A stretch of 64,000 bases of DNA, from the NCBI RefSeq assembly GCF_000307105.1, contig NC_018645.1, positions 35,001 through 99,000 on the forward strand. The letters run 5' to 3'. A model generated the notes under the pieces. The model made no database searches and had not been told where the DNA came from. It worked only from the letters and a program-made list of their open reading frames with translations. Below are positions 1-64,000 of this stretch, one piece after another. The position numbers were made by a program, and so were the translations under genes. This stretch comes from Desulfobacula toluolica Tol2 (GTDB lineage Bacteria > Desulfobacterota > Desulfobacteria > Desulfobacterales > Desulfobacteraceae). The first letter of the stretch is position 1. Each line of letters begins with the position of its first letter.

Positions 1-410
<410 letters not shown>

Positions 411-543
411 TTTTTCCACAGATAACTTTGAACGCTTTAATGCAAACATATTAAAATTTACTGCAACTTATTATAAATTTAAGGATTTATCGGACATGTA
501 ACCCATTAAAAAATATTCAAACGTCCGGGATCCAGCCATCTTA

Positions 544-662
544 ATCCGGTGGCTATGGCAAAGAGGTCACACCCGTACCCATCTCGAACACGGAAGTTAA
601 GCTCTTTAGCGTCGATGGTACTGCATGGGAGACTGTGTGGGAGAGTAGAACGCCGCCGGATT
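544..662 (+). rRNA. 5S ribosomal RNA
   Basis: A 5S rRNA of about 119 nt lies 133 bp downstream of 23S. It carries the conserved core CCCATCTCGAACACGGAAGT and a terminal helix in which AATCCGGTGGC at the 5' end pairs with GCCGCCGGATT at the 3' end. The order 23S-5S is the usual end of an rrn operon. No tRNA gene is visible in the 23S-5S spacer. Confidence 0.95.
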
Positions 663-673
663 ATTCTTTAAAG

Positions 674-723
674 AGCCCTGATCGTTAAAACCTGTAATAT
701 GGTTCAATGATCAGGGCTTTTTG
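674..723 (+). terminator. rrn operon intrinsic terminator
   Basis: AGCCCTGATC (674-683) is the exact inverted repeat of GATCAGGGCT (709-718). A run of T (718-722) follows at once. It sits directly after 5S and would end the rRNA transcript. Confidence 0.85.
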
Positions 724-863
724 CGTTTATATACTCTGTATTCAATTTCGGTTTAATTCAGAACCAAACCAGCCTCTGAGAACGGCAGCTAATTTTTTAA
801 TTTCTTCAGTAATTGACAAGAAAAGTATTTATAAAAATACCACGGCAAATAAATTATTATTTT

Positions 864-965
864 TTTATATGAAAGAGCTTTTAACCTGTTGGAATCAAAG
901 ATATTTTGTTTTTTATTGTGGGCAAACCAGGATGAAATATCAGGTCTGCCCGTGGCAGTTATTAA
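864..965 (+). repeat. Dispersed hairpin repeat, copy A
   Basis: Copy of a modular intergenic repeat found at least eight times in the window. It starts with TTATATGAAAG, passes through TTTTAACCTG, and reaches the core ATTGTGGGCAAACCAGG ... CAGGTCTGCCCGTGGCAG. GGGCAAACC and GGTCTGCCC form a 9-bp stem with one mismatch. It fills the space between the rrn terminator and the 3' end of the DUF1456 gene. Confidence 0.8.
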
Positions 966-974
966 GAATGTATA

Positions 975-1445
975 TTAAGGCCATATGCCGGGACGGTATT
1001 TAAGTTGAATACCTTTTAAGAATTTACGCAGGACCTGGTCTTTACAGTCCCGGTAATGTCTATTGTCGGGTTTGCGGAAAAATGCGCTTAATTCGTGTTT
1101 GCTGATGCTCATATCAGCTTTCTCCAGAATTTCTATGATATCATCTGATTTCAGATCCAATGCGATTCTTAATTTTCTAAAAATGATGTTATTGGTCAAC
1201 AATTCTTCCGGCTCGGGTTGAGGACCTTCTTTTTTACCTCGTTTCTCGTTGATCAAACCATTGAGAAAAATTGCCAGCTGAATGTCGCTGCATTCCCGGT
1301 ATGCAGGATCATCATCTTTTTTAAGCCAGTCACTGACCTGGGAGCGGGTTACCTCAAGGTCGGCCAGGCCGAAAATAGCAACCATTTTTGAATCCTCCAA
1401 GTCGAAGGTATAGCGGATACGGCGCAGAATATCATTATTGGTCAT
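975..1445 (-). CDS. DUF1456 family protein (YehS-like)
   Basis: A 156-residue protein made of two similar halves of about 70 residues. Each begins with a motif of the type NNDILRRIRYTFDL / TNNIIFRKLRIALDL followed by a predicted helical bundle. This duplicated architecture and length match the DUF1456 family (E. coli YehS), whose biochemical role I do not know. The frame is open further upstream, but the start at 1445 is chosen because AAGGAC lies about 8 bases before it and the first repeat then begins at the N-terminus. Repeat copies A and B lie on both sides of the gene. Confidence 0.85.
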   Translation of the reverse strand: MTNNDILRRIRYTFDLEDSKMVAIFGLADLEVTRSQVSDWLKKDDDPAYRECSDIQLAIFLNGLINEKRGKKEGPQPEPEELLTNNIIFRKLRIALDLKSDDIIEILEKADMSISKHELSAFFRKPDNRHYRDCKDQVLRKFLKGIQLKYRPGIWP

Positions 1446-1579
1446 ATTTATGTCCTTGTCTAAATTTAAATAGATTTTTTTAGCGGGTTTGTATTTAAAT
1501 ATGAATTCTTTGTATCTTAATTTGAAAATTATTGCCATTGCTTTTCAAAACAATAGTCACCAAAACTTTTTTTGATGTT

Positions 1580-1659
1580 CATGTTTGAGCAGTGTTTTGT
1601 GGTGCAAATCACCTAACCTGTCTGGTGAAACACCAGATCTGCCCTTGGCAGTTGATATG
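1580..1659 (+). repeat. Dispersed hairpin repeat, copy B (diverged)
   Basis: A degenerate copy containing TTTTGTGGTGCAAATC, then CTGGTGAAACACCAG (itself a short palindrome) and ATCTGCCCTTGGCAGTT. It lies between the start of the DUF1456 gene and the 3' end of pncB, in the same orientation as copy A. Confidence 0.65.
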
Positions 1660-1689
1660 GAATGAAAATTTGTATACGTTTTTTGCCGT

Positions 1690-2862
1690 TTATTTGGTCG
1701 AAAGATTGAAAATATTCATACAGTTTTTCAGCTCTTGTGGATCACCCGTGTGTTTTCCCTTGTCATCGGAAAGCTTGACAGTACTTCGCCATGGTTTGTC
1801 AGAAGAAGCCCTGCATTTGTTCAGTTTTATCACCATGTTCAGCGGGGTCACCCCAACATCATTGGTCAGGTTGGTGCCGATGCCGTATGCATCCCGGATT
1901 TTGCCATTGCAATAGTTATGAATCTGTACAGCTGTTTCCACATCAAGACCGTCTGAAAATACAATGGTTTTGGTGGACGGGTCAATATGAAGCCGTTCAT
2001 AGTGCGCTATCATTAGATCTGTAAACGCAAACGGGTCCCCGGAATCCTGTCTGATCCCGTCAAAAAGCTTGGCATAAAAGGTGTCAAAAGTGGATAAAAA
2101 CACATCAGTTGTATATGTGTCTGTCAAGGCAATGCCAAGATCCCCGTGAAAAACCTTTACCCAGGCATCCTGGGCACAAGGATTTGCCATCCGGTATCCG
2201 TGCAGGGCCGCATGAAACATGAACCACTCATGGGCAAGGGTGCCGATGGGCTTGATATTGAACTGGTGGGCAAAATGAACATTGCTTGTTCCGTTCAGAG
2301 TTGAATTTTTAACGCTTAACATGTCTATAATCAATTGTTGCTGATTCTTGGAGGAATACCTCCGTCGAGTACCGAAGTCTGAAAAATTAACAGCATTGTT
2401 TCCCAAAATTTTTGCTTTTTTCAGGTTGATCGCCTTTATTTCCCTGTCACTGAGTTTTTTTGAGTCTCTCATTTTAAAAAATATTTCACTGATAATGGCC
2501 ATTAAGGGCACTTCCCACAGAATCGTCCTGTACCAGGGGCCTTTGATCTTGAGGCTTAACATATCCTTGTCCTGGTTGACTATGACTTCGCTGGGGTCAA
2601 AGGTATAGGACTCAAGGTAGTCAAGGTATACTGGGGTTAAAAAATAGCATGTTTTTTCAAGAAACGTTTTTTGATCAACAGACAGCCGAAAGTCTGCCAT
2701 TTTTTTAATTTCAGTTTTGATGTTTTGTGCAAATCCGTCCGGGAAAGGGGTCAAGCCCCGGTTGATAAATTCATACTGGGCCTCGGCCCTGGGATAGAGC
2801 ATGTGAACCGCCTGCTGCATGGTAAATTTGTAAAGATCATTGTCCAGAATACTTTGGATCAT
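1690..2862 (-). CDS. pncB: Nicotinate phosphoribosyltransferase
   Basis: Converts nicotinate and PRPP to nicotinate mononucleotide in NAD salvage (Preiss-Handler pathway). The 390-residue product has the usual family length and starts with the typical substrate-binding N-terminus SILDNDLYKFTMQQAV. Other family segments are GPWYRTILWEVPLMAIISE, FSDFGTRRRYS (residues around 180) and GTSNVHFAHQ, the last two around the nucleotide and phosphoribosyl site. The upstream start at 2907 would add 15 unrelated residues without a ribosome site; the start at 2862 has GGGAG ten bases before it. The neighbouring divergent gene is the nicotinamidase, so the pair covers nicotinamide to NaMN. Confidence 0.93.
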   Translation of the reverse strand: MIQSILDNDLYKFTMQQAVHMLYPRAEAQYEFINRGLTPFPDGFAQNIKTEIKKMADFRLSVDQKTFLEKTCYFLTPVYLDYLESYTFDPSEVIVNQDKDMLSLKIKGPWYRTILWEVPLMAIISEIFFKMRDSKKLSDREIKAINLKKAKILGNNAVNFSDFGTRRRYSSKNQQQLIIDMLSVKNSTLNGTSNVHFAHQFNIKPIGTLAHEWFMFHAALHGYRMANPCAQDAWVKVFHGDLGIALTDTYTTDVFLSTFDTFYAKLFDGIRQDSGDPFAFTDLMIAHYERLHIDPSTKTIVFSDGLDVETAVQIHNYCNGKIRDAYGIGTNLTNDVGVTPLNMVIKLNKCRASSDKPWRSTVKLSDDKGKHTGDPQELKNCMNIFNLSTK

Positions 2863-3031
2863 AACAACGCAACTCCCTGTGTCATTGATTAATAAAAACC
2901 GCTCCATACTTTAATGTCTTCATATTTAAATAAAAAGCAACCCTATTTTATTTTCAGGTTAAAAGATTTATCATATGATAAATAAAATGATTGCCGGTGC
3001 AGGCATGAAAATTTTTAAGGGAGGCATACAG

Positions 3032-3685
3032 ATGGAGGTTTCAATGGATAAAGATCACACAGGTGTGATTGTTGTGGATGTACAAGGAGATTTCACCCAT
3101 TTCAAAAAAGGGTCTCTTGCGGTTCAAAATACGGATCAGGACTATATTGACGCAGTGCTGTCCACAACAAAACAACTGAAATCCAAGGGATATAAAATTT
3201 TTGCCACCCAGGATTTTCATCCTGAAAATCATATCTCTTTTTACACCAGTCATAAAAACAAATCTGCTTACGAAACCATTGATGTAGAAGGCCGAACCCA
3301 GGTTCTCTGGCCACCTCATTGTGTCCGGGGGGCTGAAAATACCGAGATTTTAATAGATAAAAATTTGTTTACCGCCACAATTCAAAAAGGTATGAACCCC
3401 AAATATGATTCTTATTCAGGCTTTTTCGATGATGTCGGTATGGCCACTGGGCTGGATGATTTGCTCAAGTCGCATGGTATAACAACGCTTTTGATCTACG
3501 GGCTTGCTACAGATTATTGTGTAAAAGCAACCGCCATGGATGCACTTAAATCCGGGTTCAAGGTGATCCTGGTTGAGGAACTTTGTAAAGGAGTTGCATT
3601 GGACACCACTGCATCAGCATTGGAAGAAATGAGATCAGCAGGTATTAAAATCATTTCCAGGGTATCTGACCTGCCGTCCTTTTGA
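3032..3685 (+). CDS. pncA: Nicotinamidase (isochorismatase fold)
   Basis: Hydrolyses nicotinamide to nicotinate plus ammonia, feeding the divergent pncB product. The 217-residue protein shows the cysteine-hydrolase triad in order: Asp in VVDVQGDF near residue 15, Lys in QKGMNPKYDSY, and the nucleophile Cys in GLATDYCVKATAMDA. Metal ligands are likely in TQDFHPENHISF. The start at 3032 is preferred over two upstream ATGs because AAGGGAGG lies at 3017-3024. Copy C of the dispersed repeat follows the stop codon almost immediately. Confidence 0.93.
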   Translation: MEVSMDKDHTGVIVVDVQGDFTHFKKGSLAVQNTDQDYIDAVLSTTKQLKSKGYKIFATQDFHPENHISFYTSHKNKSAYETIDVEGRTQVLWPPHCVRGAENTEILIDKNLFTATIQKGMNPKYDSYSGFFDDVGMATGLDDLLKSHGITTLLIYGLATDYCVKATAMDALKSGFKVILVEELCKGVALDTTASALEEMRSAGIKIISRVSDLPSF

Positions 3686-3686
3686 A

Positions 3687-3784
3687 TATAACTGCCAAGG
3701 GCAGACCTGGTCTTTCGCTCAGATTTGCCCACAACAAAACATAAAAGTCGCTGTTTGTATTTTTGAAGACTTTCATATAAAAAT
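3687..3784 (-). repeat. Dispersed hairpin repeat, copy C
   Basis: Nearly full module in inverted orientation, starting 1-2 bases after the pncA stop. On the + strand it reads TATAACTGCCAAGGGCAGAC, then TTTGCCCACAACAAAACAT, and ends with GACTTTCATATAA. GGGCAGACC and GATTTGCCC form the stem. It occupies the space before the FAD oxidoreductase gene and could act as a pncA terminator-like structure. Confidence 0.8.
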
Positions 3785-3910
3785 AAAAGCTGGCAAACAG
3801 GAAAAAACATTGAAATTTTCATGGAGAAGCGGTTAAATATATAATATTTTTAAATTTAAAGCTGTAATTGATGGAATCAGACCTTCTTATAAAGAGGACA
3901 ACAATTTACC

Positions 3911-5191
3911 ATGAATTTACAGAACCAGAGCAATCTGAACATTGCAGTAGTCGGTGCCGGTATTTCAGGGATCTGCGCGGCTTACCTGCTTCAGAAACGT
4001 CACAAGGTTTCTCTTTTTGAACAAAACGCTTATTTCGGGGGGCACACCCATACGGTGATAATCCCGGAAGGGCCGGATAAAGGAACCCCAGTGGATACCG
4101 GCTTTATTGTTTTTAATGAGAGGACATACCCGAATTTTATCAGGTTTCTTGACCGTCTTGGAGTGAACAAGCGTCTTGCACAGATGTCATTTGGCTACTA
4201 TTGTAAAAAAACAGGTTGCTATTATGCCACCAGGAATATCAATTCAATATTTGCCCGGCGGCTAAATCTGATAAACCCGCGATATTGGCGATTTGTTTTT
4301 GAGATGATCACCTTTTTAAAATCATTGAGGCACGATTACCTGAATAATCTTCTGGCTGAAGCAACCTTGTCCGAGTACGTTGAAGCAAAGGGTCTTCACA
4401 AAGACGTTGTTGAAAAATTTATCATTCCCATGGCCGCTGCCATCTGGTCAGGGTCTGATATGCAGATGGGGCGGTTTCCCATCAGAACATTTGCACAGTT
4501 TTACGAAAACCATGGCCTTTTGGCCGTAAGCGGTCATCCGTCCTGGTATGTTGTTGAAGGCGGCAGCCATACTTATGTGAAAGCGTTTTTAAACAGTTTC
4601 AAGGGCAGGGCATTGAAAGGGTGCAAAGTCGATACCATCCATCGAGACAAAAATAATATCACCCTTTATTTCAAAGACCGTCACCCGGAAATATTTGATG
4701 CCGTTGTTGTTGCAGCTCATGCAGATCAGGCTTTGGATCTTCTGGAAAATCCGTCATGCAAGGAAAAAGAACTGCTTGGCTCATGGACATATTCACAAAA
4801 CCATACGATTTTGCATACAGACACCCGTGTTATGCCTCCCAACAGGAGGGCCTGGGCAAGCTGGAATTATACACGGAGCTTAAAATCCGGAGCTGCGTCT
4901 CCTGTAACGGTCAGCTATGATATGAACCGGTTGCAAAAACTTACCGCCACCCGCTCTTATTTTGTGACCCTTAACCCGATTACTCCCATACCACCATGGC
5001 ATGTGACAGGGGAATTTGAATATACACATCCACAATATTCATTTGAAGCCTTTTCATCCCAGGAAGATCTTTCCATATTAAATGGACCGCAAAATACATT
5101 TTTTTGCGGCAGTTATTTCGGGTTTGGGTTTCATGAAGACGGCGTCAGATCTGCTTTGGAAATTGGAAAAAAATTCGGGATTGAATTATGA
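3911..5191 (+). CDS. FAD-dependent amine oxidase-like oxidoreductase
   Basis: A 426-residue flavoprotein of the amine oxidase / protoporphyrinogen-oxidase-like superfamily. The Rossmann FAD motif VVGAGISGICAAYLL is at residues 13-27, followed by FEQNAYFGGHTHT and the flavin-contact segment PVDTGFIVFNERTYPNF. The C-terminus CGSYFGFGFHEDGVRSAL is the second FAD-binding motif. In many proteobacteria this family sits next to DUF1365 and cyclopropane fatty acid synthase genes, as here, and a role in fatty-acyl modification is inferred. AAAGAGGA lies about 12 bases before the ATG. The stop codon overlaps the next start (ATGA), so the two genes are probably translationally coupled. Confidence 0.85.
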   Translation: MNLQNQSNLNIAVVGAGISGICAAYLLQKRHKVSLFEQNAYFGGHTHTVIIPEGPDKGTPVDTGFIVFNERTYPNFIRFLDRLGVNKRLAQMSFGYYCKKTGCYYATRNINSIFARRLNLINPRYWRFVFEMITFLKSLRHDYLNNLLAEATLSEYVEAKGLHKDVVEKFIIPMAAAIWSGSDMQMGRFPIRTFAQFYENHGLLAVSGHPSWYVVEGGSHTYVKAFLNSFKGRALKGCKVDTIHRDKNNITLYFKDRHPEIFDAVVVAAHADQALDLLENPSCKEKELLGSWTYSQNHTILHTDTRVMPPNRRAWASWNYTRSLKSGAASPVTVSYDMNRLQKLTATRSYFVTLNPITPIPPWHVTGEFEYTHPQYSFEAFSSQEDLSILNGPQNTFFCGSYFGFGFHEDGVRSALEIGKKFGIEL

Positions 5192-7149
5192 ACTCCAGGA
5201 TCTACACAGGGACCATTGAACATCGGAGGTTTACTCCGGTTGACCATCGTTTGTGTTATCCAATCTATATGTATGCACTTGATGTTGATGAGTTGCCGCT
5301 AATTGATCAATGGTTTCCGTTTTTCGGGGTTAACCGGTTCGGTGTAAGTGCCATCCATAACAAAGATTACCTGTCTTCGGGCAACCAGTCCATCAAACAA
5401 AAATTGAATCAATTGTTTGATCAATACAGGATTGATGAATCCATTATATCAGTGATCATGGTCACATCTGCCCGATATTTCAACTATGTGTTTAATCCGG
5501 TGAATTTTTATTATTGTTTTTCAAAGAATAAGGCTCTCATCGGTATTGTGGCAGAAGTAAATAATACCTATGGCGAACGCCATCATTATGTGCTGACAAA
5601 AAAAATCTTGCCGTCAAAAGGTTGTCTTGTGCGTTATACTACACCCAAAGTATTCCATGTGTCACCGTTTAACCAGATTGAAGGAAATTATGATTTTTGT
5701 TTTTCCGATATTGGAGAACAACTCGACATCAGGATCACACTTGTTCACAAAGAAAAAAAAATAATGGAAGCGGTCTTAAAGGCCCGTGCCAATCCCTTGA
5801 CGCGTAAAAATCATTTTAAAACCCTTTTAAAGCACCCTTTTGCTCCTCATTTGAGTATCCCTAGAATCTACACACATGCCTATAAACTTTATTTTCAGAA
5901 AAAATTAACCTTTAACCCGAAACCTGCACCAGCAAATTCCATGACTCTGTCCAAACAAAAACCAGGCCTGATCGAATCCATCTGCCAAAAAATTCTTGTG
6001 GATGCGTTTAAAAAAATTACAATCGGTTGTTTAACCATGCGCCTGCCCAACGGTAAAACAATACGGTTTTGCCGGTCAGGCGGGGATACGCAGGCCCGGA
6101 TTGATATAAAAGATTTTGGATTTTTTCCCAGGGTTGTCATGGATGGTGAAATCGGATTTGGTGAAGCCTATATGCATGGGGAATGGGAGACACCTGACCT
6201 GGTAAAGCTGCTGGAAGTATTGATCCACAACAGGGATAAATTTTCCGATGGAAATCTGTTCACCTCCATCCTTACACGGACAAGAGAGAAACTTGCCCAT
6301 GACCAGCGCAAAAATACCATCAAAAATACCCGCCAAAACATTGCAGCCCACTATGATTTTAGCAATGAGTTTTATCAACTTTTTCTGGACAGGCAAATGA
6401 TCTATTCAAGCGGTATTTTTCGTGATGCAACAGCCTCCCTGGAAGATGCCCAGATCCAAAAGATGACAAAAATCCTGGAAATGGCCGGGGTTGATTCAAC
6501 CCATCACCTGCTTGAGATCGGTTGCGGCTGGGGGGGATTTGCCGTTTTTGCCGCAGCTTCTACCGGGTGTCGCGTAACGGGTATCACCGTATCCAAAGCC
6601 CAATATGAAAAAGCATGTCAACGGGTTGAAAAAGAAGGATTAACCGGCAGGGTCAATATTTTATTTCAGGATTATCGTCACACCAAAGGAGTTTATGATC
6701 GAATCGTTTCCATTGAAATGATCGAAGCTGTCGGGCCGCAGTTTTTAGGGCAGTATTTTCAACAGTGCTGCAAACTGCTTAAACCCGGAGGGACAATGGT
6801 TTGCCAGGCCATTACGATCCCGGATGAACGATATGATACCTATTGCAGGCAACGCGACTGGATTCAAAAACATATCTTTCCGGGCGGCCATCTGCCCTGC
6901 TTGAAGGTTTTGAATGATGCCATCAGCCAACACACGGATTTTAAAATTACCGTTATTGACCACATCGGTCTGCATTATGCCAAAACACTTGCCCATTGGC
7001 GGGATCGGTTTATCTCGTGCCGTCAGGATGTTGAGGCTATGGGATTTGACAGGGCATTTATCAGAAAATGGATCTATTATCTGAGTATTTGTGAGGCCGG
7101 ATTTAAGACCTCGGCCATTGACGGCATTCAAATGGCTATGCACAGATGA
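5188..7149 (+). CDS. DUF1365 - cyclopropane fatty acid synthase fusion
   Basis: A 653-residue fusion of two proteins normally encoded by adjacent genes. Residues 1 to about 240 match DUF1365, including the marker stretch ARYFNYVFNPVNFYYCF and VAEVNNTYGERHHYVL. Residues from about 260 onward match CFA-type SAM methyltransferases: GFGEAYMHGEWETPDL, then NIAAHYDFSNEFYQLFLD, the SAM-binding LLEIGCGWGGFAVFAA near residue 440, and SIEMIEAVGPQFLGQYF. The CFA part would methylate or cyclopropanate unsaturated acyl chains of membrane phospholipids, while the role of DUF1365 is not established. The start overlaps the previous stop by ATGA. I see no frame break at the junction, so the fusion looks genuine. 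Confidence 0.88.
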   Translation: MNSRIYTGTIEHRRFTPVDHRLCYPIYMYALDVDELPLIDQWFPFFGVNRFGVSAIHNKDYLSSGNQSIKQKLNQLFDQYRIDESIISVIMVTSARYFNYVFNPVNFYYCFSKNKALIGIVAEVNNTYGERHHYVLTKKILPSKGCLVRYTTPKVFHVSPFNQIEGNYDFCFSDIGEQLDIRITLVHKEKKIMEAVLKARANPLTRKNHFKTLLKHPFAPHLSIPRIYTHAYKLYFQKKLTFNPKPAPANSMTLSKQKPGLIESICQKILVDAFKKITIGCLTMRLPNGKTIRFCRSGGDTQARIDIKDFGFFPRVVMDGEIGFGEAYMHGEWETPDLVKLLEVLIHNRDKFSDGNLFTSILTRTREKLAHDQRKNTIKNTRQNIAAHYDFSNEFYQLFLDRQMIYSSGIFRDATASLEDAQIQKMTKILEMAGVDSTHHLLEIGCGWGGFAVFAAASTGCRVTGITVSKAQYEKACQRVEKEGLTGRVNILFQDYRHTKGVYDRIVSIEMIEAVGPQFLGQYFQQCCKLLKPGGTMVCQAITIPDERYDTYCRQRDWIQKHIFPGGHLPCLKVLNDAISQHTDFKITVIDHIGLHYAKTLAHWRDRFISCRQDVEAMGFDRAFIRKWIYYLSICEAGFKTSAIDGIQMAMHR

Positions 7150-7210
7150 AGCCAACTCGATAGATATTGATAATGCAAAAGTTTAAAAACCAGTGAAATT
7201 CATGTTGTTT

Positions 7211-8635
7211 TTAGAATCGCCGGGTCAATTTTTCCAGCTTGTTCCAGAGTGTATGGTCTTTGATTTGTGATCCAAGGGTCCAGGGGAAAACAACGGTTTC
7301 GCGGGGCCGTCTGTCCAGCCAGAACCAGCCGGAACAAAGCCCCGGCTCTTTGGCACAAGCAAGCCATACAATTGTGTCCGCACCTTGTTGTGGTGTTCTT
7401 AAAATTGAGCGGGTGAATGAGTGAAATCTTGGTAATGAAGACTCGATTCCCGGTGTGTCAACCCATCCAGGGTGCATGGCATGAACAACAATTTTTTTAT
7501 TTTTCAAGCGTTTTGCCCAAAGTTCCGTCAGGATGACAATCCCCCGCTTGGCTCTTGCATATGCCTTTGATCCGTCATATGGCAATATCTTGTTCTGGAG
7601 ATCGTTGACATCAATTTTCTGCGTATACATTCCGCCTGAAGAAACATTTATGATCCTGGCACCACCTGACTTGCAAAAAACAGGGATCAGATTTTGAGTC
7701 AGGTAAAATACGCCCAAAAGATCTGTGGCAAAAGTCTTTTCAAATCCTTCTTTTGTTTCCATACGTTCATTGAACAATGCTCCTGCGTTATTGATGAGAA
7801 TATCAATCGTTTTCTTTTTTTCTGCAAGCTGTTTGGAAACACGTTTAATATCCGCCATCAAGCTCAGGTCGGCCACTAAAAAATCAACATGGGTATTGCC
7901 GGTCTGTTCAATTATTTCACGTTGAATTTTTAAGGCTTTTTCACGATTTCGGGCAATGATGGTTAAAAAGGCATTTTTTCGGGCAAGTTCAAAAGCCGCT
8001 GCTTTTCCGATACCGGATGTTCCACCCGTGATCACAACGCGTTTGCCGTAAAGAATATCAGTGTTCTTTGTCCGGAACCGTTTTCCTATGGCATATCCAA
8101 ATTTGCTGAACATCATCATACCGGGTAAAATAGTATGGTCTGCAATATAATCAATTATATTTGATCCTGAAGAAAACATTTTGCCTTTCCGGGGAAAATT
8201 AAAATCCGGGTTCAAGGTTTTTTCAAGCCCCTGGATTGCGATTTTTCCGATTCGCTTTATCACAGGCACAAGCAAGGGTTCAATGATGTTTGCAAACCCG
8301 GAAAATTCAATTGTTGCCTGATAATCAATTCGAGTGCCGGATGGCGTTTGGATAAACAATATGGTATCTGTGGCGGAATATGAAGTCCCTTTGCCCTTCA
8401 GAACCACTCTGGAAAAAGGTTCATATTCTGTCACCACATATTGCATTTTGGGCCGAAACGGGCCGTATTTGAGTATCAAATCATACTGAGTTCCCGCACT
8501 GACATCTCCCAGGCTTTTTTTTACGGACGATACCACACCCGGATCCCAGTTCTGTATGTTGGAAAACTCACTGGTGTAGTTAAAAACGCTTTCTATGGGC
8601 TTTTGAACAAGGATGGATTCATTTAATACTATCAT
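7211..8635 (-). CDS. SRPBCC domain - short-chain dehydrogenase fusion
   Basis: A 474-residue two-domain protein. Residues 1 to about 145 form an SRPBCC/polyketide-cyclase-like domain (N-terminal VQKPIESVFNYTSEFSNIQNW), a fold that binds hydrophobic ligands. Residues about 196-474 form a short-chain dehydrogenase: NAD(P) motif TGGTSGIG at 203-210, NNAGALFNE, INVSSGG and the catalytic YARAK. An AAAGGGGAC ribosome site precedes the ATG. It converges on the CFA fusion gene, and SDR genes recur in amine-oxidase/DUF1365/CFA clusters. A plausible reading is an oxidoreductase acting on a lipid delivered by the SRPBCC domain. The substrate is unknown. Confidence 0.85.
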   Translation of the reverse strand: MIVLNESILVQKPIESVFNYTSEFSNIQNWDPGVVSSVKKSLGDVSAGTQYDLILKYGPFRPKMQYVVTEYEPFSRVVLKGKGTSYSATDTILFIQTPSGTRIDYQATIEFSGFANIIEPLLVPVIKRIGKIAIQGLEKTLNPDFNFPRKGKMFSSGSNIIDYIADHTILPGMMMFSKFGYAIGKRFRTKNTDILYGKRVVITGGTSGIGKAAAFELARKNAFLTIIARNREKALKIQREIIEQTGNTHVDFLVADLSLMADIKRVSKQLAEKKKTIDILINNAGALFNERMETKEGFEKTFATDLLGVFYLTQNLIPVFCKSGGARIINVSSGGMYTQKIDVNDLQNKILPYDGSKAYARAKRGIVILTELWAKRLKNKKIVVHAMHPGWVDTPGIESSLPRFHSFTRSILRTPQQGADTIVWLACAKEPGLCSGWFWLDRRPRETVVFPWTLGSQIKDHTLWNKLEKLTRRF

Positions 8636-8810
8636 GTCGTCCCCTTTGGTTAAAAATTGTTTTCTAAGGGTGGCAGGTTTAATTTAATTGTACTTTAAAA
8701 TATGGCCACGATTTAAAAGACTTCAACAATAAATAAAAATCGTCTATACTCTATGATTCACACTATTGCTTATGGCTGCACGCAAATAACCAGGAAGAAT
8801 GGACAAAAAA

Positions 8811-9707
8811 ATGATCAGATTCGGCCTGTGCTGCATATTTAAAGAACACCCCATAAAATTTCGGAAAACAACCGCTAAATACCTTTCAAAGTTTTCTATT
8901 GACGTGCAAAAAAAACGCCTGTCAGACTTGTGCCTGACCAATGCCCGAAATTTATTGAAAGCTCTGGAGTTTTGTTATCACAACAAGATTGGGGCCTTTC
9001 GGATTAACAGCCAGATTATGCCGTTAAAAACCCACCCGGATGTGGGGTATGATATTGATGATCTGCCCGGTTCGGATCACATCATCAAAGCGTTCAGGGC
9101 CTGTGGTGCTTACAGTCTTAAAAACAATATCAGAACGTCCTTTCACCCGGATCAGTTTATTGTTCTATCGTCTCCGAATCCAAATGTGGTGAAGCGTTCT
9201 GTGGCCGAACTTAATTATCAGACCCAGGTCGCCCAATGGGTCAATGCGGATGTAATCAACATTCATGCCGGTGGTGTTTACGGAGACAAACCGGCTGCAC
9301 TCAAACGGCTTGCCAAAACGATTGAAAACCTTGATGATCCGGTCAGGAAACGACTGACTCTTGAAAATGATGACAAAAGCTATACGCCGGAGGATCTTTT
9401 TCCTGTTTGTCATGATATGAAAATTCCTCTGGTTTACGATGTACACCATCATAGGTGTTTGAAAGACCGGTTTTCAATAGAGCAGGCAACAAAACACTGT
9501 GTTCAAACCTGGGACCGGGAACCATTGTTTCATATCTCGTCACCCAAGGACGGCTGGGGCGCATCAAATATCCGAAAACATCATGACTATATAGATAAAA
9601 ATGATCTGCCTGCAATCTGGCTTTCAATGGATATTACAATCGAGGTGGAAGCAAAGGCCAAGGAACTGGCAATACGAAAACTCATGAAAGAATTAAATAT
9701 GCTATAG
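8811..9707 (+). CDS. uvsE: UV DNA damage endonuclease
   Basis: A TIM-barrel endonuclease that nicks DNA 5' to UV photoproducts and other lesions, an alternative to nucleotide excision repair. The 298-residue product matches the family from FGLCCIF at the N-terminus. It shows the metal-site segments TSFHPDQFIVLSSPNP, VINIHAGGVYGDK, LTLENDDKSYTPEDL and VYDVHHHRC, whose His, Glu and Asp residues are the expected metal ligands. An ATG at 8799 is also possible (4 extra residues, with AGGAAG only two bases before it). The start at 8811 fits the family N-terminus better. The gene stands alone. Confidence 0.9.
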   Translation: MIRFGLCCIFKEHPIKFRKTTAKYLSKFSIDVQKKRLSDLCLTNARNLLKALEFCYHNKIGAFRINSQIMPLKTHPDVGYDIDDLPGSDHIIKAFRACGAYSLKNNIRTSFHPDQFIVLSSPNPNVVKRSVAELNYQTQVAQWVNADVINIHAGGVYGDKPAALKRLAKTIENLDDPVRKRLTLENDDKSYTPEDLFPVCHDMKIPLVYDVHHHRCLKDRFSIEQATKHCVQTWDREPLFHISSPKDGWGASNIRKHHDYIDKNDLPAIWLSMDITIEVEAKAKELAIRKLMKELNML

Positions 9708-10110
9708 TCTGCAAAAATGAGCATATGTGGGTCAGAAAGAATTTCATGTGTTTTTTTTGTCAGGAATGCCGTCCTTGATGATTTTACAGCCGTTCTATAC
9801 AGTCGGCCTAAATTTTTATTTTTTCTTGCACGCATTGATTTTTTGATGTAATCATAAAAGCATATATAAAATTTCTGGAAAAAAATATTCTACCGATCTT
9901 GGATGTTTACGATTCTGATCTGATGTTTGTTACATACCTTTTTAATTTTTAAATATTGTTACTTTAATACGTTTAAGCCTGATTGATTTATGATTTAACC
10001 TCATGTTTCCTGTTCTTTCACTAAATTAATGTTTGGCAGGAAATATAATACTGAACATTGATAAAATATTATTGTTCGGTCATATGATAACCGTCAAGAA
10101 AGGAGAAATC
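9708..10110 (+). other. A+T-rich intergenic region without recognisable gene
   Basis: About 400 bases between uvsE and the next gene. I see no frame with a ribosome site and no strong hairpin. It is strongly A+T-rich and probably holds the promoter of the downstream small protein, but no clear -35/-10 pair could be assigned. Confidence 0.5.
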
Positions 10111-10413
10111 ATGGAAGTAAAAGATTATTGCAAAGCAATGCTGGCCGAAGTTACAGCCTGGAAAGAGAAACTTGAGGCTATGAAAAAAGTTGCTGACACC
10201 TATGGCTCAAAAGAAAAAGAAAAAATCCTTCCGCTTATCGGCCAGTTGGAACAGGAGGTGACTACTGCTCAGGTGAGGGTGGATCAGCTGAAAACAGAGT
10301 GCCCGTCTGACTGGTCACCCATGAAAAATGAACTGGATGATTTGTTTGGAACGATTGGCAGCAGTGTTGATCGGGCCTGGAAAGACCTTCCTCCTGGAAA
10401 TGTTGGAGGGTAG
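10111..10413 (+). CDS. Small helical (coiled-coil) protein, unknown function
   Basis: A 100-residue soluble protein, mostly charged and helical: EVTAWKEKLEAMKKVADTYG and LIGQLEQEVTTAQVRVDQLK give heptad-like spacing. A short C-terminal part (MKNELDDLFGTIGSSVDRAW) ends in Pro/Gly. It has no transmembrane segment or signal peptide. The start is fixed by a textbook AAAGGAG site 5-6 bases before ATG; longer upstream frames lack one. I do not recognise the family. It is monocistronic and followed by an inverted repeat. Confidence 0.75.
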   Translation: MEVKDYCKAMLAEVTAWKEKLEAMKKVADTYGSKEKEKILPLIGQLEQEVTTAQVRVDQLKTECPSDWSPMKNELDDLFGTIGSSVDRAWKDLPPGNVGG

Positions 10414-10423
10414 AAACTTCAAT

Positions 10424-10458
10424 TGCACTGGTTTGGTTGATTAAACTGAACCAGTGCA
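10424..10458 (+). terminator. Inverted repeat, possible terminator
   Basis: TGCACTGGTT (10424-10433) pairs perfectly with AACCAGTGCA (10449-10458) across a 15-base loop, just after the small helical-protein gene. There is no good T-run on either side, so intrinsic termination is uncertain. It also lies between convergent genes. Confidence 0.5.
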
Positions 10459-10537
10459 GTGCCGAAATTTTGCTGACAAAAATTAATTGATGCATATTTT
10501 GTTTGAAAAAAACAGTCGATTTTGCAGGCCTTTGATA

Positions 10538-11488
10538 TCAAAAGTAATTTCTCAGTTTCAGTTCAAACGGGTGCGGGTTCAGATAGGTCTGGATTTTCAG
10601 CCAGGGCTGGTCGTATTTCATGACATAGTGCCGGATCAGGGTAATGGGGACGATGAGGGGAACATATCCTGAGCGGTATTGATCAATGATGGTTAACAAT
10701 TCGTGTTTTTCCGAACCGGTCAGATTCCGTTTGAAATATCCCAGGATATGGTGCAGTACATTGATGTTTTTTTTCACCGTTGTTTTCAACTTCAGGGAGT
10801 TTAATAAAATTTTTTCATAGGCATCAAACAATTGATCCATATCCAGGGTTTTCCCCTGGGCGACAAGTTTTCCAAGCTTTCTGTACAGGTCCTGGTTGTG
10901 GGAAAGAATCAACAATTTGTTCCGGGTATGGAAATCAACAAGCCCTCCGGGCGTTCTGTTTTTTTTCAGCAGATCCCGCCAGCGCTGGAGCGAAAAGATG
11001 GCTTCAATAAAATTTTCGCGAAGTTCGGGATCATGGAGTCTGCCGGCCTCTTCTACCGGGACCCTGGGAAAATGTTGTGTAAATGCCCTGGCAAACAGGC
11101 CTGTGCCGGTTTTACGCACCTTGCCGTCGTCTCCATACACCCTGATCCGGTACAACCCGCTGCTCGGGGATTTGCTTCTAAAAATAAATCCGCACAAATT
11201 TTCTTGTTCAAGAGTTTTTAATTTTGCCGGTATCCAGTCTTTCATCTGCCGGGTTTTATCCTGCCTTGTCTTTTGGGTGACAAGCTTCGGGTTCTCAGGG
11301 GTTCCGACCAGTCTTACCGCCTCCCTGGGAATGGGCATGCCGCATTCCACTTCCGGGCACACGGGAACATACTTGGCAAACAGTCCCAATGTCTGTGTCA
11401 GGAACCGGTCATGACTGTGACCACCGTCATATCGAACCTTGTTGCCGAGCAGACAAGAACTGATACCGATTTTTATGGGGGTAAGCAT
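10538..11488 (-). CDS. DUF523-DUF1722 protein (TudS-like/YbgA-like)
   Basis: A 316-residue two-domain protein. The N-terminal DUF523 domain (about residues 1-155) shows SSCLLGNKVRYDGGHSHD and YVPVCPEVECGMPIPREAVRL; conserved cysteines here bind an iron-sulfur cluster in characterised DUF523 enzymes (thiouracil desulfurase TudS). The C-terminal DUF1722 domain (about 190-316) shows FHTRNKLLILSHNQDLYRKLG and SGYVPLIVPITLIRHYV, as in E. coli YbgA. The two-domain order is common, but the physiological substrate is unknown. The start at 11488 is chosen for AGGAG six bases upstream rather than the longer frame to 11524. Confidence 0.88.
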   Translation of the reverse strand: MLTPIKIGISSCLLGNKVRYDGGHSHDRFLTQTLGLFAKYVPVCPEVECGMPIPREAVRLVGTPENPKLVTQKTRQDKTRQMKDWIPAKLKTLEQENLCGFIFRSKSPSSGLYRIRVYGDDGKVRKTGTGLFARAFTQHFPRVPVEEAGRLHDPELRENFIEAIFSLQRWRDLLKKNRTPGGLVDFHTRNKLLILSHNQDLYRKLGKLVAQGKTLDMDQLFDAYEKILLNSLKLKTTVKKNINVLHHILGYFKRNLTGSEKHELLTIIDQYRSGYVPLIVPITLIRHYVMKYDQPWLKIQTYLNPHPFELKLRNYF

Positions 11489-11700
11489 AGAATTCTCCTG
11501 TTTTGTGTTTTTTGAATGATGCATTCAGATAACGGTTAAAAAAAGCGATTATTGACATTATTCTATTCATTATATAGATTTTAACTGTTATTGAAACTGT
11601 ATTTTTTAAAATATGATAGCGGTTACGATCTGGTGGTTGATTCTCTCTTGATATTTATCGATTTTTTTGCATCACCATGGCAATTTAAAAAGGATAAGCA

Positions 11701-13269
11701 ATGAACCCGACAAATGGTTTTGATGACGACCGTTTCCAAAAGCAAAAACTCGTGTTGGTGACCGGGGCAACCGGATATGTGGCCGGACGGCTTGTGCCGC
11801 TGCTGCTGGAATCAGGATACAGGGTAAGAACCATGGGGCGCTCCATTGAGAAAATGGCAGGCCGCTCCTGGGGCTGCCATTCGTCTGTTGAACTGGTGAA
11901 AGGGGATATCATGGATATAGCATCCCTGAATCGTGCCGTAAAAGGATGCGGCACGGTTTACTATCTGGTGCACTCCATGATATCGCAGAAGGGAAAATAC
12001 CGGCATGCGGACCGGACAGGCGCCCGAAACATGGTCCGGGCCGCAGCAGATCAAGGTGCGGATCATATCATATACCTTGGGGGGCTTGGGGATATCACCC
12101 ACAATAACATCAGCAAACACCTGCTGTCACGAAATGAAGTGGCCCAAATTCTTAAACAGGGACCTGTGCCGGTTACCGTGCTGAGGGCGGCCATGATCCT
12201 GGGTTCGGGCAGTGCAAGTTTTGAGATATTAAGATATCTGGCGGAAAGACTGCCTGTCATGATAACTCCCAAATGGGTGAGAATGCCCACACAGCCCATT
12301 GCCATTACCAATGTTCTGGGCTATCTGAAAGGGTGTCTGGAACATCCTGAAACCCGTGGAAAAACTTTTGATATTGGCGGGCCGGATGTGGTTACTTACC
12401 GGGATTTGTTTTGGATTTTCCGCGAAGTGGCAGGCCTGCCAAAACCTGTAATGATTGCGGTTCCAGTATTAACCCCCAAACTGTCTTCGTTGTGGATTCA
12501 TCTGGTAACACCGGTTCCGGCCGCCATTGCACAACCGCTGACGGAAGGCTTGAGCCTTCCCACGGTCTGTACGGAAACATCCATCCGAAAAATTATTCCC
12601 CAGGATTTGATTGATTGCCGTGAGGCTATTCGTCGGGCCCTTGACCGTGTCCGCCGGGAACAGGTGGATACCTGCTGGACTGATGCCGGTGCCATGATCT
12701 ATCCTGAATGGACCCATTGCGGGGATTCTGATTATTCCGGCGGAACTCTTCTTGAATGCGGTTACCGGGCAAGAGTAAACGGCACGGCCCGATCTCTGTG
12801 GTCGGCCATTGTAAGGCTGGGAGGCCGGACCGGTTATTATGGCGCAGATATCCTCTGGCAGATTCGTGGATTTTTTGATGTGCTTGCCGGTGGCGTGGGT
12901 CTGAACCGGGGACGAAGGTCAAAAGAACACCTCCAGGTGGGAGATGCCCTGGATTTCTGGCGGGTTCTTGAATTGGATACGCCTTTAAAACTGTTGCTCG
13001 TGGCTGAAATGAAAACACCGGGTGAGGCCCTGCTGGAGATTCGAGTCGATCCACTTGACGGTCACCAATGCGACTTGACGCTTTTTTCCCGTTTCCTGCC
13101 CAAAGGGCTGCCGGGTATTTTATATTGGTATGGACTTTACCCGTTTCATCAATATGTGTTTGTTCACATGCTCAAGGGAATTGTAAAAGCGGCAGGACTG
13201 GAACTGTTGTCATCGCCGAAACGCTTTACGCCGAAAATAAACAGATCCTGCAAAACAATTGATCAATAA
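11701..13269 (+). CDS. NAD(P)-binding SDR (NmrA/YbjT-like) with DUF2867 domain
   Basis: A 522-residue protein. The atypical SDR domain (about residues 15-300) has the nucleotide motif VTGATGYVAGRLVPLLLESG and an NmrA-like layout (VELVKGDIMDIASL, YYLVHSM, HIIYLGGLG, LRAAMILGSGS). A C-terminal DUF2867 domain (about 350-505) follows, with LWQIRGFFDVLAGGVGLNRG and ALDFWRVLELDTPLKLLLVAEM. The pairing and length are those of YbjT-like fusions. The reaction is unknown; a quinone or lipid-linked substrate has been suggested for relatives and is not shown here. AAAAGGA lies seven bases before the ATG. Repeat copy D follows the stop codon. Confidence 0.85.
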   Translation: MNPTNGFDDDRFQKQKLVLVTGATGYVAGRLVPLLLESGYRVRTMGRSIEKMAGRSWGCHSSVELVKGDIMDIASLNRAVKGCGTVYYLVHSMISQKGKYRHADRTGARNMVRAAADQGADHIIYLGGLGDITHNNISKHLLSRNEVAQILKQGPVPVTVLRAAMILGSGSASFEILRYLAERLPVMITPKWVRMPTQPIAITNVLGYLKGCLEHPETRGKTFDIGGPDVVTYRDLFWIFREVAGLPKPVMIAVPVLTPKLSSLWIHLVTPVPAAIAQPLTEGLSLPTVCTETSIRKIIPQDLIDCREAIRRALDRVRREQVDTCWTDAGAMIYPEWTHCGDSDYSGGTLLECGYRARVNGTARSLWSAIVRLGGRTGYYGADILWQIRGFFDVLAGGVGLNRGRRSKEHLQVGDALDFWRVLELDTPLKLLLVAEMKTPGEALLEIRVDPLDGHQCDLTLFSRFLPKGLPGILYWYGLYPFHQYVFVHMLKGIVKAAGLELLSSPKRFTPKINRSCKTIDQ

Positions 13270-13273
13270 TTTA

Positions 13274-13437
13274 CACGGGCAGATCTGTTATTTCAGTTTG
13301 GTTTGCCCACAACAAAGATTGAAAGTCTCGGTGTGAATTTTTTAAGATTTTCATATAACGGCCATGGCAGATCACTCTGCCACAACAAATAATAAAAGAT
13401 ATTTAATTTCAGCAGGTTAAAATTTATTTCATATAAA
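13274..13437 (-). repeat. Dispersed hairpin repeat, copy D (two modules)
   Basis: The most complete copy, with two modules in tandem. Module 1 reads CACGGGCAGATCTG ... GTTTGCCCACAACAAAG and ends at TTTTCATATAA (13348-13358). Module 2 follows directly as GGCCATGGCAGATCACTCTG, CCACAACAAATAATAAAAG, TTTCAGCAGGTT, and ends again at TTTCATATAAA. TGGCAGA and TCTGCCA in module 2 make a perfect 7-bp stem. The copy sits 3 bases after one gene and about 20 bases before the next. Confidence 0.85.
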
Positions 13438-13458
13438 ACCACAAGTTGAGGAATTATT

Positions 13459-13914
13459 ATGGAACCTTCAAAAGAGACAGCATTGAACAAAATCAGAGCA
13501 TTGTTTGACACCGAAACCCTGTCGGTTTTGTCGACGCAGAAAAACGGGCAGCCCTATTCCAGCCTTGTGGCATTTGCTTCAACCTCTGACCTGAAACAGA
13601 TCATTTTTTTAACTCCTAGCACCACCCGGAAATATGATAACCTGACAGCCAGCCCCAGGGTGGCCATGTTGATCAATAACAGCCGGAACCTGGCCGAGGA
13701 TTTTTACAATGCCATATCAGTCACTGCCACAGGCAGGGCCTCTACGGTTGAAGGCGATGATAAAAAAAGGCTTTTAGACATCTACCTTGAACGGCATCCT
13801 CATCTAAAGGATTTTGCAGCAGCCCCAACCACCGCACTGGTGAGTATGGCAGTGGACCGGTATATCATGGTGAGCCGGTTTCAGAATGTTGTTGAGATAA
13901 AGGTGGGATCATGA
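13459..13914 (+). CDS. Pyridoxamine 5'-phosphate oxidase-like flavin protein
   Basis: A 151-residue split-barrel protein of the PNPOx-like/HugZ superfamily: LFDTETLSVLSTQKNGQPYS, LVAFASTSDLKQIIFLTPST, TRKYDNLTASPRVAMLINNS and ISVTATGRASTVEGDDKKRL. Such proteins bind FMN, F420 or haem, and the residues visible here do not settle which. It is unlikely to be the true PdxH because it is short and lacks the C-terminal PLP site. GAGGA precedes the ATG. The stop overlaps the start of the next gene (ATGA), opening a three-gene coupled unit. Confidence 0.82.
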   Translation: MEPSKETALNKIRALFDTETLSVLSTQKNGQPYSSLVAFASTSDLKQIIFLTPSTTRKYDNLTASPRVAMLINNSRNLAEDFYNAISVTATGRASTVEGDDKKRLLDIYLERHPHLKDFAAAPTTALVSMAVDRYIMVSRFQNVVEIKVGS

Positions 13915-16115
13915 AATCTTTTCTACAGCTTTACGATATAACGGACGGAGACCTTGAGCAGGTTGGCGGCAAAACCCTTGCCCTTGCCAGGCTTCATCAG
14001 CACAAGATCCGGGTGCCCAAAACATTTTGTGTTCCATGCCATGTTTATGACAGTTATCTGTCAGGCACCAGGCTCAAGGATCGAATCCTTATGGAAATCA
14101 ACCGCAAAGCGATTGAAAAGATGAGGTGGGAAGAGATCTGGGATGTATCGCTTCGCATTCGCAATTTTTTTCTGACCACCCCCATTCCCGGCCGCCTCGG
14201 TCAATCCCTTGCCCGTGAAATTCACACTCATTGCGGGACAGCTCCGGTTGCGGTAAGATCGTCTGCCCCGGCAGAGGATGGCAAGTCCACCTCTTTTGCA
14301 GGAGTGCATGAATCATTTTTAAATGTCAGCGGCACAGATGCTATTTTGAAACACATCCGGCTGGTCTGGGCTTCTTTGTATTCGGATGCGGCGTTGTTGT
14401 ACCGGAAAGAGTTGGGCCTGGATATCAGTAAAAGCTCAATGGCCGTAGTTATACAGGAGTTGATACCCTCTGACCGGTCCGGTGTGTTTTTCAGCATCAA
14501 CCCGTCGGATTCTGCCCAGTCGGTTCTGGAGTCGGTCTATGGGTTGAACCAGGGGCTTGTGGATGGCGATATTGATCCGGATCGCTGGATCATTGACCGG
14601 TTTTCGGGAAATATTCTCAAGCATACTGAACCCATGCGGGATCACTATGCCGTGCCTGTACTGGATGGAGTGAGTCTTGAGTCTTTGCCGGAAGATCTGC
14701 GAAACAAACCGCCATTGAACGAACAAGAGATTCGGCAGGTATGGGAAACAGGAATAAAGGCGGAACGTCTGTTCAACAGACCCCAGGATATGGAGTGGGC
14801 CTTCAGCCGGGACAGGCTGGTGGTGCTGCAGGCAAGGCCCGTTACCAGCAGCGGGTTTAAGGACAGCGATGATAAGCGGGCATGGTACTTAAGCCTTCAC
14901 AGAAGCCATGAAAATTTAAAAACTCTCCATGATAAAATTGAAAATAGCCTGATTCCGGAAATGATCCTGACAGCCGATAAAATGGGGCAGATCCATCTGC
15001 CAGAAATGACCAACGCAGCTCTTGCCAATGAAATTAAAACCCGGCAGGAGATCTATGATCACTGGGTTAAGGTGTACTGGGCGGATTTCATTCCTTTTGC
15101 CCACGGCATCCGGCTGTTTGGTCAGGTTTATAATGATGCTGTACGGCCGGAAGATCCTTATGAATTTATGAAATTGTTAGAGAAAACCGGTCTGAAAAGT
15201 ATTGAAAGGAACCGGCTGCTGGAAAAATTGGCCGATGTAATTCGTCAGGACCCTGATCTGAATGAGACATTGGCGATCGGGGATGAACCGGCCGGTGATC
15301 ATCTGTTTATGGTTCTTCTGGAAGAGTTTGTCTCAAAGTTCGGTGACCTGGCCTGCCAGACCTCTGGTGCCAGTGAATGTTACCAGGGGAATACCGCCAT
15401 CATACGGATTATCCTTCAATTTGCCCGGCGGCCTTCAGCGCCCGCTTTAAAAAATGATAAGACCGATATCCATGCCCTAAGGGAAAAATATTTGGCCTGT
15501 TTTTATAGCGAAAAGCAGGCGTTTGCCAAAGATATCCTGCATCTGGGGCGGGCCAGTTACCGGTTGCGGGATGATGATAATATTCACCTGGGCCGGATTG
15601 AAGCCCGGCTGTTTGAAGCTGTCCGGGAAGGCCGGAACAGGTTGGCAGACCCGGATGCATATCCATTTGACCTGGAACGGCTGGCGGAACTGCCTGCATT
15701 GTCTTCACACCTTGAGGGGCCGGCTCCGTCACCCGAAAAAGAAACCGCATCCGGGGTAAAGGATCTTTGGTTAAAGGCCCGCCAGGTTGTGGGCCATCCG
15801 GCAGGACCGGGGATTGCAAAGGGCTGTGCCAGGGTTATTCTGGAACAGGACGACCTGCTTGAGTTTAAGCAAGGAGAGGTTCTGATCTGCCAGGGGGTTG
15901 ACCCCAACATGACCTTTGTGGTTCCCTTGGCTGCAGCCGTGATCGAAGAACGCGGCGGAATGTTGATTCACGGGGCCATTATTGCCAGGGAATATGGGCT
16001 GCCCTGTGTCACCGGGGCCTCTCACATTACCGGCTTGATCCGGACCGGGGACCAGGTGACAGTGGACGGATATCTGGGAATCGTCACCTGTGATACCGGG
16101 GAACTTGAGTCGTGA
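13911..16115 (+). CDS. PEP synthase/rifampin phosphotransferase-like enzyme
   Basis: A 734-residue protein with an ATP-grasp PPDK N-terminal domain (about residues 10-320): GGKTLALARLHQHKIRVP, VAVRSSAPAEDG, VVIQELIPSDRSGVFFSINP and WAFSRDRLVVLQARPV. A long middle region of unknown function follows, then a C-terminal swivelling phosphohistidine domain (about 635-730) with GGMLIHGAIIAREYGLPCVT, where the His near residue 687 is the phospho-carrier. It lacks the PEP/pyruvate-binding TIM barrel of true PEP synthase. The domain order is that of rifampin phosphotransferases and related enzymes, so ATP-driven phosphorylation of a small molecule is more likely than PEP synthesis. It overlaps both neighbours (ATGA upstream, GTGA downstream). 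Confidence 0.83.
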   Translation: MKSFLQLYDITDGDLEQVGGKTLALARLHQHKIRVPKTFCVPCHVYDSYLSGTRLKDRILMEINRKAIEKMRWEEIWDVSLRIRNFFLTTPIPGRLGQSLAREIHTHCGTAPVAVRSSAPAEDGKSTSFAGVHESFLNVSGTDAILKHIRLVWASLYSDAALLYRKELGLDISKSSMAVVIQELIPSDRSGVFFSINPSDSAQSVLESVYGLNQGLVDGDIDPDRWIIDRFSGNILKHTEPMRDHYAVPVLDGVSLESLPEDLRNKPPLNEQEIRQVWETGIKAERLFNRPQDMEWAFSRDRLVVLQARPVTSSGFKDSDDKRAWYLSLHRSHENLKTLHDKIENSLIPEMILTADKMGQIHLPEMTNAALANEIKTRQEIYDHWVKVYWADFIPFAHGIRLFGQVYNDAVRPEDPYEFMKLLEKTGLKSIERNRLLEKLADVIRQDPDLNETLAIGDEPAGDHLFMVLLEEFVSKFGDLACQTSGASECYQGNTAIIRIILQFARRPSAPALKNDKTDIHALREKYLACFYSEKQAFAKDILHLGRASYRLRDDDNIHLGRIEARLFEAVREGRNRLADPDAYPFDLERLAELPALSSHLEGPAPSPEKETASGVKDLWLKARQVVGHPAGPGIAKGCARVILEQDDLLEFKQGEVLICQGVDPNMTFVVPLAAAVIEERGGMLIHGAIIAREYGLPCVTGASHITGLIRTGDQVTVDGYLGIVTCDTGELES

Positions 16116-17209
16116 AAACGTTTAAACTCTTTGGTGCTGCCGTACTGGGCATTGTTCTATTGATCGTTTTTGTTATCTTTTCGTGTTCTTCAAGGGACAA
16201 AAAATCTTTTTCAGAAATCCAATGGAAACAAAAGGTGGAAGACACCCGGGTTGAGGATCTGTATGCCCCCCATTTTAAGGAGGGACGGTTTTATACTCCC
16301 TGGATGGAAATGGGGGATAAAAGTTTTCTGGATGTACTGGGATGGAAACTGTTTTCAAAAACTCATTATACCAGTGAGGAAACAGATTTTTTGCCCAGGG
16401 TCACTCCTGATACGGCAGAACGTCTTGATCAGGTCCGGGGCGATTTTATTCTCTGGATCGGGCACAACACCTTTTTGATCCGGATTGACAAGGTATACTG
16501 GATAACGGACCCGGTCTTTTCCAAGCGGGCCCTGCTGCCGGCAAGGTTGACACCTCCCGCCCTTAGTCTGAAAGAGTTGAATGAGATTGTTAAAGATCTC
16601 AATATTTTGATTTCCCATAACCATTATGATCATCTGGACCGCTCAACCATGAAACAGCTTCCCAGGGATGCTGCAGTATTTGTTCCCAGGGGGCTGAAAA
16701 CTTATGTGATGGGCATGGACAAAACAAACGTGCGGGAACTGGACTGGTGGGAAGCAGTGGACACCGGGAAAGGGTCAACATTGATCTGTCTTCCGGCCCA
16801 GCACTGGTCCATGAGAATCGGCCAGGGCCGGAACCGTTCCCTCTGGGCAGCCTGGCTTCTGAAAACCCCAAAGGCGACCCTTTATTTTGGAGGTGATTCC
16901 GGTTATTTTAAAGGATTCCGGGAAATCGGGCGCAAATATCCGGATATTGATTACGCGTTTATGCCGATCACTGCATACCACCCCAGGTGGTTCATGCAAT
17001 ACCAGCACATGAACATCCCCGAGGCAGTCAAAGCGTTTGAAGATCTTGGTGCGCGATTTTTTATTCCTACCCAGTGGGGAACCTTTCATCTGGGCAGCGA
17101 GCCTGCCGGGTTCCCGGGCCTGGATCTTATCCGCCATATCCGAAAAAATAATCTTGATCTGTTTCGCTTCAACATAATGGATGTGGGCCAGATCCTTCCT
17201 CTTAACTGA
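16112..17209 (+). CDS. Metallo-beta-lactamase fold hydrolase, NAPE-PLD-like
   Basis: A 365-residue exported MBL-fold protein. It begins with a GTG start overlapping the previous stop (GTGA) and a hydrophobic segment (LIVFVIFSC) that may be a lipoprotein signal with Cys in VIFSCSS. The catalytic metal motif HNHYDHLD is at about residues 169-176. Other family markers are ILWIGHNTFLIR, LPAQHWSMR, YFGGDSGYFKGFREIG and PTQWGTFHLG, as in N-acylphosphatidylethanolamine phospholipase D-like proteins. It would hydrolyse a phosphodiester or amide of a lipid-like substrate at the cytoplasmic membrane or in the periplasm. It is the third gene of a coupled unit. Confidence 0.85.
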   Translation: MKTFKLFGAAVLGIVLLIVFVIFSCSSRDKKSFSEIQWKQKVEDTRVEDLYAPHFKEGRFYTPWMEMGDKSFLDVLGWKLFSKTHYTSEETDFLPRVTPDTAERLDQVRGDFILWIGHNTFLIRIDKVYWITDPVFSKRALLPARLTPPALSLKELNEIVKDLNILISHNHYDHLDRSTMKQLPRDAAVFVPRGLKTYVMGMDKTNVRELDWWEAVDTGKGSTLICLPAQHWSMRIGQGRNRSLWAAWLLKTPKATLYFGGDSGYFKGFREIGRKYPDIDYAFMPITAYHPRWFMQYQHMNIPEAVKAFEDLGARFFIPTQWGTFHLGSEPAGFPGLDLIRHIRKNNLDLFRFNIMDVGQILPLN

Positions 17210-17319
17210 CAGTTTCTATATTCTTGTTACCGCGACAAGAGGTTGTTTTCTGATAAACTCAAAAACACGAGAAATCCATCTTTTTTGATTTTTATTTCAT
17301 ATTAGCGTATTCAATCGTG

Positions 17320-17805
17320 TCATGACTTATTCTTCCATTGTTCTTCTATATCACTAATACAGATTTTGCCATCTTCGTTGCCTTTGACCACAACCAGCCA
17401 GTAGCCGACGCTCATGGCAAGCGTCATTGCCGCTATGGCAAGGACATATTCCGCTGAAATTTTAGTTAAATCCATGATAATGACCTTTCGGGAAATGGCC
17501 ATCAGTGCTGTGGCCATGACAATCTTTACATGGATCACATCATCCCGTAAATAAATAAGAATGTTGATCAGTATTTCGACGGCAATCAAAACAGCCATAA
17601 AAGCACCGAACAACGCCAGAATGTCTGAGATGGTAAGCAGCATGAACGGTGGAGCTTTCAGTTCCTGATACATTACTAAAATAACATCGGCCACACCCCA
17701 AATGATAACAGTGGTCATCAGAATGGCCAATAATCTGATTGCAATGCGAACGATAGTTCTTAATTTCTGGACCAGTGGTTCATTCGGGTTTGATAAATCA
17801 TCCAT
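17320..17805 (-). CDS. PsiE-family membrane protein
   Basis: A 161-residue integral membrane protein with four predicted hydrophobic segments (IAIRLLAILMTTVIIWGVAD, ISDILALFGAFMAVLIAVEI, IVMATALMAISRKVIIMD, EYVLAIAAMTLAMSVGYWLV). The arrangement and the motif VEILINILIYLRDDVIHVKI with following ALMAISRKVI are those of phosphate-starvation-inducible PsiE-like proteins. Function is unknown in the family. TTAGGAG lies before the ATG. It stands alone between convergent and divergent neighbours. Confidence 0.83.
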   Translation of the reverse strand: MDDLSNPNEPLVQKLRTIVRIAIRLLAILMTTVIIWGVADVILVMYQELKAPPFMLLTISDILALFGAFMAVLIAVEILINILIYLRDDVIHVKIVMATALMAISRKVIIMDLTKISAEYVLAIAAMTLAMSVGYWLVVVKGNEDGKICISDIEEQWKNKS

Positions 17806-18141
17806 TATTTCTCCTAATTTGTCAGTTAACAGCTTCTTTAGATTATCTCAAATAATTATAGCGCAGCTTTTTTTCTATCTCAATGGTTATAAAGATAAGC
17901 GATTCTAAATTATATTTTAATTATGTAGATCCTTCATTGCTGCACGGTAAGATTTTTTTCTTGCCTTCATTTGGTTGTACCTGATACAGATGCATAACAT
18001 GTTGTGCCTGTGTCAGGTTGGAGATAATTTTCCGGATTTTAGAGGATTTGTTTATGTTTGGGTTAATAAAAATGAAGTTTTGATCTGTATCTGCAGACCC
18101 GGCAACATCTATAATAAAGGCTATCGGTATAGGATTGGTAT
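17806..18141 (+). other. Intergenic region, no supported gene
   Basis: About 336 bases between the divergent PsiE-like and 7TM genes. A GTG-initiated minus-strand frame crosses it (to 17921) but has no ribosome site and overlaps the 7TM gene start, so it is not called. No hairpin or repeat copy was recognised. Confidence 0.45.
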
Positions 18142-19008
18142 TTGCTTTTTGTAATTGACATAAGAACACTATCTTTTATTTCCAGTATCATAAGCCTGGT
18201 TCTTTGCATTTGTATGATCTACATTTCTACAACCCGTAAAACATACAACGGATTTACTCAATGGACAATCGCCTCTATTCTATATAGTTTTGGAATGGTT
18301 TTTATGAGTTTGAGATCTATCCTGCCTGACTTTATATCAATCATTGTTGCGAACATGCTTTTAATAGCAGGGTTCGGATTTATCGCATATGGTTTAGAAC
18401 TTTTTACAAATAGTACCAGGAGAATATGGCTTTTTACATCTCTTACCATATTAACGGTCATATTATTCCTTTATTTCACCTATTACTCTCCAGATGTGAA
18501 TTCGCGTATAATTATTATCTCAGCTATAATTATAATCATTTATGGATACTCTGGATATCTTGTCCATATGTATGTTCCAAGATTGATCAATGATCGAAAC
18601 ACTTTTTTGGAAGTTGTTTTTTTTATCCAGGCTTTCTGGAATGTATTACGAGTTATTCATTCAGTTTTCATTGAAGGCGCTATAGTTGATTATATGAACG
18701 CATCAGGCTTTTACGGCATTACAACAGTGGTTTTCTTCAGTGGCAATATTTTTATTATCATTGGCTTAATTGTACTCAATTTTCAAAAAGTTGAATTTGA
18801 TCTGAAGGCTGCAAATGAGGAGGTCAACGCACTAAGAGGAATTATTCCCATCTGTTCCTACTGCAAGAAAATCAGGGATGATCAAGGAATCTGGAACCAG
18901 ATCGAAGCATATATCCATGCCCACTCAGAAGCAAAATTCAGCCATGGCATATGTCCGGAATGCATGAATAAGCTTTATCAGGAAATTGATGATGAGAATG
19001 ACCACTAA
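18142..19008 (+). CDS. 7TM membrane protein with C-terminal Cys-rich sensor tail
   Basis: A 288-residue protein with about seven hydrophobic helices over residues 8-220, then a short coiled linker. It ends in a tail of about 50 residues with PICSYCKKIRDDQGIWNQIE and FSHGICPECMNKLY. In Desulfobacterota and relatives this tail usually closes histidine kinases or diguanylate cyclases; here there is no HATPase or GGDEF domain between the membrane part and the tail. The tail has paired CxxC motifs and may bind metal. The start is uncertain: TTG at 18142 is used because no ATG precedes the conserved N-terminus DIRTLSF. Confidence 0.7.
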   Translation: MLFVIDIRTLSFISSIISLVLCICMIYISTTRKTYNGFTQWTIASILYSFGMVFMSLRSILPDFISIIVANMLLIAGFGFIAYGLELFTNSTRRIWLFTSLTILTVILFLYFTYYSPDVNSRIIIISAIIIIIYGYSGYLVHMYVPRLINDRNTFLEVVFFIQAFWNVLRVIHSVFIEGAIVDYMNASGFYGITTVVFFSGNIFIIIGLIVLNFQKVEFDLKAANEEVNALRGIIPICSYCKKIRDDQGIWNQIEAYIHAHSEAKFSHGICPECMNKLYQEIDDENDH

Positions 19009-19044
19009 CAACTCAGCATAGTTCAAAGACTGGGTGGGTTGAGG

Positions 19045-19848
19045 TTAAATAATGGGAGTTGGTATAGTGCTTCCTCCTGGTGTTAATTTGGTCCGGTAAT
19101 CTTCCAAATACCGATTCTCATCGCGCGCCCAATATAAGGATTGAATATCAACGGCTCTTAACAGAACCTCTTCTCTGGCATCAGAAGCCTCTGCCAGAAT
19201 GTCACCCATGGGGCCAACCAGTTTGCTTTTTCCACAACTGTTATTACCAACGGTATTAACGCCTAAAATAAAGACGGTATTGTCCAAGGCTCGTGCTGGC
19301 AATTGGATATCCCAACGCCGCGATGCAGATACACTCCATACGGAAGGGCAAATAATCAGTTCCACGCCTTCCAATGCCAACAGCCTTGATGGTTCAGGAA
19401 ATTCCATTTCATAACAGATCAACACCCCTATTTTTGCCTGTTCTGTTTCAAAAATGGGGTATTTTATCTCACCCTTTTTAAAAATTTCGCTCTCGCGCCC
19501 CCATAAAAGGCTTTTGCGCACAATACCCAATATCTCTCCTTTTTGATCGATAATAGCCGCTGAAATAAACAATTGATTTTCGGAATCTTTTTCTGCAAAA
19601 GAACTGATCACCACGGCTTTTGCGCGTCGAGCCTCTTCTCTGAGTTGATTAATGGAAGGTCCGTCTCTTGTTTCAGCCAATTGTTGAAAAGCCTGCCTGG
19701 ACAGATAGTAACCCGTGGTCCAGAGTTCAGGAAAAACTATTAGATCGGCTTCCTGGCCGAGCTGTCTCATAAACTGAATTCCTCGTTTTAAATTGGCCTG
19801 AATATCACCTAAAATAGGTGTGATCTGAATGGCAGCGACTTGAAACAT
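19045..19848 (-). CDS. Carbon-nitrogen hydrolase (nitrilase superfamily)
   Basis: A 267-residue cytoplasmic hydrolase with the complete Glu-Lys-Cys triad: Glu in LIVFPELWTTGY, Lys in GIVRKSLLWGRE and Cys in GVLICYEMEFPEPSRLL. The segment GVELIICPSVWS is also typical. Length and motifs fit the omega-amidase/N-carbamoyl-hydrolase-like branches, but the amide or nitrile substrate cannot be told from sequence. AAGGAGGAG lies before the ATG. It is followed on the same strand by the SGNH esterase and DUF2284 genes upstream in the window's minus-strand set, with gaps of 35 and 100 bases, so co-transcription is possible. Confidence 0.87.
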   Translation of the reverse strand: MFQVAAIQITPILGDIQANLKRGIQFMRQLGQEADLIVFPELWTTGYYLSRQAFQQLAETRDGPSINQLREEARRAKAVVISSFAEKDSENQLFISAAIIDQKGEILGIVRKSLLWGRESEIFKKGEIKYPIFETEQAKIGVLICYEMEFPEPSRLLALEGVELIICPSVWSVSASRRWDIQLPARALDNTVFILGVNTVGNNSCGKSKLVGPMGDILAEASDAREEVLLRAVDIQSLYWARDENRYLEDYRTKLTPGGSTIPTPII

Positions 19849-19883
19849 TTTTGGAACTCCTCCTTAAATTGTTTTCTTTGGCA

Positions 19884-20492
19884 TTATAAATATGGCTTTA
19901 GAGCCTTGTAAAAATGTTTGGCCATAATTGTATATCCCTGATTGTTAGGGTGGATCGAATCACTCATTAGTCGAGGCTTTCCAAAAATATCTTTAAAAAT
20001 ATTCTGAACGAGAACCGAACCGGTTTTTTCTGCTAATTCAATATAACCCCTTCCAAATCCTCGTCCCCAAAAAGGAACGTCAATCCCACCAAGGATTACT
20101 AAGGCACCGTTTTTTTGTATTATATGAATCAGCTGCTCAATATTTTTAAAAGCAATTTCTTTTTTGACACCGTTTTTAAGATCGTTACCTCCTATGGTGA
20201 TCAACACAATACGTGGATTCATATTAATTATTTTATCAATACGATTAAGTGCTTTTTCAGTTGTGTCTCCCGGCACCCCTGAATTGATAACTTCAATATC
20301 AATCAATCTGGATAGCTGGGACGGGTAATCCATACCTTTTGTTGCTCCAGTACCATAGGTCAGGCTATCTCCGAAACAAACAATGGTTTCCCCAATTGGA
20401 TCAGCATTTTTGATTTTATAAGATGATGGAAAGGAAAAAAGGACTGCCAGACTGACAAGTATGACTGTGGATGTGATGATAATGGTTTTCAT
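19884..20492 (-). CDS. Exported SGNH/GDSL esterase (TesA-like)
   Basis: A 202-residue hydrolase with an N-terminal hydrophobic signal (TIIITSTVILVSLAVLFSF). It shows the four SGNH blocks: Ser in CFGDSLTYGTGA, Gly in INSGVPGDTTEKAL, Asn in TIGGNDLKNG and the catalytic Asp-x-x-His in DSIHPNNQGY. This is the arylesterase / thioesterase I (TesA) layout. It probably acts in the periplasm on ester or thioester lipids. The ribosome site is weak (AAGG). Confidence 0.86.
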   Translation of the reverse strand: MKTIIITSTVILVSLAVLFSFPSSYKIKNADPIGETIVCFGDSLTYGTGATKGMDYPSQLSRLIDIEVINSGVPGDTTEKALNRIDKIINMNPRIVLITIGGNDLKNGVKKEIAFKNIEQLIHIIQKNGALVILGGIDVPFWGRGFGRGYIELAEKTGSVLVQNIFKDIFGKPRLMSDSIHPNNQGYTIMAKHFYKALKPYL

Positions 20493-20592
20493 AAAATTTT
20501 TACCTTAATTTTTTTTAAGCTTTTTTTTCGGTGAAAAAACGATTCACAAAAAGTGTTGCTCTGATTTGAACCATGCCATAAATTCATATGGT

Positions 20593-21189
20593 TCAGGCAA
20601 GAATTATTAGGCCTGCAACCCAGCTTATGGCATCTTTATCTGATACATTCGCGTTGTTCGCTTTTTGAGCTGACCATCCGGAAGACTTCATTAATTGGAT
20701 GACATCGATACCAAAACCTGACATTGATGGGCGAGCAAACTCTATATGACGGCAGGGTCTGTTTTCTGCTATAACGCAGCATTTTTCTTGATCGTCACAA
20801 AATAATTCTTTGCATGATCCTCCGGCAAAAGCTTTTGACTTTCCAAAACCTATTTTGATGGCTTTTTGCTCTACTGCTGCTACAATCTGATGAAGCAGTT
20901 GCATCACACTTTTGCGTTCATCAGAAAACATTACTGATGCCGGCAATTCTATTTTTACTGTAATTGAATATCTGCTCTGTGACTGCCATTTTCTAAATTC
21001 AGCCGGGCCTTTAACAAAAGGTGGGCAACTTGATGCAAGCCCATAATTTGGGCAGGTATATTCTCCATTACAAAGTGCTGCCAAGTCATCTTTAACCTGA
21101 ATCTCTTTGGACGATATGACAGCACAAGCACTTGCTCCAAGCCTTTCTGCTTCATGTATCAATTGTTTAAGGTTCTGTTTTAACATCAT
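20593..21189 (-). CDS. DUF2284 metal-binding protein
   Basis: A 198-residue cysteine-rich protein of the DUF2284 family. It contains ALCNGEYTCPNYGLASSCPP with closely spaced cysteines, then AFAGGSCKELFC and KCCVIAENRPCRHIEFARPS. The arrangement CxxC...C-x4-C followed by a C-terminal Cys cluster suggests iron-sulfur or other metal binding. The reaction is not known; some relatives occur with corrinoid or methyltransferase genes, which are not seen here. The start is ATG ATG at 21189; the second ATG is equally possible. Confidence 0.82.
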   Translation of the reverse strand: MMLKQNLKQLIHEAERLGASACAVISSKEIQVKDDLAALCNGEYTCPNYGLASSCPPFVKGPAEFRKWQSQSRYSITVKIELPASVMFSDERKSVMQLLHQIVAAVEQKAIKIGFGKSKAFAGGSCKELFCDDQEKCCVIAENRPCRHIEFARPSMSGFGIDVIQLMKSSGWSAQKANNANVSDKDAISWVAGLIILA

Positions 21190-21562
21190 TTTGCCACTCT
21201 TAATGCTATATTAATTGATCTTTTCCCATATACACACCCTCATAATCAATAAATGCTGTTATCCATTCTTTTTTTGTTTCATTCTCTCTCTAAAGCTGAC
21301 GTCAATCAGTGCAGATTCGGGTGTTTGTGTATCTCAATAGATTGTCTGACCCTATTGCCTGGTTGAAAAATACCAAAATGATCCTTGGGAATCAATCTCT
21401 TAAATTTTTACATTTTTTTTCGGCCGAGGATAACCTGTGCCTTAAACGGAATAATCTCTTCCGCCCTTAACATCCAACAAGGTTGCATATACAACCTATA
21501 ATCTGCTTTGCTGTTTTATTTGATCCCATTATCTGTTCCAGCGGCAGGCTCTGTTTAAAAAA

Positions 21563-21612
21563 GATACTGAATTGATACTCATTGATACAGTTGTGCCTCA
21601 ATAAAGTGTATC
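21563..21612 (+). promoter_or_regulatory. GATAC direct and inverted repeats upstream of flavodoxin gene
   Basis: GATAC occurs at 21563-21567, 21574-21578 and 21584-21588 (steps of 11 and 10 bases, about one helical turn), and its inverse GTATC at 21608-21612. The last two direct copies are within TTGATAC. The set lies about 135-185 bases upstream of the flavodoxin-like start and could be an activator or repressor site. A TTGGCAT-like box near 21663 loosely resembles a sigma-54 -24 element but lacks the GC of the -12 element. Confidence 0.35.
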
Positions 21613-21747
21613 AAACTACGGCATTGATCCGGTTCCCCTTGCCAACAGGGCTTATTCCCTCTTGGCATGTAATTTGTAATAGAGATATTCAACGCTCAAA
21701 AATATCTAAACTGTTTGTTTTTAATTTTTAAAGAAAAGGAATGTATA

Positions 21748-22188
21748 ATGAAAAAAGTATTGATTGCGTATTCAAGCCGGACAGGTACCACGCAGAAAAT
21801 GGCCGATTACCTTGCAGAAGGATTCAGAATGTCAGACAATCAGGTTGAGGCCGTAAAAATTTCCACGCTCAAGGATGAAAAAGATATATCAGGTTATGAT
21901 GCATATCTCTTCGGATGTCCCACATATCATAAGGATATGACCGGCGGAATGAAACAATTTCTTTTCAAGGCGGAAAGAGCAAATCTAATAGGAAAAATTG
22001 CCGGTGCCTTTGGATCTCACACCCACAGCGGTGAGGCCGCTCCTATGGTATTTGACACCATGCAGCATGTTTTTAAAATGGATGTCACAACCCTTGGCCC
22101 TCTGAATCTCACCGAAGAGATAATGAGCAACGATGAAGGAGTGAAAGCTTGCCACGATTATGCTAAAGCTATCGCTGAAAAGCTGTAA
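21748..22188 (+). CDS. Flavodoxin family protein
   Basis: A 146-residue FMN-binding electron carrier. The N-terminal phosphate loop is YSSRTGTTQKMADYLAEGF (residues 7-25); FGCPTYHKDMTGGMKQFLF and GAFGSHTHSGEAAPMVFD form the other two flavin-contacting loops. It most resembles the flavodoxin/FprA C-terminal type and stands alone. An earlier in-frame ATG at 21715 is rejected; AAAAGGA lies seven bases before 21748. The small Cys protein gene follows after 53 bases and may be co-transcribed. Confidence 0.88.
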   Translation: MKKVLIAYSSRTGTTQKMADYLAEGFRMSDNQVEAVKISTLKDEKDISGYDAYLFGCPTYHKDMTGGMKQFLFKAERANLIGKIAGAFGSHTHSGEAAPMVFDTMQHVFKMDVTTLGPLNLTEEIMSNDEGVKACHDYAKAIAEKL

Positions 22189-22241
22189 AAACCAATACCA
22201 CCGATTCTGTACTATATGACATTGTTCACTAGGAGAATACT

Positions 22242-22445
22242 ATGAAGTGTCCCACATGCGGATGTGATAAATTTTATGTTAAAGATTCGGATGATGAGTA
22301 TGAAATCTATACTTTTACCATCAGGAACGGTAATGTCTCATTCGAACCTGACCTTGATAGCTCAACCCTGCCAGAGTTAACGGATGAAAGTGAGGCCTTC
22401 TGTAATAGATGCGCCTGGCACGGGAAATTACAAATTGGAGGGTAA
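22242..22445 (+). CDS. Small CxxC protein (zinc-ribbon or rubredoxin-like)
   Basis: A 67-residue protein with two cysteine knuckles: CPTCGCDKF at residues 3-11 and CNRCAWHG at about 54-61. The region between them is acidic (DSDDEYEIY, PELTDESEAF). The layout suggests a zinc ribbon or an iron-binding rubredoxin-like fold. AGGAGA lies six bases before the ATG. Its position behind a flavodoxin suggests a redox role, but this is only context. Confidence 0.78.
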   Translation: MKCPTCGCDKFYVKDSDDEYEIYTFTIRNGNVSFEPDLDSSTLPELTDESEAFCNRCAWHGKLQIGG

Positions 22446-22454
22446 GAGACCAAA

Positions 22455-22488
22455 AGAGGGGAATTAAAGCCTTTGTGTTTTCCCCTCT
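22455..22488 (+). terminator. Stem-loop after small Cys protein gene, followed by C-run
   Basis: AGAGGGGAA (22455-22463) pairs perfectly with TTCCCCTCT (22480-22488). The strand then continues into a run of about ten C instead of the expected T-run. It probably acts as a terminator or transcript-stabilising hairpin for the flavodoxin unit. Confidence 0.55.
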
Positions 22489-22739
22489 CCCCCCCCCCTC
22501 ATATCCCAAATAATTCAACCCTTCCCCTGAAAGGACTGACTCTACAGCCTGTTAATGCACAAACCCGACATCATTATTGGTCGATTATTTTACGATAGTT
22601 AGCAAAGCCGCAACCACAACGTCTTTATGTTGCGACCAGTTTGCTTTATTATTTGTACTCAAACGCTGATATTGTTTTGAAATTTCATGGCCTATTCGCA
22701 AAATAGATTTATTCAGGGCAAACGCATTAAAAATACTTT

Positions 22740-22785
22740 TCTAATAACGACCATGGCAGATTAAACTGCCACAATAAAAATGGGT
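22740..22785 (-). repeat. Dispersed hairpin repeat, copy E (partial, module 2)
   Basis: ACGACCATGGCAGATTAAAC followed by TGCCACAATAAAAATG. This is the module-2 hairpin (TGGCAG / CTGCCA) of the dispersed repeat, truncated at both sides. It lies in the 518-base gap between the small Cys protein and the CstB-like gene. The rest of that gap shows no gene. Confidence 0.6.
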
Positions 22786-22963
22786 TGCAAGTAGTTATCT
22801 GATAATTTTTTGACATTCCAGGAAATTGTATATTTATGGCTTGATATTTGCATTATTGATCTAATTTGATTTATAAATTTTTTTAAAATGAAATTTGTGA
22901 TGTTTAATATCAGCTGTTTGGAATATTTGTAACTTGAAAAATACTATTAGGAGAGGTGAATAA

Positions 22964-24346
22964 ATGTATTTTAACCAAATTTCTGTCGTAGGACTCGGGT
23001 GTCAGTCCTATTGCATCGGTTGTCCAGCCTCTAAAAAAATGATGGTTGTGGACCCAAAAAGAGATATTCAAGATTATCTGGAGATTGCCTTTCAAGAAGG
23101 CATGAATATCACTCATATTATCAATACCCATCTGCACGCCGACCATGTTTCCGGCGATCAGGAATTAAGTGCAGCAACTGGTGCCGATATCTATATTAAT
23201 GACAGTTTAGAGATCAATTATCCCCATAAAAATATCGAACATGGTGACATCCTTACTTTGGGCGCGGCTAAAATTGAGGTATTGCATACGCCCGGACATA
23301 CCCCGAATTCAATTTCCCTTGTTGTGACGGACACATCCCGATCCAGTGAACCTCAGATGATCCTAACAGGAGATCTGCTTTTTGTTGGTGATATAGGACG
23401 GCCAGATCTCCCTGGTGCTGAAATTCTCGATGAACAAGTAGAGAATCTGTATAACAGCCTGTATAAAACCCTGGCCAACTATCCCGACCATTTGGAAGTC
23501 TATCCTGCCCATGCTGAAGGTTCGTTGTGCGGTAGAGGCATGAGTGCTAAAAAAAGCTCCACCTTAGGGTATGAACGAAAAGCCAACCACATGCTTTGCT
23601 TTAATTCTTTTGAGGAATTTAAAAACGATATTACATCTGCTTTTCCCGTAAAGCCTAAAAGTTTTGCCCACATTATTGCCACCAATAGGAAAGGTGCCGA
23701 CCTGCTGGATGCGTGTACCATGGACAAAAGGCTGACGCCAAGGCATTTCCAAGAATTGATGGAAGATAAAGGCACTTTGATATTGGATACACGGGGCAGT
23801 GCTGCGTATGGAGGGTTTCACATCCCCGGCAGTATCAACATTGGTTTTGAAAAACAATTGGCCAACTGGGTGGGAATGGTTATTGATCCAAAATCAGAGC
23901 TTCTTCTGGTGGTGGATGACCGTGAAGCCTATGACCGGATGACCACAGAACTTCACCGCATTGGCTACGATGCGATTATAGGTTATTTGTCAGGGGGCAT
24001 TAATGCCTGGTTAATGAGCGGTCGTCCCGTAGAGCAATTGACCCAGATTTCACCACTGCAACTACAGCTTCTGCTTGGTCCTGATTGTCCAAAAATTCTG
24101 GATGTCCGTACTCTTGCAGAATGGGATAGTGGTCATATACATCAGGCCAGGCACCTGCCGCTTACAGATATTTTAGAGGGTAATATACCTGATATGGATA
24201 AAAATCAGGAAATCATTTTACAATGTGGCAGTGGTTATAGATCCAACATTGCAGCAAGTTTTTTTAAAGAAGCAGGGTTCACGAATTTAAAGTCCCTGGC
24301 CGGCGGAATATTTGCCTGGTCTAATGCCAATCTTCCATTGGTTTAG
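22964..24346 (+). CDS. CstB-like persulfide dioxygenase-rhodanese
   Basis: A 460-residue three-domain protein. The MBL-fold persulfide dioxygenase domain (residues 1 to about 240) has the metal motif HLHADH (56-61), HTPGHTPNS and LTGDLLFVGDIGRPDL. A first rhodanese-like domain (about 260-355) lacks the catalytic Cys (LLVVDDREAYDR). A second rhodanese domain (about 365-460) carries it in ILQCGSGYRSN. This is the layout of CstB, which oxidises persulfides and transfers sulfane sulfur; here it probably detoxifies reactive sulfur or oxygen. The extreme N-terminus has three extra cysteines (CQSYCIGC) where relatives usually do not. AGGAGAGG precedes the ATG. Confidence 0.88.
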   Translation: MYFNQISVVGLGCQSYCIGCPASKKMMVVDPKRDIQDYLEIAFQEGMNITHIINTHLHADHVSGDQELSAATGADIYINDSLEINYPHKNIEHGDILTLGAAKIEVLHTPGHTPNSISLVVTDTSRSSEPQMILTGDLLFVGDIGRPDLPGAEILDEQVENLYNSLYKTLANYPDHLEVYPAHAEGSLCGRGMSAKKSSTLGYERKANHMLCFNSFEEFKNDITSAFPVKPKSFAHIIATNRKGADLLDACTMDKRLTPRHFQELMEDKGTLILDTRGSAAYGGFHIPGSINIGFEKQLANWVGMVIDPKSELLLVVDDREAYDRMTTELHRIGYDAIIGYLSGGINAWLMSGRPVEQLTQISPLQLQLLLGPDCPKILDVRTLAEWDSGHIHQARHLPLTDILEGNIPDMDKNQEIILQCGSGYRSNIAASFFKEAGFTNLKSLAGGIFAWSNANLPLV

Positions 24347-24400
24347 AACCCATACAAAAAGGTTTAATTTATGTGTCCATAACAATAAGGGTTGATTTGG

Positions 24401-24476
24401 GAGTTCCTGGCGGCTGTTTCGCCAGGAACTCGGTGCTGACTTTGTCAAGCCTCTGGCCCCGGCAGGGCTGCCGGGG
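24401..24476. terminator. Two perfect hairpins between convergent genes
   Basis: GAGTTCCTGGCG (24401-24412) pairs over 12 bp with CGCCAGGAACTC (24420-24431). CCCCGGCA (24457-24464) pairs over 8 bp with TGCCGGGG (24469-24476). They separate the convergent CstB-like and AOR genes and can serve as terminators. The second hairpin is nearly identical, in inverted orientation, to one upstream of the ferredoxin gene at 26918-26940. Confidence 0.6.
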
Positions 24477-24483
24477 TTAAAAA

Positions 24484-26403
24484 CTATACATATTCAAGGT
24501 ATTTGATGCGGTAAGGCTCCAGCTCATCGGCAATATCCGGCAGACCGTATTCGTTCAGGACATCAGCGGTGGGAAAACCGGTTTCAGGGTCCCAGCCCCG
24601 GACCTGATAGTAGAGGGGAATGAGTTCCGCCTCAGGAAAGAGGCTTCCCTTGTTGGGGCCGTCGGGCATGGGCTCCTCGGTAAAACGCCGGGGGTTTTTG
24701 TCCTCCAGCCGTCCCACCAGCAGACGGTTCCAGTAGGCTCTTTCCAGATGGACAATGCGGCCTCCGATCTGCAGCAGCTCTTCCGGTGAAAAGTCCATGC
24801 CGGTGGCTGCGGAAAGCATGGCTGCCATATGTTCCGGAAGAACGGCAAAAGACCAGCTGTGGGTAAAGCTGCACTGGGTCAGGCAGTCGCCCACCGCTTT
24901 GAGATCCTCCTGATATTTTTCCATTTCCGGTTTTTTCACTTTTGAAAGGGGTTTTTCAGCCGCCTTATCTCCCAGGGTTTTCTCCACCAGGCCGGGATAG
25001 AAGGCCCCGGTCAGTTCCAGGCAGGCCAGTCCCTGGAGGTGATCTCCCCCCCGCCGTCCGGTGGCAAAACCGATGCCAAAGGCAAAACCCAGGCCCCGGG
25101 GATCGTCCTGGGACATGGTATGTCCCTTAATGCTCATGGTATATTCATGCCCGCAATCCAGCTTTTTGGCCGCATGGTGGGCCCCTTCAGCCAGAATATC
25201 TCCGAATCCTTCCCGGGAAGCAATCATCCGGACCAGCTTGTCGATCAACTCCTGATCACCCCACCTGAGTGTCAGCCCATTGGTCTCCTTTTTGGTGAGC
25301 AGCCCTTTTTCGTAACACTCCATGGCCCATGAAATGGCTCCCCCGCAGGAGCAGGAGTCCATACCCAGTTCGTTGACCAGTCTGTTGTTGTGAATCACCG
25401 AAGCCGGGTCCAACAAACCGATTCGGGGCCCCATGGCAGTAACGGTTTCATACTCCGGCCCCCCTGTTATCTCACCGGCATATTCTCCCTTGGAGATCCT
25501 GCTGAACCTTCCGCAGGCGATGGAACAGGCAAAGCACCCTTCCCGGTGAGCCAGAAACCGATCCCGATGGTTCTCACCGTTCAGCAGATCAGCATCGGGG
25601 TGATGCCCTTTTTGAAAATTTTTCCAGCAAAACCAACCCTGGTCATGATTTGCCGGTGTGGTGAGAAGCAGTGTCCCCTGGTCGTTGAGCATCTGAACCA
25701 TGGCATCCTGCCGCATCTTTTTCCGGGCCCGGGAGCAGATTTCGAAAAACTCCCGGGGCCGGGCAATCTCAACCGGATTGGTCCCCCGAAGAGCAATGGC
25801 TTTCAGATTTTTGGAACCCATGACCGCTCCCATGCCACACCTGCCCGCAGCCCGGTACACATCATTAATGATGCAGGCATAACGAACCAGGTTTTCGCCG
25901 GCCAGCCCGATAAGGGCAATATGGAGTTCATGGTTTTGCAGCTCGTTTTTGATGAGCGTGTCTGTTTCAGGAATGTTTTTTCCCCACAGATGTTCGGCAT
26001 CCCGTATTTCAACCCGGCCGTTGTTGATATAAAGATATACCGGACTGTCAGCCTTTCCCTGAATCACCAGCTGATCGTATCCGGCATATTTGAGTTCCGC
26101 ACCCCAGTGCCCACCCATGTTGGCATCTCCGAAACCGGCGGGGTCCTGTGCCGGCGATTTGGAGGTCACCGTGCATCTGCCACTGGAGGGGGCAAAGGTT
26201 CCCGTGAGGGGACCGACGCCGAAGATAAGCCGGTTTTCAGGTGAAAAAGGATCCAATTCCGGTTCTGTTTCACGGTAGAGAAGTTCCGAGTTAAGGCCCC
26301 GTCCTCCGAGCCATTTTCTCAAGTGTTCCTTTGATATCTCTTCCACCGTGACCTTCCCGCCGGTCAGATCAATACGCAATCTTTTACCGTTATACCCTTG
26401 CAT
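24484..26403 (-). CDS. aor: Aldehyde:ferredoxin oxidoreductase
   Basis: A 639-residue tungsten- or molybdenum-pterin enzyme that interconverts aldehydes and carboxylates with ferredoxin. Visible family features are the N-terminal beta-rich start GYNGKRLRIDLTGGKV, the pterin loop GRCTVTSKSPAQD with GGHWGAELKYAGYD, CGMGAVMGSKNLKAIALRG, CFACSIACGRF and the C-terminal part with CLTQCSFTHSW. The Cys set fits the [4Fe-4S] site. The reading frame extends upstream to 26634 but that part is only the shadow of the ferredoxin gene; GGAGGAGG fixes the start at 26403. It overlaps the ferredoxin gene by 14 bases. The DNA is visibly more G+C-rich than most neighbours. Confidence 0.92.
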   Translation of the reverse strand: MQGYNGKRLRIDLTGGKVTVEEISKEHLRKWLGGRGLNSELLYRETEPELDPFSPENRLIFGVGPLTGTFAPSSGRCTVTSKSPAQDPAGFGDANMGGHWGAELKYAGYDQLVIQGKADSPVYLYINNGRVEIRDAEHLWGKNIPETDTLIKNELQNHELHIALIGLAGENLVRYACIINDVYRAAGRCGMGAVMGSKNLKAIALRGTNPVEIARPREFFEICSRARKKMRQDAMVQMLNDQGTLLLTTPANHDQGWFCWKNFQKGHHPDADLLNGENHRDRFLAHREGCFACSIACGRFSRISKGEYAGEITGGPEYETVTAMGPRIGLLDPASVIHNNRLVNELGMDSCSCGGAISWAMECYEKGLLTKKETNGLTLRWGDQELIDKLVRMIASREGFGDILAEGAHHAAKKLDCGHEYTMSIKGHTMSQDDPRGLGFAFGIGFATGRRGGDHLQGLACLELTGAFYPGLVEKTLGDKAAEKPLSKVKKPEMEKYQEDLKAVGDCLTQCSFTHSWSFAVLPEHMAAMLSAATGMDFSPEELLQIGGRIVHLERAYWNRLLVGRLEDKNPRRFTEEPMPDGPNKGSLFPEAELIPLYYQVRGWDPETGFPTADVLNEYGLPDIADELEPYRIKYLEYV

Positions 26404-26881
26404 AATTTTCCTCCTCCGCAATGTGTCTCTGGTGTGACTGCCGACGCCTGGAGGACATGTACTCTTCAGCGGAAACATACATGAGGGCACCCGAGTCGCA
26501 GAATGTGGTGCATATGGTCTCCCCCCCGCACAAGTGGCATTTGAAGGCCACCTCTTTTTCGGGATGGAAACCGATTTGTCCAAAGGGGCAGGACTGGAGA
26601 CACTGACGACACCCCATGCATGCCTCCTCATCAATCACCACAGCACCTGTTACCTTATCCCGAACAATGGCTCCGGTGGGACAAGCCGACATGCATTGGG
26701 GTTTGCTGCAATGGAAACAGATGCCGGGAAAACTCACTCCGGTTCTTTCAAATTTTGTTATCCGTATCCGTGAGAGAGCCGGGCTGCACTTTTGCTCATT
26801 GTACAAAGAGCAGGCCATCTCGCAGGATCGGCATCCTGTGCATTTCATCGGATCAACCATTAAAGCCTTATTCTCAGCCAT
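26390..26881 (-). CDS. 4Fe-4S polyferredoxin partner of AOR
   Basis: A 163-residue electron-transfer protein with successive cysteine clusters: CTGCRSCEMAC (residues 14-24), CFHCSKPQCMSACPTGAI, CMGCRQCLQSCPFGQI and CHLCGGETICTTFC. This is the four-cluster ferredoxin layout of DMSO-reductase-B/HycB-like subunits often encoded before AOR genes. It would pass electrons between AOR and a wider ferredoxin or respiratory pool. AAGGAAG precedes the ATG. Its 3' end runs into the AOR start, so the two are co-translated. Confidence 0.9.
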   Translation of the reverse strand: MAENKALMVDPMKCTGCRSCEMACSLYNEQKCSPALSRIRITKFERTGVSFPGICFHCSKPQCMSACPTGAIVRDKVTGAVVIDEEACMGCRQCLQSCPFGQIGFHPEKEVAFKCHLCGGETICTTFCDSGALMYVSAEEYMSSRRRQSHQRHIAEEENYARV

Positions 26882-26917
26882 TTATTCTTCCTTATCACAA
26901 AAACGTTGAAATAGCGC

Positions 26918-26958
26918 CTCCGGCGGCCCTGCCGGGGGCCAAACTTTTATAAAGTTTG
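26918..26958. repeat. G+C-rich hairpin and palindrome upstream of ferredoxin-AOR
   Basis: CCTCCGGCGGCCCTGCCGGG (26918-26937) followed by GGCC is the inverted counterpart of the G+C-rich hairpin at 24455-24476 beyond the AOR 3' end. It is followed by the palindrome CAAACTTT-TAT-AAAGTTTG (26940-26958). Similar G+C-rich terminator-like strings are common in other sulfate reducers, so this may be a terminator carried in with the cassette. Confidence 0.55.
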
Positions 26959-27150
26959 ACAGAATCAATTATGACACCCATGCCCATATGTTTCTATCGA
27001 CAGAAACATATAGAAGTTTGCAAAAATATCAAGTGTTTTTTTGAATAATATTTTTTGATTGTATTATAAAATGGCCAAGTCCGCTTGGTCTCAACATTAT
27101 ATAGGAGGTTAGAGAGAAAGTTTCTTTCGCCAGTCCTGAGAGGATTTGAC

Positions 27151-28287
27151 CTAATATCCGGTCAGCTCCACATATCCAAAGCCGTTGATTTCTTTGCCGG
27201 AGAATCGGGCCGCCCCTTCCCAGTAGGGGAACATATGGATGTGTTCCTGGTTCGGGATTACGGGGGTGACGGCCATTTTAATGCCGTGGCCGGGCAGGGT
27301 GATCTCCCATGCTCCCGGATATCGCCTGCCTGTTGCCGGGCTGGTCCAATATCCCTTTGTTTGAATAGTAAAATCATCTTTGTTCAGGATTTCATAGGTG
27401 CCGTCAGGAAAGCAGAGACTGCCGAAGCCATAATTGTTGGGTGTTCCGTCGGGCTTTCTGATTTGACAGACCATGAAATCGCGTCCGTCATCCAGGTGGG
27501 CCGAGAACCAGTCCCATCCGGACACGTCAGCGTCCAGGGCACTGGTACTCCATTCGTGGTCAAACCAGGTGTTGCCGTCAACCTTATGTATATCCGGGCC
27601 GACTTGAAGGGTGCCGCTTGTCTTAAGTCTGGGCAGTGAATAATAAAAAGAGGCATTGAAAGGTTTGCGGCCTTTTCGGCTAAGCCCCTGGTTGCCTTGC
27701 AGGATAACGGGTTTTTCTTGGGTTAAAACCAGTTCAAGCAATATCTCATCTCCTCTGGCCGTCAGAACCAGGCGGTCATTGACCTGCCGGACACGCCAGT
27801 CATCTACCCAAACAGTGTAGGGGTTTTGTTGCGAACCTGCAATCCCAAGGCTCTGCCGGTTCATGCGAAGATTTGAATAAAATGTGCCTGACCGGGTGTC
27901 GGTCACGGCGAAATGGGCAAAATAAAGCTGACGGGTTCGCCATTTTGAGGCTCCTTTCACTGGTTCACAGGAGAGGGCCTGCCTGAAAAAGGTCAGCTGA
28001 TATCCAAAATGCCGTCCTTGGTTATTCTTAAGATTTCCGGTATAATACCACCATTCTGTCCTGAACCCATCATGGGAACCGGCGTCCTTTGGAAAGCCAA
28101 TGGGCCTGGGGGCATCGGCTTTATCATAACACTCCCCCTCGGCAGTGGATGAAAGGGCCTGCATAATATTTATCCGGTCAATACTAATTTGATCTTGCTC
28201 CTGCGGAGAGCTGCATCCAAAAGCCGTTAGCATCAGGAGACATGAAATCAGTGTTAAAAATTTCTGTGATAGACAACAGCGTATCAT
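27151..28287 (-). CDS. Lipocalin-like lipoprotein (AttH / CrtC-like)
   Basis: A 378-residue exported lipoprotein with signal and lipobox LLMLTAFGC-SS near residue 25. The mature part shows the AttH/hydroxyneurosporene-synthase-like beta-barrel markers FRTEWWYYTGNLKNNQGRHF, LYFAHFAVTDTRSG and GNTWFDHEWSTSAL, then WDWFSAHLDDGRDFMVCQIR. AttH-type proteins are encoded with FtsX-like permeases and LolD-like ATPases, as here. A role in moving or modifying a lipophilic compound between inner and outer membrane is inferred. The start lies 3 bases after the permease stop, with GGAG upstream. Confidence 0.86.
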   Translation of the reverse strand: MIRCCLSQKFLTLISCLLMLTAFGCSSPQEQDQISIDRINIMQALSSTAEGECYDKADAPRPIGFPKDAGSHDGFRTEWWYYTGNLKNNQGRHFGYQLTFFRQALSCEPVKGASKWRTRQLYFAHFAVTDTRSGTFYSNLRMNRQSLGIAGSQQNPYTVWVDDWRVRQVNDRLVLTARGDEILLELVLTQEKPVILQGNQGLSRKGRKPFNASFYYSLPRLKTSGTLQVGPDIHKVDGNTWFDHEWSTSALDADVSGWDWFSAHLDDGRDFMVCQIRKPDGTPNNYGFGSLCFPDGTYEILNKDDFTIQTKGYWTSPATGRRYPGAWEITLPGHGIKMAVTPVIPNQEHIHMFPYWEGAARFSGKEINGFGYVELTGY

Positions 28288-28290
28288 TTT

Positions 28291-30837
28291 TTACTCCATG
28301 TGAAGGGCTTTTCCGATATCTGTTCTGCCGGCCCGGATGGCGGGAAAAATACCGGCCACAACAGTGGCCAGGCAGCACAGGGCCACGGCCTGGATCAAGA
28401 TTTCCGGCGAAATCACCATGTCATAGGTCCATCCAAACGCCCTGCGGTTGACAATGTTGATCAGGACCCAGGAAAGGCACACACCCAGGGGCAGGGCCAT
28501 TACACCTGATATGAAACCTGCCAGCCCGCATTCCCATAATAACAGATTGGCGACCTGGCGGGTTTTTGCACCGCATGCCCGGAGGATGCCCAGTTCCCTT
28601 GTCCGTTCAAGCAGCATGGCCATCACCGAGTTTAAAATACCGGTCAGGGCCACAATGGCGGTCAGCACCTGCAGGGCTGAGGTGATCAAAAAGGTTTTGT
28701 CAAATACGTCAAGGATGTTTTGTTTGATGGAAGCCCCGGACACAACCCTGATACCGGCAGTTTCCGGAATAAACGACCGGATGGTTTCAATCACGGGATT
28801 CACTGCCGTATTTGGGTTTAAAAACACCTGCATTGACGTGATGTCTTCATATCCCCAGAACTGTTTCATGACGTTGCGGCTTACTACAATCCTGCCTCCG
28901 CCCATGAAAAAATCCCTGAAAATGCCTGCTATTTTAAAGGACTTAGGCCCTTTTCGGGTTTCCAGAATCACCTTGGCCCCGGACTTTGATTCAATATGGT
29001 TTTTCTGGGCAAAGATTTCAGAAACAAAGATCCATCCTTTTTCCAGCATATCAGGCAGCTGGCTTTCCTCTGCAGCTGTCCATGACCAGTGCTTGGTTGA
29101 CAGATCTGTAAGATAGGAAAAAATATGAACTTCACCTGATGTTCGGGAAAAATTTCGGTGAATATTGTAGGCAGACACCGACGCCACTTCCGGCAAAGCC
29201 TGGATATCTTTGAGCAGTTCAGGGCTTAAGGCTCTGTTGAGTGTGTCGGAAGACGACACATGGATGTCTCCGCCGATATGGCCGTCCACCCAGTCAATTA
29301 TGGAGAACCTGAAGCTGCCGGTCATTATGTCAATGCCGATATATACGGAGGTAGCCACCATGAGAGACGCTATCAGGACACTGGTTCGGCTTAAGGACCG
29401 GACAATGTTTCTCAATGCCATCTTTGCCATGACTCCCCATGACCGGCCAAACACTGCAAGCAACCCCATGACCGATAGCAGTATGATTATTGGTGCCAGC
29501 AGGGCAGATCCGAAAAAGATCAGGAACACCCCGATAAAATCAAGTCCTGGGCGATCGGTGAAAACGGTTAGAATCAAAATTGCTGCACCTATGATCAGGC
29601 TTCCGGCAAGGGTGAGAAAGGGAAGGTGTTTTTTCAGTGAGCTTTCCGCAGCCGACCGCTGCATAAGGGTAATGGGCAGGGTTTGTGCGGCATTTATTGC
29701 CGGAAAAACAGATGCAACAAAAGAAGAGAGGATGCCGGCCAGCAGGCCTTTTGCAATGGTTGAGGCGGTGATATGGGTCTGGCTTACCGTTAACACGAAA
29801 TAGACGTCAGATACCGTGCTGCACACGGCCTGCACCGCACCCTTGCCCAGCAGGATGCCCAGGCAGGTGCCCAGGACAGAGCCAACCAGTGCATAGATCA
29901 TCACTTCGATCATTACGGTTGAAAAAATGTCACCCCGGGTTGCGCCCAGTGCCCTGAGGGTCCCGTTCAATTGCCTGCGCCGGGTGATGGAAAAGGACAC
30001 GGTGTTATAGATTAAAAAAATTCCCATGAACAGGGCCAGCATGGAAAATGCGGTCAGGCTGGTTTCAAAGGACCGGGACAGTTGGCGCACAATATGGTTC
30101 TGCTGGCTTGTTTCCACAAGCACAACACCTTTGGGCAATATCTTTTGGATCTGTTCTGCCTGGGATGTGTCTGCCAGGATCAGGTCAATACGGGTGATCT
30201 CATCCCCAAATCCCAGAATTTCCTGGGCCAGGGAGATGTCCGCCAGGATCAGCCCCTGAAACACCATGTTGGTTGAGGCATCGCTGCTGTTGAGAAAGCC
30301 TGAAATAAAGGTTTGAACCTGCCGTGATCCAAATGAAAGGGTGAGGGAGTCATTTTGATTGATGCCATATTGCGCGGCAAGGTTTTTTGATACCAGCACC
30401 CCTGAGGTGCGGGTTAAAAGGCCTGAAAGATCATTGCCAAATGTCCAGGACCCGGATCGGGACTGCACCGTCAAATCCCTGAAATACATTTCGGAAAAAG
30501 GGTCGATCCCCATGAGTGTCAGGGTCTGCTGATCCAGTTCCCTGACACTGACGTGGGTGGAGATGACCGGTGCGGATCGTTTAATTCCAAGATTGGTTCT
30601 AAGTTGCGTAAAAACAGACTGGGGGATTTTGAAATCGCTGCCCACAATCTGGTGGGTGGATCGTGCGGTTATGGCAGCGGTTGACAGTTCAAAAGACTTG
30701 CTCACACTGGTTTTGGCGATATCAATGGCGATGACGCCGGCAACCCCCAATGCAATGCCGAATATCAGCAGAAAGGTCCGTAACATATTGTTGCGGCTCT
30801 GGCGAAAACAGGTCTTTATCAATGGTTTTTGGATCAT
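28291..30837 (-). CDS. FtsX-family ABC transporter permease
   Basis: An 848-residue permease with an N-terminal membrane helix (MLRTFLLIFGIALGVAGVIA), a large periplasmic domain, and two FtsX-type membrane modules. The first module is near residues 260-400 (FSMLALFMGIFLIYNTVSFS, RRRQLNGTLRALGATRGDI). The second is near 720-840 (LERTRELGILRACGAKTRQV, WECGLAGFISGVMALPLGV). This is the MacB/LolCE-like mechanotransmission type rather than a pore-forming importer. It overlaps the ATPase gene by ATGA and is followed by the lipocalin-like lipoprotein gene, so the three form one export or lipoprotein-handling machine. Confidence 0.88.
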   Translation of the reverse strand: MIQKPLIKTCFRQSRNNMLRTFLLIFGIALGVAGVIAIDIAKTSVSKSFELSTAAITARSTHQIVGSDFKIPQSVFTQLRTNLGIKRSAPVISTHVSVRELDQQTLTLMGIDPFSEMYFRDLTVQSRSGSWTFGNDLSGLLTRTSGVLVSKNLAAQYGINQNDSLTLSFGSRQVQTFISGFLNSSDASTNMVFQGLILADISLAQEILGFGDEITRIDLILADTSQAEQIQKILPKGVVLVETSQQNHIVRQLSRSFETSLTAFSMLALFMGIFLIYNTVSFSITRRRQLNGTLRALGATRGDIFSTVMIEVMIYALVGSVLGTCLGILLGKGAVQAVCSTVSDVYFVLTVSQTHITASTIAKGLLAGILSSFVASVFPAINAAQTLPITLMQRSAAESSLKKHLPFLTLAGSLIIGAAILILTVFTDRPGLDFIGVFLIFFGSALLAPIIILLSVMGLLAVFGRSWGVMAKMALRNIVRSLSRTSVLIASLMVATSVYIGIDIMTGSFRFSIIDWVDGHIGGDIHVSSSDTLNRALSPELLKDIQALPEVASVSAYNIHRNFSRTSGEVHIFSYLTDLSTKHWSWTAAEESQLPDMLEKGWIFVSEIFAQKNHIESKSGAKVILETRKGPKSFKIAGIFRDFFMGGGRIVVSRNVMKQFWGYEDITSMQVFLNPNTAVNPVIETIRSFIPETAGIRVVSGASIKQNILDVFDKTFLITSALQVLTAIVALTGILNSVMAMLLERTRELGILRACGAKTRQVANLLLWECGLAGFISGVMALPLGVCLSWVLINIVNRRAFGWTYDMVISPEILIQAVALCCLATVVAGIFPAIRAGRTDIGKALHME

Positions 30838-31526
30838 GGGTGTATCAATTCATTGTATTGAGGCACCAATGTCCGGCCCAGAACAGAAAAAACCTGGTCA
30901 GCATATGAAACGGCTTCCGGGCTGTGGGTGGCCATAACAAGGGTCTTTCCGCTGTTTTTCACCAGGTCTGAAATCAGTTCAAGGATAACCTGACCGGTTT
31001 CTGCATCAAGGTTTCCCGTGGGTTCATCCGCAAGAATAATTTGCGGATCATTGACCAGGGATCTTACAATGGCAACCCTTTGCTGCTCTCCTCCTGAAAG
31101 TCGGTCCGGGTAATCGTTTCGCCGGTCAAAAAGCTCCACTTTTTTCAGCAGGGAGGCTGCCCGGTCAAGACAGGTTTTTTTCGGCATGCCGTCCAGTTCA
31201 CAGATCAGGGTAACATTTTCAAGTACAGTGAGTACAGGAATCAGGTTGAAAAACTGATAAATAAACCCGATATGCCTTCGCCTGAACAAGGTTCTTTGGG
31301 TGTCGTTCATGTCGGATACACAGGTGCCGTCAACCCGGATACTTCCTTTGTCCGGCACATCAATTCCGCTGATCAGGTTGAGCAACGAACTTTTTCCCAC
31401 TCCGCTTTTTCCCATGATCACAAAAAACCGGCCCGAGGAAAAACAGGCTGTCATATCGTTGAAAATAACCCTTTTGATTTTATTGTCATCAAAGGTTTTA
31501 CTGATCCCGGAAAGCAGAATATCCAA
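30834..31526 (-). CDS. ABC transporter ATP-binding protein (LolD/MacB type)
   Basis: A 230-residue ATPase with Walker [10 protein letters not shown] (near residue 38), Q-loop [10 protein letters not shown], signature [11 protein letters not shown] and Walker [12 protein letters not shown], then the H-loop MATHSPEAV. The GNLD after Walker B is typical of LolD/MacB subfamilies. The start is a TTG codon at 31526 with AAGGGGG about five bases upstream; no ATG precedes Walker A. It is translationally coupled to the permease. The LUD gene ends 28 bases upstream and may share the transcript. Confidence 0.9.
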
Positions 31527-31554
31527 AAATCCCCCTTTCGTTTTTTTACGGTTT

Positions 31555-32208
31555 TTATAGTCCGAGGTCTTCGTTTATCAACACAACTTTGATTCTATTT
31601 TTGGGAAACGATTTTTGCGTGATTGTCCATGTGTTGCAGATCCTGGCCTTGCTGCTGCATTCGGAACATGCTCCGGTTTTAACGCATGGCGTTTTCATGT
31701 CAAGGCGCATGGCATTGGCTGGTGCCACATAAGTTTTAATCCGGTCCATGGCAGATTCTATATCCGGAACTATCTTATTGCGCCCGATCAGGATCAGGAC
31801 ATTTGTGGGCCCGAATGTAATTGCGCCGACCCTGTTGCCGATCATGTCAAGATTGACCAGATATCCATCCTCGGTCAGGGCGTTGGTTCCGGTGATAAAA
31901 AGATCGGTTAAAAGCGCCTGTCGTCTTTTTTGTGCTTTTTCTTCATTGGACAGGGATTTATCAAAGATATCAAGAATATCGAACTCTTTTTGATCTTTAA
32001 GATGTTCATAAAGGCCTGTTTTTATAAACGTCATGGAACCGCCCCATGATATGCTTTTAACATTGGCTGCCGGTATGATGGTTTCCAAAGCAAGTTTTAA
32101 GGCGTCTGCTGAATTATCCGTGATAAACACTTCAAAATTATTTGACTCAAGGGCCTCTTTTACGTTTTCAAGTTTAAGTTTCCAATAATTATCAATCGGG
32201 TTTTTCAT
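31555..32208 (-). CDS. LUD domain protein (lactate utilisation / DUF162)
   Basis: A 217-residue protein of the LUD family: KLKLENVKEALESNNFEVFI, VKSISWGGSMTFIKTGLYEH, FITGTNALTEDGYLVNLDMI, GNRVGAITFGPTNVLILIGR. The C-terminus has the Cys cluster CVKTGACSECSSKARIC, which suggests an iron-sulfur site. Stand-alone LUD proteins of this kind are common in anaerobes and are not necessarily part of LutABC; no lutA or lutB lies nearby. AAAGGA precedes the ATG. Confidence 0.85.
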   Translation of the reverse strand: MKNPIDNYWKLKLENVKEALESNNFEVFITDNSADALKLALETIIPAANVKSISWGGSMTFIKTGLYEHLKDQKEFDILDIFDKSLSNEEKAQKRRQALLTDLFITGTNALTEDGYLVNLDMIGNRVGAITFGPTNVLILIGRNKIVPDIESAMDRIKTYVAPANAMRLDMKTPCVKTGACSECSSKARICNTWTITQKSFPKNRIKVVLINEDLGL

Positions 32209-32370
32209 TTTTTTCCTTTGTTTTTTAATAATAGATAAATTTAAATCCTGCAGGTTAATGTATGGATGATAATAAAAAAAATCCTGTTGAAAACAAAGTG
32301 TTTTTTAATTTTTATAATTATTTTATAAGTGTGCTGACAATAAAATTGATAAAAAATAAGAAGGAACCCC

Positions 32371-33237
32371 ATGAAATATATAGGTGCCCATGTCAGTGCC
32401 GCCGGAGGTGTGCAAAACGCTCCTTTAAACGCTCATCGCATCAAAGCAACGGCTTTTGCCCTGTTCACAAAAAATCAGCGGCAATGGCATGCCGCCGCTC
32501 TGACAAAAGAAGCCATTGACTCTTTCAAGGAAAATTGCAGCAGATACGGCTATACACCGGACCGGATACTTGCCCATGACAGCTATTTGATCAACCTGGG
32601 ACACCCGGAAAAATCTGCCCTGGAAAAATCCAGGGCTGCATTTGTTGATGAGCTTCTGCGGTGCAGCCAATTGGGGCTGACCACCTTGAATTTTCATCCT
32701 GGCAGCCATTTGCAAAAGGGAAAAGCCATGACAGATACCAGTATTACAAAATGCCTGAAAACTATTTCAGACTCTTTGAACCTGGCATTGGATAAGACCA
32801 AAGGGGTGACGGCCGTCATAGAAAATACGGCTGGCCAGGGGACCAACGTGGGATTTTCATTTGAACAGATTGCACAGATGATTCAGGGGGTGGAGGACAA
32901 AGAACGTATCGGGGTGTGTATTGATACCTGTCACGCTTTTTCCGCAGGATATGATCTGAAATCAGCCAGAGGATTTGAAGATACCTGGCGGCAATTTGAC
33001 GATATCATCGGGTTTCAATACCTGAGGGGAATGCACCTTAACGACACAAAAAAGGCATATGCCTCACGGGTGGACCGGCATGAAAGCCTGGGGAAGGGCA
33101 ACCTTGGAATGGATGTTTTCCGGCGCATCATGGTTTCTCCTCAATGGGACAATATTCCCCTGATATTGGAAACCCCGGACAATACTCTGTGGGCCGGAGA
33201 GATTGCTCTTTTAAGGCAATGTAAGCACCTGGACTAA
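32371..33237 (+). CDS. nfo: Endonuclease IV (AP endonuclease)
   Basis: Zinc-dependent AP endonuclease of base excision repair, 288 residues (usual length). It starts with the family N-terminus [18 protein letters not shown]. Metal-binding and catalytic segments follow: [79 protein letters not shown] and the C-terminal [27 protein letters not shown] precedes the ATG. Bases 33165-33221 of its 3' end recur as a truncated copy at 41777-41833, on the far side of a G+C-rich gene block. Confidence 0.95.
33165..33221 (+). repeat. Direct repeat 1: nfo 3' end (left flank of 8.6-kb block)
   Basis: This 57-bp stretch inside the nfo 3' end matches 41777-41833 in the same orientation at 50 of 57 positions by direct alignment, including the uninterrupted TGTGGGCCGGAGAGATTGC. 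It is the left member of the pair flanking the TonB receptor to AraC block. Confidence 0.85.
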
Positions 33238-33393
33238 AATTTTTTCCGATTCCAGCTTTGAAGACGGCCTCTCAATCAGCAAAATTCATTGCTATGTACA
33301 GGAAGTAACTTGTGTCCAGGTGTTTATTGCTTTAGAGAAAAATAAGTGCCTGAGCAGAAAAAATTCTATAAAATCATAATGAGGGTCACCTTT

Positions 33394-35469
33394 TTAAAAT
33401 CTGTAGGCAATGGTGGCCCCAAGGCTGCGGGAGGGGCCGTCAATGCCGACGATCGAATTTAAAAACGGATTGATAAATGTCATATACTCCTTATCAAGAA
33501 TGTTTTTCCCCCACAGGGTAAATTCAAAATTTCGCCACTCATAGCCCAGGCGCAGGTTCACGATCTCATAGGCCCCTTGCCGGGCTGTGTTGGCCGAATC
33601 CCCGTAAAAGGGACCTGTGCCCAGAAGATCGACCCGGCCGAACAGTCCCATGGACGACCGGTATTGAAAGCCGAGGTTGAAGGTGTACTTGGGGGCGTAG
33701 GTCAGATAATTACCTGAATAATCCTTTTCAATCAGGGCACTGCCCTCCCTGACTACGGTCGTAAAATCGTCGTACACGGCCCGGTTCACTCCAAGTCCTG
33801 CAAAGAAGTCCAGTCCCTGGATTGGTCTTGCTTCAATCTGGAGTTCAACCCCTTTTGAGTGGGCATTGGCCGCATTGGAGATGGTCAGCACGGCAAGTGT
33901 GGGGTGTAGTTGGGAGACCTGCTTGTCCTCCATTTGGATATAAAAGGCTGACAGGTTAACCATAAGCCGTTGGTTCAGCCATGTGGATTTTACCCCCATT
34001 TCATAATTCCAGGTGTATTCGGGTCCGTAGTCAAAGGTTTCCCTGGTGCCGGTGTTCCCCCAGTTAAAGCCCCCCGGCATATATCCTTTGGCAGCGGATG
34101 TATAGGCCATGACATGTTCTGACAGATCATAGTCCAGTGATAACTTGGGCAAAATTTTATGATAACTCAACTCCCCGTCATAGTCCCTGTTCTGCACCGA
34201 ATCCTGAAGGTATCCTTCTGTGGTATGGTAATCCAGCCGCAGGCCTGCGGTAAGGTGCAGCCTGTCAAAAGGCGTATACCTGCCCTGGCCGAAAATCGCT
34301 GCTCCCTCGGTTTCTACGTCCGTAACAGGGTTCATGTACACCATATTGGCAGACAGGATTTCGTACTTGTAATCAAAAAAAGATTCCTCACGGAAGGCAA
34401 AAAAACCTGCCAGCCATTCAAAGGATCCGTTTTTTATGGAGGATATCCTGAATTCCTGGCTGTAATGGCGTTCGTCCATATACAGGGGATTGATCCGTTG
34501 GTTGGAAGGGTCGTCCCACATATCACAGTCATTGACTTTATCCAGGCTCTGGTTTTGGATGCCTGACACGGATAAAAAGGTGAAAGCAGGGGCGTAATAC
34601 TTTATGCGCAGGGTCTGGCCGTTCCAGTCCTGGTTCAGATAAGCATCGCAATCACTTTTGATTTTATTCTTCCCGGTTGCATGATTTCCGTACAGAAGTC
34701 TTCCACCGGCCCCGTGGTCATCGGCATCAGCAGCGTCAGCGGTTAAAGAGATGTCCCAAAGATCCCCCGGTGTCCACCTGAGGGTGAACCTGCCTGCCAG
34801 GTGGGAAATATCCGCAGCGCTCTCATCTCCTGTGGAGAGATTTTCCAGGTGTCCGTCCGAAGATTTGTATTGAAAAGCGCCGCCCAGATACAGCGTATCT
34901 TTGATCATAGGGCCCTTGAGACTCAGCCCTGTCCTGAAGGTATTTTGGCTGGCGTATTCTGTGAGGATTTGACCGTTAAACTCATTGTCCGGCTGCCTTG
35001 TGACGATGTTGATCACGCCGGATTCTGAATTCCTTCCGTACAGGGTACTCTGGGGACCCTTGAGGATTTCCGCACGTTCAAGGTCGAACAGGTCGATGTT
35101 CTGCATATAGTGCATGGGATAACTGGCATCATCCACATAAAACCCTGCAGGAGAATAAGTACATCCCCTGAAAGGAGAGATTCCCCTGATCACCACAATA
35201 TGCTCGCATGATCGGTCCATCATGTTGACATTGGAACTCATGCGCACAAGATCGTTTGTTTTCTCCATACCGGCATCTTCTATATCCGTTCCTGAAAAGA
35301 CATCCATGCTGACGGGGACATTCTGGGCGTTTTCCTCTCTTTTCTGGGCTGTTACCACAATACTTTCCAATTGAAAGTCATCCTTGCTTTCCAGATTCTT
35401 TCCATGTACATTTGTGCCCCACATCATTGCGATCAGCATTGCGATCATACACCTATAAAACTGCTTCAT
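33394..35469 (-). CDS. TonB-dependent outer-membrane receptor
   Basis: A 691-residue outer-membrane transporter. A signal peptide (MKQFYRCMIAMLIAMMWGTN) is followed by a TonB-box-like ESIVVTAQKREE, the plug domain (about residues 40-150: VPVSMDVFSG, VVIRGISPF, AGFYVDDASYP, ILKGPQSTLYGRNSESGVIN) and a beta-barrel ending in LGATIAYRF with the terminal Phe needed by the Bam machinery. The plug resembles siderophore or cobalamin-type receptors, with the substrate unknown. Upstream in-frame starts to 35577 are rejected because AAAGGAAA and a clean signal peptide mark 35469. It lies 46 bases behind the giant CoA activase gene, in the same direction. Confidence 0.9.
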   Translation of the reverse strand: MKQFYRCMIAMLIAMMWGTNVHGKNLESKDDFQLESIVVTAQKREENAQNVPVSMDVFSGTDIEDAGMEKTNDLVRMSSNVNMMDRSCEHIVVIRGISPFRGCTYSPAGFYVDDASYPMHYMQNIDLFDLERAEILKGPQSTLYGRNSESGVINIVTRQPDNEFNGQILTEYASQNTFRTGLSLKGPMIKDTLYLGGAFQYKSSDGHLENLSTGDESAADISHLAGRFTLRWTPGDLWDISLTADAADADDHGAGGRLLYGNHATGKNKIKSDCDAYLNQDWNGQTLRIKYYAPAFTFLSVSGIQNQSLDKVNDCDMWDDPSNQRINPLYMDERHYSQEFRISSIKNGSFEWLAGFFAFREESFFDYKYEILSANMVYMNPVTDVETEGAAIFGQGRYTPFDRLHLTAGLRLDYHTTEGYLQDSVQNRDYDGELSYHKILPKLSLDYDLSEHVMAYTSAAKGYMPGGFNWGNTGTRETFDYGPEYTWNYEMGVKSTWLNQRLMVNLSAFYIQMEDKQVSQLHPTLAVLTISNAANAHSKGVELQIEARPIQGLDFFAGLGVNRAVYDDFTTVVREGSALIEKDYSGNYLTYAPKYTFNLGFQYRSSMGLFGRVDLLGTGPFYGDSANTARQGAYEIVNLRLGYEWRNFEFTLWGKNILDKEYMTFINPFLNSIVGIDGPSRSLGATIAYRF

Positions 35470-35515
35470 ACCGTTTCCTTTCATCTTTGAGTCATTCATA
35501 TTATCCGGCCGGGGG

Positions 35516-38500
35516 TTAGAGATAGAATAGAAATGCCTCAATCCGGTTTCTGTCCGCCTGGTTTGGGTTGCCGTCAAGGGTCAGGTTGAGCAGGGGCTTT
35601 CCAAAAGGGATGCCCCGGCTTAAGGCGTTCAGGGAAATTCCCGTATTCTCGTACATGGGTGATACTGTGATGATTCCGTCAATGGACGGGCCAAGGTCCA
35701 GGCATTTGGCCATCCTGTACCGACCGTTGGCCCCGGCGTAGAACCCCAGGGTTTCATTGGCAAGGGAGGCTAAGCGATCCGGGCCGGATGAAAAAACACC
35801 GATTCCTGAAAGGGCTGTGTCTATTACGCTTATCCTGTCGGCCAAATTCTGGATCCGTTCCCGCAGCATATCTCTTTTTTCTTTGCCGTTCTGCTCAATC
35901 CAGTCCTTCCATAGCATGAGCATGTATTCGCTCATGGGAGAATAAAGCAACCTGTATCCCATAGATTCAAGCCTGGAGAAATGGTGGCCCGTCAGAAAAT
36001 CGTTGAACAGCAACAAGGGATCACCTGTCACAAATATCTGTTTTTTATACGCCTTAACCTTTAATTCTTTGCCGATGGTTTCGGCCAGGGATGTAAGATC
36101 CTTCAGGCCGACTTCCCCTGTTCGCATCAGATCCAAAAGGGATGCCAGGTGGGAATTGCGGGATCCGGCCGGGGCCAGTTGGATAAGGTCCCCGGCCAGA
36201 AGCCCTGTAAAGAGCCGGTCAAGTTCTTCGGGATTTTCTGATACGGCATCCTCAATAAAGGGGGAGACAAGGACGGCTTCCTCATACCCTGCCCCGTCCA
36301 GCCGGGTCCGGACAAAGCGGCTGTATTGCCCGTCCACCTCGGCCCCTTCGGTCTGGGGGATGAAAAAGGCGGCCCTTTCCGGGTTTGCTTCCCTGTCCAG
36401 GGTTTCCAGGACATCCCCTAAAAGGGCGGTGAGGGAATAGTACTCGTTGGAGGTGGTATGGCGCTTGCCACGGTTGAGGGAATTCTCCCCGGCCGGGTCC
36501 ATCACCTTTGCACAAATCCCCTGCCGGGTCAGGATCTCCTTGAATATTTGTGAATAAGGGGAAAGGTTGGGCAGGTGGAGCCGCATGTCCTGGGGCAAGC
36601 TTTGGATGTCCGGGCGTATATTTATACAAGAATGGGACGGGGCCAAAGCATAGTCTGCCATGGGGCCGACCGTTTGGGCCGGGATATGGGAAATACTGTT
36701 CAAAAAGGCCTCCAGCCGGGTTATGACGCCCACGGTGGAGGAATGTTCATCCACCTCAATGTTCAAAAAGGGCTTGGGAGACATGATTTCGCTGAAAAAA
36801 TGGGAGACCACGGAATCTGGGCCGCAGCCGTGGTGGGTCAGAAGAATGGCGTAGAGGTTGGGATGGGTACGGATCAGATATGCCGGGTCCAGGATATGCT
36901 GGGCAAATGGCCAGTACATATTGGGATGCTCCCGGAAGATATTGCCTTCAGGCAGGTCGAAAAACGGGATGACTTTATATCCCATCCCGGACAGCCGGTC
37001 GGGAATCCCCAGATTGAGTATAGGATCGGCCACACCGTAGATTTTTGATATCAGGACAAAGACCTTTTCATCCGGGGCCATGGTTTCAAGTACCTTTTCA
37101 CGGTGAAGAATCAGCCGGTTTTCACAGTCCTGCATAGCCTTCATGGCAGCGCCCAGGGCCTTCATTGTTTCATTCTTACCCCGTTCGAGCCGGCTGCCCA
37201 GGCCGGTAAAGCTTTGGGACATAAATTCCTTGCCCAGGTGAAAGGCAATGGTGGGAGCAAGCAGGGTGATGCCGGTTTTTTCCAGGTCCATGGCATGGTT
37301 CGCCATTTTAAAGGCTATCTGCATATAGGCACATCCGTAGTTTTGTCGGGATTCTGAATTTGGATGGAAAACCGTGTACAGGTCTGGAAAGAAGATATAA
37401 TCCACCTTCTGCCTTATCAGCTGGGCAATGTGGCCGTTGACAAGTTTTACGGGAAAGCAGGTTTCATCCTGGGCGTGTTCCTGGGCCAGGGCAATGGTCT
37501 CTTTGGTCGAAGGCTCAGACAGGACAACATTGAACCCGAGGGCTTTAAAAAAAGTGTGGAACATGGAAAACATGCCGAATGTGAACAGGGCCCTTGGCAT
37601 GCCCACGGTTTTCTTTAATGGATCATGGGAAGGGGCATACCCTTGGAAAACTATCTCCTGGATTTCACGGCTGAACCGGTTTTTCCCCGGGGGGGCTGTG
37701 GGAAGCTTGCTTGCGGGCTTTTGGGGCCGAAGCCCTGTTTCAGTCCCTTCCACAGATTCCCTGGCCAGGAGGGCCGCACCCATGGCGCCGGTCACACTGA
37801 AAAAGCGGGGTATTCGAATTTGTTTTCCCAGAACGGCCCTGAAGGCGTTGATCACCCCCTGGTTATGGGCCAGTCCCCCCTGGAACAGGATATTGTTTCC
37901 AATTTTTTTTTGCCCCACCACCCGGTTGAGATAGTTTTTCACCACTGAGTAGCACAGACCGGCAGCCAGGTCTGTTCTGGACACCTCCCGGCTCAGGTGG
38001 GCAGCCACGGTGGTTTCGATGAACACGGTACACCGCTCTCCCAGGTCCACTGGGTGGTTGGCATTCAGGGCCGTGGGCCCGAAATCCTCAACAGGGATGT
38101 CAAACCGCTTGGCCTGTTCCTCAATGAACGAACCGGTACCGGCTGCACAGACCTTGTTCATCTGGAAATCCTTCACCCGGCCCTCTTTTAAGCGGATGAA
38201 TTTCGAGTCCTGCCCCCCGATTTCAAATATGGTGTCCACTTCCGGGTTAAGGTTTACAGCTGCTTTTGCCTGGGCCGTGATTTCATCCTTGATGATATCG
38301 GTGCCCATCATTTTGCCGATCAGGTAGCGGCCGGACCCGGTCACTCCTGTGCCTTTGATGTTCATTTTGGGGTCAAAAGTATTTTTAAAGGCATTAAGGC
38401 CCTGATTTACCGCGGCAACCGGGTCTCCCTTGGTCCTGAGGTATTGAAAGTCCACTACCTCATTTTCCGGGTTAATCAGTACCAGGTTAGTACTGGTGGA

Positions 38501-39475
38501 GCCCACATCAATGCCCAGGTAAAGGGCCTGGTCCGGTTTGAATGCACTGGAGATATCGTGCATACCCCTGGCGTCGTTAAGTCCGTAGGAGACCAGGGGA
38601 GGTAGGCTGATGCCGTCATTTGTCCGGCCGGGCAAGGTGTGACGCTTACTTGATGAGAGGCTCTCCAAAAGATACTGAAACCGGGCTTCCAGTTTTTCCT
38701 TGCGGGCAGTCACGGCTGCGCCGATTGCGCCCATGGCGCTGAAATGTTCGGGAATGATCAGATCCGTTTCCTTAAGGTTAAGCTCCTCCCTGAAAGCCCT
38801 GACAATGGAACGGTTATTGGCGACTCCACCGGTAAATAGGATGGGGCATTCCATGGGCAGCTGTTTCATGACGCTGACCCTGAAATTCCTGACCACGGCA
38901 TAGGCCAGGCCCTGGAGAATATCTGCCACGGGCACCCCGCCCTGTTGGTGGTGGATGATATCGGTTTTGGCAAAGACGCTGCACCGCCCGGCGATTCTGG
39001 GGACGGACCTGGCCTTCTCCGTATAGGCGGAATACTCTTCCAGGTTAAGGTTAAGTCGTGAAATCTGTTCCTCCAGGAATGATCCCGTGCCTGCGGAGCA
39101 GTTGGCATTCATGGCTATTTTGATGCCTTTATTATCCTCTTCCTTCAACCCGGTAATATATTTGGCGGTCTGGGCCCCGATCTCCACCACAGACCGAGAA
39201 CCTGTGCTAAGACTTCTGGACGCCTCCACAAGGGCGGTCACCTCGTTGACACTATCGACCCGATCTTTCAGAATTCTTTTGCCGCTGCCCGTAACAGCGC
39301 CAAACTTTAAGTCCTGAACAGAAAAGGCCTCTTTTATTTTTTCCAGATGAATGGCAAGTACGCCCATTATATCACCCCTGTGCAGGGTGTAGCAGGTATG
39401 GACGACCTGGTTCCGGGCATTAACAACGGCTGTTTTTATCGCCGCATATCCCAAATCTATTCCAAATGCAAGCAT
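35516..39475 (-). CDS. Giant acyl-CoA dehydratase activase (BadF/HgdC type, DUF2229)
   Basis: A 1319-residue protein with two BadF/BadG/BcrA/BcrD-type ATPase domains in tandem. The first (residues 1 to about 260) has FGIDLGYAAIKTAVVNA, NANCSAGTGSFLEEQ and AGRCSVFAKTD. The second (about 315-570) has YLGIDVGSTSTNLVLI, KVCAAGTGSFIEEQ and GERCTVFIETT. The two Cys-containing loops are where HgdC-type activators hold a bridging [4Fe-4S] cluster. Residues about 620-1319 match DUF2229 and a HgdB/double-cubane-like C-terminal region (YIFFPDLYTVFHP, LTHHGCGPDSV). It should couple ATP hydrolysis to low-potential electron transfer, but the acceptor is unknown. TAAGGAG precedes the ATG. Confidence 0.88.
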   Translation of the reverse strand: MLAFGIDLGYAAIKTAVVNARNQVVHTCYTLHRGDIMGVLAIHLEKIKEAFSVQDLKFGAVTGSGKRILKDRVDSVNEVTALVEASRSLSTGSRSVVEIGAQTAKYITGLKEEDNKGIKIAMNANCSAGTGSFLEEQISRLNLNLEEYSAYTEKARSVPRIAGRCSVFAKTDIIHHQQGGVPVADILQGLAYAVVRNFRVSVMKQLPMECPILFTGGVANNRSIVRAFREELNLKETDLIIPEHFSAMGAIGAAVTARKEKLEARFQYLLESLSSSKRHTLPGRTNDGISLPPLVSYGLNDARGMHDISSAFKPDQALYLGIDVGSTSTNLVLINPENEVVDFQYLRTKGDPVAAVNQGLNAFKNTFDPKMNIKGTGVTGSGRYLIGKMMGTDIIKDEITAQAKAAVNLNPEVDTIFEIGGQDSKFIRLKEGRVKDFQMNKVCAAGTGSFIEEQAKRFDIPVEDFGPTALNANHPVDLGERCTVFIETTVAAHLSREVSRTDLAAGLCYSVVKNYLNRVVGQKKIGNNILFQGGLAHNQGVINAFRAVLGKQIRIPRFFSVTGAMGAALLARESVEGTETGLRPQKPASKLPTAPPGKNRFSREIQEIVFQGYAPSHDPLKKTVGMPRALFTFGMFSMFHTFFKALGFNVVLSEPSTKETIALAQEHAQDETCFPVKLVNGHIAQLIRQKVDYIFFPDLYTVFHPNSESRQNYGCAYMQIAFKMANHAMDLEKTGITLLAPTIAFHLGKEFMSQSFTGLGSRLERGKNETMKALGAAMKAMQDCENRLILHREKVLETMAPDEKVFVLISKIYGVADPILNLGIPDRLSGMGYKVIPFFDLPEGNIFREHPNMYWPFAQHILDPAYLIRTHPNLYAILLTHHGCGPDSVVSHFFSEIMSPKPFLNIEVDEHSSTVGVITRLEAFLNSISHIPAQTVGPMADYALAPSHSCINIRPDIQSLPQDMRLHLPNLSPYSQIFKEILTRQGICAKVMDPAGENSLNRGKRHTTSNEYYSLTALLGDVLETLDREANPERAAFFIPQTEGAEVDGQYSRFVRTRLDGAGYEEAVLVSPFIEDAVSENPEELDRLFTGLLAGDLIQLAPAGSRNSHLASLLDLMRTGEVGLKDLTSLAETIGKELKVKAYKKQIFVTGDPLLLFNDFLTGHHFSRLESMGYRLLYSPMSEYMLMLWKDWIEQNGKEKRDMLRERIQNLADRISVIDTALSGIGVFSSGPDRLASLANETLGFYAGANGRYRMAKCLDLGPSIDGIITVSPMYENTGISLNALSRGIPFGKPLLNLTLDGNPNQADRNRIEAFLFYL

Positions 39476-39750
39476 GGATTCTCCTTAAATTAATGTGTTG
39501 CCCTTGGGAGGCTAAAGCCCCCGGCATGGCATTACTGCGCAAGTAATAATCCAAACAGGGAAGCTGTTTCTACTCTTGTGGCATTTTTTTTTGCTCTTTG
39601 CGGATTTTTTTTATTCGATTTTGCCGGTTTTGTTGTTCAGGGGTAAAAAAAAATGTTTGCCGGGCAGAACACAAAAAAAAATATCCATATCATTGCCGGC
39701 AGCTGGGGCATTTCCCCGATCTGGAAATAATAATGTAATACGGAGTTGAG
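39476..39750. other. Divergent intergenic region of the receptor/AraC block
   Basis: 275 bases between the divergent activase and methyltransferase-side genes. It is A+T-rich in the centre with several A and T runs (CATTTTTTTTTGC, AAAAAAAAATG) and probably carries both promoters and AraC-type sites. I could not assign -35/-10 boxes with confidence. Confidence 0.4.
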
Positions 39751-39753
39751 ATG

Positions 39754-39948
39754 ATGAAACAAATTAAACAGGTGATGATTGATTTCCCCATTGATCATGC
39801 ACAAACCGTGGCAGCGGTATTAATTGCTGCACTCTATCAACAGGCCTCTTTCTGTCCGGTTTTGAAATTGATACAGGCCCCGAGAACATGTTTGAGGACT
39901 CAGAGCCGTTCCGGGTATTTCATAATAGGAGAATTCCATGATATATGA
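39754..39948 (+). pseudogene. Short ORF, possibly frameshifted remnant
   Basis: A 64-residue frame with GGAG before ATG that begins plausibly (KQIKQVMIDFPIDHAQTVAA) but turns basic and odd after QQASFC. In the next frame the DNA from about 39850 encodes an acidic, protein-like GFEIDTGPENMFEDSEPF that ends at a TGA (39939-39941) overlapping the methyltransferase ATG. This looks like one small gene with a frame change near 39840. The family is not recognised. It may equally be a chance frame. Confidence 0.3.
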
Positions 39949-40540
39949 AACGAAAAAAAATGGCCGACACACTTCCGGGCACAGGGGCCAGGGACCGAGC
40001 AGTTTCTGGATGCAGAGCCACGAACCTTTGTTTGATGCCCTGGGCATCTCACCGGGACAGCATATTCTGGATCTGGGTTGTGGGGCTGGTGACTATACCC
40101 TGGAGGCAGCCCGCCGGACAGGGACTGTCGGCTGCATCACCGCACTGGACTACTGGCCCCCCATTGTGGATGCCTTAGAAAAGGCGGCCGGGGCCGCAGG
40201 TCTTCCCCAGGTCCGTGTCCTGAAGGCCGATATCACTAACCCTCCCTTACCGGTCCGGAATAATGCCATAGATCTTTGCATGGTGTTCACGGTGCTGCAC
40301 ATCTTTGACTTGAGCCGTTATAAAGAAGCTATATTCGGGGAAATGGCCCGGGTGATCAGGCCCGGGGGATGCCTGGCCGTGCTGGAATGCAAAAAAGAGG
40401 AGTGGTCCTTTGGCCCACCGGTCCACATGCGCCTAGCCCCGGAAGAGATTGAGACCTTCATCAGGGGATGGGGTTTTAAAAAAAGGGATTACAGGGATTT
40501 CGGGTACAACTATCTGCTTAGCTTTACCCTTGACGCCTAA
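39938..40540 (+). CDS. Class I SAM-dependent methyltransferase
   Basis: A 200-residue methyltransferase with the SAM motif I ILDLGCGAGDYTLEAAR (about residues 44-60), motif II region ITALDYWPPIVDALEKAA, KADITNPPLPVRNNAIDLCM (motif III) and ARVIRPGGCLAVLECKKEE (post-III). This is the UbiE/arsenite-methyltransferase-like type; the substrate is not evident. AGGAGA lies six bases before the ATG. It precedes the AraC regulator gene by 150 bases and is divergent from the activase and TonB receptor genes. Confidence 0.85.
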   Translation: MIYETKKNGRHTSGHRGQGPSSFWMQSHEPLFDALGISPGQHILDLGCGAGDYTLEAARRTGTVGCITALDYWPPIVDALEKAAGAAGLPQVRVLKADITNPPLPVRNNAIDLCMVFTVLHIFDLSRYKEAIFGEMARVIRPGGCLAVLECKKEEWSFGPPVHMRLAPEEIETFIRGWGFKKRDYRDFGYNYLLSFTLDA

Positions 40541-40690
40541 AATCTGAAAGCAGCCTTTCTCAGGTGTGGCGGATCAGAATCATTTTTACTTTTCGGTTAT
40601 TATGATCTAACATAGACGCTTCAGGCACGAACTTCACCCCATTGAACTGTGAACTGTAAAAATGGGACCGGCAAAATAGAGGAGATTCGG

Positions 40691-41659
40691 ATGCAAGAGA
40701 AAAAAAGCCCCAGGCTGTTTTACTTTAAACCTTTCCCTGGTTCGGACGGAAGCTCCCCTAATGAATCTGTATCGTGGGGGCACAGGGAGGTCTGTATCCG
40801 GCCGGGCCTGTGGATGAGTCTGATTAATTTCACCCCATCCAGTCAGGTCTGCCTTGAATACGAGAAACAATTCCCGGTCATTGATTTCGGATTCGTGATT
40901 TCCGGAAATATTCAAAAACAGAGCCAGGGACCGGATTCATACCCTGACGAGCTACAGGTCAGAAGCGGCATCAGCGGTGTTCGTCTGGAAAACAGGCAGT
41001 CCGGCTCATTTGTCGTTCCCGCCCAGCAGGAGCATCAGATTCTTCATCTTCACATGACCCTGCCTTTTTTTAGAAAAGTGCTAAAAGATGAATCCCAGGT
41101 ACTGCCAAAAGGCCTGCGGGCCGTATTAAAGGGGGATATGCATGTCGAATTTACAAGCACAAGGCCCATGACTCCGGATATTCAGTCCGTCGTGTACCAA
41201 GTGTTGAACACCTCAAGCAACGCCTATCCATGGTCACTTTACCTGGAGGGCAAAAGCCTGGAACTGCTTTCCCTGCACCTGGCGGCATTAAGCATTGATC
41301 TCCGGAAGTCAAAGGGTGGCATGCTCAACAGGAGTGAAAAAGAGCGGATCAAAACTGCCAGGTCCATCCTGATCAAGGATCTGCAGTTTCCGCCAGTCCT
41401 CCATGACCTGGCAGCCATGGCCGGTCTGAGCGTGGCCAAGCTTCAGGCCGGGTTCAAGCAGGCGTACGGGATGAGCGTGTTTGATTATTTCAGGGAGTAC
41501 CGGATGCAGAAGGCAAGACAGCTTTTGACGGAGACGGAGACCAACGTAAGCGAAACCGCCTGGCAGGTGGGATATGTCAATGTCAGCCATTTCAGTGCAG
41601 CCTTTAAAAAACGCTTCGGCATTCTGCCCAAGCATTATCTGAAAATGCACCTGGTATAG
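40691..41659 (+). CDS. AraC family transcriptional regulator
   Basis: A 322-residue regulator with an N-terminal ligand domain (about residues 1-200; VIDFGFVISGNIQ, SGSFVVPAQQEHQILHLHM). The C-terminal double helix-turn-helix has DLAAMAGLSVAKLQAGFKQA for the first and VSETAWQVGYVNVSHFSAAF for the second, ending FGILPKHYLKM. The layout resembles PchR/YbtA-type siderophore-responsive activators, which control neighbouring TonB receptor genes. The start at 40691 is chosen for GAGGAG six bases upstream. Repeat copy F and the truncated nfo tail follow. Confidence 0.88.
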   Translation: MQEKKSPRLFYFKPFPGSDGSSPNESVSWGHREVCIRPGLWMSLINFTPSSQVCLEYEKQFPVIDFGFVISGNIQKQSQGPDSYPDELQVRSGISGVRLENRQSGSFVVPAQQEHQILHLHMTLPFFRKVLKDESQVLPKGLRAVLKGDMHVEFTSTRPMTPDIQSVVYQVLNTSSNAYPWSLYLEGKSLELLSLHLAALSIDLRKSKGGMLNRSEKERIKTARSILIKDLQFPPVLHDLAAMAGLSVAKLQAGFKQAYGMSVFDYFREYRMQKARQLLTETETNVSETAWQVGYVNVSHFSAAFKKRFGILPKHYLKMHLV

Positions 41660-41672
41660 AAATTTATCCGGA

Positions 41673-41758
41673 TTTATATGAAAATTGTTGCAAATTGAAC
41701 TGCGACTTTCATGTTTTGTTGTGGCAAACCAAGGTGAAAGACCATGTCTGCCCGTGAG
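41673..41758 (+). repeat. Dispersed hairpin repeat, copy F
   Basis: TTTATATGAAAATTGTTGC, then CTGCGACTTTCATGTTTTGT, TGTGGCAAACCAAGGTGAAA and CATGTCTGCCCGTGAGGG. This is a nearly complete module 1, ending about 18 bases before the nfo 3' fragment and so lying at the junction of the nfo-flanked block. Confidence 0.8.
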
Positions 41759-41776
41759 GGAAAAAATGCTCAAAGG

Positions 41777-41833
41777 ATTGGAATCCCCGGATAATAACTT
41801 GTGGGCCGGAGAGATTGCCCTTTTAAAGCAATG
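41777..41833 (+). pseudogene. Truncated nfo 3' fragment (direct repeat 2)
   Basis: The encoded [19 protein letters not shown] corresponds to [19 protein letters not shown] at the C-terminus of the intact endonuclease IV at 32371-33237. DNA identity is 50/57 in the same orientation. Nothing upstream of ATTGGAA (41777) resembles nfo: the repeat copy F lies there instead. The frame continues to 41933 without a recognisable protein. This is a gene-end relic left by an insertion, duplication or replacement involving nfo. Confidence 0.8.
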
Positions 41834-41981
41834 GAGAAAAATAACAGTTGAAATGCATTTTTTGCTTCATTCTGCGATCATCAAATGTATAATGGATTTT
41901 ATGTGTGACCGCAAGCAACAGGAAAATCAATAAAAAGACAAGCGGTAATAAGTCAACCCCCAAATGGACAGAATAAAGATA

Positions 41982-43175
41982 TTAATGAATAAGGCGCACC
42001 TCATATGGTTTTTGGTTTTTAAGTACGGAAAAAACAACATGAAGCAATTTATTGGCGACATGACTAATAGCCACCAGATGCTTTTTCCCCTTAGCCTTCT
42101 GTTTTTCGTAGACAGTTCTAAACATGGGGTCCTTTGCCACCAAGGCTGCAACTTCGGCAGCCTGGATAGCAGCTGTGCGCAGATAACGACTACCCCGCTT
42201 AGACATTTTGCCTTTGCCTTTGTACTGTCCGCTTTCATTGAGACGAACGTCAAGCCCGGCAGCTGCAACCAATTTTCGGGCCCCGTTTTTTTCTTCTGGA
42301 TGAAAAACCGGAAGTACCTCTGCCAGGATGGTAGGAGCCCAAACCGGTCCGATACCAGGTATGGTTTGCAACAGTTTTTGATTCTTTTTCATATATTTTT
42401 TAGCCTGTTTTTCAAGTTCTTCAATTTGATGCAACAGAATATTCATTCTTTGAACAAGGAATTTAATTTCAAGGGCAAAAGACAAATTGGAGGCAGACAA
42501 AGAGAAGGAGTTTTTTGCAGCACTTTTAAGCCGTTTGGCGTGTTCTCGTCCCATATGGCCTTTGCTGGCTTCTTTAAGAATTCGGGTAAGCTTTCTGATA
42601 TCAATTTTTTTAATATCTTCAGCCGTAGAGTACTGGGCAAGCAACTGTCTGCTGGCAGCACCGAAAATGTCAGAAAAATGCTCGCTGTATTCTGGGAAAA
42701 CAAGGTCCAACAGGCCAATAAGGCGTTGTTTTTCCGCAACAAATGTTTGACTGCATTCATAGCGCAAACGAGTCAGATTACGCAACTGGCGGACTTCATC
42801 ATCTGGAACAGCAGAAAATTTTGGATCAGCTTCTCTCAAGATATTGGCAATAAGTTCGGCATCTACAGAATCCGTTTTAGTTCCTCTGATACCTGCATTA
42901 CGCCTTGCCGAAGTCATCAAAGGATTGATCAAACGGACCTGGAATCCGGCATTGGAAAGAAAATGGTAAAGTATCATCCAGTAATGACCGGTGGCTTCCA
43001 TGCCAATAAGCAGATTTTCTATGGAAAAGCCAACTTGGTTGATCCGATCCAAGAGCCGGTTCACTTCTTCCAGGGTATTGGTAAAAGAGAAATTTTTAAA
43101 TACTTTTTTACCATTGTCATCCAAAAGCGCCGCAACATGTTTTCGTTTTGCAATATCAATTCCAAGTGTCCACAT
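41982..43175 (-). CDS. IS110 family transposase
   Basis: A 397-residue DEDD transposase. The N-terminal RuvC-like domain shows LGIDIAKRKHVAALLDDNGK and GMEATGHYWMILYHFL, then GTKTDSVDAELIANILRE, carrying the acidic residues. The C-terminal Tnp20 domain shows LLQTIPGIGPVWAPTILAEV and LVAAAGLDVRLNESGQYKGK, then MSKRGSRYLRTAAIQAA, with the conserved Ser of the family. AAAGGAG fixes the start at 43175. It appears intact. IS110 elements lack terminal inverted repeats and use a bridge RNA encoded in their non-coding end, so the element's boundaries cannot be set from one copy. Confidence 0.92.
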   Translation of the reverse strand: MWTLGIDIAKRKHVAALLDDNGKKVFKNFSFTNTLEEVNRLLDRINQVGFSIENLLIGMEATGHYWMILYHFLSNAGFQVRLINPLMTSARRNAGIRGTKTDSVDAELIANILREADPKFSAVPDDEVRQLRNLTRLRYECSQTFVAEKQRLIGLLDLVFPEYSEHFSDIFGAASRQLLAQYSTAEDIKKIDIRKLTRILKEASKGHMGREHAKRLKSAAKNSFSLSASNLSFALEIKFLVQRMNILLHQIEELEKQAKKYMKKNQKLLQTIPGIGPVWAPTILAEVLPVFHPEEKNGARKLVAAAGLDVRLNESGQYKGKGKMSKRGSRYLRTAAIQAAEVAALVAKDPMFRTVYEKQKAKGKKHLVAISHVANKLLHVVFSVLKNQKPYEVRLIH

Positions 43176-43345
43176 CTTTTTTTTACTCCTTTGCAGTTTA
43201 ATAAAACTGTTCAAATGGGGGTGACGCCGATGGAACACAGCCTCGCTGCTAAATCAGTGCAGATTCGCGCATCAAGCGGTAAGTGTAATAAACCGGCATC
43301 GGCGGTCTTTTTAAGAGGACATTACCTCAAGGAGAAAAAGCCGAA
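43176..43345 (-). ncRNA. Candidate IS110 bridge RNA region
   Basis: Non-coding segment directly upstream of the transposase start, where IS110-group elements encode their bridge RNA. It contains CAGTTT-AATA-AAACTG next to the ribosome site and a long-range pair, CGCCGATG (about 43223-43230) with CATCGGCG (about 43303-43310). These could frame the loops of such an RNA. The assignment rests on position and partial pairing only; the target- and donor-binding loops were not resolved. Confidence 0.3.
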
Positions 43346-43405
43346 CCCCGGCAGCCTTCCAGCTATTATGGCCAAAATAGCATTGAAAGGCAAATGTCAC
43401 GTAAC

Positions 43406-43490
43406 GCCGCAATCGCTGCGATTGCGGCACCCAACCAGCTGCGCTGGTTGGAATAAAAAAGGTATTGAAAAAGGCTATCGCCTTTTTCAA
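43406..43490. repeat. Three consecutive perfect short-loop hairpins
   Basis: Hairpin 1: GCCGCAATCG-CTG-CGATTGCGGC without the dashes (43406-43428, 10-bp stem, 3-base loop). Hairpin 2: CCAACCAGC / GCTGGTTGG (43431-43451, 9-bp stem, loop TGC). Hairpin 3: TTGAAAAAGGC / GCCTTTTTCAA (43465-43490, 11-bp stem, loop TATC). All are perfect and stand in a row between the IS110 element and the FmdE-like gene. They may be the leader of the FmdE transcript, part of the IS end, or its target. Confidence 0.65.
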
Positions 43491-43527
43491 GCCTGATTTA
43501 AACACCTTTATACGAGGAGATAGTATA

Positions 43528-44061
43528 ATGGCATGTTCATTGGAAAAAGAGGTGATTGAAAAAACAATTGAATTTCATGGCCATAGTTGTCCGGGGCTGG
43601 CCATAGGGCTTCGGGCATCCGAACTGGCAATGGAAAAGCTGGATATACGGAATACAAAAGAACCAGTATGCGTCACTGAAACAGATATGTGCGGCGTAGA
43701 TGCCATCCAGTTTCTGACCGGATGTTCTTTTGGCAAGGGGAATCTGATCCACAAAGATTTTGGAAAATCCGCATTTACATTTTATGACAGGGACACCCAA
43801 AAAGGTTTCAGGGCCGTGTTCCAAGATGATTTTGCCAGAGATCAAGACAGGGAAGATCGAATCAAACGGATTTTAGAGGCGGATCTGAAAGATCTTTTTT
43901 TGACGGAAGATGTAGATGTTCCACCGGTCAGGCCAGCCCGGATACTGAAAAGCATTCAATGCGATGATTGCAGGGAGATGACAATGGAATCGAGAGTCCG
44001 GATGTTTGACGGGAAAAATCTTTGTATTCCTTGTTTTCACAAGGTTGAGCAGAAAATATAA
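43528..44061 (+). CDS. FmdE-like protein with C-terminal zinc ribbon
   Basis: A 177-residue protein. The N-terminal FmdE domain (about residues 10-135) has the metal-binding FHGHSCPGLAIGLRASELAM and CGVDAIQFLTGCSFGKGNLI, then FTFYDRDTQKGFRAVF. The C-terminal ribbon has CDDCREMTMESRV and LCIPCFHK. FmdE-like proteins occur in many anaerobes that lack the methanogenic enzyme, and a molybdenum or tungsten cofactor role is often suspected. The start at 43528 follows GAGGAGA; the frame upstream is part of the hairpins. Confidence 0.87.
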   Translation: MACSLEKEVIEKTIEFHGHSCPGLAIGLRASELAMEKLDIRNTKEPVCVTETDMCGVDAIQFLTGCSFGKGNLIHKDFGKSAFTFYDRDTQKGFRAVFQDDFARDQDREDRIKRILEADLKDLFLTEDVDVPPVRPARILKSIQCDDCREMTMESRVRMFDGKNLCIPCFHKVEQKI

Positions 44062-44077
44062 ATTTTTTTAAAATCTT

Positions 44078-44119
44078 TAGCGGAACTATTATTTCATCAT
44101 AAAAATGATAGTTTCGCTA
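44078..44119. terminator. Stem-loop after FmdE-like gene
   Basis: TAGCGGAACTAT (44078-44089) pairs with ATAGTTTCGCTA (44108-44119) over 12 positions with one G-T pair, 17 bases after the stop codon. There is no T-run directly behind it. It may be a terminator or a leader structure for the next gene. Confidence 0.5.
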
Positions 44120-44177
44120 AACACATCAAATTCTTATCAAGTCCGAATACGGACACAACATCAAAGGAAGATGATCT

Positions 44178-44249
44178 ATGCAACAGATCAACAGAGCTGC
44201 TGTTTTTGGCAAGCTTTTTTTGATTCATAATTTAAACAAAGGAGTATAA
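44178..44249 (+). CDS. Putative 23-residue leader peptide
   Basis: ATG at 44178 has a good ribosome site (AAAGGAAG) and opens a frame beginning QQINRAAVFGKLF. It ends in TAA (44247-44249), with one base before the next ATG. The stop and start of the two frames almost touch, so translation of one could be coupled to the other. No family is recognisable at this length; it may be a chance frame. Confidence 0.3.
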   Translation: MQQINRAAVFGKLFLIHNLNKGV

Positions 44250-44250
44250 A

Positions 44251-44484
44251 ATGGGAATCAAATTCATTTGTAAAAACAAAAGTTGCAGTTATCCGGGAGC
44301 AACTCAATTTGAGATGAGTTTTAAAGCAGAATCAATTATGGATAACAACAATCTGGCAACAGCATTCTGTCCGTTTTGTAAAAAAGAGATGTTATCGTCA
44401 TTTTTAATCAATCTTCATTGTGGTCAACCCGTCAAAGCCAGCCACAATGAAGAAATTTCCATAAATTCAGGAAAGTTAGGATAA
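44251..44484 (+). CDS. Small cysteine-rich zinc-ribbon-like protein
   Basis: A 77-residue protein with CKNKSCSYPG at residues 7-16 and CPFCKKEM at about 40-47, then one further Cys (LHCGQP). The two cysteine pairs suggest a zinc ribbon. No transmembrane segment or signal is seen. AAAGGAG lies eight bases before the ATG. Family and function are not recognised. Confidence 0.7.
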   Translation: MGIKFICKNKSCSYPGATQFEMSFKAESIMDNNNLATAFCPFCKKEMLSSFLINLHCGQPVKASHNEEISINSGKLG

Positions 44485-44551
44485 GTTTTAAACCGTTTAT
44501 AAACAAGTTTTAAGATTATAAGCAAGTCTTGAAAAATTTATACAGAGACTT

Positions 44552-45841
44552 TTATAAAAGATTTTCAACTCGTTTTACAGCACAAAAATCACCGCACATG
44601 GTGCATACATCTTTGTCAGATCCGGACGGCTGGGAAGATTTTCGATACTCCCTGGCCTTTTCAGGGTCGATGGCGCAATCAAACTGACCGTCCCAATCAA
44701 GTTTTCCCCGGGCCTTGCTCATTTTATGGTCCAGCTCTTCAACGCCCTTTATTCCCTTGGCAAGATCTCCGGCATGGGCTGCAATTTTTGAGGCCATGAT
44801 TCCTTCTTTTACATCATCAGCCGTGGGCAGCCGCAAATGTTCTGCCGGGGTGACGTAGCACAGAAAATCTGCTCCGTGCATTGCCGCAAGTGCCCCGCCA
44901 ATGGCAGAGGTGATATGATCATAACCTGGAGCAATATCTGTCACAAGGGGGCCTAAAACATAAAAAGGTGCGTTATGGCACAGTTTTTTTTGCAGTTTCA
45001 TATTCATTTCAATCTCATGGAGTGGGACATGACCCGGTCCCTCTATCATGACCTGGACATTTTTTTCCCATGCCCGTTTGGTCAATTCTCCAAGGGTGAT
45101 GAGTTCTTCGATCTGGGGAGCATCGGTTGAATCCTTAATGGCACCTGGTCGAAGTCCGTCCCCGAGGCTGATACAGACATCATGGGCTTCACAGACATCC
45201 AGAAGCCGGTCAAAATGTTCATAAAAGGGGTTCTCATTGCCGGTTTTTTCCATCCATTCAAACAAGATGGCTCCGCCCCTGCTGACAATCCCGCAAAGCC
45301 TGGGGTTTGTCCTGATGCTTGTGGCGCATTTTCTGGTAAGTCCGGCATGGATGGTGATAAAATCAATGCCGTTTCGGGCATGGATGTCAACGGTTTCAAA
45401 CCAGTCCTCTATGGTAATGTCCTGCGTGGGTTTGCCGGTACGGGTCAGGGTGTCATAGATGGGGACTGTACCGATCATCACGGGAATTTCGCTGACCAGA
45501 CGTTTCCTGAAGCCTTCGGTATCGCCGGACACGCTTAAATCCATGACAGCATCCGCCTTGTACTCTATGGCCATTTTTGCCTTTTTCATCTCCGCATCAA
45601 AGGAACAGACATCCTTGGATACCCCTAAGTTAACATTTATTTTGGTCTTAAGCCCTTGTCCAACACCTGCTGCCGCAATGTTAAGATGGTTCCGGTTGGC
45701 TGGGATGGCAATATGCCCCAAAGCCACTTTTTCCATGAGATCAGTTTGTGAAATGGCTTCATTTTCAAGCACCTGTTTCATCTGGGGGGTTAGGATTCCT
45801 TTTCTTGCAGCATCCATCTGAGTTGTGTAAGATTGTTTCAT
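44552..45841 (-). CDS. thiC: Phosphomethylpyrimidine synthase
   Basis: Radical-SAM enzyme that turns aminoimidazole ribotide into HMP phosphate for thiamine. The 429-residue protein is the short ThiC form common in anaerobes. Family markers are [62 protein letters not shown] and [20 protein letters not shown]. The C-terminal cluster motif is [11 protein letters not shown] (C-x2-C-x4-C). It is the last gene of thiSGHFEC and overlaps thiE by ATGA. Confidence 0.96.
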
Positions 45842-46524
45842 TTTATCTCTCCTAATATCTGTTTGATTTCTTTGATTCTTTTTTTGATATTCGGGGCACC
45901 TATGATTTCCGTGACAAGGCAGACGGTTTTTACACCCCTTGACAGGATATCCTTTAAATTATGCCGCTTGATTCCGCCAATGGCCACAAAGGGAATGTCA
46001 TGGGTTTTTACAACATGCTCAAGATACTCAAATCCCACTGCATCACAGACATCCTCCTTGGTCTGGGTTGCAAATATGGGTCCTACACCAAGGTAATCAG
46101 CCCCGTCTGCTATGGCTTTTTTTGCCTGTTCCGGCGAATGGGTGGAACACCCGATCATCATGTCAGGGGCGATGTTTCTAAGCTCTTTTACGGGCAGATC
46201 ATCCTGTCCCTGGTGAATGCCGTCAGCCCCCACCATCAGGGCGATATCGGCATGATCATTGATGATAAAGGGAACCCCTGCATCCTGTGTTATTTTCCGG
46301 ATTTCACAACATTCCTCATACATCTGCTTCAGGCTTTTCTCGGTTAGCTTTTCGCGATACTGAAGCACATCAACACCGGCATCCACCATCTGTCTTGCCA
46401 CTTGCACATTGCTCAGTCCAAGGGAAAATTTTTCTCCTAAAATACCGTAGATGCCATGAGGAAGCTGTTTTGATCCTTTGACAGACCGGTTAATATTTGT
46501 ATCCAATCGTCTTGTTTCAGTCAT
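45838..46524 (-). CDS. thiE: Thiamine phosphate synthase
   Basis: Couples HMP pyrophosphate to the thiazole phosphate to give thiamine phosphate. The 228-residue TIM barrel shows VDVLQYREK, then [51 protein letters not shown] and [12 protein letters not shown]; these hold the pyrophosphate and HMP contacts. [20 protein letters not shown] segment closes the phosphate site. It overlaps thiF by 8 bases and thiC by 4 bases. No thiD is present in the operon. Confidence 0.95.
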
Positions 46525-47059
46525 GTGATTTCTCCTTTATATGCCTTAACACAATCCCGGCCATGACAGCGGCTATCATGGTAACTTTTGGTGCAAAAAG
46601 CGCATGGTCTTCCTGGTCCGACATAAAATCCCCGACAATATGACAATTGCCCATTTTCCGGGTTGTGATATTTTCCATATTATCCCCGGCAATTCCGGAA
46701 GCCGACACCAATATTTTGCCGGTTCCGCACAATTCTTCAATGAGCATTTTTTTTAAGATTTTGTTGTCAAACCCTTCCACCACAATGTCACAGTCTGAAA
46801 AAATTTGCTTTGCATCTCCGGGTTTGATTTTTTTTTCAACCGTTTCAATGCCCATACCCGGGAATAAGGCTTTTAGATTTTTTTCCAGGCAGTCGGTCTT
46901 TTTTAACCCCACCTGGGAGAAACAATAAAACTGGCGGTTCAGATTTGAGGCTTCGACAGCATCAAAATCAACAATTTTGATCTCTTTGACCCCGGACTGG
47001 GCAAGGTGTCTGGCCACGTTTGATCCAATCCCGCCTATCCCGGCGATTCCTGTTTTCAT
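46517..47059 (-). CDS. thiF: ThiS adenylyltransferase, short ThiF type
   Basis: Activates the C-terminus of the sulfur carrier ThiS by adenylation. The 180-residue protein has the nucleotide loop GIGGIGSNVARHLAQSGVKE (residues 7-26) and IVDFDAVEASNLNRQFY, then DIVVEGFDN. This is the small ThiF family-2 form seen in thiSGHF operons of anaerobes; it lacks the CxxC zinc site of larger ThiF proteins. The start overlaps the thiH stop (TGATG). Confidence 0.9.
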   Translation of the reverse strand: MKTGIAGIGGIGSNVARHLAQSGVKEIKIVDFDAVEASNLNRQFYCFSQVGLKKTDCLEKNLKALFPGMGIETVEKKIKPGDAKQIFSDCDIVVEGFDNKILKKMLIEELCGTGKILVSASGIAGDNMENITTRKMGNCHIVGDFMSDQEDHALFAPKVTMIAAVMAGIVLRHIKEKSHD

Positions 47060-48165
47060 CAGAAGATCTCCCAGTCTTTGAAAACAGGTTGATACCCTTT
47101 TTGCTTGATCATTTCAATTGTTTGGGCCACGTTCCTGGTATCGGTTATATCAAACTGGACAGTTGCATCATTGGATTCTAATGAATAGCCGCCCACATCG
47201 GTTTTTGATCCTGCAGAATACCGTGTGACACCCAGGTGAATGATTTTGTCTCTGAAATCGGCAGACTCTCTTGTGGAGATGTTGATCCCGGCTCTTGGCA
47301 TGAACAGCCTCCAGGCCAGCATGAACTGGACAAACCGGCTGTCGGACAATATGTTTTTGGGTTTGATCGCACCGGTTGCCTGTCTCATCCTGGGAAGGGA
47401 CAAGGAGACCTCCACATCAGGGAACTCCTGCTCCAGGTATTTGGCATGAAGGCCGGTCAAAAAGGCTTCTGGTGAAGGGTCTCCAAGACCGAACAAAGGC
47501 CCGATATTTACGGCTCTGAATCCTGCGGCAGCACCCCTTTCAGGGGTTAATAACCGGTATTTATAGTCTGTTTTTTTTCCTTTCAGATGTACCTTTTTAT
47601 AAAGATCTTGATCATATGTTTCCTGATACACGGTCAAAGAATCAGCACCTGCGTTTTTCAGGATGCGATACTGGTCTTCATCCATGGGAAAGATTTCAAT
47701 GGCAATGGATGAAAAATATTTTTTCAAGATCCCTATCGCATCTTCAAGATAAGACATGGGTGTTTTAGCAGGTGCTTCTCCTGTTAAAATAAGGATATGC
47801 CGGATACCCAGGTCTGAAATTGCCTTTGATTCCTGTTCAATTTCCGAAAGGGAGAGTTTGGTTCTTTTAAACTGGGTTGCACAGTTAAATCCGCAATAGG
47901 TACAGTGATTGGAGCAATAGTCGGAAATATACATGGGCGCATAAATCCCGATGGTCCTGCCAAAATACTGGCGGGTCAGTTGCTGCGCCTTTTGAGCCAT
48001 TTCTTCTAAAAATTCCTGGGCCGGTTCGGATAAAAGGTTGAGAAGATCGTAAGGCTCAAGAATATCACGGTTCAAAGATTTTTGAATATCTGTTTTTGTA
48101 ACGGTTTTGAAATATCCGTCATAATCAAAAGATTCAAACCTGTTTATCAATTTCATAAAAGACAT
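47059..48165 (-). CDS. thiH: 2-iminoacetate synthase
   Basis: Radical-SAM tyrosine lyase that supplies dehydroglycine for the thiazole ring. The 368-residue protein has the cluster motif CSNHCTYCGF (C-x3-C-x2-C, about residues 70-79) and ILILTGEAPAKTPMSYLEDA, then IEIFPMDEDQYRILKNAGAD, VYQETYDQDLYKKVHL and GLGDPSPEAFLTGLHA. It lies 4 bases behind thiG. Confidence 0.95.
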   Translation of the reverse strand: MSFMKLINRFESFDYDGYFKTVTKTDIQKSLNRDILEPYDLLNLLSEPAQEFLEEMAQKAQQLTRQYFGRTIGIYAPMYISDYCSNHCTYCGFNCATQFKRTKLSLSEIEQESKAISDLGIRHILILTGEAPAKTPMSYLEDAIGILKKYFSSIAIEIFPMDEDQYRILKNAGADSLTVYQETYDQDLYKKVHLKGKKTDYKYRLLTPERGAAAGFRAVNIGPLFGLGDPSPEAFLTGLHAKYLEQEFPDVEVSLSLPRMRQATGAIKPKNILSDSRFVQFMLAWRLFMPRAGINISTRESADFRDKIIHLGVTRYSAGSKTDVGGYSLESNDATVQFDITDTRNVAQTIEMIKQKGYQPVFKDWEIF

Positions 48166-48169
48166 GGTG

Positions 48170-48952
48170 TCACTCCCTTAAAAATCCGGTCAGGGGCGAA
48201 GACGCCTGGGCATACGCTTGTTTGTCCGCCAGGCGGGAAAGATAGGCCATCCTGCCCGCTTTTACGGCAAAGGAAAATGCTTTGCCCGCCAGGACCGGAT
48301 CATTGCTGGTGGCAATGGCGGTATTGACAAGCACTGCATCCGCACCCATTTCCATGGCTTCCGCTGCCTGGGACGGTCTGCCGATACCGGCATCCACAAC
48401 CACGGGGATTTTACTGGTTTCAATAATTCGCTTGATCATGGGTTTCATTTCAAGTCCACGGTTGGTGCCGATGGGGGAACCAAGGGGCATTACCGCCGCA
48501 GCCCCGGCATCATACAATTGTTTGGTCACGGTAATATCCGGCATCATATAAGGAAGGACAATAAACCCCTCTTTTGCCAGAATCTGTGTTGCCAAAAGCG
48601 TTTCGTGATTGTCCGGCATAAGGTATTGCATATCCGTGATCACTTCTATTTTAATGAATTTTCCATATCCGGCTTCCCTGGCGATCTTTGCAATACGGAC
48701 TGCTTCGGATGCGGTTCTGGCTCCTGAAGTATTGGGCAGCAAAGTGACTGAATCAGGAATATACGTTAATATGTTTTCATCTTTCGCTGTGGGGTCCACC
48801 CGTCTGAGGGCAACCGTGATCATCTGTGACCCGCTGGCCTCAAGCATGGGAGCGATAAAATCCCTGGATGAAAATTTGCCTGTTCCGGTAATCAGACGGC
48901 TTGTAAATTCAATGTCGCCCAGCATGAGCCTGTCATTTTTAATGTCCGTCAT
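48170..48952 (-). CDS. thiG: Thiazole synthase
   Basis: Forms the thiazole phosphate from DXP, dehydroglycine and ThiS thiocarboxylate. The 260-residue TIM barrel shows LITGTGKFSS at the start, FIKIEVITDMQYLMPDNHET with the Schiff-base Lys region, FIVLPYMMPDITV, MPLGSPIGTNRG and VVVDAGIGRPSQAAEAMEMG, then ADAVLVNTAIATSNDPV. The ATG follows the thiS stop with no gap. Confidence 0.95.
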   Translation of the reverse strand: MTDIKNDRLMLGDIEFTSRLITGTGKFSSRDFIAPMLEASGSQMITVALRRVDPTAKDENILTYIPDSVTLLPNTSGARTASEAVRIAKIAREAGYGKFIKIEVITDMQYLMPDNHETLLATQILAKEGFIVLPYMMPDITVTKQLYDAGAAAVMPLGSPIGTNRGLEMKPMIKRIIETSKIPVVVDAGIGRPSQAAEAMEMGADAVLVNTAIATSNDPVLAGKAFSFAVKAGRMAYLSRLADKQAYAQASSPLTGFLRE

Positions 48953-49150
48953 TTATCCGCCTCCCACAAAACTTAATAATTCAATAGTGTCTCCATCAGA
49001 GAGGGAGACATGCTTCCAGGTTTCCTGCCGGACCACTTCAAAATTGACTTCAGCAATCAGGGACTCTGGCTTAAACCCTTGCTCCAGGACAAGATCCATA
49101 AGGGTCAGGCTGTTTGACGTCAATTTTTTTCCGTTCAGGTTTATTTCCAT
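48953..49150 (-). CDS. thiS: Sulfur carrier protein ThiS
   Basis: A 65-residue beta-grasp carrier ending in Gly-Gly (SFVGGG), where the thiocarboxylate is formed by ThiF and used by ThiG. The N-terminus MEINLNGKKLTSNSLTLMDL is typical. GGAGG precedes the ATG. It is the first gene of the operon, 130 bases downstream of the TPP riboswitch. Confidence 0.93.
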   Translation of the reverse strand: MEINLNGKKLTSNSLTLMDLVLEQGFKPESLIAEVNFEVVRQETWKHVSLSDGDTIELLSFVGGG

Positions 49151-49278
49151 AAAACCTCCAAACTGTAAACATTTTCATGGCATCTATTTTTATGGTATCT
49201 GAGCGGCTGGATATTATGTTTCGGGATATAAGAAAGGATAAAACTGAAAATTAAAAAAAGGTGTTGTTTCATACACTT

Positions 49279-49364
49279 TCCCTACGCCGGTACTAACCGC
49301 ATCAGGTTCCAAGGGTTGAAGTTTCAACTTCTCTCAGCTTTTTTAAAAAAAAAGCACCCCCAGT
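49279..49364 (-). promoter_or_regulatory. TPP riboswitch (THI element)
   Basis: Read on the minus strand it has the conserved blocks GGGGGTGC, then GCTGAGAGAAGT, then ACCCTTGGAACCTGATGCGG and TTAGTACCGGCGTAGGGA, in the canonical order. The variable P3 arm is made almost only of T and A (GCTTTTTTTTTAAAAAAGC). It lies in the leader of thiSGHFEC and should shut the operon down when thiamine pyrophosphate is abundant. No clear expression-platform terminator was identified between it and thiS. Confidence 0.93.
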
Positions 49365-49526
49365 GAGCTAACTTAATGTCTTACTATTTGAAATTCATAG
49401 TGCTTGTCAATAAAAATTTTTCATTGACCATGAGTTTTATTGCAATATTGTTGTTGAAAACAAACGGCTTTACCGGCAGACGGTTATCGTCAAACCGGTT
49501 GTGCCGTTTAATTTGACTGAATTCTT

Positions 49527-49560
49527 ATAACCGGCTGTTCTAAAATAATCTGCCGGTTAT
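49527..49560. terminator. Inverted repeat between rpmB and the thi leader
   Basis: ATAACCGGC (49527-49535) pairs perfectly with GCCGGTTAT (49552-49560); a short T-run follows on the + strand. It lies 50 bases past the rpmB stop. The stretch 49385-49610 holds several other ACCGGC/GCCGTT inverted pairs but no gene. Confidence 0.5.
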
Positions 49561-49610
49561 TTTGAATCGTTTTCTTTGGATCATTGAAATGATCTGAAAA
49601 AAGAGGTGGT

Positions 49611-49805
49611 TTATGCTGCTTTCGTTACTTTTCCTGCTTTAATGCAACTTGTGCAAACATCTATTTTTCTGACACAACCTTGCTTGATAACAGCACGAAC
49701 TCTTTGAAGGTTTGGATTAAATCTTCTCTTATTCAAATTATGGGCGTGACTGACATTGTTGCCAACCATTGGTTTCTTTCCGCAAATTGCACATACTTTC
49801 GACAT
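49611..49805 (-). CDS. rpmB: Ribosomal protein L28
   Basis: A 64-residue large-subunit protein of the Cys-containing type, with [20 protein letters not shown] at the N-terminus and CTSC near the C-terminus. The four cysteines form the zinc site absent from zinc-free L28 paralogues. [12 protein letters not shown] is the conserved rRNA-binding stretch. The start at 49805 is fixed by AGGAG; the longer frame to 49838 adds residues without a site. It lies 84 bases behind bamD. Confidence 0.95.
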
Positions 49806-49889
49806 TTTTATACTCCTAAAAGAAAAATTTTTTAACAAAAAAATAACCTGAAATTAATATACCAGAAAAAAATAAAAGTAAAGAAAATT

Positions 49890-50540
49890 TTACTTTTTGT
49901 TGGCAAGTTCCCTGCATCTGGGTATTTTATTCAATGCTTGTTTGCTTTCCTCTGAATCCGGATAATTTTCGATAAGATACTCATATCTTTTTAATGCAGC
50001 CTTGTATTTTTCTGTTTTCATATAGAAATTGGCCACATAGAGTTCATGCTTGGAAAGGCTGTCTACGCAGATTTTAATATGTTTCTCCGCCTTTTGGGCA
50101 TATTCGCTTTCCGGAAATTGGTCGATTAATCTGTGAAACTGGGTCAGGCTGTTTTTAGCAGGTGCGTGATCCCTGTCTATGGAATCAAGCCGATTAAACC
50201 AACAAAGCCCGATTCTGTAAATAATATAGGGAACAGCTTCGTTTTTTGGATGCATGTTTTCAAATTCTTCATAGGCAAAAATCGCTTCATCATAGGCTTC
50301 AAGCTCATAATGGGCATCCGCAATTTTAAGCTCGGCTAGAATTGCGTACTTGCTGAACGGATACCAGTCTTTTAAATCCGTATATGCTTTTACAGCATCT
50401 TTATAGTCTCCTGCAGCAAAGGCAGAAGACCCTTCTGAAACAAGCTGTTCAGCAGTTTTTTCCATTTCGTGCGAGGTTTCAAACCAGGCACATCCGGAAA
50501 ACCACAACGCCATCATAAAGAATAAAATTAATTTTTTCAT
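49890..50540 (-). CDS. bamD: Outer-membrane assembly lipoprotein BamD
   Basis: A 216-residue lipoprotein with signal peptide and lipobox (LWFSGCAW, Cys near residue 17). The rest is TPR-like helical hairpins: GSSAFAAGDYKDAVKAYTDL, YAILAELKIADAHYELEAYD and EAIFAYEEFENMHPKNEAVP, then FHRLIDQFPESEYAQKAEKH and RYEYLIENYPDSEESKQAL. Length and repeat spacing fit BamD/ComL of the beta-barrel assembly machine, facing the periplasm. It begins 2 bases after the trxB stop. Confidence 0.9.
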   Translation of the reverse strand: MKKLILFFMMALWFSGCAWFETSHEMEKTAEQLVSEGSSAFAAGDYKDAVKAYTDLKDWYPFSKYAILAELKIADAHYELEAYDEAIFAYEEFENMHPKNEAVPYIIYRIGLCWFNRLDSIDRDHAPAKNSLTQFHRLIDQFPESEYAQKAEKHIKICVDSLSKHELYVANFYMKTEKYKAALKRYEYLIENYPDSEESKQALNKIPRCRELANKK

Positions 50541-50542
50541 TA

Positions 50543-51463
50543 TTACAGGTTCTCAATAAAGTGTTCTGCACAAACAGCCGCAATGGCAGCATCACCCACA
50601 GCAGTTGATATCTGTCTTAAAGGGGTGTCCCTGACATCACCGGCAGCAAATACGCCGGGAACCGATGTCTGCATGGTTGCATCCGCACGGATAAAGCCAA
50701 ATTCATCTGTTTCAACGGCATTATTTAAAAAAGAAGTGTTTGGTAAAATGCCGATCCAGATGAAGCAGCCATCCGCTTTCAGGGTTCTTTCTTCTTTGGT
50801 TTTCAGGTTTTTTACCTTGACCCCTTCCAGGCCGAAAAAACCTTCCATACCTGTTGCAACACTGTCCCAGACAAACTCAATTTTGTCGTTTGCAAAGGCT
50901 CTTTCCTGAAGTATTTTGGCGGCCCTGAGTTCGTCTCTTCTATGTACCAGGTATACTTTTTTGGCAAATTTTGTCAGGAAGATGGCTTCCTGCACTGCTG
51001 TATCACCGCCGCCAACTGCAACAACCGTTTTTTCTTTGAAAAAAGGTGCATCACATGTGGCACAAAAAGAGACGCCCTTTCCCATGAATTTATCCTCGCC
51101 AATACCGAGATTCCTCGGGGATGCGCCTGATGCAATGATAAGGCTTTTGGCGGTAATGCTCCTGTCTTTCAGGACGATCTGTTTTGATTGCCCGGAAAGA
51201 TTGAGAGAATGAACTTCAGCTGTTTCAATCTTCAAGCCCAGTTCTTCTGCCTGGATTTTCATTTTTTCAGCAAGGTCATATCCTGATATGCCTTCGGGAA
51301 AACCAGGATAGTTTTCTATCCAGTCGGTTACCAGTATCTGGCCGCCCGGCACGGTTTTTTCCAAAAGGAGGACATTCATTCTCGCCCTGGCAGCATAGAT
51401 ACCTGCTGTCAGACCGGCAGGACCTGCACCAATAATAACAAGGTCATAGTCCGTTTGTGTCAT
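50543..51463 (-). CDS. trxB: Thioredoxin reductase
   Basis: NADPH-dependent flavoprotein that reduces thioredoxin, 306 residues. The FAD motif is IIGAGPAGLTAGIYAARARM (residues 10-29), the redox-active pair is CATCDAPFF (about 137-145), the NADPH motif is VAVGGGDTAVQEAIF and the C-terminal FAD motif is GVFAAGDVRDTPLRQISTAV. It lies 11 bases behind trxA, forming a trxA-trxB-bamD transcript. Confidence 0.95.
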   Translation of the reverse strand: MTQTDYDLVIIGAGPAGLTAGIYAARARMNVLLLEKTVPGGQILVTDWIENYPGFPEGISGYDLAEKMKIQAEELGLKIETAEVHSLNLSGQSKQIVLKDRSITAKSLIIASGASPRNLGIGEDKFMGKGVSFCATCDAPFFKEKTVVAVGGGDTAVQEAIFLTKFAKKVYLVHRRDELRAAKILQERAFANDKIEFVWDSVATGMEGFFGLEGVKVKNLKTKEERTLKADGCFIWIGILPNTSFLNNAVETDEFGFIRADATMQTSVPGVFAAGDVRDTPLRQISTAVGDAAIAAVCAEHFIENL

Positions 51464-51474
51464 GGTATCTCTCC

Positions 51475-51801
51475 TTACAAGACTCCTTTGAGGGTTTCTT
51501 CAAGTTTTTCTTTGGCAACCATTCCGGTTATTTGATCTGCTATTTCCCCGTTTTTAAAGAAGATCAGCGTCGGGATTGCCTGGACACCATATTTGCTGGG
51601 GCTGATCGGATTTTCATCCACATTGACTTTTAAAAATGTCATTTTATCACCGTACTCTTTTTCAAGGGCATCAACCGTAGGGGCAATGGCTTTACAGGGG
51701 CCACACCAGGGTGCCCAGAAATCCACCATTACAGGCTTGTCTGATTTGAGAACTTTTTCTTCGAATTCATCATCTTCAATTTCAATTATATTTTGTGTCA
51801 T
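51475..51801 (-). CDS. trxA: Thioredoxin
   Basis: A 108-residue redox protein with the active site WAPWCGPCKAIAP (about residues 29-41) and cis-Pro segment GVQAIPTLIFFKNG. It is first in the trxA-trxB-bamD unit, with a weak purine-rich ribosome site. Reduced by the adjacent trxB product. Confidence 0.96.
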   Translation of the reverse strand: MTQNIIEIEDDEFEEKVLKSDKPVMVDFWAPWCGPCKAIAPTVDALEKEYGDKMTFLKVNVDENPISPSKYGVQAIPTLIFFKNGEIADQITGMVAKEKLEETLKGVL

Positions 51802-51900
51802 TGCAGCCGTCCTAAATTTAAGTTTACGATTAAAACATAATCTTGAAAATATATGTTCTTATTTATTCATTGTCAATTAATCAATATCGTTTTGCAGCAT

Positions 51901-51951
51901 AAAAAAGGGGTGACCGTTTTTGATAAGCTAATCAAAGCCGGCTTACCCCTT
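51901..51951 (-). terminator. Intrinsic terminator of rubrerythrin gene
   Basis: On the minus strand AAGGGGT with inner CCG pairs with CGG and ACCCCTT (51905-51911 and 51945-51951). A run of six T (51901-51906) follows. The loop carries a second small hairpin (TTTGAT / ATCAAA). It lies 43 bases past the rubrerythrin stop and upstream of trxA. Confidence 0.75.
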
Positions 51952-51993
51952 CAATGCAGTTAAGATTAAAAGTGGTCAAGAAAATATTGAATT

Positions 51994-52569
51994 TTACCAG
52001 TTTTCAGCAAGCAGTTCAAAATGAGCCTGCGGGTGTACACAGGCCGGGCACATTTCAATGGCCTGCTCTCCTTCATGGACATACCCGCAATTTCTGCATC
52101 TCCATTTGACAGATTGGTTCTTTTTAAAAACCGTTCCCTTTTCAATATTGGCAGCCAGCTCTGTATATCTTTTGTCATGTTGTTTTTCCGCCACGGAAAT
52201 CATTTCAAATGCTGCGGCAACGTCATTAAATCCTTCTTCTCTGGCTGTTTTTGCAAAATCAGGATACATTTTGGTCCATTCATATTCTTCTCCTGCTGCC
52301 GCGGCTTTGAGATTCTCAAGTGTTGTTCCGATCACGCCTGAAGGAAATGCACCTGTAATTTCAAGTTCTCCGCCTTCAAGAAATTTGAAAAATCTTTTGG
52401 CATGTTCTTTTTCCTGGTTGGCTGTTTCTGTAAAAATATCAGAAATTTGAACAAAGCCTTCCTTTTTGGCCGCACTGGCAAAATAAGTGTACCTGTTTCT
52501 TGCCTGGGATTCACCGGCAAATGCGGTTAACAGGTTTTTTTCGGTCTGGGTTCCTTTTAAACTTGCCAT
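51994..52569 (-). CDS. rbr: Rubrerythrin
   Basis: A 191-residue non-haem iron peroxidase that protects anaerobes from hydrogen peroxide. The ferritin-like diiron domain (about residues 1-145) has FAGESQARNRYTYFA, ETANQEKEHAKRF and FEMISVAEKQHDKRY; the rubredoxin domain at the C-terminus has CRNCGYVHEG and CPACVHPQAHF. AAAGGAG precedes the ATG. It is monocistronic with its own terminator. Confidence 0.96.
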   Translation of the reverse strand: MASLKGTQTEKNLLTAFAGESQARNRYTYFASAAKKEGFVQISDIFTETANQEKEHAKRFFKFLEGGELEITGAFPSGVIGTTLENLKAAAAGEEYEWTKMYPDFAKTAREEGFNDVAAAFEMISVAEKQHDKRYTELAANIEKGTVFKKNQSVKWRCRNCGYVHEGEQAIEMCPACVHPQAHFELLAENW

Positions 52570-52693
52570 AAGTTTGTTCTCCTTTGTCTGTTAATGGTTT
52601 CTTGAATCTTAAATTATATCACTCAATTTTCTGCATCAGCAAACTTTGCCGGGGTCAAATTTATCTGGGTCTGCTCAAGAATCTTTATTTGAA

Positions 52694-52804
52694 TAAATGC
52701 CACGGCAGAAATGGCTTTTTTATACTGCAATCCGGTAACCTCGGTTTGTCCACAACAAAACATGAAAGTCATAGTTTGAATTTTTTAAGGCTTTCATATA
52801 AAGT
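52694..52804 (-). repeat. Dispersed hairpin repeat, copy H
   Basis: AATGCCACGGCAGAAATGGC, then ACCTCGGTTTGTCCACAACA, AAACATGAAAGTC and AATTTTTTAAGGCTTTCATA. The right half of module 1 is well kept; the left half is altered and longer than usual. It lies in the divergent gap (52570-52926) between rubrerythrin and the FGE-like gene, which holds nothing else recognisable. Confidence 0.75.
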
Positions 52805-52926
52805 ATTATTAATACTATAATCCCCTGTTTTTTTAAAGCGATTAAATTTGTTTTCAGCAGATATTCTTTCTTGACTTGCTTTTTTAAATAAATAAAACTT
52901 TTAAGGAAAATATATTGAGGAGTGCC

Positions 52927-53961
52927 ATGAAAAAATTATTGTCCTTTATCGTCATGATAGGGTTGGTTATTTCAATTTCCCATGCAGAGAATCATCAGGA
53001 TTTTTTTTTGATGCTGGAAAATTCAAGAAAAGGGGATGTTGAGGCCATGTGTGATCTTGGACTTGCATATTTTTACGGGAAAAAAACATTAAAGGATCCG
53101 TTTAAAGCCAAATGCTGGATTAAAAAAGCATATGACAATGGCTCCGTGCGGGCTGAAAAAATCTGGGCAAAGTTGGAGTTGTGGCGGTACTCGGGAAACT
53201 GTGACCAGACATTTGATGATGAAACACTGCCGGAATTCTCAAAAGGGGAAACATTTAACGAGCCTGTAACGGGAATGGCATTTGTTTTTATTCCCAAAGG
53301 GTGTTTCATAATGGGATGTCATAAACATTCGGGAAACTGTAATAAAGATGAACGGCCTGCCCATAAAGTTTGTGTGGACGGGTTCTGGATGGGCAAATAT
53401 GAAGTTTCCCAGGAACAGTGGTATCGTGTCATGGGGGAGAATCCATCCAGGTTTTCCAGTGATTTGCGGCACCCGGTTGAAACGGTTTCTTTTGATGACG
53501 TTCAAAAGTTCATTCAGAGACTTAATGCAAAAAACCGTGAAAAATTTTTATTGCCTACGGAAGCCCAGTGGGAATACGCCTGTAGAAATGGCGGGCAAAA
53601 GGTGGCCTTTCCCTGGGGCAATGAATCCTGGCGTCCCGAAGAAAACTGTGCCACCTGTGATTCAGGTGAGTTTCATGGACAAACCGCACCGGTTGGCAGC
53701 TTTTTTTTCAATGACCTGGGATTGTATGATATGGGTGGTAATGTCAAAGAGTGGTGCCTGGATGTCTATCACAAAAAGGCCTATGCAAAACATGCCGGGA
53801 AGAACCCGTTTTATGACTCAAAAGGGTCTTCAAGGGTTGTCAGGGGAGGATCGTTTAAGGATAATACATCACATCTCAGATGCACGAACCGGGATAAATC
53901 CATACCTGGTATGAGAAGTGATCATATTGGATTCAGGCTTGTTATGGCAAGGGATAATTGA
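52927..53961 (+). CDS. Exported FGE/SUMF1-family protein with Sel1-like repeat
   Basis: A 344-residue exported protein: signal peptide (KKLLSFIVMIGLVISISHA), one Sel1-like repeat (GDVEAMCDLGLAYFYGKKT, residues about 37-80), and a formylglycine-generating-enzyme-type domain from about residue 110. The domain shows GMAFVFIPKGCFIMGCHKHS, KYEVSQEQWYRVMGENPSRF, LPTEAQWEYACRNGG, WGNE, GNVKEWCLDVYH, VVRGGSFKD and IGFRLVMA. Whether it has the catalytic Cys pair of true FGE is doubtful from the visible motif, so it may be a substrate-binding relative. No sulfatase gene lies near. GAGGAG fixes the start at 52927. Confidence 0.86.
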   Translation: MKKLLSFIVMIGLVISISHAENHQDFFLMLENSRKGDVEAMCDLGLAYFYGKKTLKDPFKAKCWIKKAYDNGSVRAEKIWAKLELWRYSGNCDQTFDDETLPEFSKGETFNEPVTGMAFVFIPKGCFIMGCHKHSGNCNKDERPAHKVCVDGFWMGKYEVSQEQWYRVMGENPSRFSSDLRHPVETVSFDDVQKFIQRLNAKNREKFLLPTEAQWEYACRNGGQKVAFPWGNESWRPEENCATCDSGEFHGQTAPVGSFFFNDLGLYDMGGNVKEWCLDVYHKKAYAKHAGKNPFYDSKGSSRVVRGGSFKDNTSHLRCTNRDKSIPGMRSDHIGFRLVMARDN

Positions 53962-54138
53962 AGTTGATGTTAAAATCTCTATGGGAAAATTTTTGAGAAA
54001 AAAGCACCTTGGGGTTAAGTTATTTTTTTCATATGCCGATGTTCTCAAGTAGTGAAAAAATTATTGTTAACTATCCGATATTTGCAAAATGAAAAGAATA
54101 GAGATAGTGTATTTGCTTTTTATTCAAGGAGGAAGTTC

Positions 54139-54753
54139 ATGAAAGGCCAACGTATTTTAGTGATTTTAATTTCTTTATCCTTTTTGTGTTCATGTGCGCC
54201 ATATTATCCTGCTAACATGGCTGAAATAGATGGCCGGAGCGTTATACAGGAAAGTGATGCAGGAGGAGGCAATGAACGAATAGTAGTTTTCAAGGTTACC
54301 GGTAAAGGGCTTGCTCCTGAAAGCGCTGTAAGGATCGGGGAGGCAGAAATTTTAGGGGAGAGATCGGCAATACTTGACGGTTACAGACAGCTTTCGGAAA
54401 AATTGAAGGGAACATTGATCAATTCATATTCCAGTAGAAATGGAACCGATATTAACATGGATAAGATTACAGCCCAAACGCAATCGTATTTAAAAGGGGT
54501 TGAAATAATGGATGTTGCTTCGAATGGGCATGGTGTTTATACTGCAAATATGCAGGTCAGGGTATTTTTTATCTATGACAAATTGATATGGTGGCCTTCT
54601 GGACTGGGTAAAAATATAATTCCTTCATATGCAAACACTAATCACATACGCAGTTATTACGCCACACCTTATTATGGTCATATTGTACGATGTGAGTCAT
54701 ATCCCTGGTGTGGTGAGTCTTATTATTATTCTCCTTATAATGTTAATCGCTAA
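54139..54753 (+). CDS. Outer-membrane lipoprotein, LPP20-like
   Basis: A 204-residue lipoprotein with signal peptide and lipobox (SLSFLCSCAP, Cys near 19). The middle region IGEAEILGERSAILDGYRQL followed by SEKLKGTLINSY, and then YLKGVEIMDV and YTANMQVRVFF, matches the LPP20/FlgT-N-like domain (an alpha-beta unit of unknown role, found on the cell surface). The C-terminus is rich in Tyr, His and Pro. AAGGAGGA fixes the start; the frame upstream is rejected. Its stop overlaps the convergent DUF89 stop. Confidence 0.78.
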   Translation: MKGQRILVILISLSFLCSCAPYYPANMAEIDGRSVIQESDAGGGNERIVVFKVTGKGLAPESAVRIGEAEILGERSAILDGYRQLSEKLKGTLINSYSSRNGTDINMDKITAQTQSYLKGVEIMDVASNGHGVYTANMQVRVFFIYDKLIWWPSGLGKNIIPSYANTNHIRSYYATPYYGHIVRCESYPWCGESYYYSPYNVNR

Positions 54754-55634
54754 ATAGTGCCCGACTGAAAACCGTGTTTTCTTGTTTGATTCCAGACCAC
54801 CATGTCGTTGAGATTCACCTGTGCCAATTCGGCTACTACCGGGCATTTGGCCTTGAACAGGAAAAAAATCCGCTTGTCGTCATGGGGCAGGGTTTCGTAG
54901 TTTCCCTGGCCCTTGGCAATAATCAGGTCTGCCCGGTCAAAAGCCTGTAGAAATGATTTTGAACATTCATTCAGAACGGTTCCTGGAATAGCGGCTCCAG
55001 AGTCAATTGTCGTCACCAGGTCTCTGATACCGGTCTTGTCTGCATCCTCAATTGTGGCATCGTTGAGGATGGCACCGCCCCTGACCACGAAGATCACTTT
55101 TTTTGTGTCAATCAGATTCAGCACCAGCCGGTCGAATACGATTTCACCTGCATTATCTGCAATCCAGAGGATGTGCCTGGCTTTGTCAAAGATCTGGATC
55201 AAATTGTCCATATCTCCCTTAACCTCGTGAGTCAATGCATGGTCTATGGTGGTAAAAACCGTCTTTTTGTCCAGGTTTGAAATCGCACCAAAATCAATGA
55301 TATTGCCGGCAATGGCAAGTTGAACAGCCGTCTTAAGCGGCAGGTCTGACTGGTTTACCCTGGCCTCAAGATCAGGATAAATTTCCAGGGAAAATCGGTT
55401 GAATTGCTGCTTGACCTCCTTGTAAGGATCTTTATTGCCGGTCACCTCGGCGATGGTCTGCTGTATAAGACGAGCCATCATAGGGGGGGATTGTTTCATG
55501 TCCATGACGGCCATGGCAGCCAGTGTTTTTTTCAGCACATTGCGATGCACGTCCTCATTATCGGTCACTAGCCTTGCCGCCCCAAGGGATTGGCGTACAA
55601 GGCATGGAATACAGTCATTGTATGTTTTCATCAT
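54750..55634 (-). CDS. DUF89 / ARMT1-like phosphatase
   Basis: A 294-residue protein of the DUF89 damage-control phosphatase family, metal-dependent enzymes that hydrolyse reactive phosphometabolites. The prokaryotic subfamily markers are TYNDCIPCLVRQSLGAARLV (with CxxC) at the start and AIAGNIIDFGAI, then ILWIADNAGEIVFDRLVL (metal site), FVVRGGAILNDATIEDADKT and LIIAKGQGNYETL. The start is ATG ATG at 55634/55631. An upstream ATG at 55643 lies inside repeat copy G, which forms the leader here. Confidence 0.85.
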   Translation of the reverse strand: MMKTYNDCIPCLVRQSLGAARLVTDNEDVHRNVLKKTLAAMAVMDMKQSPPMMARLIQQTIAEVTGNKDPYKEVKQQFNRFSLEIYPDLEARVNQSDLPLKTAVQLAIAGNIIDFGAISNLDKKTVFTTIDHALTHEVKGDMDNLIQIFDKARHILWIADNAGEIVFDRLVLNLIDTKKVIFVVRGGAILNDATIEDADKTGIRDLVTTIDSGAAIPGTVLNECSKSFLQAFDRADLIIAKGQGNYETLPHDDKRIFFLFKAKCPVVAELAQVNLNDMVVWNQTRKHGFQSGTI

Positions 55635-55639
55635 CACCT

Positions 55640-55768
55640 TCATGTTTTGTTGTGGGCAAATCTGAGCGAAAGGCCAGGTCTGCCCGTGGCAGTTATATGA
55701 AAGAATTTTTAACCTGCTGAAATTAAACATCTTTCATTATTTGTTGTGGCAGGTCAATCTGCCATGTC
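55640..55768 (+). repeat. Dispersed hairpin repeat, copy G (two modules)
   Basis: CATGTTTTGTTGTGGGCAAA, then GGCCAGGTCTGCCCGTGGCA and GTTATATGAAAG; then module 2 with TTTTTAACCTGCTGAAATTA, TTATTTGTTGTGGCAGG and TCAATCTGCCATG. The order of modules is the reverse complement of copy D. It starts within 9 bases of the DUF89 start codons and ends 9 bases before a palindromic operator-like site. Confidence 0.85.
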
Positions 55769-55776
55769 TATTGTTT

Positions 55777-55868
55777 TGGTCATTTGACCATTATTTTTCT
55801 TGACAACGAATTATAACACGCTTATCATTATAGTCAAATGATCAATTCGATTATTGGTCAAACAACCG
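55777..55868 (+). promoter_or_regulatory. Promoter with three TGGTCA-N2-TGACCA-like sites
   Basis: A near-consensus promoter, TTGACA (55800-55805), 17 bases, TATCAT (55823-55828), precedes the DUF134 gene. Site 1 TGGTCATTTGACCA (55777-55790) is a palindrome upstream of -35. Site 2 TAGTCAAATGATCA (55831-55844) and half-site 3 TGGTCAAACAACCG (55855-55868) lie downstream of -10. The layout fits repression, perhaps by looping, or autoregulation by the HTH protein encoded next. Confidence 0.6.
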
Positions 55869-55903
55869 CTAACCAACAATTGTCATAAAACCAAGGAGTA
55901 ATC

Positions 55904-56434
55904 ATGCCAAGGCCTAAACGCCCGAGATACATTCAATCCCATCCCGATATACAGGGATTTACCCCGGATGGGATTTCTCACAATGGAGAGACGGTTCTCT
56001 CTATTGAAGAGTTTGAAGCTATCCGGCTCAGCGACTACATGGGACTGGACCAGTCCCGGGCAGCAGAACAGATGAATGTGTCAAGGCAGACCTTTGGAAG
56101 AATTTTAAAACAGGCCAGGTACAATCTCTCCGAAGCCCTTGTGACCGGCAAACGCCTCAAGGTCACCGGCGGATGTTATCAGATGCAGGGGAGAGGCCGC
56201 AGGAGAAGAGGCGGATGCAATAAAAACATTGAAGAGGAGAACATTATGGAAAACCAGAAAAAAGACAACAGCCGGGATTCAGGAGCCGCAACAGGCAGTG
56301 GCCAGGGAGGCGGTCAGGGACAAGGCCAGGGCAAAAGAGGCCAGGGCAAAGGCCAGGGTCAGGGTAAAAGATGCCAGGGCCAAGGAGGTCAGGGCCGGGG
56401 TCAGAGCGGCGGCTGCAGACGCGGTAATCGCTAA
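55904..56434 (+). CDS. DUF134 helix-turn-helix protein with Gly/Gln-rich tail
   Basis: A 176-residue protein. The N-terminal DUF134 part (residues 1-100) starts MPRPKRPRYIQSHPDIQGFT and contains ETVLSIEEFEAIRLSDYMGL, then DQSRAAEQMNVSRQTFGRIL, a sigma-like helix-turn-helix. From about residue 120 the tail is a low-complexity GQGQGK-type repeat ending in basic residues with two isolated cysteines. DUF134 proteins are common in anaerobes near DUF5320 and NifX/NifB-like genes. A DNA-binding role is likely; targets are unknown. AAGGAG precedes the ATG. Confidence 0.85.
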   Translation: MPRPKRPRYIQSHPDIQGFTPDGISHNGETVLSIEEFEAIRLSDYMGLDQSRAAEQMNVSRQTFGRILKQARYNLSEALVTGKRLKVTGGCYQMQGRGRRRRGGCNKNIEEENIMENQKKDNSRDSGAATGSGQGGGQGQGQGKRGQGKGQGQGKRCQGQGGQGRGQSGGCRRGNR

Positions 56435-56470
56435 TTCAAAACAAACCAATTATCAGCAAAGGAGGTAGTT

Positions 56471-56788
56471 ATGCCGGGATTTAATCAGCAGGGACCCATG
56501 AATCAGGGACCCATGACAGGAGGAGGCCGGGGAACTTGCGCCAATGGTCAAATGGCCGGGGCAGCCGGGTTTGGAAATGCACGGTTCGCAGGCCCTGGAT
56601 CTGGGTTCAGAGGGGGCCGGGGAGGCAGAAGTTTTGGCCGGGGACCTGGATGTGGACGATGGTATTCCCAGGTGCCTGTCACAGCTTCAGCGCCTGTTAC
56701 CAAGCAGGCCCTGCAGCAGCGGGCAGACATCCTGGAATCCGAACTTAATGCCATCAAAGAGCAACTTGCCAGCCTATCGGATTCTTAA
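56471..56788 (+). CDS. DUF5320 family protein
   Basis: A 105-residue protein of the DUF5320 type: PGFNQQGPMNQGPMTGGGRG with a Cys, a Gly/Arg-rich middle (GFRGGRGGRSFGRGPGCGR), and a C-terminal helix with heptads (QALQQRADILESELNAIKEQ). Such proteins often occur with DUF134 and with MinD/NifX-like iron-sulfur assembly factors. No biochemical function is known. AAAGGAGG precedes the ATG; the gap to DUF134 is 36 bases, so they are co-transcribed. Confidence 0.82.
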   Translation: MPGFNQQGPMNQGPMTGGGRGTCANGQMAGAAGFGNARFAGPGSGFRGGRGGRSFGRGPGCGRWYSQVPVTASAPVTKQALQQRADILESELNAIKEQLASLSDS

Positions 56789-56806
56789 ATGGAAATAATC
56801 GTAACC

Positions 56807-56890
56807 AGCGTTTATCAGCAGTAAGGGAGCAACCAATGGCTGATAAACGCTGCGACTGCCTGCTGATTTGCAGGCAGTCTTATTTTTTTT
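56807..56890 (+). terminator. Tandem stem-loops with intrinsic terminator
   Basis: AGCGTTTATCAGC (56807-56819) pairs over 13 bp with GCTGATAAACGCT (56839-56851). A second stem follows within two bases: GACTGCCTGC (56854-56863) with GCAGGCAGTC (56870-56879), then a T-rich run to 56890. The second is a clear terminator of the DUF134-DUF5320 unit. Inside lies a short frame with a ribosome site (AAGGGAG, ATG at 56836) starting MADKRCDCLLIC. Confidence 0.8.
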
Positions 56891-56893
56891 GCT

Positions 56894-58822
56894 TCAATAT
56901 GCCGACCTTGCGATTTCTTCGGCCTCACTGATGCAGTACATCAAATGCCGTGGTGTTTTGGCATCTCCTATCAGGTGAAACAAGGCTGTTGTTTTTCCTT
57001 CAAGTTCTTTTGCATCCCGGATCGCGCTTTGCTTTTCCGAAATCACTACTGAGTCAAAACCGGTTAATGTGATCTCTTCTCCATTGGCCTTAAACACCAC
57101 CCCGTCGTCTATGAACTGTTTAATCGACACATTTTTATACAAGGATACTGTTTCTTTGTTCAGCCGTTCTCTTAAGTAATACCGGTCATTGCTGGACATT
57201 TCTTCTGCAAAATTTTTTTTCCGGTTCAAGACAACCACCTGTTTTCCCTGGTCTGCCAGAAAATCCGCTGTGATCAAGCCTGTCATGCCGCCGCCCAGCA
57301 CGATCACCTTGTTTCCAACAGGTTCTTTGCCGCTGATCACATCAATATTTGTAGCAAGGTCCATTTTTGTTTGAAACAGCCCTTTGATCACCGGCATGTC
57401 CGGCAGTGATCCTGTGGCCAGGATAACCTTGTCAGGATTGATTTCATTGATCAGATCCAGGGAAAGCTCTGTGTTATAACGGACTTCCACAGCCAGGCGC
57501 TTCAGCTCCTGTTTAAAAAACTCCAGGATATCATTGAGTTCCCCTCGCCCGGGTGCTGTTGAGGCAAGGGCCAGCAAACCGCCTGATTCCGGTTTTTTTT
57601 CACACACAATGGGCTTGTGCCCCTGGAGGGCAAATTGTCTTGCAGCTGCCATTCCGGCAGGACCTGCTCCGGCAACAAGGATTTTCAGCGAGTGTTCCGG
57701 CGGTTTTTCCGATTTGAGTTTATACTCTCTTCCCACATCAGGATTAGCCACACAGGAACCAGGTTCTTTGGCCAGCACTGCATGAATACAACCCAGACAG
57801 CAGCCGATACACGGCCGGATTTGTTCAAAATCACCTTTTTTCGCCTTTTCAGGATAAAAGGGGTCTGCCAGAAAAGACCGGCCCATAGCCACCATGTCTG
57901 CTTTGCCCTGTTTTATGATGTCGTCTGCATGGTCAGGGTGCTTGATTCGTCCCACGGTAATCACGGGAATGGTAACATGTTTTTTAACTTCTTCGGCCAG
58001 ATGTACAAAGCACCCGTGGGGGGTGTACATGGAGGGAATGGTCAGTTCCGTGGAGCCGTATACCCCGCCTGAAACGTGAAGATATACAATGCCGGCGCTT
58101 TCAAGCAGCGGTGCAAGTTTTACCGTATCCTCAAGTGTCCATCCGTTTTCTATATAATCGTTTCCATTAATGCGTATCCCGATGGGCAAGTCTTTTTTGG
58201 TTTTTGCCTGAATATCAGCTATGATTTCAAATAAAAACCGTGTCCGGTTTTCAAAAGATCCTCCGTAATCATCTGTCCTGATATTGGAATTGGGCGCCAT
58301 AAACTGGTTGATCAAGTACCCGTGGGCACCGTGAAGTTCGATAAAATCAAATCCCGCTTCCCGGCATCGCCTGGCGGAATCCCCAAAACAGGCAACCAGC
58401 TCTTTTATCTCATGAATTTCAAGCGCCCGAACCTCTCCTTTTACGACCGCAGGTGCCGGAATGGGAGAGGGTGCCACTTTTTGGGGAAGATAAGACTGGC
58501 GGCCGCCATGCATCAGCTGAACCCCAAACAGTGTGCCATAGGGTTTTATCTGTTGAACCATTTTTTTAAGGGCAGGGATGCAATCATCAGTATACATCTG
58601 GGGCAGGTCTGGCAGTTCCTGGCCTCCGGGATGGACACTGCCACCGCCCACCAGCATCATGCCGACCCCGCCTTTTGCTCTTTGTACGAAATATTCAATC
58701 AACTGATCTGTTACACAGCAATTGTCATCCACACCAAAATTGATGCTCATGGCAGACATCATCAGCCTGTTTTTTGAGGTCATATTGCCGATTCGGATCG
58801 GGCTGAAAAGATTTGATAACAT
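56894..58822 (-). CDS. Old Yellow Enzyme-type NADH:flavin oxidoreductase / 2,4-dienoyl-CoA reductase
   Basis: A 642-residue FMN/FAD/[4Fe-4S] enzyme. The FMN TIM barrel (residues 1 to about 330) shows NRLMMSAMSINFG, GVQLMHGGRQSY, FDFIELHGAHGYLINQFM and DYGGSFENRTRF. The cluster motif CIGCCLGCIHAVLAKEPGSC is at about 335-355. The FAD domain has LVAGAGPAGMAAARQFALQG near 383, with NAD motif VIVLGGGMTGLITADFLADQ near 500. This is the 2,4-dienoyl-CoA reductase/BaiCD layout, reducing C=C bonds of enoates or steroids. The substrate is unknown. It is monocistronic and convergent with DUF5320. Confidence 0.9.
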   Translation of the reverse strand: MLSNLFSPIRIGNMTSKNRLMMSAMSINFGVDDNCCVTDQLIEYFVQRAKGGVGMMLVGGGSVHPGGQELPDLPQMYTDDCIPALKKMVQQIKPYGTLFGVQLMHGGRQSYLPQKVAPSPIPAPAVVKGEVRALEIHEIKELVACFGDSARRCREAGFDFIELHGAHGYLINQFMAPNSNIRTDDYGGSFENRTRFLFEIIADIQAKTKKDLPIGIRINGNDYIENGWTLEDTVKLAPLLESAGIVYLHVSGGVYGSTELTIPSMYTPHGCFVHLAEEVKKHVTIPVITVGRIKHPDHADDIIKQGKADMVAMGRSFLADPFYPEKAKKGDFEQIRPCIGCCLGCIHAVLAKEPGSCVANPDVGREYKLKSEKPPEHSLKILVAGAGPAGMAAARQFALQGHKPIVCEKKPESGGLLALASTAPGRGELNDILEFFKQELKRLAVEVRYNTELSLDLINEINPDKVILATGSLPDMPVIKGLFQTKMDLATNIDVISGKEPVGNKVIVLGGGMTGLITADFLADQGKQVVVLNRKKNFAEEMSSNDRYYLRERLNKETVSLYKNVSIKQFIDDGVVFKANGEEITLTGFDSVVISEKQSAIRDAKELEGKTTALFHLIGDAKTPRHLMYCISEAEEIARSAY

Positions 58823-59047
58823 GGGTTTGACTTCCTTTTAAATTATCCGTCAATATTTTTGGGTATACCCCGTAATATAGGTGAGCTATCCATACGGATA
58901 CAAGTTTTTAAGTTTTTTTTGCTTTCCTTAGTGCAGAACGCTGTAAATACGACAACAGTCTTTTGAAAGCCTTTTAAAAGACTATTTAATGCATATTTTC
59001 TCCTTATAGACACCGGTTTTTCAGCAACAACAATTTGGAGAAAAATT

Positions 59048-59443
59048 ATGGCAGGACCAAAACCCAAATATGCGGTTCAACTGACCGAACAGCAATACAA
59101 AGAATTGAAACATTTGAGTCAAAGCCATATGGCCCCCTGGGTAGAAGTTCAGCGCGCCCGCATTCTTCTGCTGGCACATGAATGCCCGGATTACAGCAAC
59201 TATCGCATTGCCAAAAAAGTCGGCTGCGGAGCAGATATGGTCAAAAAATGGCGGCGACGATGGCAAAAGGAACCTTCTGTTAAAAGCTTGCCGCGCGCGG
59301 GCGCTCCCAGAAAATTTTCCGCCCTCCAGCGTTCACAGATCACGGCATTGGCCTGTTCAAACCCCAGTGACCATGGAAAGCCCTGGAAACGATGGTCCGG
59401 CGAGAAACTTGCTCAGACAGCCATTGAAAAAAAAAATTATTAA
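59048..59443 (+). CDS. IS630 transposase, N-terminal frame
   Basis: A 131-residue frame with GGAG before the ATG: a helix-turn-helix DNA-binding domain (YSNYRIAKKVGCGADMVKKW) and a basic linker (SLPRAGAPRKFSALQRSQI). It ends at a stop directly after a run of ten A (59427-59436). The catalytic domain continues in the +1 frame. One A fewer in the transcript would join both frames, so slippage on the homopolymer may give the full transposase. A plain inactivating indel is the alternative. Confidence 0.8.
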   Translation: MAGPKPKYAVQLTEQQYKELKHLSQSHMAPWVEVQRARILLLAHECPDYSNYRIAKKVGCGADMVKKWRRRWQKEPSVKSLPRAGAPRKFSALQRSQITALACSNPSDHGKPWKRWSGEKLAQTAIEKKNY

Positions 59444-59444
59444 C

Positions 59445-60188
59445 TCCATATCTGCCGGTACCATTCGTCAGTGGTTGGATCAGGATAAGATTAAGCCTTG
59501 GCAATATCATTCCTGGCAAAAGTCGACTGATCCCTGTTTTGTCGAAAAAGCCGGGCCAGTTCTGGATTTGTATGAAACAGCGCAGGAATTATCTCAACAA
59601 GGCCATGCCGTTGTCTGTGTCGATGAAAAAACTTCGATTCAGGCTCGAAAACCACTGAGTGAAACACGTCCTGCAATCCCGGAACATTCGGTAAAAGTAT
59701 CCGATCGTTATGAAAGAAAAGGCGCATTGCAGTTATTTTGCGCTTTGATGGTCGCCACAGGCACCACTATCGCACGTTGCTTTGACAACAGATGTTTTGT
59801 CGATTTTCAGGTCTTTCTTTCAAATCTGTTCAACGATCGAGTGTGCAAGGGGCTAAAATCTATCCATCTGATCCTGGATAATGGAACCACTCATGCGCCA
59901 AAGCAGTTGGACAAGTGGATTAATTCCCTTCACTTATCCTTTATGGTAAAAATCCATTGGCTGCCAACCCATGCCAGTTGGCTTGATCAGGTAGAGATTA
60001 TCTTCAGCAAGCTCCAGAGAGATGTGCTGACCCCATGCTATTTTCAAGATAAGGAGGATTTAGAATTACAGCTTATGGACTATTTTGAATATCTTAACCA
60101 GAATCCAAAACCGATTCAGTGGTCTTATACAAAAGCTAAAATGTTGGAAAAATTTGATTCTCAAAATCAACAAAAACTAGCGGCTTAA
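59445..60188 (+). CDS. IS630 transposase, catalytic frame
   Basis: About 250 residues of DDE domain in the frame +1 to the N-terminal part. The acidic residues lie in VVCVDEKTSIQARKP, LILDNGTTHAPKQLDKW and HASWLDQVEIIFSKLQRDVL, which is the DDE triad of the IS630/Tc1 group. The frame is open from upstream of 59178, but the part before the A-run is only a shadow of the first frame. It has no convincing start of its own, so expression by frame change at the A-run is likely. Confidence 0.8.
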   Translation, partial: SISAGTIRQWLDQDKIKPWQYHSWQKSTDPCFVEKAGPVLDLYETAQELSQQGHAVVCVDEKTSIQARKPLSETRPAIPEHSVKVSDRYERKGALQLFCALMVATGTTIARCFDNRCFVDFQVFLSNLFNDRVCKGLKSIHLILDNGTTHAPKQLDKWINSLHLSFMVKIHWLPTHASWLDQVEIIFSKLQRDVLTPCYFQDKEDLELQLMDYFEYLNQNPKPIQWSYTKAKMLEKFDSQNQQKLAA

Positions 60189-60209
60189 TTACAGCGCTTT
60201 GCACTTAGA

Positions 60210-61607
60210 CTATTGGCTGGATATGTTTTTTAACATAGTTTCAACTAAATTTTCAAAATCCGACAGGGCCGTTTTTTCCTTGATCAGGGACCGGCCATTC
60301 ACGGCTTTGAAAAATTTTGCACACACCGTTCTCTGGCGGCTGGTAAATCCTGTGGAAAAGCCTTTCTTTTCCGATTTTGTCTTTTGGGGCAGATCCGTCA
60401 AATCCCTTCGGCCGTGGGGCCGGTTAATCATATGGGAATAATAAATCAATGCCCGGTCCATGAGAATATACAGAAACTGAATATTTTTATTAGGTCCCAG
60501 CTGGAGTTTATCACCGCCCAGCCGCATGCCTGCGGTTTTCTTTGCAGCTATTTTCCTCCCGCTGAACAGGGCGGAACCAGCTCCTAAAATCCCGCCAATG
60601 GCTGTAAATACACCAAAAGTAATCCCGGCTGCCGCAGTGTCGAGTACCGCCCCCACAGTGCCGCCGATAATGGCACCTGTGGCTGCCAATTGTTCTTTTG
60701 TCAGTCCCAACAACTCCCAGGTCTGTTTTGAAAACAGGTCATGCTTGAGGATAGAATATTCAGGCAGGTGAACCTCAAACAGATTGTGTTTGAAAAGGGT
60801 TCGGATTTTTTTAAACATTTGTTTTTCCAGATCTTTGATATGGGCTTGGTATTTTTCATTGAGCTTTTCTTTGATTTGATCCTGATCAGTGGAAGTGATG
60901 GTTTCACAGATAAAAAAAGACAGGCTTTGTTCAATGGTTCGGGTCATGCAGGCACCGGCCAACCGGTTTCTTTTCTGCCAGTCTTTTTTAAAGGCCAGGA
61001 TCACTCGGGACAAAACAGGTTCCCATTCCTGATCAATGGATTTCAGGCTTTCCAGCATTTTAATGCGTTCAGTGAAATTGGCGGTATTGGAATTGAACAT
61101 CCGTATGGCGTTAAAATGTTTTCTAAATTCAAATTTCCAGTCTGATGTATAGTCTTTTCCGTCTGTTTTGGAATTGATAATGGCCATTCTCGGGCGGCTT
61201 GTCAGTCTTAAAATTTCCATTTCAGCCAGGTCATCATCCCGCACCGGCCTTGAGCCGTCCACCACATAAATAATACCGGCTCCTTTGGCCACAGGCCCCA
61301 TGAGTTCACACTCGTCTGCAAAAAACGGATCTTGTTTAAAGGTATCAATAAACCGTTCAACAATCAGGTCCGGATCACCGTCAAAGGCTCGAAACCAGGC
61401 AAGGGTCTGCCGGGGAACCTGGAATCCCGGCGTATCCACAAACCGGATGATATCTTCCCCGTCAATTTTTACCGTATAGGCTTTTGATACTGTGGTTTCA
61501 CCAGGAATCCGGCTGACTTTGATCCGGTCGTCTTCGGTCAGGGTGGAGACCACGGAAGACTTACCTTCATTGGGATGGCCCAATACTGCAAATTCGGGTA
61601 TGATCAT
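60210..61607 (-). CDS. GTPase with C-terminal DUF3482 membrane domain
   Basis: A 465-residue protein. The G domain (residues 1 to about 220) has G1 GHPNEGKSS (10-18), G3 DTPGFQVP and G4 NSKTD. The C-terminal DUF3482 part has a charged coiled region (KLNEKYQAHIKDLEKQMFKK) and a glycine-rich hydrophobic hairpin (ATGAIIGGTVGAVLDTAAAG, ITFGVFTAIGGILGAG). It is always or often paired with DUF2868, as here, where the two overlap (TAATG). The role is unknown; a membrane-remodelling or stress role by analogy to dynamin-like GTPases is a guess. Confidence 0.85.
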   Translation of the reverse strand: MIIPEFAVLGHPNEGKSSVVSTLTEDDRIKVSRIPGETTVSKAYTVKIDGEDIIRFVDTPGFQVPRQTLAWFRAFDGDPDLIVERFIDTFKQDPFFADECELMGPVAKGAGIIYVVDGSRPVRDDDLAEMEILRLTSRPRMAIINSKTDGKDYTSDWKFEFRKHFNAIRMFNSNTANFTERIKMLESLKSIDQEWEPVLSRVILAFKKDWQKRNRLAGACMTRTIEQSLSFFICETITSTDQDQIKEKLNEKYQAHIKDLEKQMFKKIRTLFKHNLFEVHLPEYSILKHDLFSKQTWELLGLTKEQLAATGAIIGGTVGAVLDTAAAGITFGVFTAIGGILGAGSALFSGRKIAAKKTAGMRLGGDKLQLGPNKNIQFLYILMDRALIYYSHMINRPHGRRDLTDLPQKTKSEKKGFSTGFTSRQRTVCAKFFKAVNGRSLIKEKTALSDFENLVETMLKNISSQ

Positions 61608-63301
61608 TACATAAACCTTTTTAGCACTATACCGGGATTTTCAAGCTTAAAAACGGCTTGTTTCCAGATCTCAAAATTAATGTCCGTGTCGTCCACACAA
61701 AGATCTTCCTGTCCCGTATCCTGGGTGAGCAAAATCCACAAGGTTTTGTTTTCAGGCATGGCCGATCGTATCTGTTGAATATAATAGAGAAGTCCCCTTA
61801 TGGGCGGCTGCCATACTTCATGTACCAGTATCACATGGTCTTCATCACCGGTTTTTACCTGGTGGACGGCTTGAGTATCGGTATTAAAATCAAACTGGAT
61901 TCCTATGCTCTTGTTCACATCAAAAAACAAGTACTCTTTTACCTGTTGGATTACTTTTTCAATGGCTGCATCTGTATAGGCCGTCTTTGACGCAAGGATC
62001 AATGCGGTTTGAGCTGATGTTTTAGGTTGATCCTGTGGCTTTGGTTGATTCAGTGGCTTTGGTTGATTCAGTGGCTTTGGCTGATCAGTCTGAACTTCTA
62101 TTTGAACCTTTATCTGATCCTTTGTATGATCTGGAGTTTCCGGTTTTGTTGCCACAGGCAGGGCGTTGCTCATCTCCTTGATCGGGTTGGGTTCAACAGC
62201 CCGGCTTACCTGGGTTTTATGGGTATCAATGTCAACAACAGGAGACTGCATGCGGATTATCACCTGTTTGAACCTGGGCCTTTCAAAATTAAAATTTTTG
62301 ACGGCACGGTTCCGGGCAAAAATCCCCGTAATCATAAGAACTGCCCTGGGTATGACCGCGTAAAACACGATGCCCATGCACAGGAACGGCCACCATGAGA
62401 TAAGATCCTGTGTTGCCAGCACGGAGATTCCGTCCTTTAAAATGATCCTGGAACCATCTATCTGTTCAAGGCTTGGATGGGCAAGTGATGCCGGCATAAA
62501 CCAGGACCAGGGCAGGGCAATGAAGGACACCATATCATGGACCCTGCTACTTGTGGTCATGATGGTGGACTGCCATCCAAACGCCATGTCGCTGACAATA
62601 ATCCTGAAAAAAGTGCCGGCAAAGGCACCCGTTGAAAACCCAAAGGAAAACACGGATGTCAGAATAAAAAACGGCCAGAAAAAAAGAGGCATGTATTCCC
62701 TGTTTTTTGTTCGGATGAGAGATGACGTATATTCCAGGGTATCCAGACTTTTTTTGAAAACAGGCCAGTCTGCTTTTTTCAGGATTTTGGGCAGGACATT
62801 AAAAAAAAATGCAGCTATCAGTGTGTGAATGATGGAAGTGTGAAATAGGTTTTCCCTGTTTTTTGTTCCTGCTGCTCTTCTTGCCAGCAGTATCAGGGTG
62901 AGAAGAATCAACACCACCTGCAATACGACAAACAAGGCAATAAACACCGCCACATTGATCGGACGGGTCCCGTGGTAGGCCAGGAATGAATAAGCCAGTG
63001 ATATGCCTGCCATGCTCCCGAAGAATATCATGGCATATACCACCCAGGTGTAAAGGGAAGAAAAAAAAGTGCCGGGCAGCAGGGCCAGTCCTTTTTTGTC
63101 TCTATCCTGGAAAAATTCCGCTTTCCTGAAATTCAGCCATGCCAATAGAAGAGCAGTATCGTTTTTGCATCCGGCTTTGCATTGACTGAAAATTTTTCGA
63201 TCTTTCATGGCCCTGGAGGTAATTTCTTCTTTAGATTCAAGGGCATCATCCATGCTGATGAGATAATCCAGATCAATGATATCTTTTAATCGTATGTTCA
63301 T
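61607..63301 (-). CDS. DUF2868 membrane protein, partner of the GTPase
   Basis: A 564-residue membrane protein. It has several hydrophobic segments between about residues 80 and 340 (MIFFGSMAGISLAYSFLA, VFIALFVVLQVVLILLTL, FWPFFILTSVFSFGFSTGAF, WWPFLCMGIVFYAVIPRAVL). A Pro/Gln/Lys-rich linker with tandem QPKPLN units follows, then a soluble C-terminal part (SIGIQFDFNTDTQAVHQV). DUF2868 proteins are encoded next to DUF3482 GTPases in many proteobacteria and are assumed to act with them. The ATG-proximal part is acidic (DIIDLDYLISMDDALESKEE). Confidence 0.85.
   Translation of the reverse strand: MNIRLKDIIDLDYLISMDDALESKEEITSRAMKDRKIFSQCKAGCKNDTALLLAWLNFRKAEFFQDRDKKGLALLPGTFFSSLYTWVVYAMIFFGSMAGISLAYSFLAYHGTRPINVAVFIALFVVLQVVLILLTLILLARRAAGTKNRENLFHTSIIHTLIAAFFFNVLPKILKKADWPVFKKSLDTLEYTSSLIRTKNREYMPLFFWPFFILTSVFSFGFSTGAFAGTFFRIIVSDMAFGWQSTIMTTSSRVHDMVSFIALPWSWFMPASLAHPSLEQIDGSRIILKDGISVLATQDLISWWPFLCMGIVFYAVIPRAVLMITGIFARNRAVKNFNFERPRFKQVIIRMQSPVVDIDTHKTQVSRAVEPNPIKEMSNALPVATKPETPDHTKDQIKVQIEVQTDQPKPLNQPKPLNQPKPQDQPKTSAQTALILASKTAYTDAAIEKVIQQVKEYLFFDVNKSIGIQFDFNTDTQAVHQVKTGDEDHVILVHEVWQPPIRGLLYYIQQIRSAMPENKTLWILLTQDTGQEDLCVDDTDINFEIWKQAVFKLENPGIVLKRFM
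62035..62087 (-). repeat. 18-bp tandem repeat in DUF2868 gene
   Basis: GTGGCTTTGGTTGATTCA occurs exactly at 62035-62052 and 62053-62070, and with changes at 62071-62087. On the coding strand it gives the repeated hexapeptide QPKPLN in the linker between the membrane and soluble parts. Copy number may vary by replication slippage. Confidence 0.85.
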
Positions 63302-63332
63302 GATTTGTTATTAGCAGATCCCGGTATTTTTC

Positions 63333-63500
63333 TCAATTGATCTTGATACATTGTATCTGGGTATTCGTAAGTTTTAGAAACAAAGAAATCAAATTTCGGC
63401 CTGTAACACCGAATAAATCAGATACGATAGAATCAATCTTGATGTTTGCGGTTTCAAACAAGTTATGAACACGCTTTTTTTTGTTGTAAATCAATTTGCC
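63333..63500 (-). pseudogene. IS110/IS1111-type transposase fragment
   Basis: The frame encodes KRVHNLFETANIKIDSIVSD and LFGVTGRNLISL, which matches the end of the DEDD domain of IS110-family (IS1111-like) transposases, and then stops. The rest of the transposase is missing on both sides. It differs from the intact IS110 element at 42-43 kb, so it is the relic of another element. It lies directly behind the partial gene at the window edge. Confidence 0.65.
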
Positions 63501-63507
63501 ATGGGTA

Positions 63508-64000
63508 TTACTCAAAAATTTGATCGTGAGTGGAATATTGAGTCGCTCTTTCAGGGTCATATCGGCCCTTAAACTCTCTGTCCCTGACCCTTTCTCTATT
63601 AATAATAAACTGAATGGATCTTGACGTGGCTTCACCTGGAAAAAAACCCATCATCAGCTTCATTTCAGAGGGAGAATATCGATAGGGAACATTGTTGATT
63701 CGTATGGTGCCGCCGGCATCAAGAATGTCGTTCACCATTTTCATGATATTCGACTGAAGGCGGAAGGGATCTGTGGTATTGGGATTAATTTCCACTTCCC
63801 ATTCGGTGACACAGGCCTGGGGATTATCTCTAACGATTCTCTGATTATATCTTCTGGTATCCATTACACCTCGGACTGTATTTAGTATTTTGCCGAATAC
63901 CTCAATAAGCTCATATTCATTGGCCTGGTCCAGTCTTATATTTAAATATTTTGCCTGTTTTTGAGCATTTCTCGCAAGAAGGCCATTGCCGTTACCAGAT
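63508..64000 (-). CDS. Hypothetical protein (5' end beyond window)
   Basis: The minus-strand frame is open from the right window edge to a stop at 63508, at least 163 residues, so the true start lies outside. Visible segments are NAQKQAKYLNIRLDQANEYE, then ACVTEWEVEINPNTTDPFRL, AGGTIRINNVPYRYSPSEMK and GEATSRSIQFIINRERVRDR. It is soluble and mixed alpha/beta. I do not recognise the family. The last 15-20 residues abut the IS110 relic and may have been changed by it. An internal ATG at 63864 is possible but unneeded. Confidence 0.6.
   Translation of the reverse strand, partial: SGNGNGLLARNAQKQAKYLNIRLDQANEYELIEVFGKILNTVRGVMDTRRYNQRIVRDNPQACVTEWEVEINPNTTDPFRLQSNIMKMVNDILDAGGTIRINNVPYRYSPSEMKLMMGFFPGEATSRSIQFIINRERVRDREFKGRYDPERATQYSTHDQIFE

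What the first reader, a model, noticed from the sequence alone, without database searches (positions are those of the whole stretch)
33165..41833. 8.6-kb block flanked by direct repeats of the nfo 3' end
The last part of intact nfo (33165-33221) recurs at 41777-41833 in the same orientation with 50/57 matches. Between them lie a TonB receptor, a giant CoA activase, a methyltransferase and an AraC regulator, in DNA visibly more G+C-rich than the surroundings. Insertion at a gene's 3' end that restores the gene and leaves a displaced tail is the mark of genomic islands; homologous recombination through nfo with foreign DNA would leave the same trace. No integrase is visible in the block.
Basis: partly seen in the sequence, partly recalled or inferred. 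Interest (0 to 1): 0.75.

Follow-up and report, generated by a model that had tools for sequence, protein, structure and literature searches.

The report
Gene cluster inserted at nfo end
In what is probably a marine sulfate-reducing bacterium, a four-gene cluster seems to have landed at the end of a DNA-repair gene and pushed a scrap of that gene to its far side: a small, ordinary genomic-island-like insertion with no mobility gene of its own.

Summary
The last 57 bp of nfo (33165-33221) recur at 41777-41833 (50/57); a query from the nfo end matches nowhere else in the 5,197,905-bp genome. The homology is longer than reported: a dispersed MITE-like element (33222-33326) interrupts copy 1, and an 11-mer beyond it matches the DNA right after copy 2.

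Copy 2 looks like the displaced native tail. It has S at codon 268, where 99 of 99 homologues have T. The 99 bp after it resemble the nfo-FmdE spacer of congener G008; the DNA after copy 1 does not. An IS110 element (~41932-43517) separates that spacer from FmdE.

The block is G+C-rich. A full-length activase of its type was found in 3 of 97 genomes: this one and two of another genus. Parts of the cluster recur in other genera. G008 has LUD, nfo remnant and FmdE without the block, but its nfo has lost the 3' end, so it is no clean empty site.

Verdict: acquired cluster inserted at the nfo 3' end; mechanism open (integrase, recombination or target duplication). No integrase and no recurrent use of nfo were seen. 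Ordinary, modest interest.

The parts
32371..33237 (+). nfo, endonuclease IV (288 aa); its last codons and stop lie in a MITE-like element
   Evidence: NCBIfam deoxyribonuclease IV model, 463.9 bits against cut-off 315
33165..33221 (+). copy 1 of the repeat: 3' end of present nfo
33222..33326 (.). dispersed MITE-like element (imperfect 11-bp inverted ends 33224-33234 and 33314-33324, TA on both sides)
   Evidence: 8 other matches at 7 other places in the genome, one of them only 22 bp; alignment; ends located
33335..33345 (+). GAGAAAAATAA, continuation of the copy 1 homology beyond the MITE-like element
33394..35466 (-). TonB-dependent receptor (ORF open to 35577; start at 35466 is my choice)
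35516..39475 (-). 1319-aa acyl-CoA dehydratase activase-type protein (BadF/BcrA-type ATPase, DUF2229)
   Evidence: relatives
39938..40540 (+). SAM-dependent methyltransferase
40649..41659 (+). AraC-family regulator
41673..41756 (+). one copy of a dispersed ~95-bp repeat; its last ~10 bases differ from the family consensus
41777..41844 (+). copy 2: displaced nfo tail (to 41833) plus the shared 11-mer
41834..41932 (.). probable native nfo-FmdE spacer
   Evidence: resembles the G008 spacer: 3 of 2000 dinucleotide shuffles and 7 of 584 real controls score as high
41932..43517 (-). IS110 element (transposase ORF 41982-43238)
   Evidence: ends from partial matches in other genomes and one 69-bp piece in this genome
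43528..44061 (+). FmdE-family gene, native right neighbour of nfo (ORF open from 43465; start chosen from the G008 homologue)

Best explanation
An accessory gene cluster (TonB receptor, activase, methyltransferase, AraC) of a kind found in other genera of the family was inserted at the 3' end of nfo, between nfo and its native right neighbour FmdE. The event left nfo with a working 3' end (copy 1) and put the original tail and the native nfo-FmdE spacer on the far side of the block (copy 2), where the tail has drifted. Other elements blur both ends: a MITE-like element at the end of copy 1, an IS110 element in the native spacer, a dispersed repeat near the right junction. Shown: the repeat, the MITE-like element, the IS110 element, the patchy distribution of the cluster. 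Inferred: that the block came from outside, the order of events and the joining mechanism. Within this model I put integrase-type integration with the integrase since lost at about 0.35, recombination with donor DNA that carried an nfo tail at about 0.3, long target duplication or other illegitimate insertion at about 0.25, anything else at about 0.1.
For: Two specific tail copies. S at codon 268 in copy 2, T in 99 of 99 homologues. The 99 bp after copy 2 resemble the G008 nfo-FmdE spacer; 99 bp after copy 1 score at the control mean. G008 has LUD, nfo remnant and FmdE with no match to block genes or IS110 between them. Full-length activase in 3 of 97 genomes, in none of the 25 other genus members searched. 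AraC relatives of 52% identity or more only in G066, G067, G068, G071, all of other genera. Same order and orientation of activase, methyltransferase and AraC in G071. GC3 0.58-0.64 in the block against 0.45 (LUD), 0.51 (nfo) and 0.42 (FmdE).
Against: G008 has lost the nfo 3' end, so a deletion there could have removed a block too. The spacer resemblance is short and gapped; with single-base shuffles 13 of 2000 reached it, and the copy 1 stretch compared is less A+T-rich (0.59) than the controls (0.62-0.73). GC3 near 0.6 also occurs in window genes outside the block, 0.605 at 24484 and 0.594 at 28291. No donor with nfo beside the cluster was seen. No gene trees were built.
Confidence: 0.65

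Rival explanations
1. Remnant of an integrase-type genomic island: the nfo 3' end was the attachment site, copy 1 came from the element, copy 2 is the displaced chromosomal end, and the integrase gene has been lost.
For: Gene end plus displaced fragment flanking cargo is the mark of such islands (abstract of PMC4383910). The 19 bases TGTGGGCCGGAGAGATTGC are identical in both copies.
Against: No recombinase among the four genes. No other nfo locus of 99 shows a second tail beyond a 22-bp match. The 19-bp stretch occurs in no viral contig.
Confidence: 0.25
2. Homologous or homology-assisted recombination with foreign DNA that carried an nfo-like tail beside the cluster; copy 1 and perhaps more of nfo are donor DNA.
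For: The tails differ by 12%, close to the 15.5% nucleotide difference of FmdE between G000 and G008. The left edge of copy 2 falls at an arbitrary point inside a codon.
Against: No nfo beside the cluster in the stretches fetched from G066, G067, G068 and G071. The repeated stretch is short for homologous recombination (general knowledge). G+C along nfo in 108-bp steps shows no clear switch.
Confidence: 0.2
3. The block is old at this place in the lineage and G008 lost it together with its nfo 3' end; the second tail is the scar of an earlier insertion or duplication.
For: In G008 the nfo remnant stops at about codon 173 and FmdE homology begins 134 bp later.
Against: None of 25 other genus members has the activase at E <= 1e-200 or an AraC of 52% identity or more. 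It changes the timing more than the nature of the event.
Confidence: 0.15

Closest known systems
Integrase-type genomic islands that restore the gene they enter (Islander, PMC4383910, abstract and section list seen; islands at trmE and dusA, PMC8409611, start of abstract in a search listing only)
   Same: Target gene keeps a working 3' end, cargo follows, and a displaced fragment of the target marks the far end.
   Different: No integrase; target is nfo, not tDNA; the copies are only 88% alike; small cargo (about 8.4 kb).
IS110-family insertion sequence (NF033542)
   Same: Transposase passes the family cut-off, 257.7 bits against 140.
   Different: It lies outside the repeats and does not explain them; its guide RNA was not looked for.
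MITE (miniature inverted-repeat element)
   Same: About 100 bp, no gene seen, imperfect 11-bp inverted ends, TA on both sides, copies at 7 other places in the genome, some partial.
   Different: The partner transposase was not sought.
Activase-methyltransferase-AraC cluster of G071:C341
   Same: Same order and orientation of these three genes; a TonB gene follows 2.8 kb on.
   Different: The TonB gene stands on the AraC side, not behind the activase; identities about 47-58%.

Membership tests
Integrase-type genomic island at a gene 3' end | Regenerated target gene and displaced fragment as direct repeats at the two ends | tested here: met
Integrase-type genomic island at a gene 3' end | Encodes an integrase | tested here: not met
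   None among the four block genes; small or antisense ORFs of the block were not scanned
Integrase-type genomic island at a gene 3' end | Empty site in a close relative | tested here: inconclusive
   G008 lacks the block but has lost the nfo 3' end
Integrase-type genomic island at a gene 3' end | Same site used in other genomes | tested here: not met
   99 nfo loci, one 22-bp match only; flanks limited, 10 kb at most
Integrase-type genomic island at a gene 3' end | Cargo with a distribution unlike the host's relatives | tested here: met
IS110 element (41932-43517) | DEDD transposase with Transposase_20 domain | tested here: met
IS110 element (41932-43517) | Bridge RNA in a non-coding end | not tested
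   No search made for it
MITE (33222-33326) | Short non-coding dispersed element with inverted ends and target duplication | tested here: met
   TA on both sides fits a TA duplication, but no empty site was compared
MITE (33222-33326) | Related transposase in the genome | not tested
   No search made for it

The most novel reading that the evidence does not exclude
The 3' end of nfo serves as an attachment site for integrase-less islands moved in trans, and this block is such an element, carrying a metal- or cofactor-uptake cluster between genera of sulfate reducers.
Probability: 0.1. Interest if true: 0.4.

Novelty: new member of a known kind. Interest (0 to 1): 0.25.

Why it matters
It shows how a small accessory cluster may enter a chromosome at the end of a housekeeping repair gene without destroying it, and how later small elements (a MITE-like element, an IS110) can hide the scar, so that the flanking repeats look shorter than they are. 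For the organism it suggests the gain of a receptor-activase-regulator module shared with other genera of its family.

Tried and rejected
IS110-driven insertion of the block: rejected as the cause, because the element lies outside the repeats, in what looks like the native nfo-FmdE spacer.

The nfo tail as a common repeat: rejected.

The dispersed repeat at 41673-41756 as the cause of the junction: not supported. It ends about 20 bp from the tail, but of the six places seen in the window four lie just after the 3' end of an ORF (904, 3686, 13274, 41673), so its place after AraC is unremarkable; 52738 and 55636 do not fit that pattern.

A structured RNA for that repeat: none of 14 predicted pairs has a change on both sides, and Rfam at gathering thresholds has no match there.

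A donor with nfo beside the cluster: none in the stretches fetched from G066, G067, G068 and G071. Mobile carriers: AraC on plasmids only distantly (1307 records, all under 60% identity; best listed row 32%); a full-length but distant activase (39.6%) on a Paraclostridium plasmid in another gene context; nothing in viral contigs.

Literature: searches; one returned nothing. For 39, 49 and 50 I saw the listings with starts of abstracts. Of PMC4383910 I read abstract and section list, of PMC11887813 passages. The Tol2 genome paper was seen only as a reference, so I cannot say what it reports on this locus.

Left undone: gene trees of the block genes, structure prediction, a search for the transposase of the MITE-like element, one of the 12 genome searches.

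Full report
Setting. The window is part of a single 5,197,905-base contig (G000:C1:35001-99000). That size is the one I recall for Desulfobacula toluolica Tol2; no call names the genome.

Observation. The last 57 bp of nfo (33165-33221) recur at 41777-41833 in direct orientation with 50 of 57 matches (BLAST E 3.9e-13). In 15 shuffles of 4 kb the best match was 25-28 of 57. In the whole genome a 138-bp query from the nfo end matches these two places only (E <= 0.001, 22 of 22 candidates scored). The repeat is real and specific.

The repeat is longer than reported. From 33222, just where the match stops, a dispersed element begins. A genome search with 33222-33400 gave 9 matches: the query itself and 8 more at 7 other places, one of them only 22 bp. 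Aligned, they share a start TAAGCACCTGGAC and, where complete, an end like GTCCAGGTGTTTA: imperfect 11-bp inverted ends with TA on both sides, about 100 bp long, a MITE-like element. It supplies the last codons and the stop of nfo. Beyond it, after 8 more bases, GAGAAAAATAA at 33335-33345 is identical to 41834-41844 directly after copy 2. The 11-mer occurs twice on the + strand of the window and not on the other; 31 of 20000 random pairs of A+T-rich 30-mers share 11 or more bases. So the two tails probably shared about 68 bp or more, reaching past the gene.

Which tail is native. Six codons differ, three of them silently. At codon 268 copy 2 has S where 99 of 99 homologues have T; at codon 272 it has N (2 of 99) where copy 1 has T (25 of 99); at codon 282 copy 2 has the commoner residue, K. 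A change at an invariant residue fits a displaced, non-functional tail. In congener G008 the locus reads LUD, a 1385-aa ORF, an nfo remnant (residues 2-39 and about 145-173), then FmdE (88% identical), with no match to block genes or IS110 in between. The 99 bp after copy 2 (41834-41932) align with the G008 spacer with score 36; 3 of 2000 dinucleotide shuffles and 7 of 584 real A+T-rich stretches do as well. In an earlier version with single-base shuffles 13 of 2000 did. The 99 bp from 33335 after copy 1 score 22, the control mean, though they are less A+T-rich than the controls; a 66-bp stretch from 33328 scores 16. Native DNA thus lies most likely on the copy 2 side. Against this, the alignment is short and gapped, and G008 has lost the nfo 3' end, so one deletion there could have removed a block as well. 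FmdE was found in 21 of 25 other genus members; in the flanks held (1.5 kb at most, some cut by contig ends) an nfo piece stands beside it only in G008, so G008 is the only comparison.

The block. Between the repeats lie a TonB receptor, a 1319-aa activase with BadF/BcrA-type ATPase and DUF2229 domains, a SAM methyltransferase and an AraC regulator. GC3 is 0.58-0.64 against 0.45 for LUD, 0.51 for nfo and 0.42 for FmdE; two window genes outside the block also reach 0.59-0.61. Overall G+C is 0.51, as in 24.5-31.5 kb of the window. A full-length activase of this type was found in 3 of 97 genomes at E <= 1e-200: G000, G067 (67%) and G071 (58%); at most 6 candidates per genome were scored. AraC matched in 10 of 97 genomes at E <= 1e-20; identities of 52% or more occur only in G066, G067, G068 and G071, while the two other genus members with a match, G002 and G003, reach 41% and 31%. 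The TonB receptor matched in 9 of 97 at E <= 1e-60, best 51% in G071; of other genus members only G002 (35%). In G071 activase, methyltransferase and AraC have the same order and orientation, with a TonB gene 2.8 kb further on. G067 has methyltransferase-AraC and then activase. G066 has methyltransferase-AraC only, its AraC a 288-aa ORF matched in two pieces. G068 has a TonB gene and pieces of the other three. I read this as an accessory cluster that travels and decays within the family; no gene trees were built.

Function (inference). Receptor, AraC regulator, methyltransferase and activase suggest uptake and processing of a metal chelate or cofactor. The TonB siderophore-receptor model scores 200.8 against a cut-off of 223.5 and so is not reached. 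Genes near the clusters of G067 and G071 include RND efflux, MFS, O-methyltransferase, guanylate cyclase and FmdE-type proteins. I hold this loosely.

Right side. An IS110-family element lies between the native spacer and FmdE. Its transposase passes the family cut-off (257.7 against 140 bits). Partial matches in other genomes place its ends at about 41932 and 43517, some 10 bp before the likely FmdE start. A search with 41834-43464 found no second copy here (40 of 69 candidates scored); a 69-bp piece like its right end lies at 3,715,678. It is outside the repeats and does not explain them. Between AraC and copy 2 sits a copy of a dispersed ~95-bp repeat (41673-41756), whose end departs from the consensus near the junction.

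Mechanism. A gene with a working end, cargo and a displaced tail matches the principle of target-restoring islands (abstract of PMC4383910). But no integrase is among the four genes, nfo shows no repeated use as a site (99 loci, one 22-bp match), and no viral contig holds the 19-bp conserved stretch. Recombination with donor nfo DNA would explain the 12% divergence of the tails, near the 15.5% nucleotide divergence of FmdE between G000 and G008. A long target duplication with drift is also possible. Within the insertion model I rank these 0.35, 0.3 and 0.25.

Verdict. It is a new member of a known kind and of modest interest.

Noticed in passing
window 41673-41756, 3686-3781, 13274-13358, 52738-52802, 55636-55766, 863-963: Dispersed ~95-bp repeat family (consensus): at least 150 copies in this genome (150 candidates scored, a cap), found in 11 of 25 genus genomes at E <= 0.001 (27 in G005, 18 in G017, 7 or fewer in 8 others, none in G008). 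No Rfam match, no covariation; four of the six window places lie just after an ORF.
   Followed up: partly
window 33222-33326: MITE-like element that ends nfo: it supplies the last codons and the stop.
   Followed up: partly
window 41932-43517: IS110 element inserted about 10 bp before the likely FmdE start, so it may alter FmdE expression.
   Followed up: partly
L152 (G008:C55) 5102-5299: nfo is a remnant in G008, which has another full-length nfo elsewhere (G008:C53, 63%).
   Followed up: no
L241 (NZ_CP094935.1) 5001-8849: A full-length 39.6% identical activase lies on a 109-kb Paraclostridium bifermentans plasmid beside an ABC transporter and two cupin genes.
   Followed up: no
L194 (G066) 9143-10670: Methyltransferase-AraC pair: the last 83 residues of AraC are 88% identical to the window's, residues 9-214 only 69%.
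   Followed up: no
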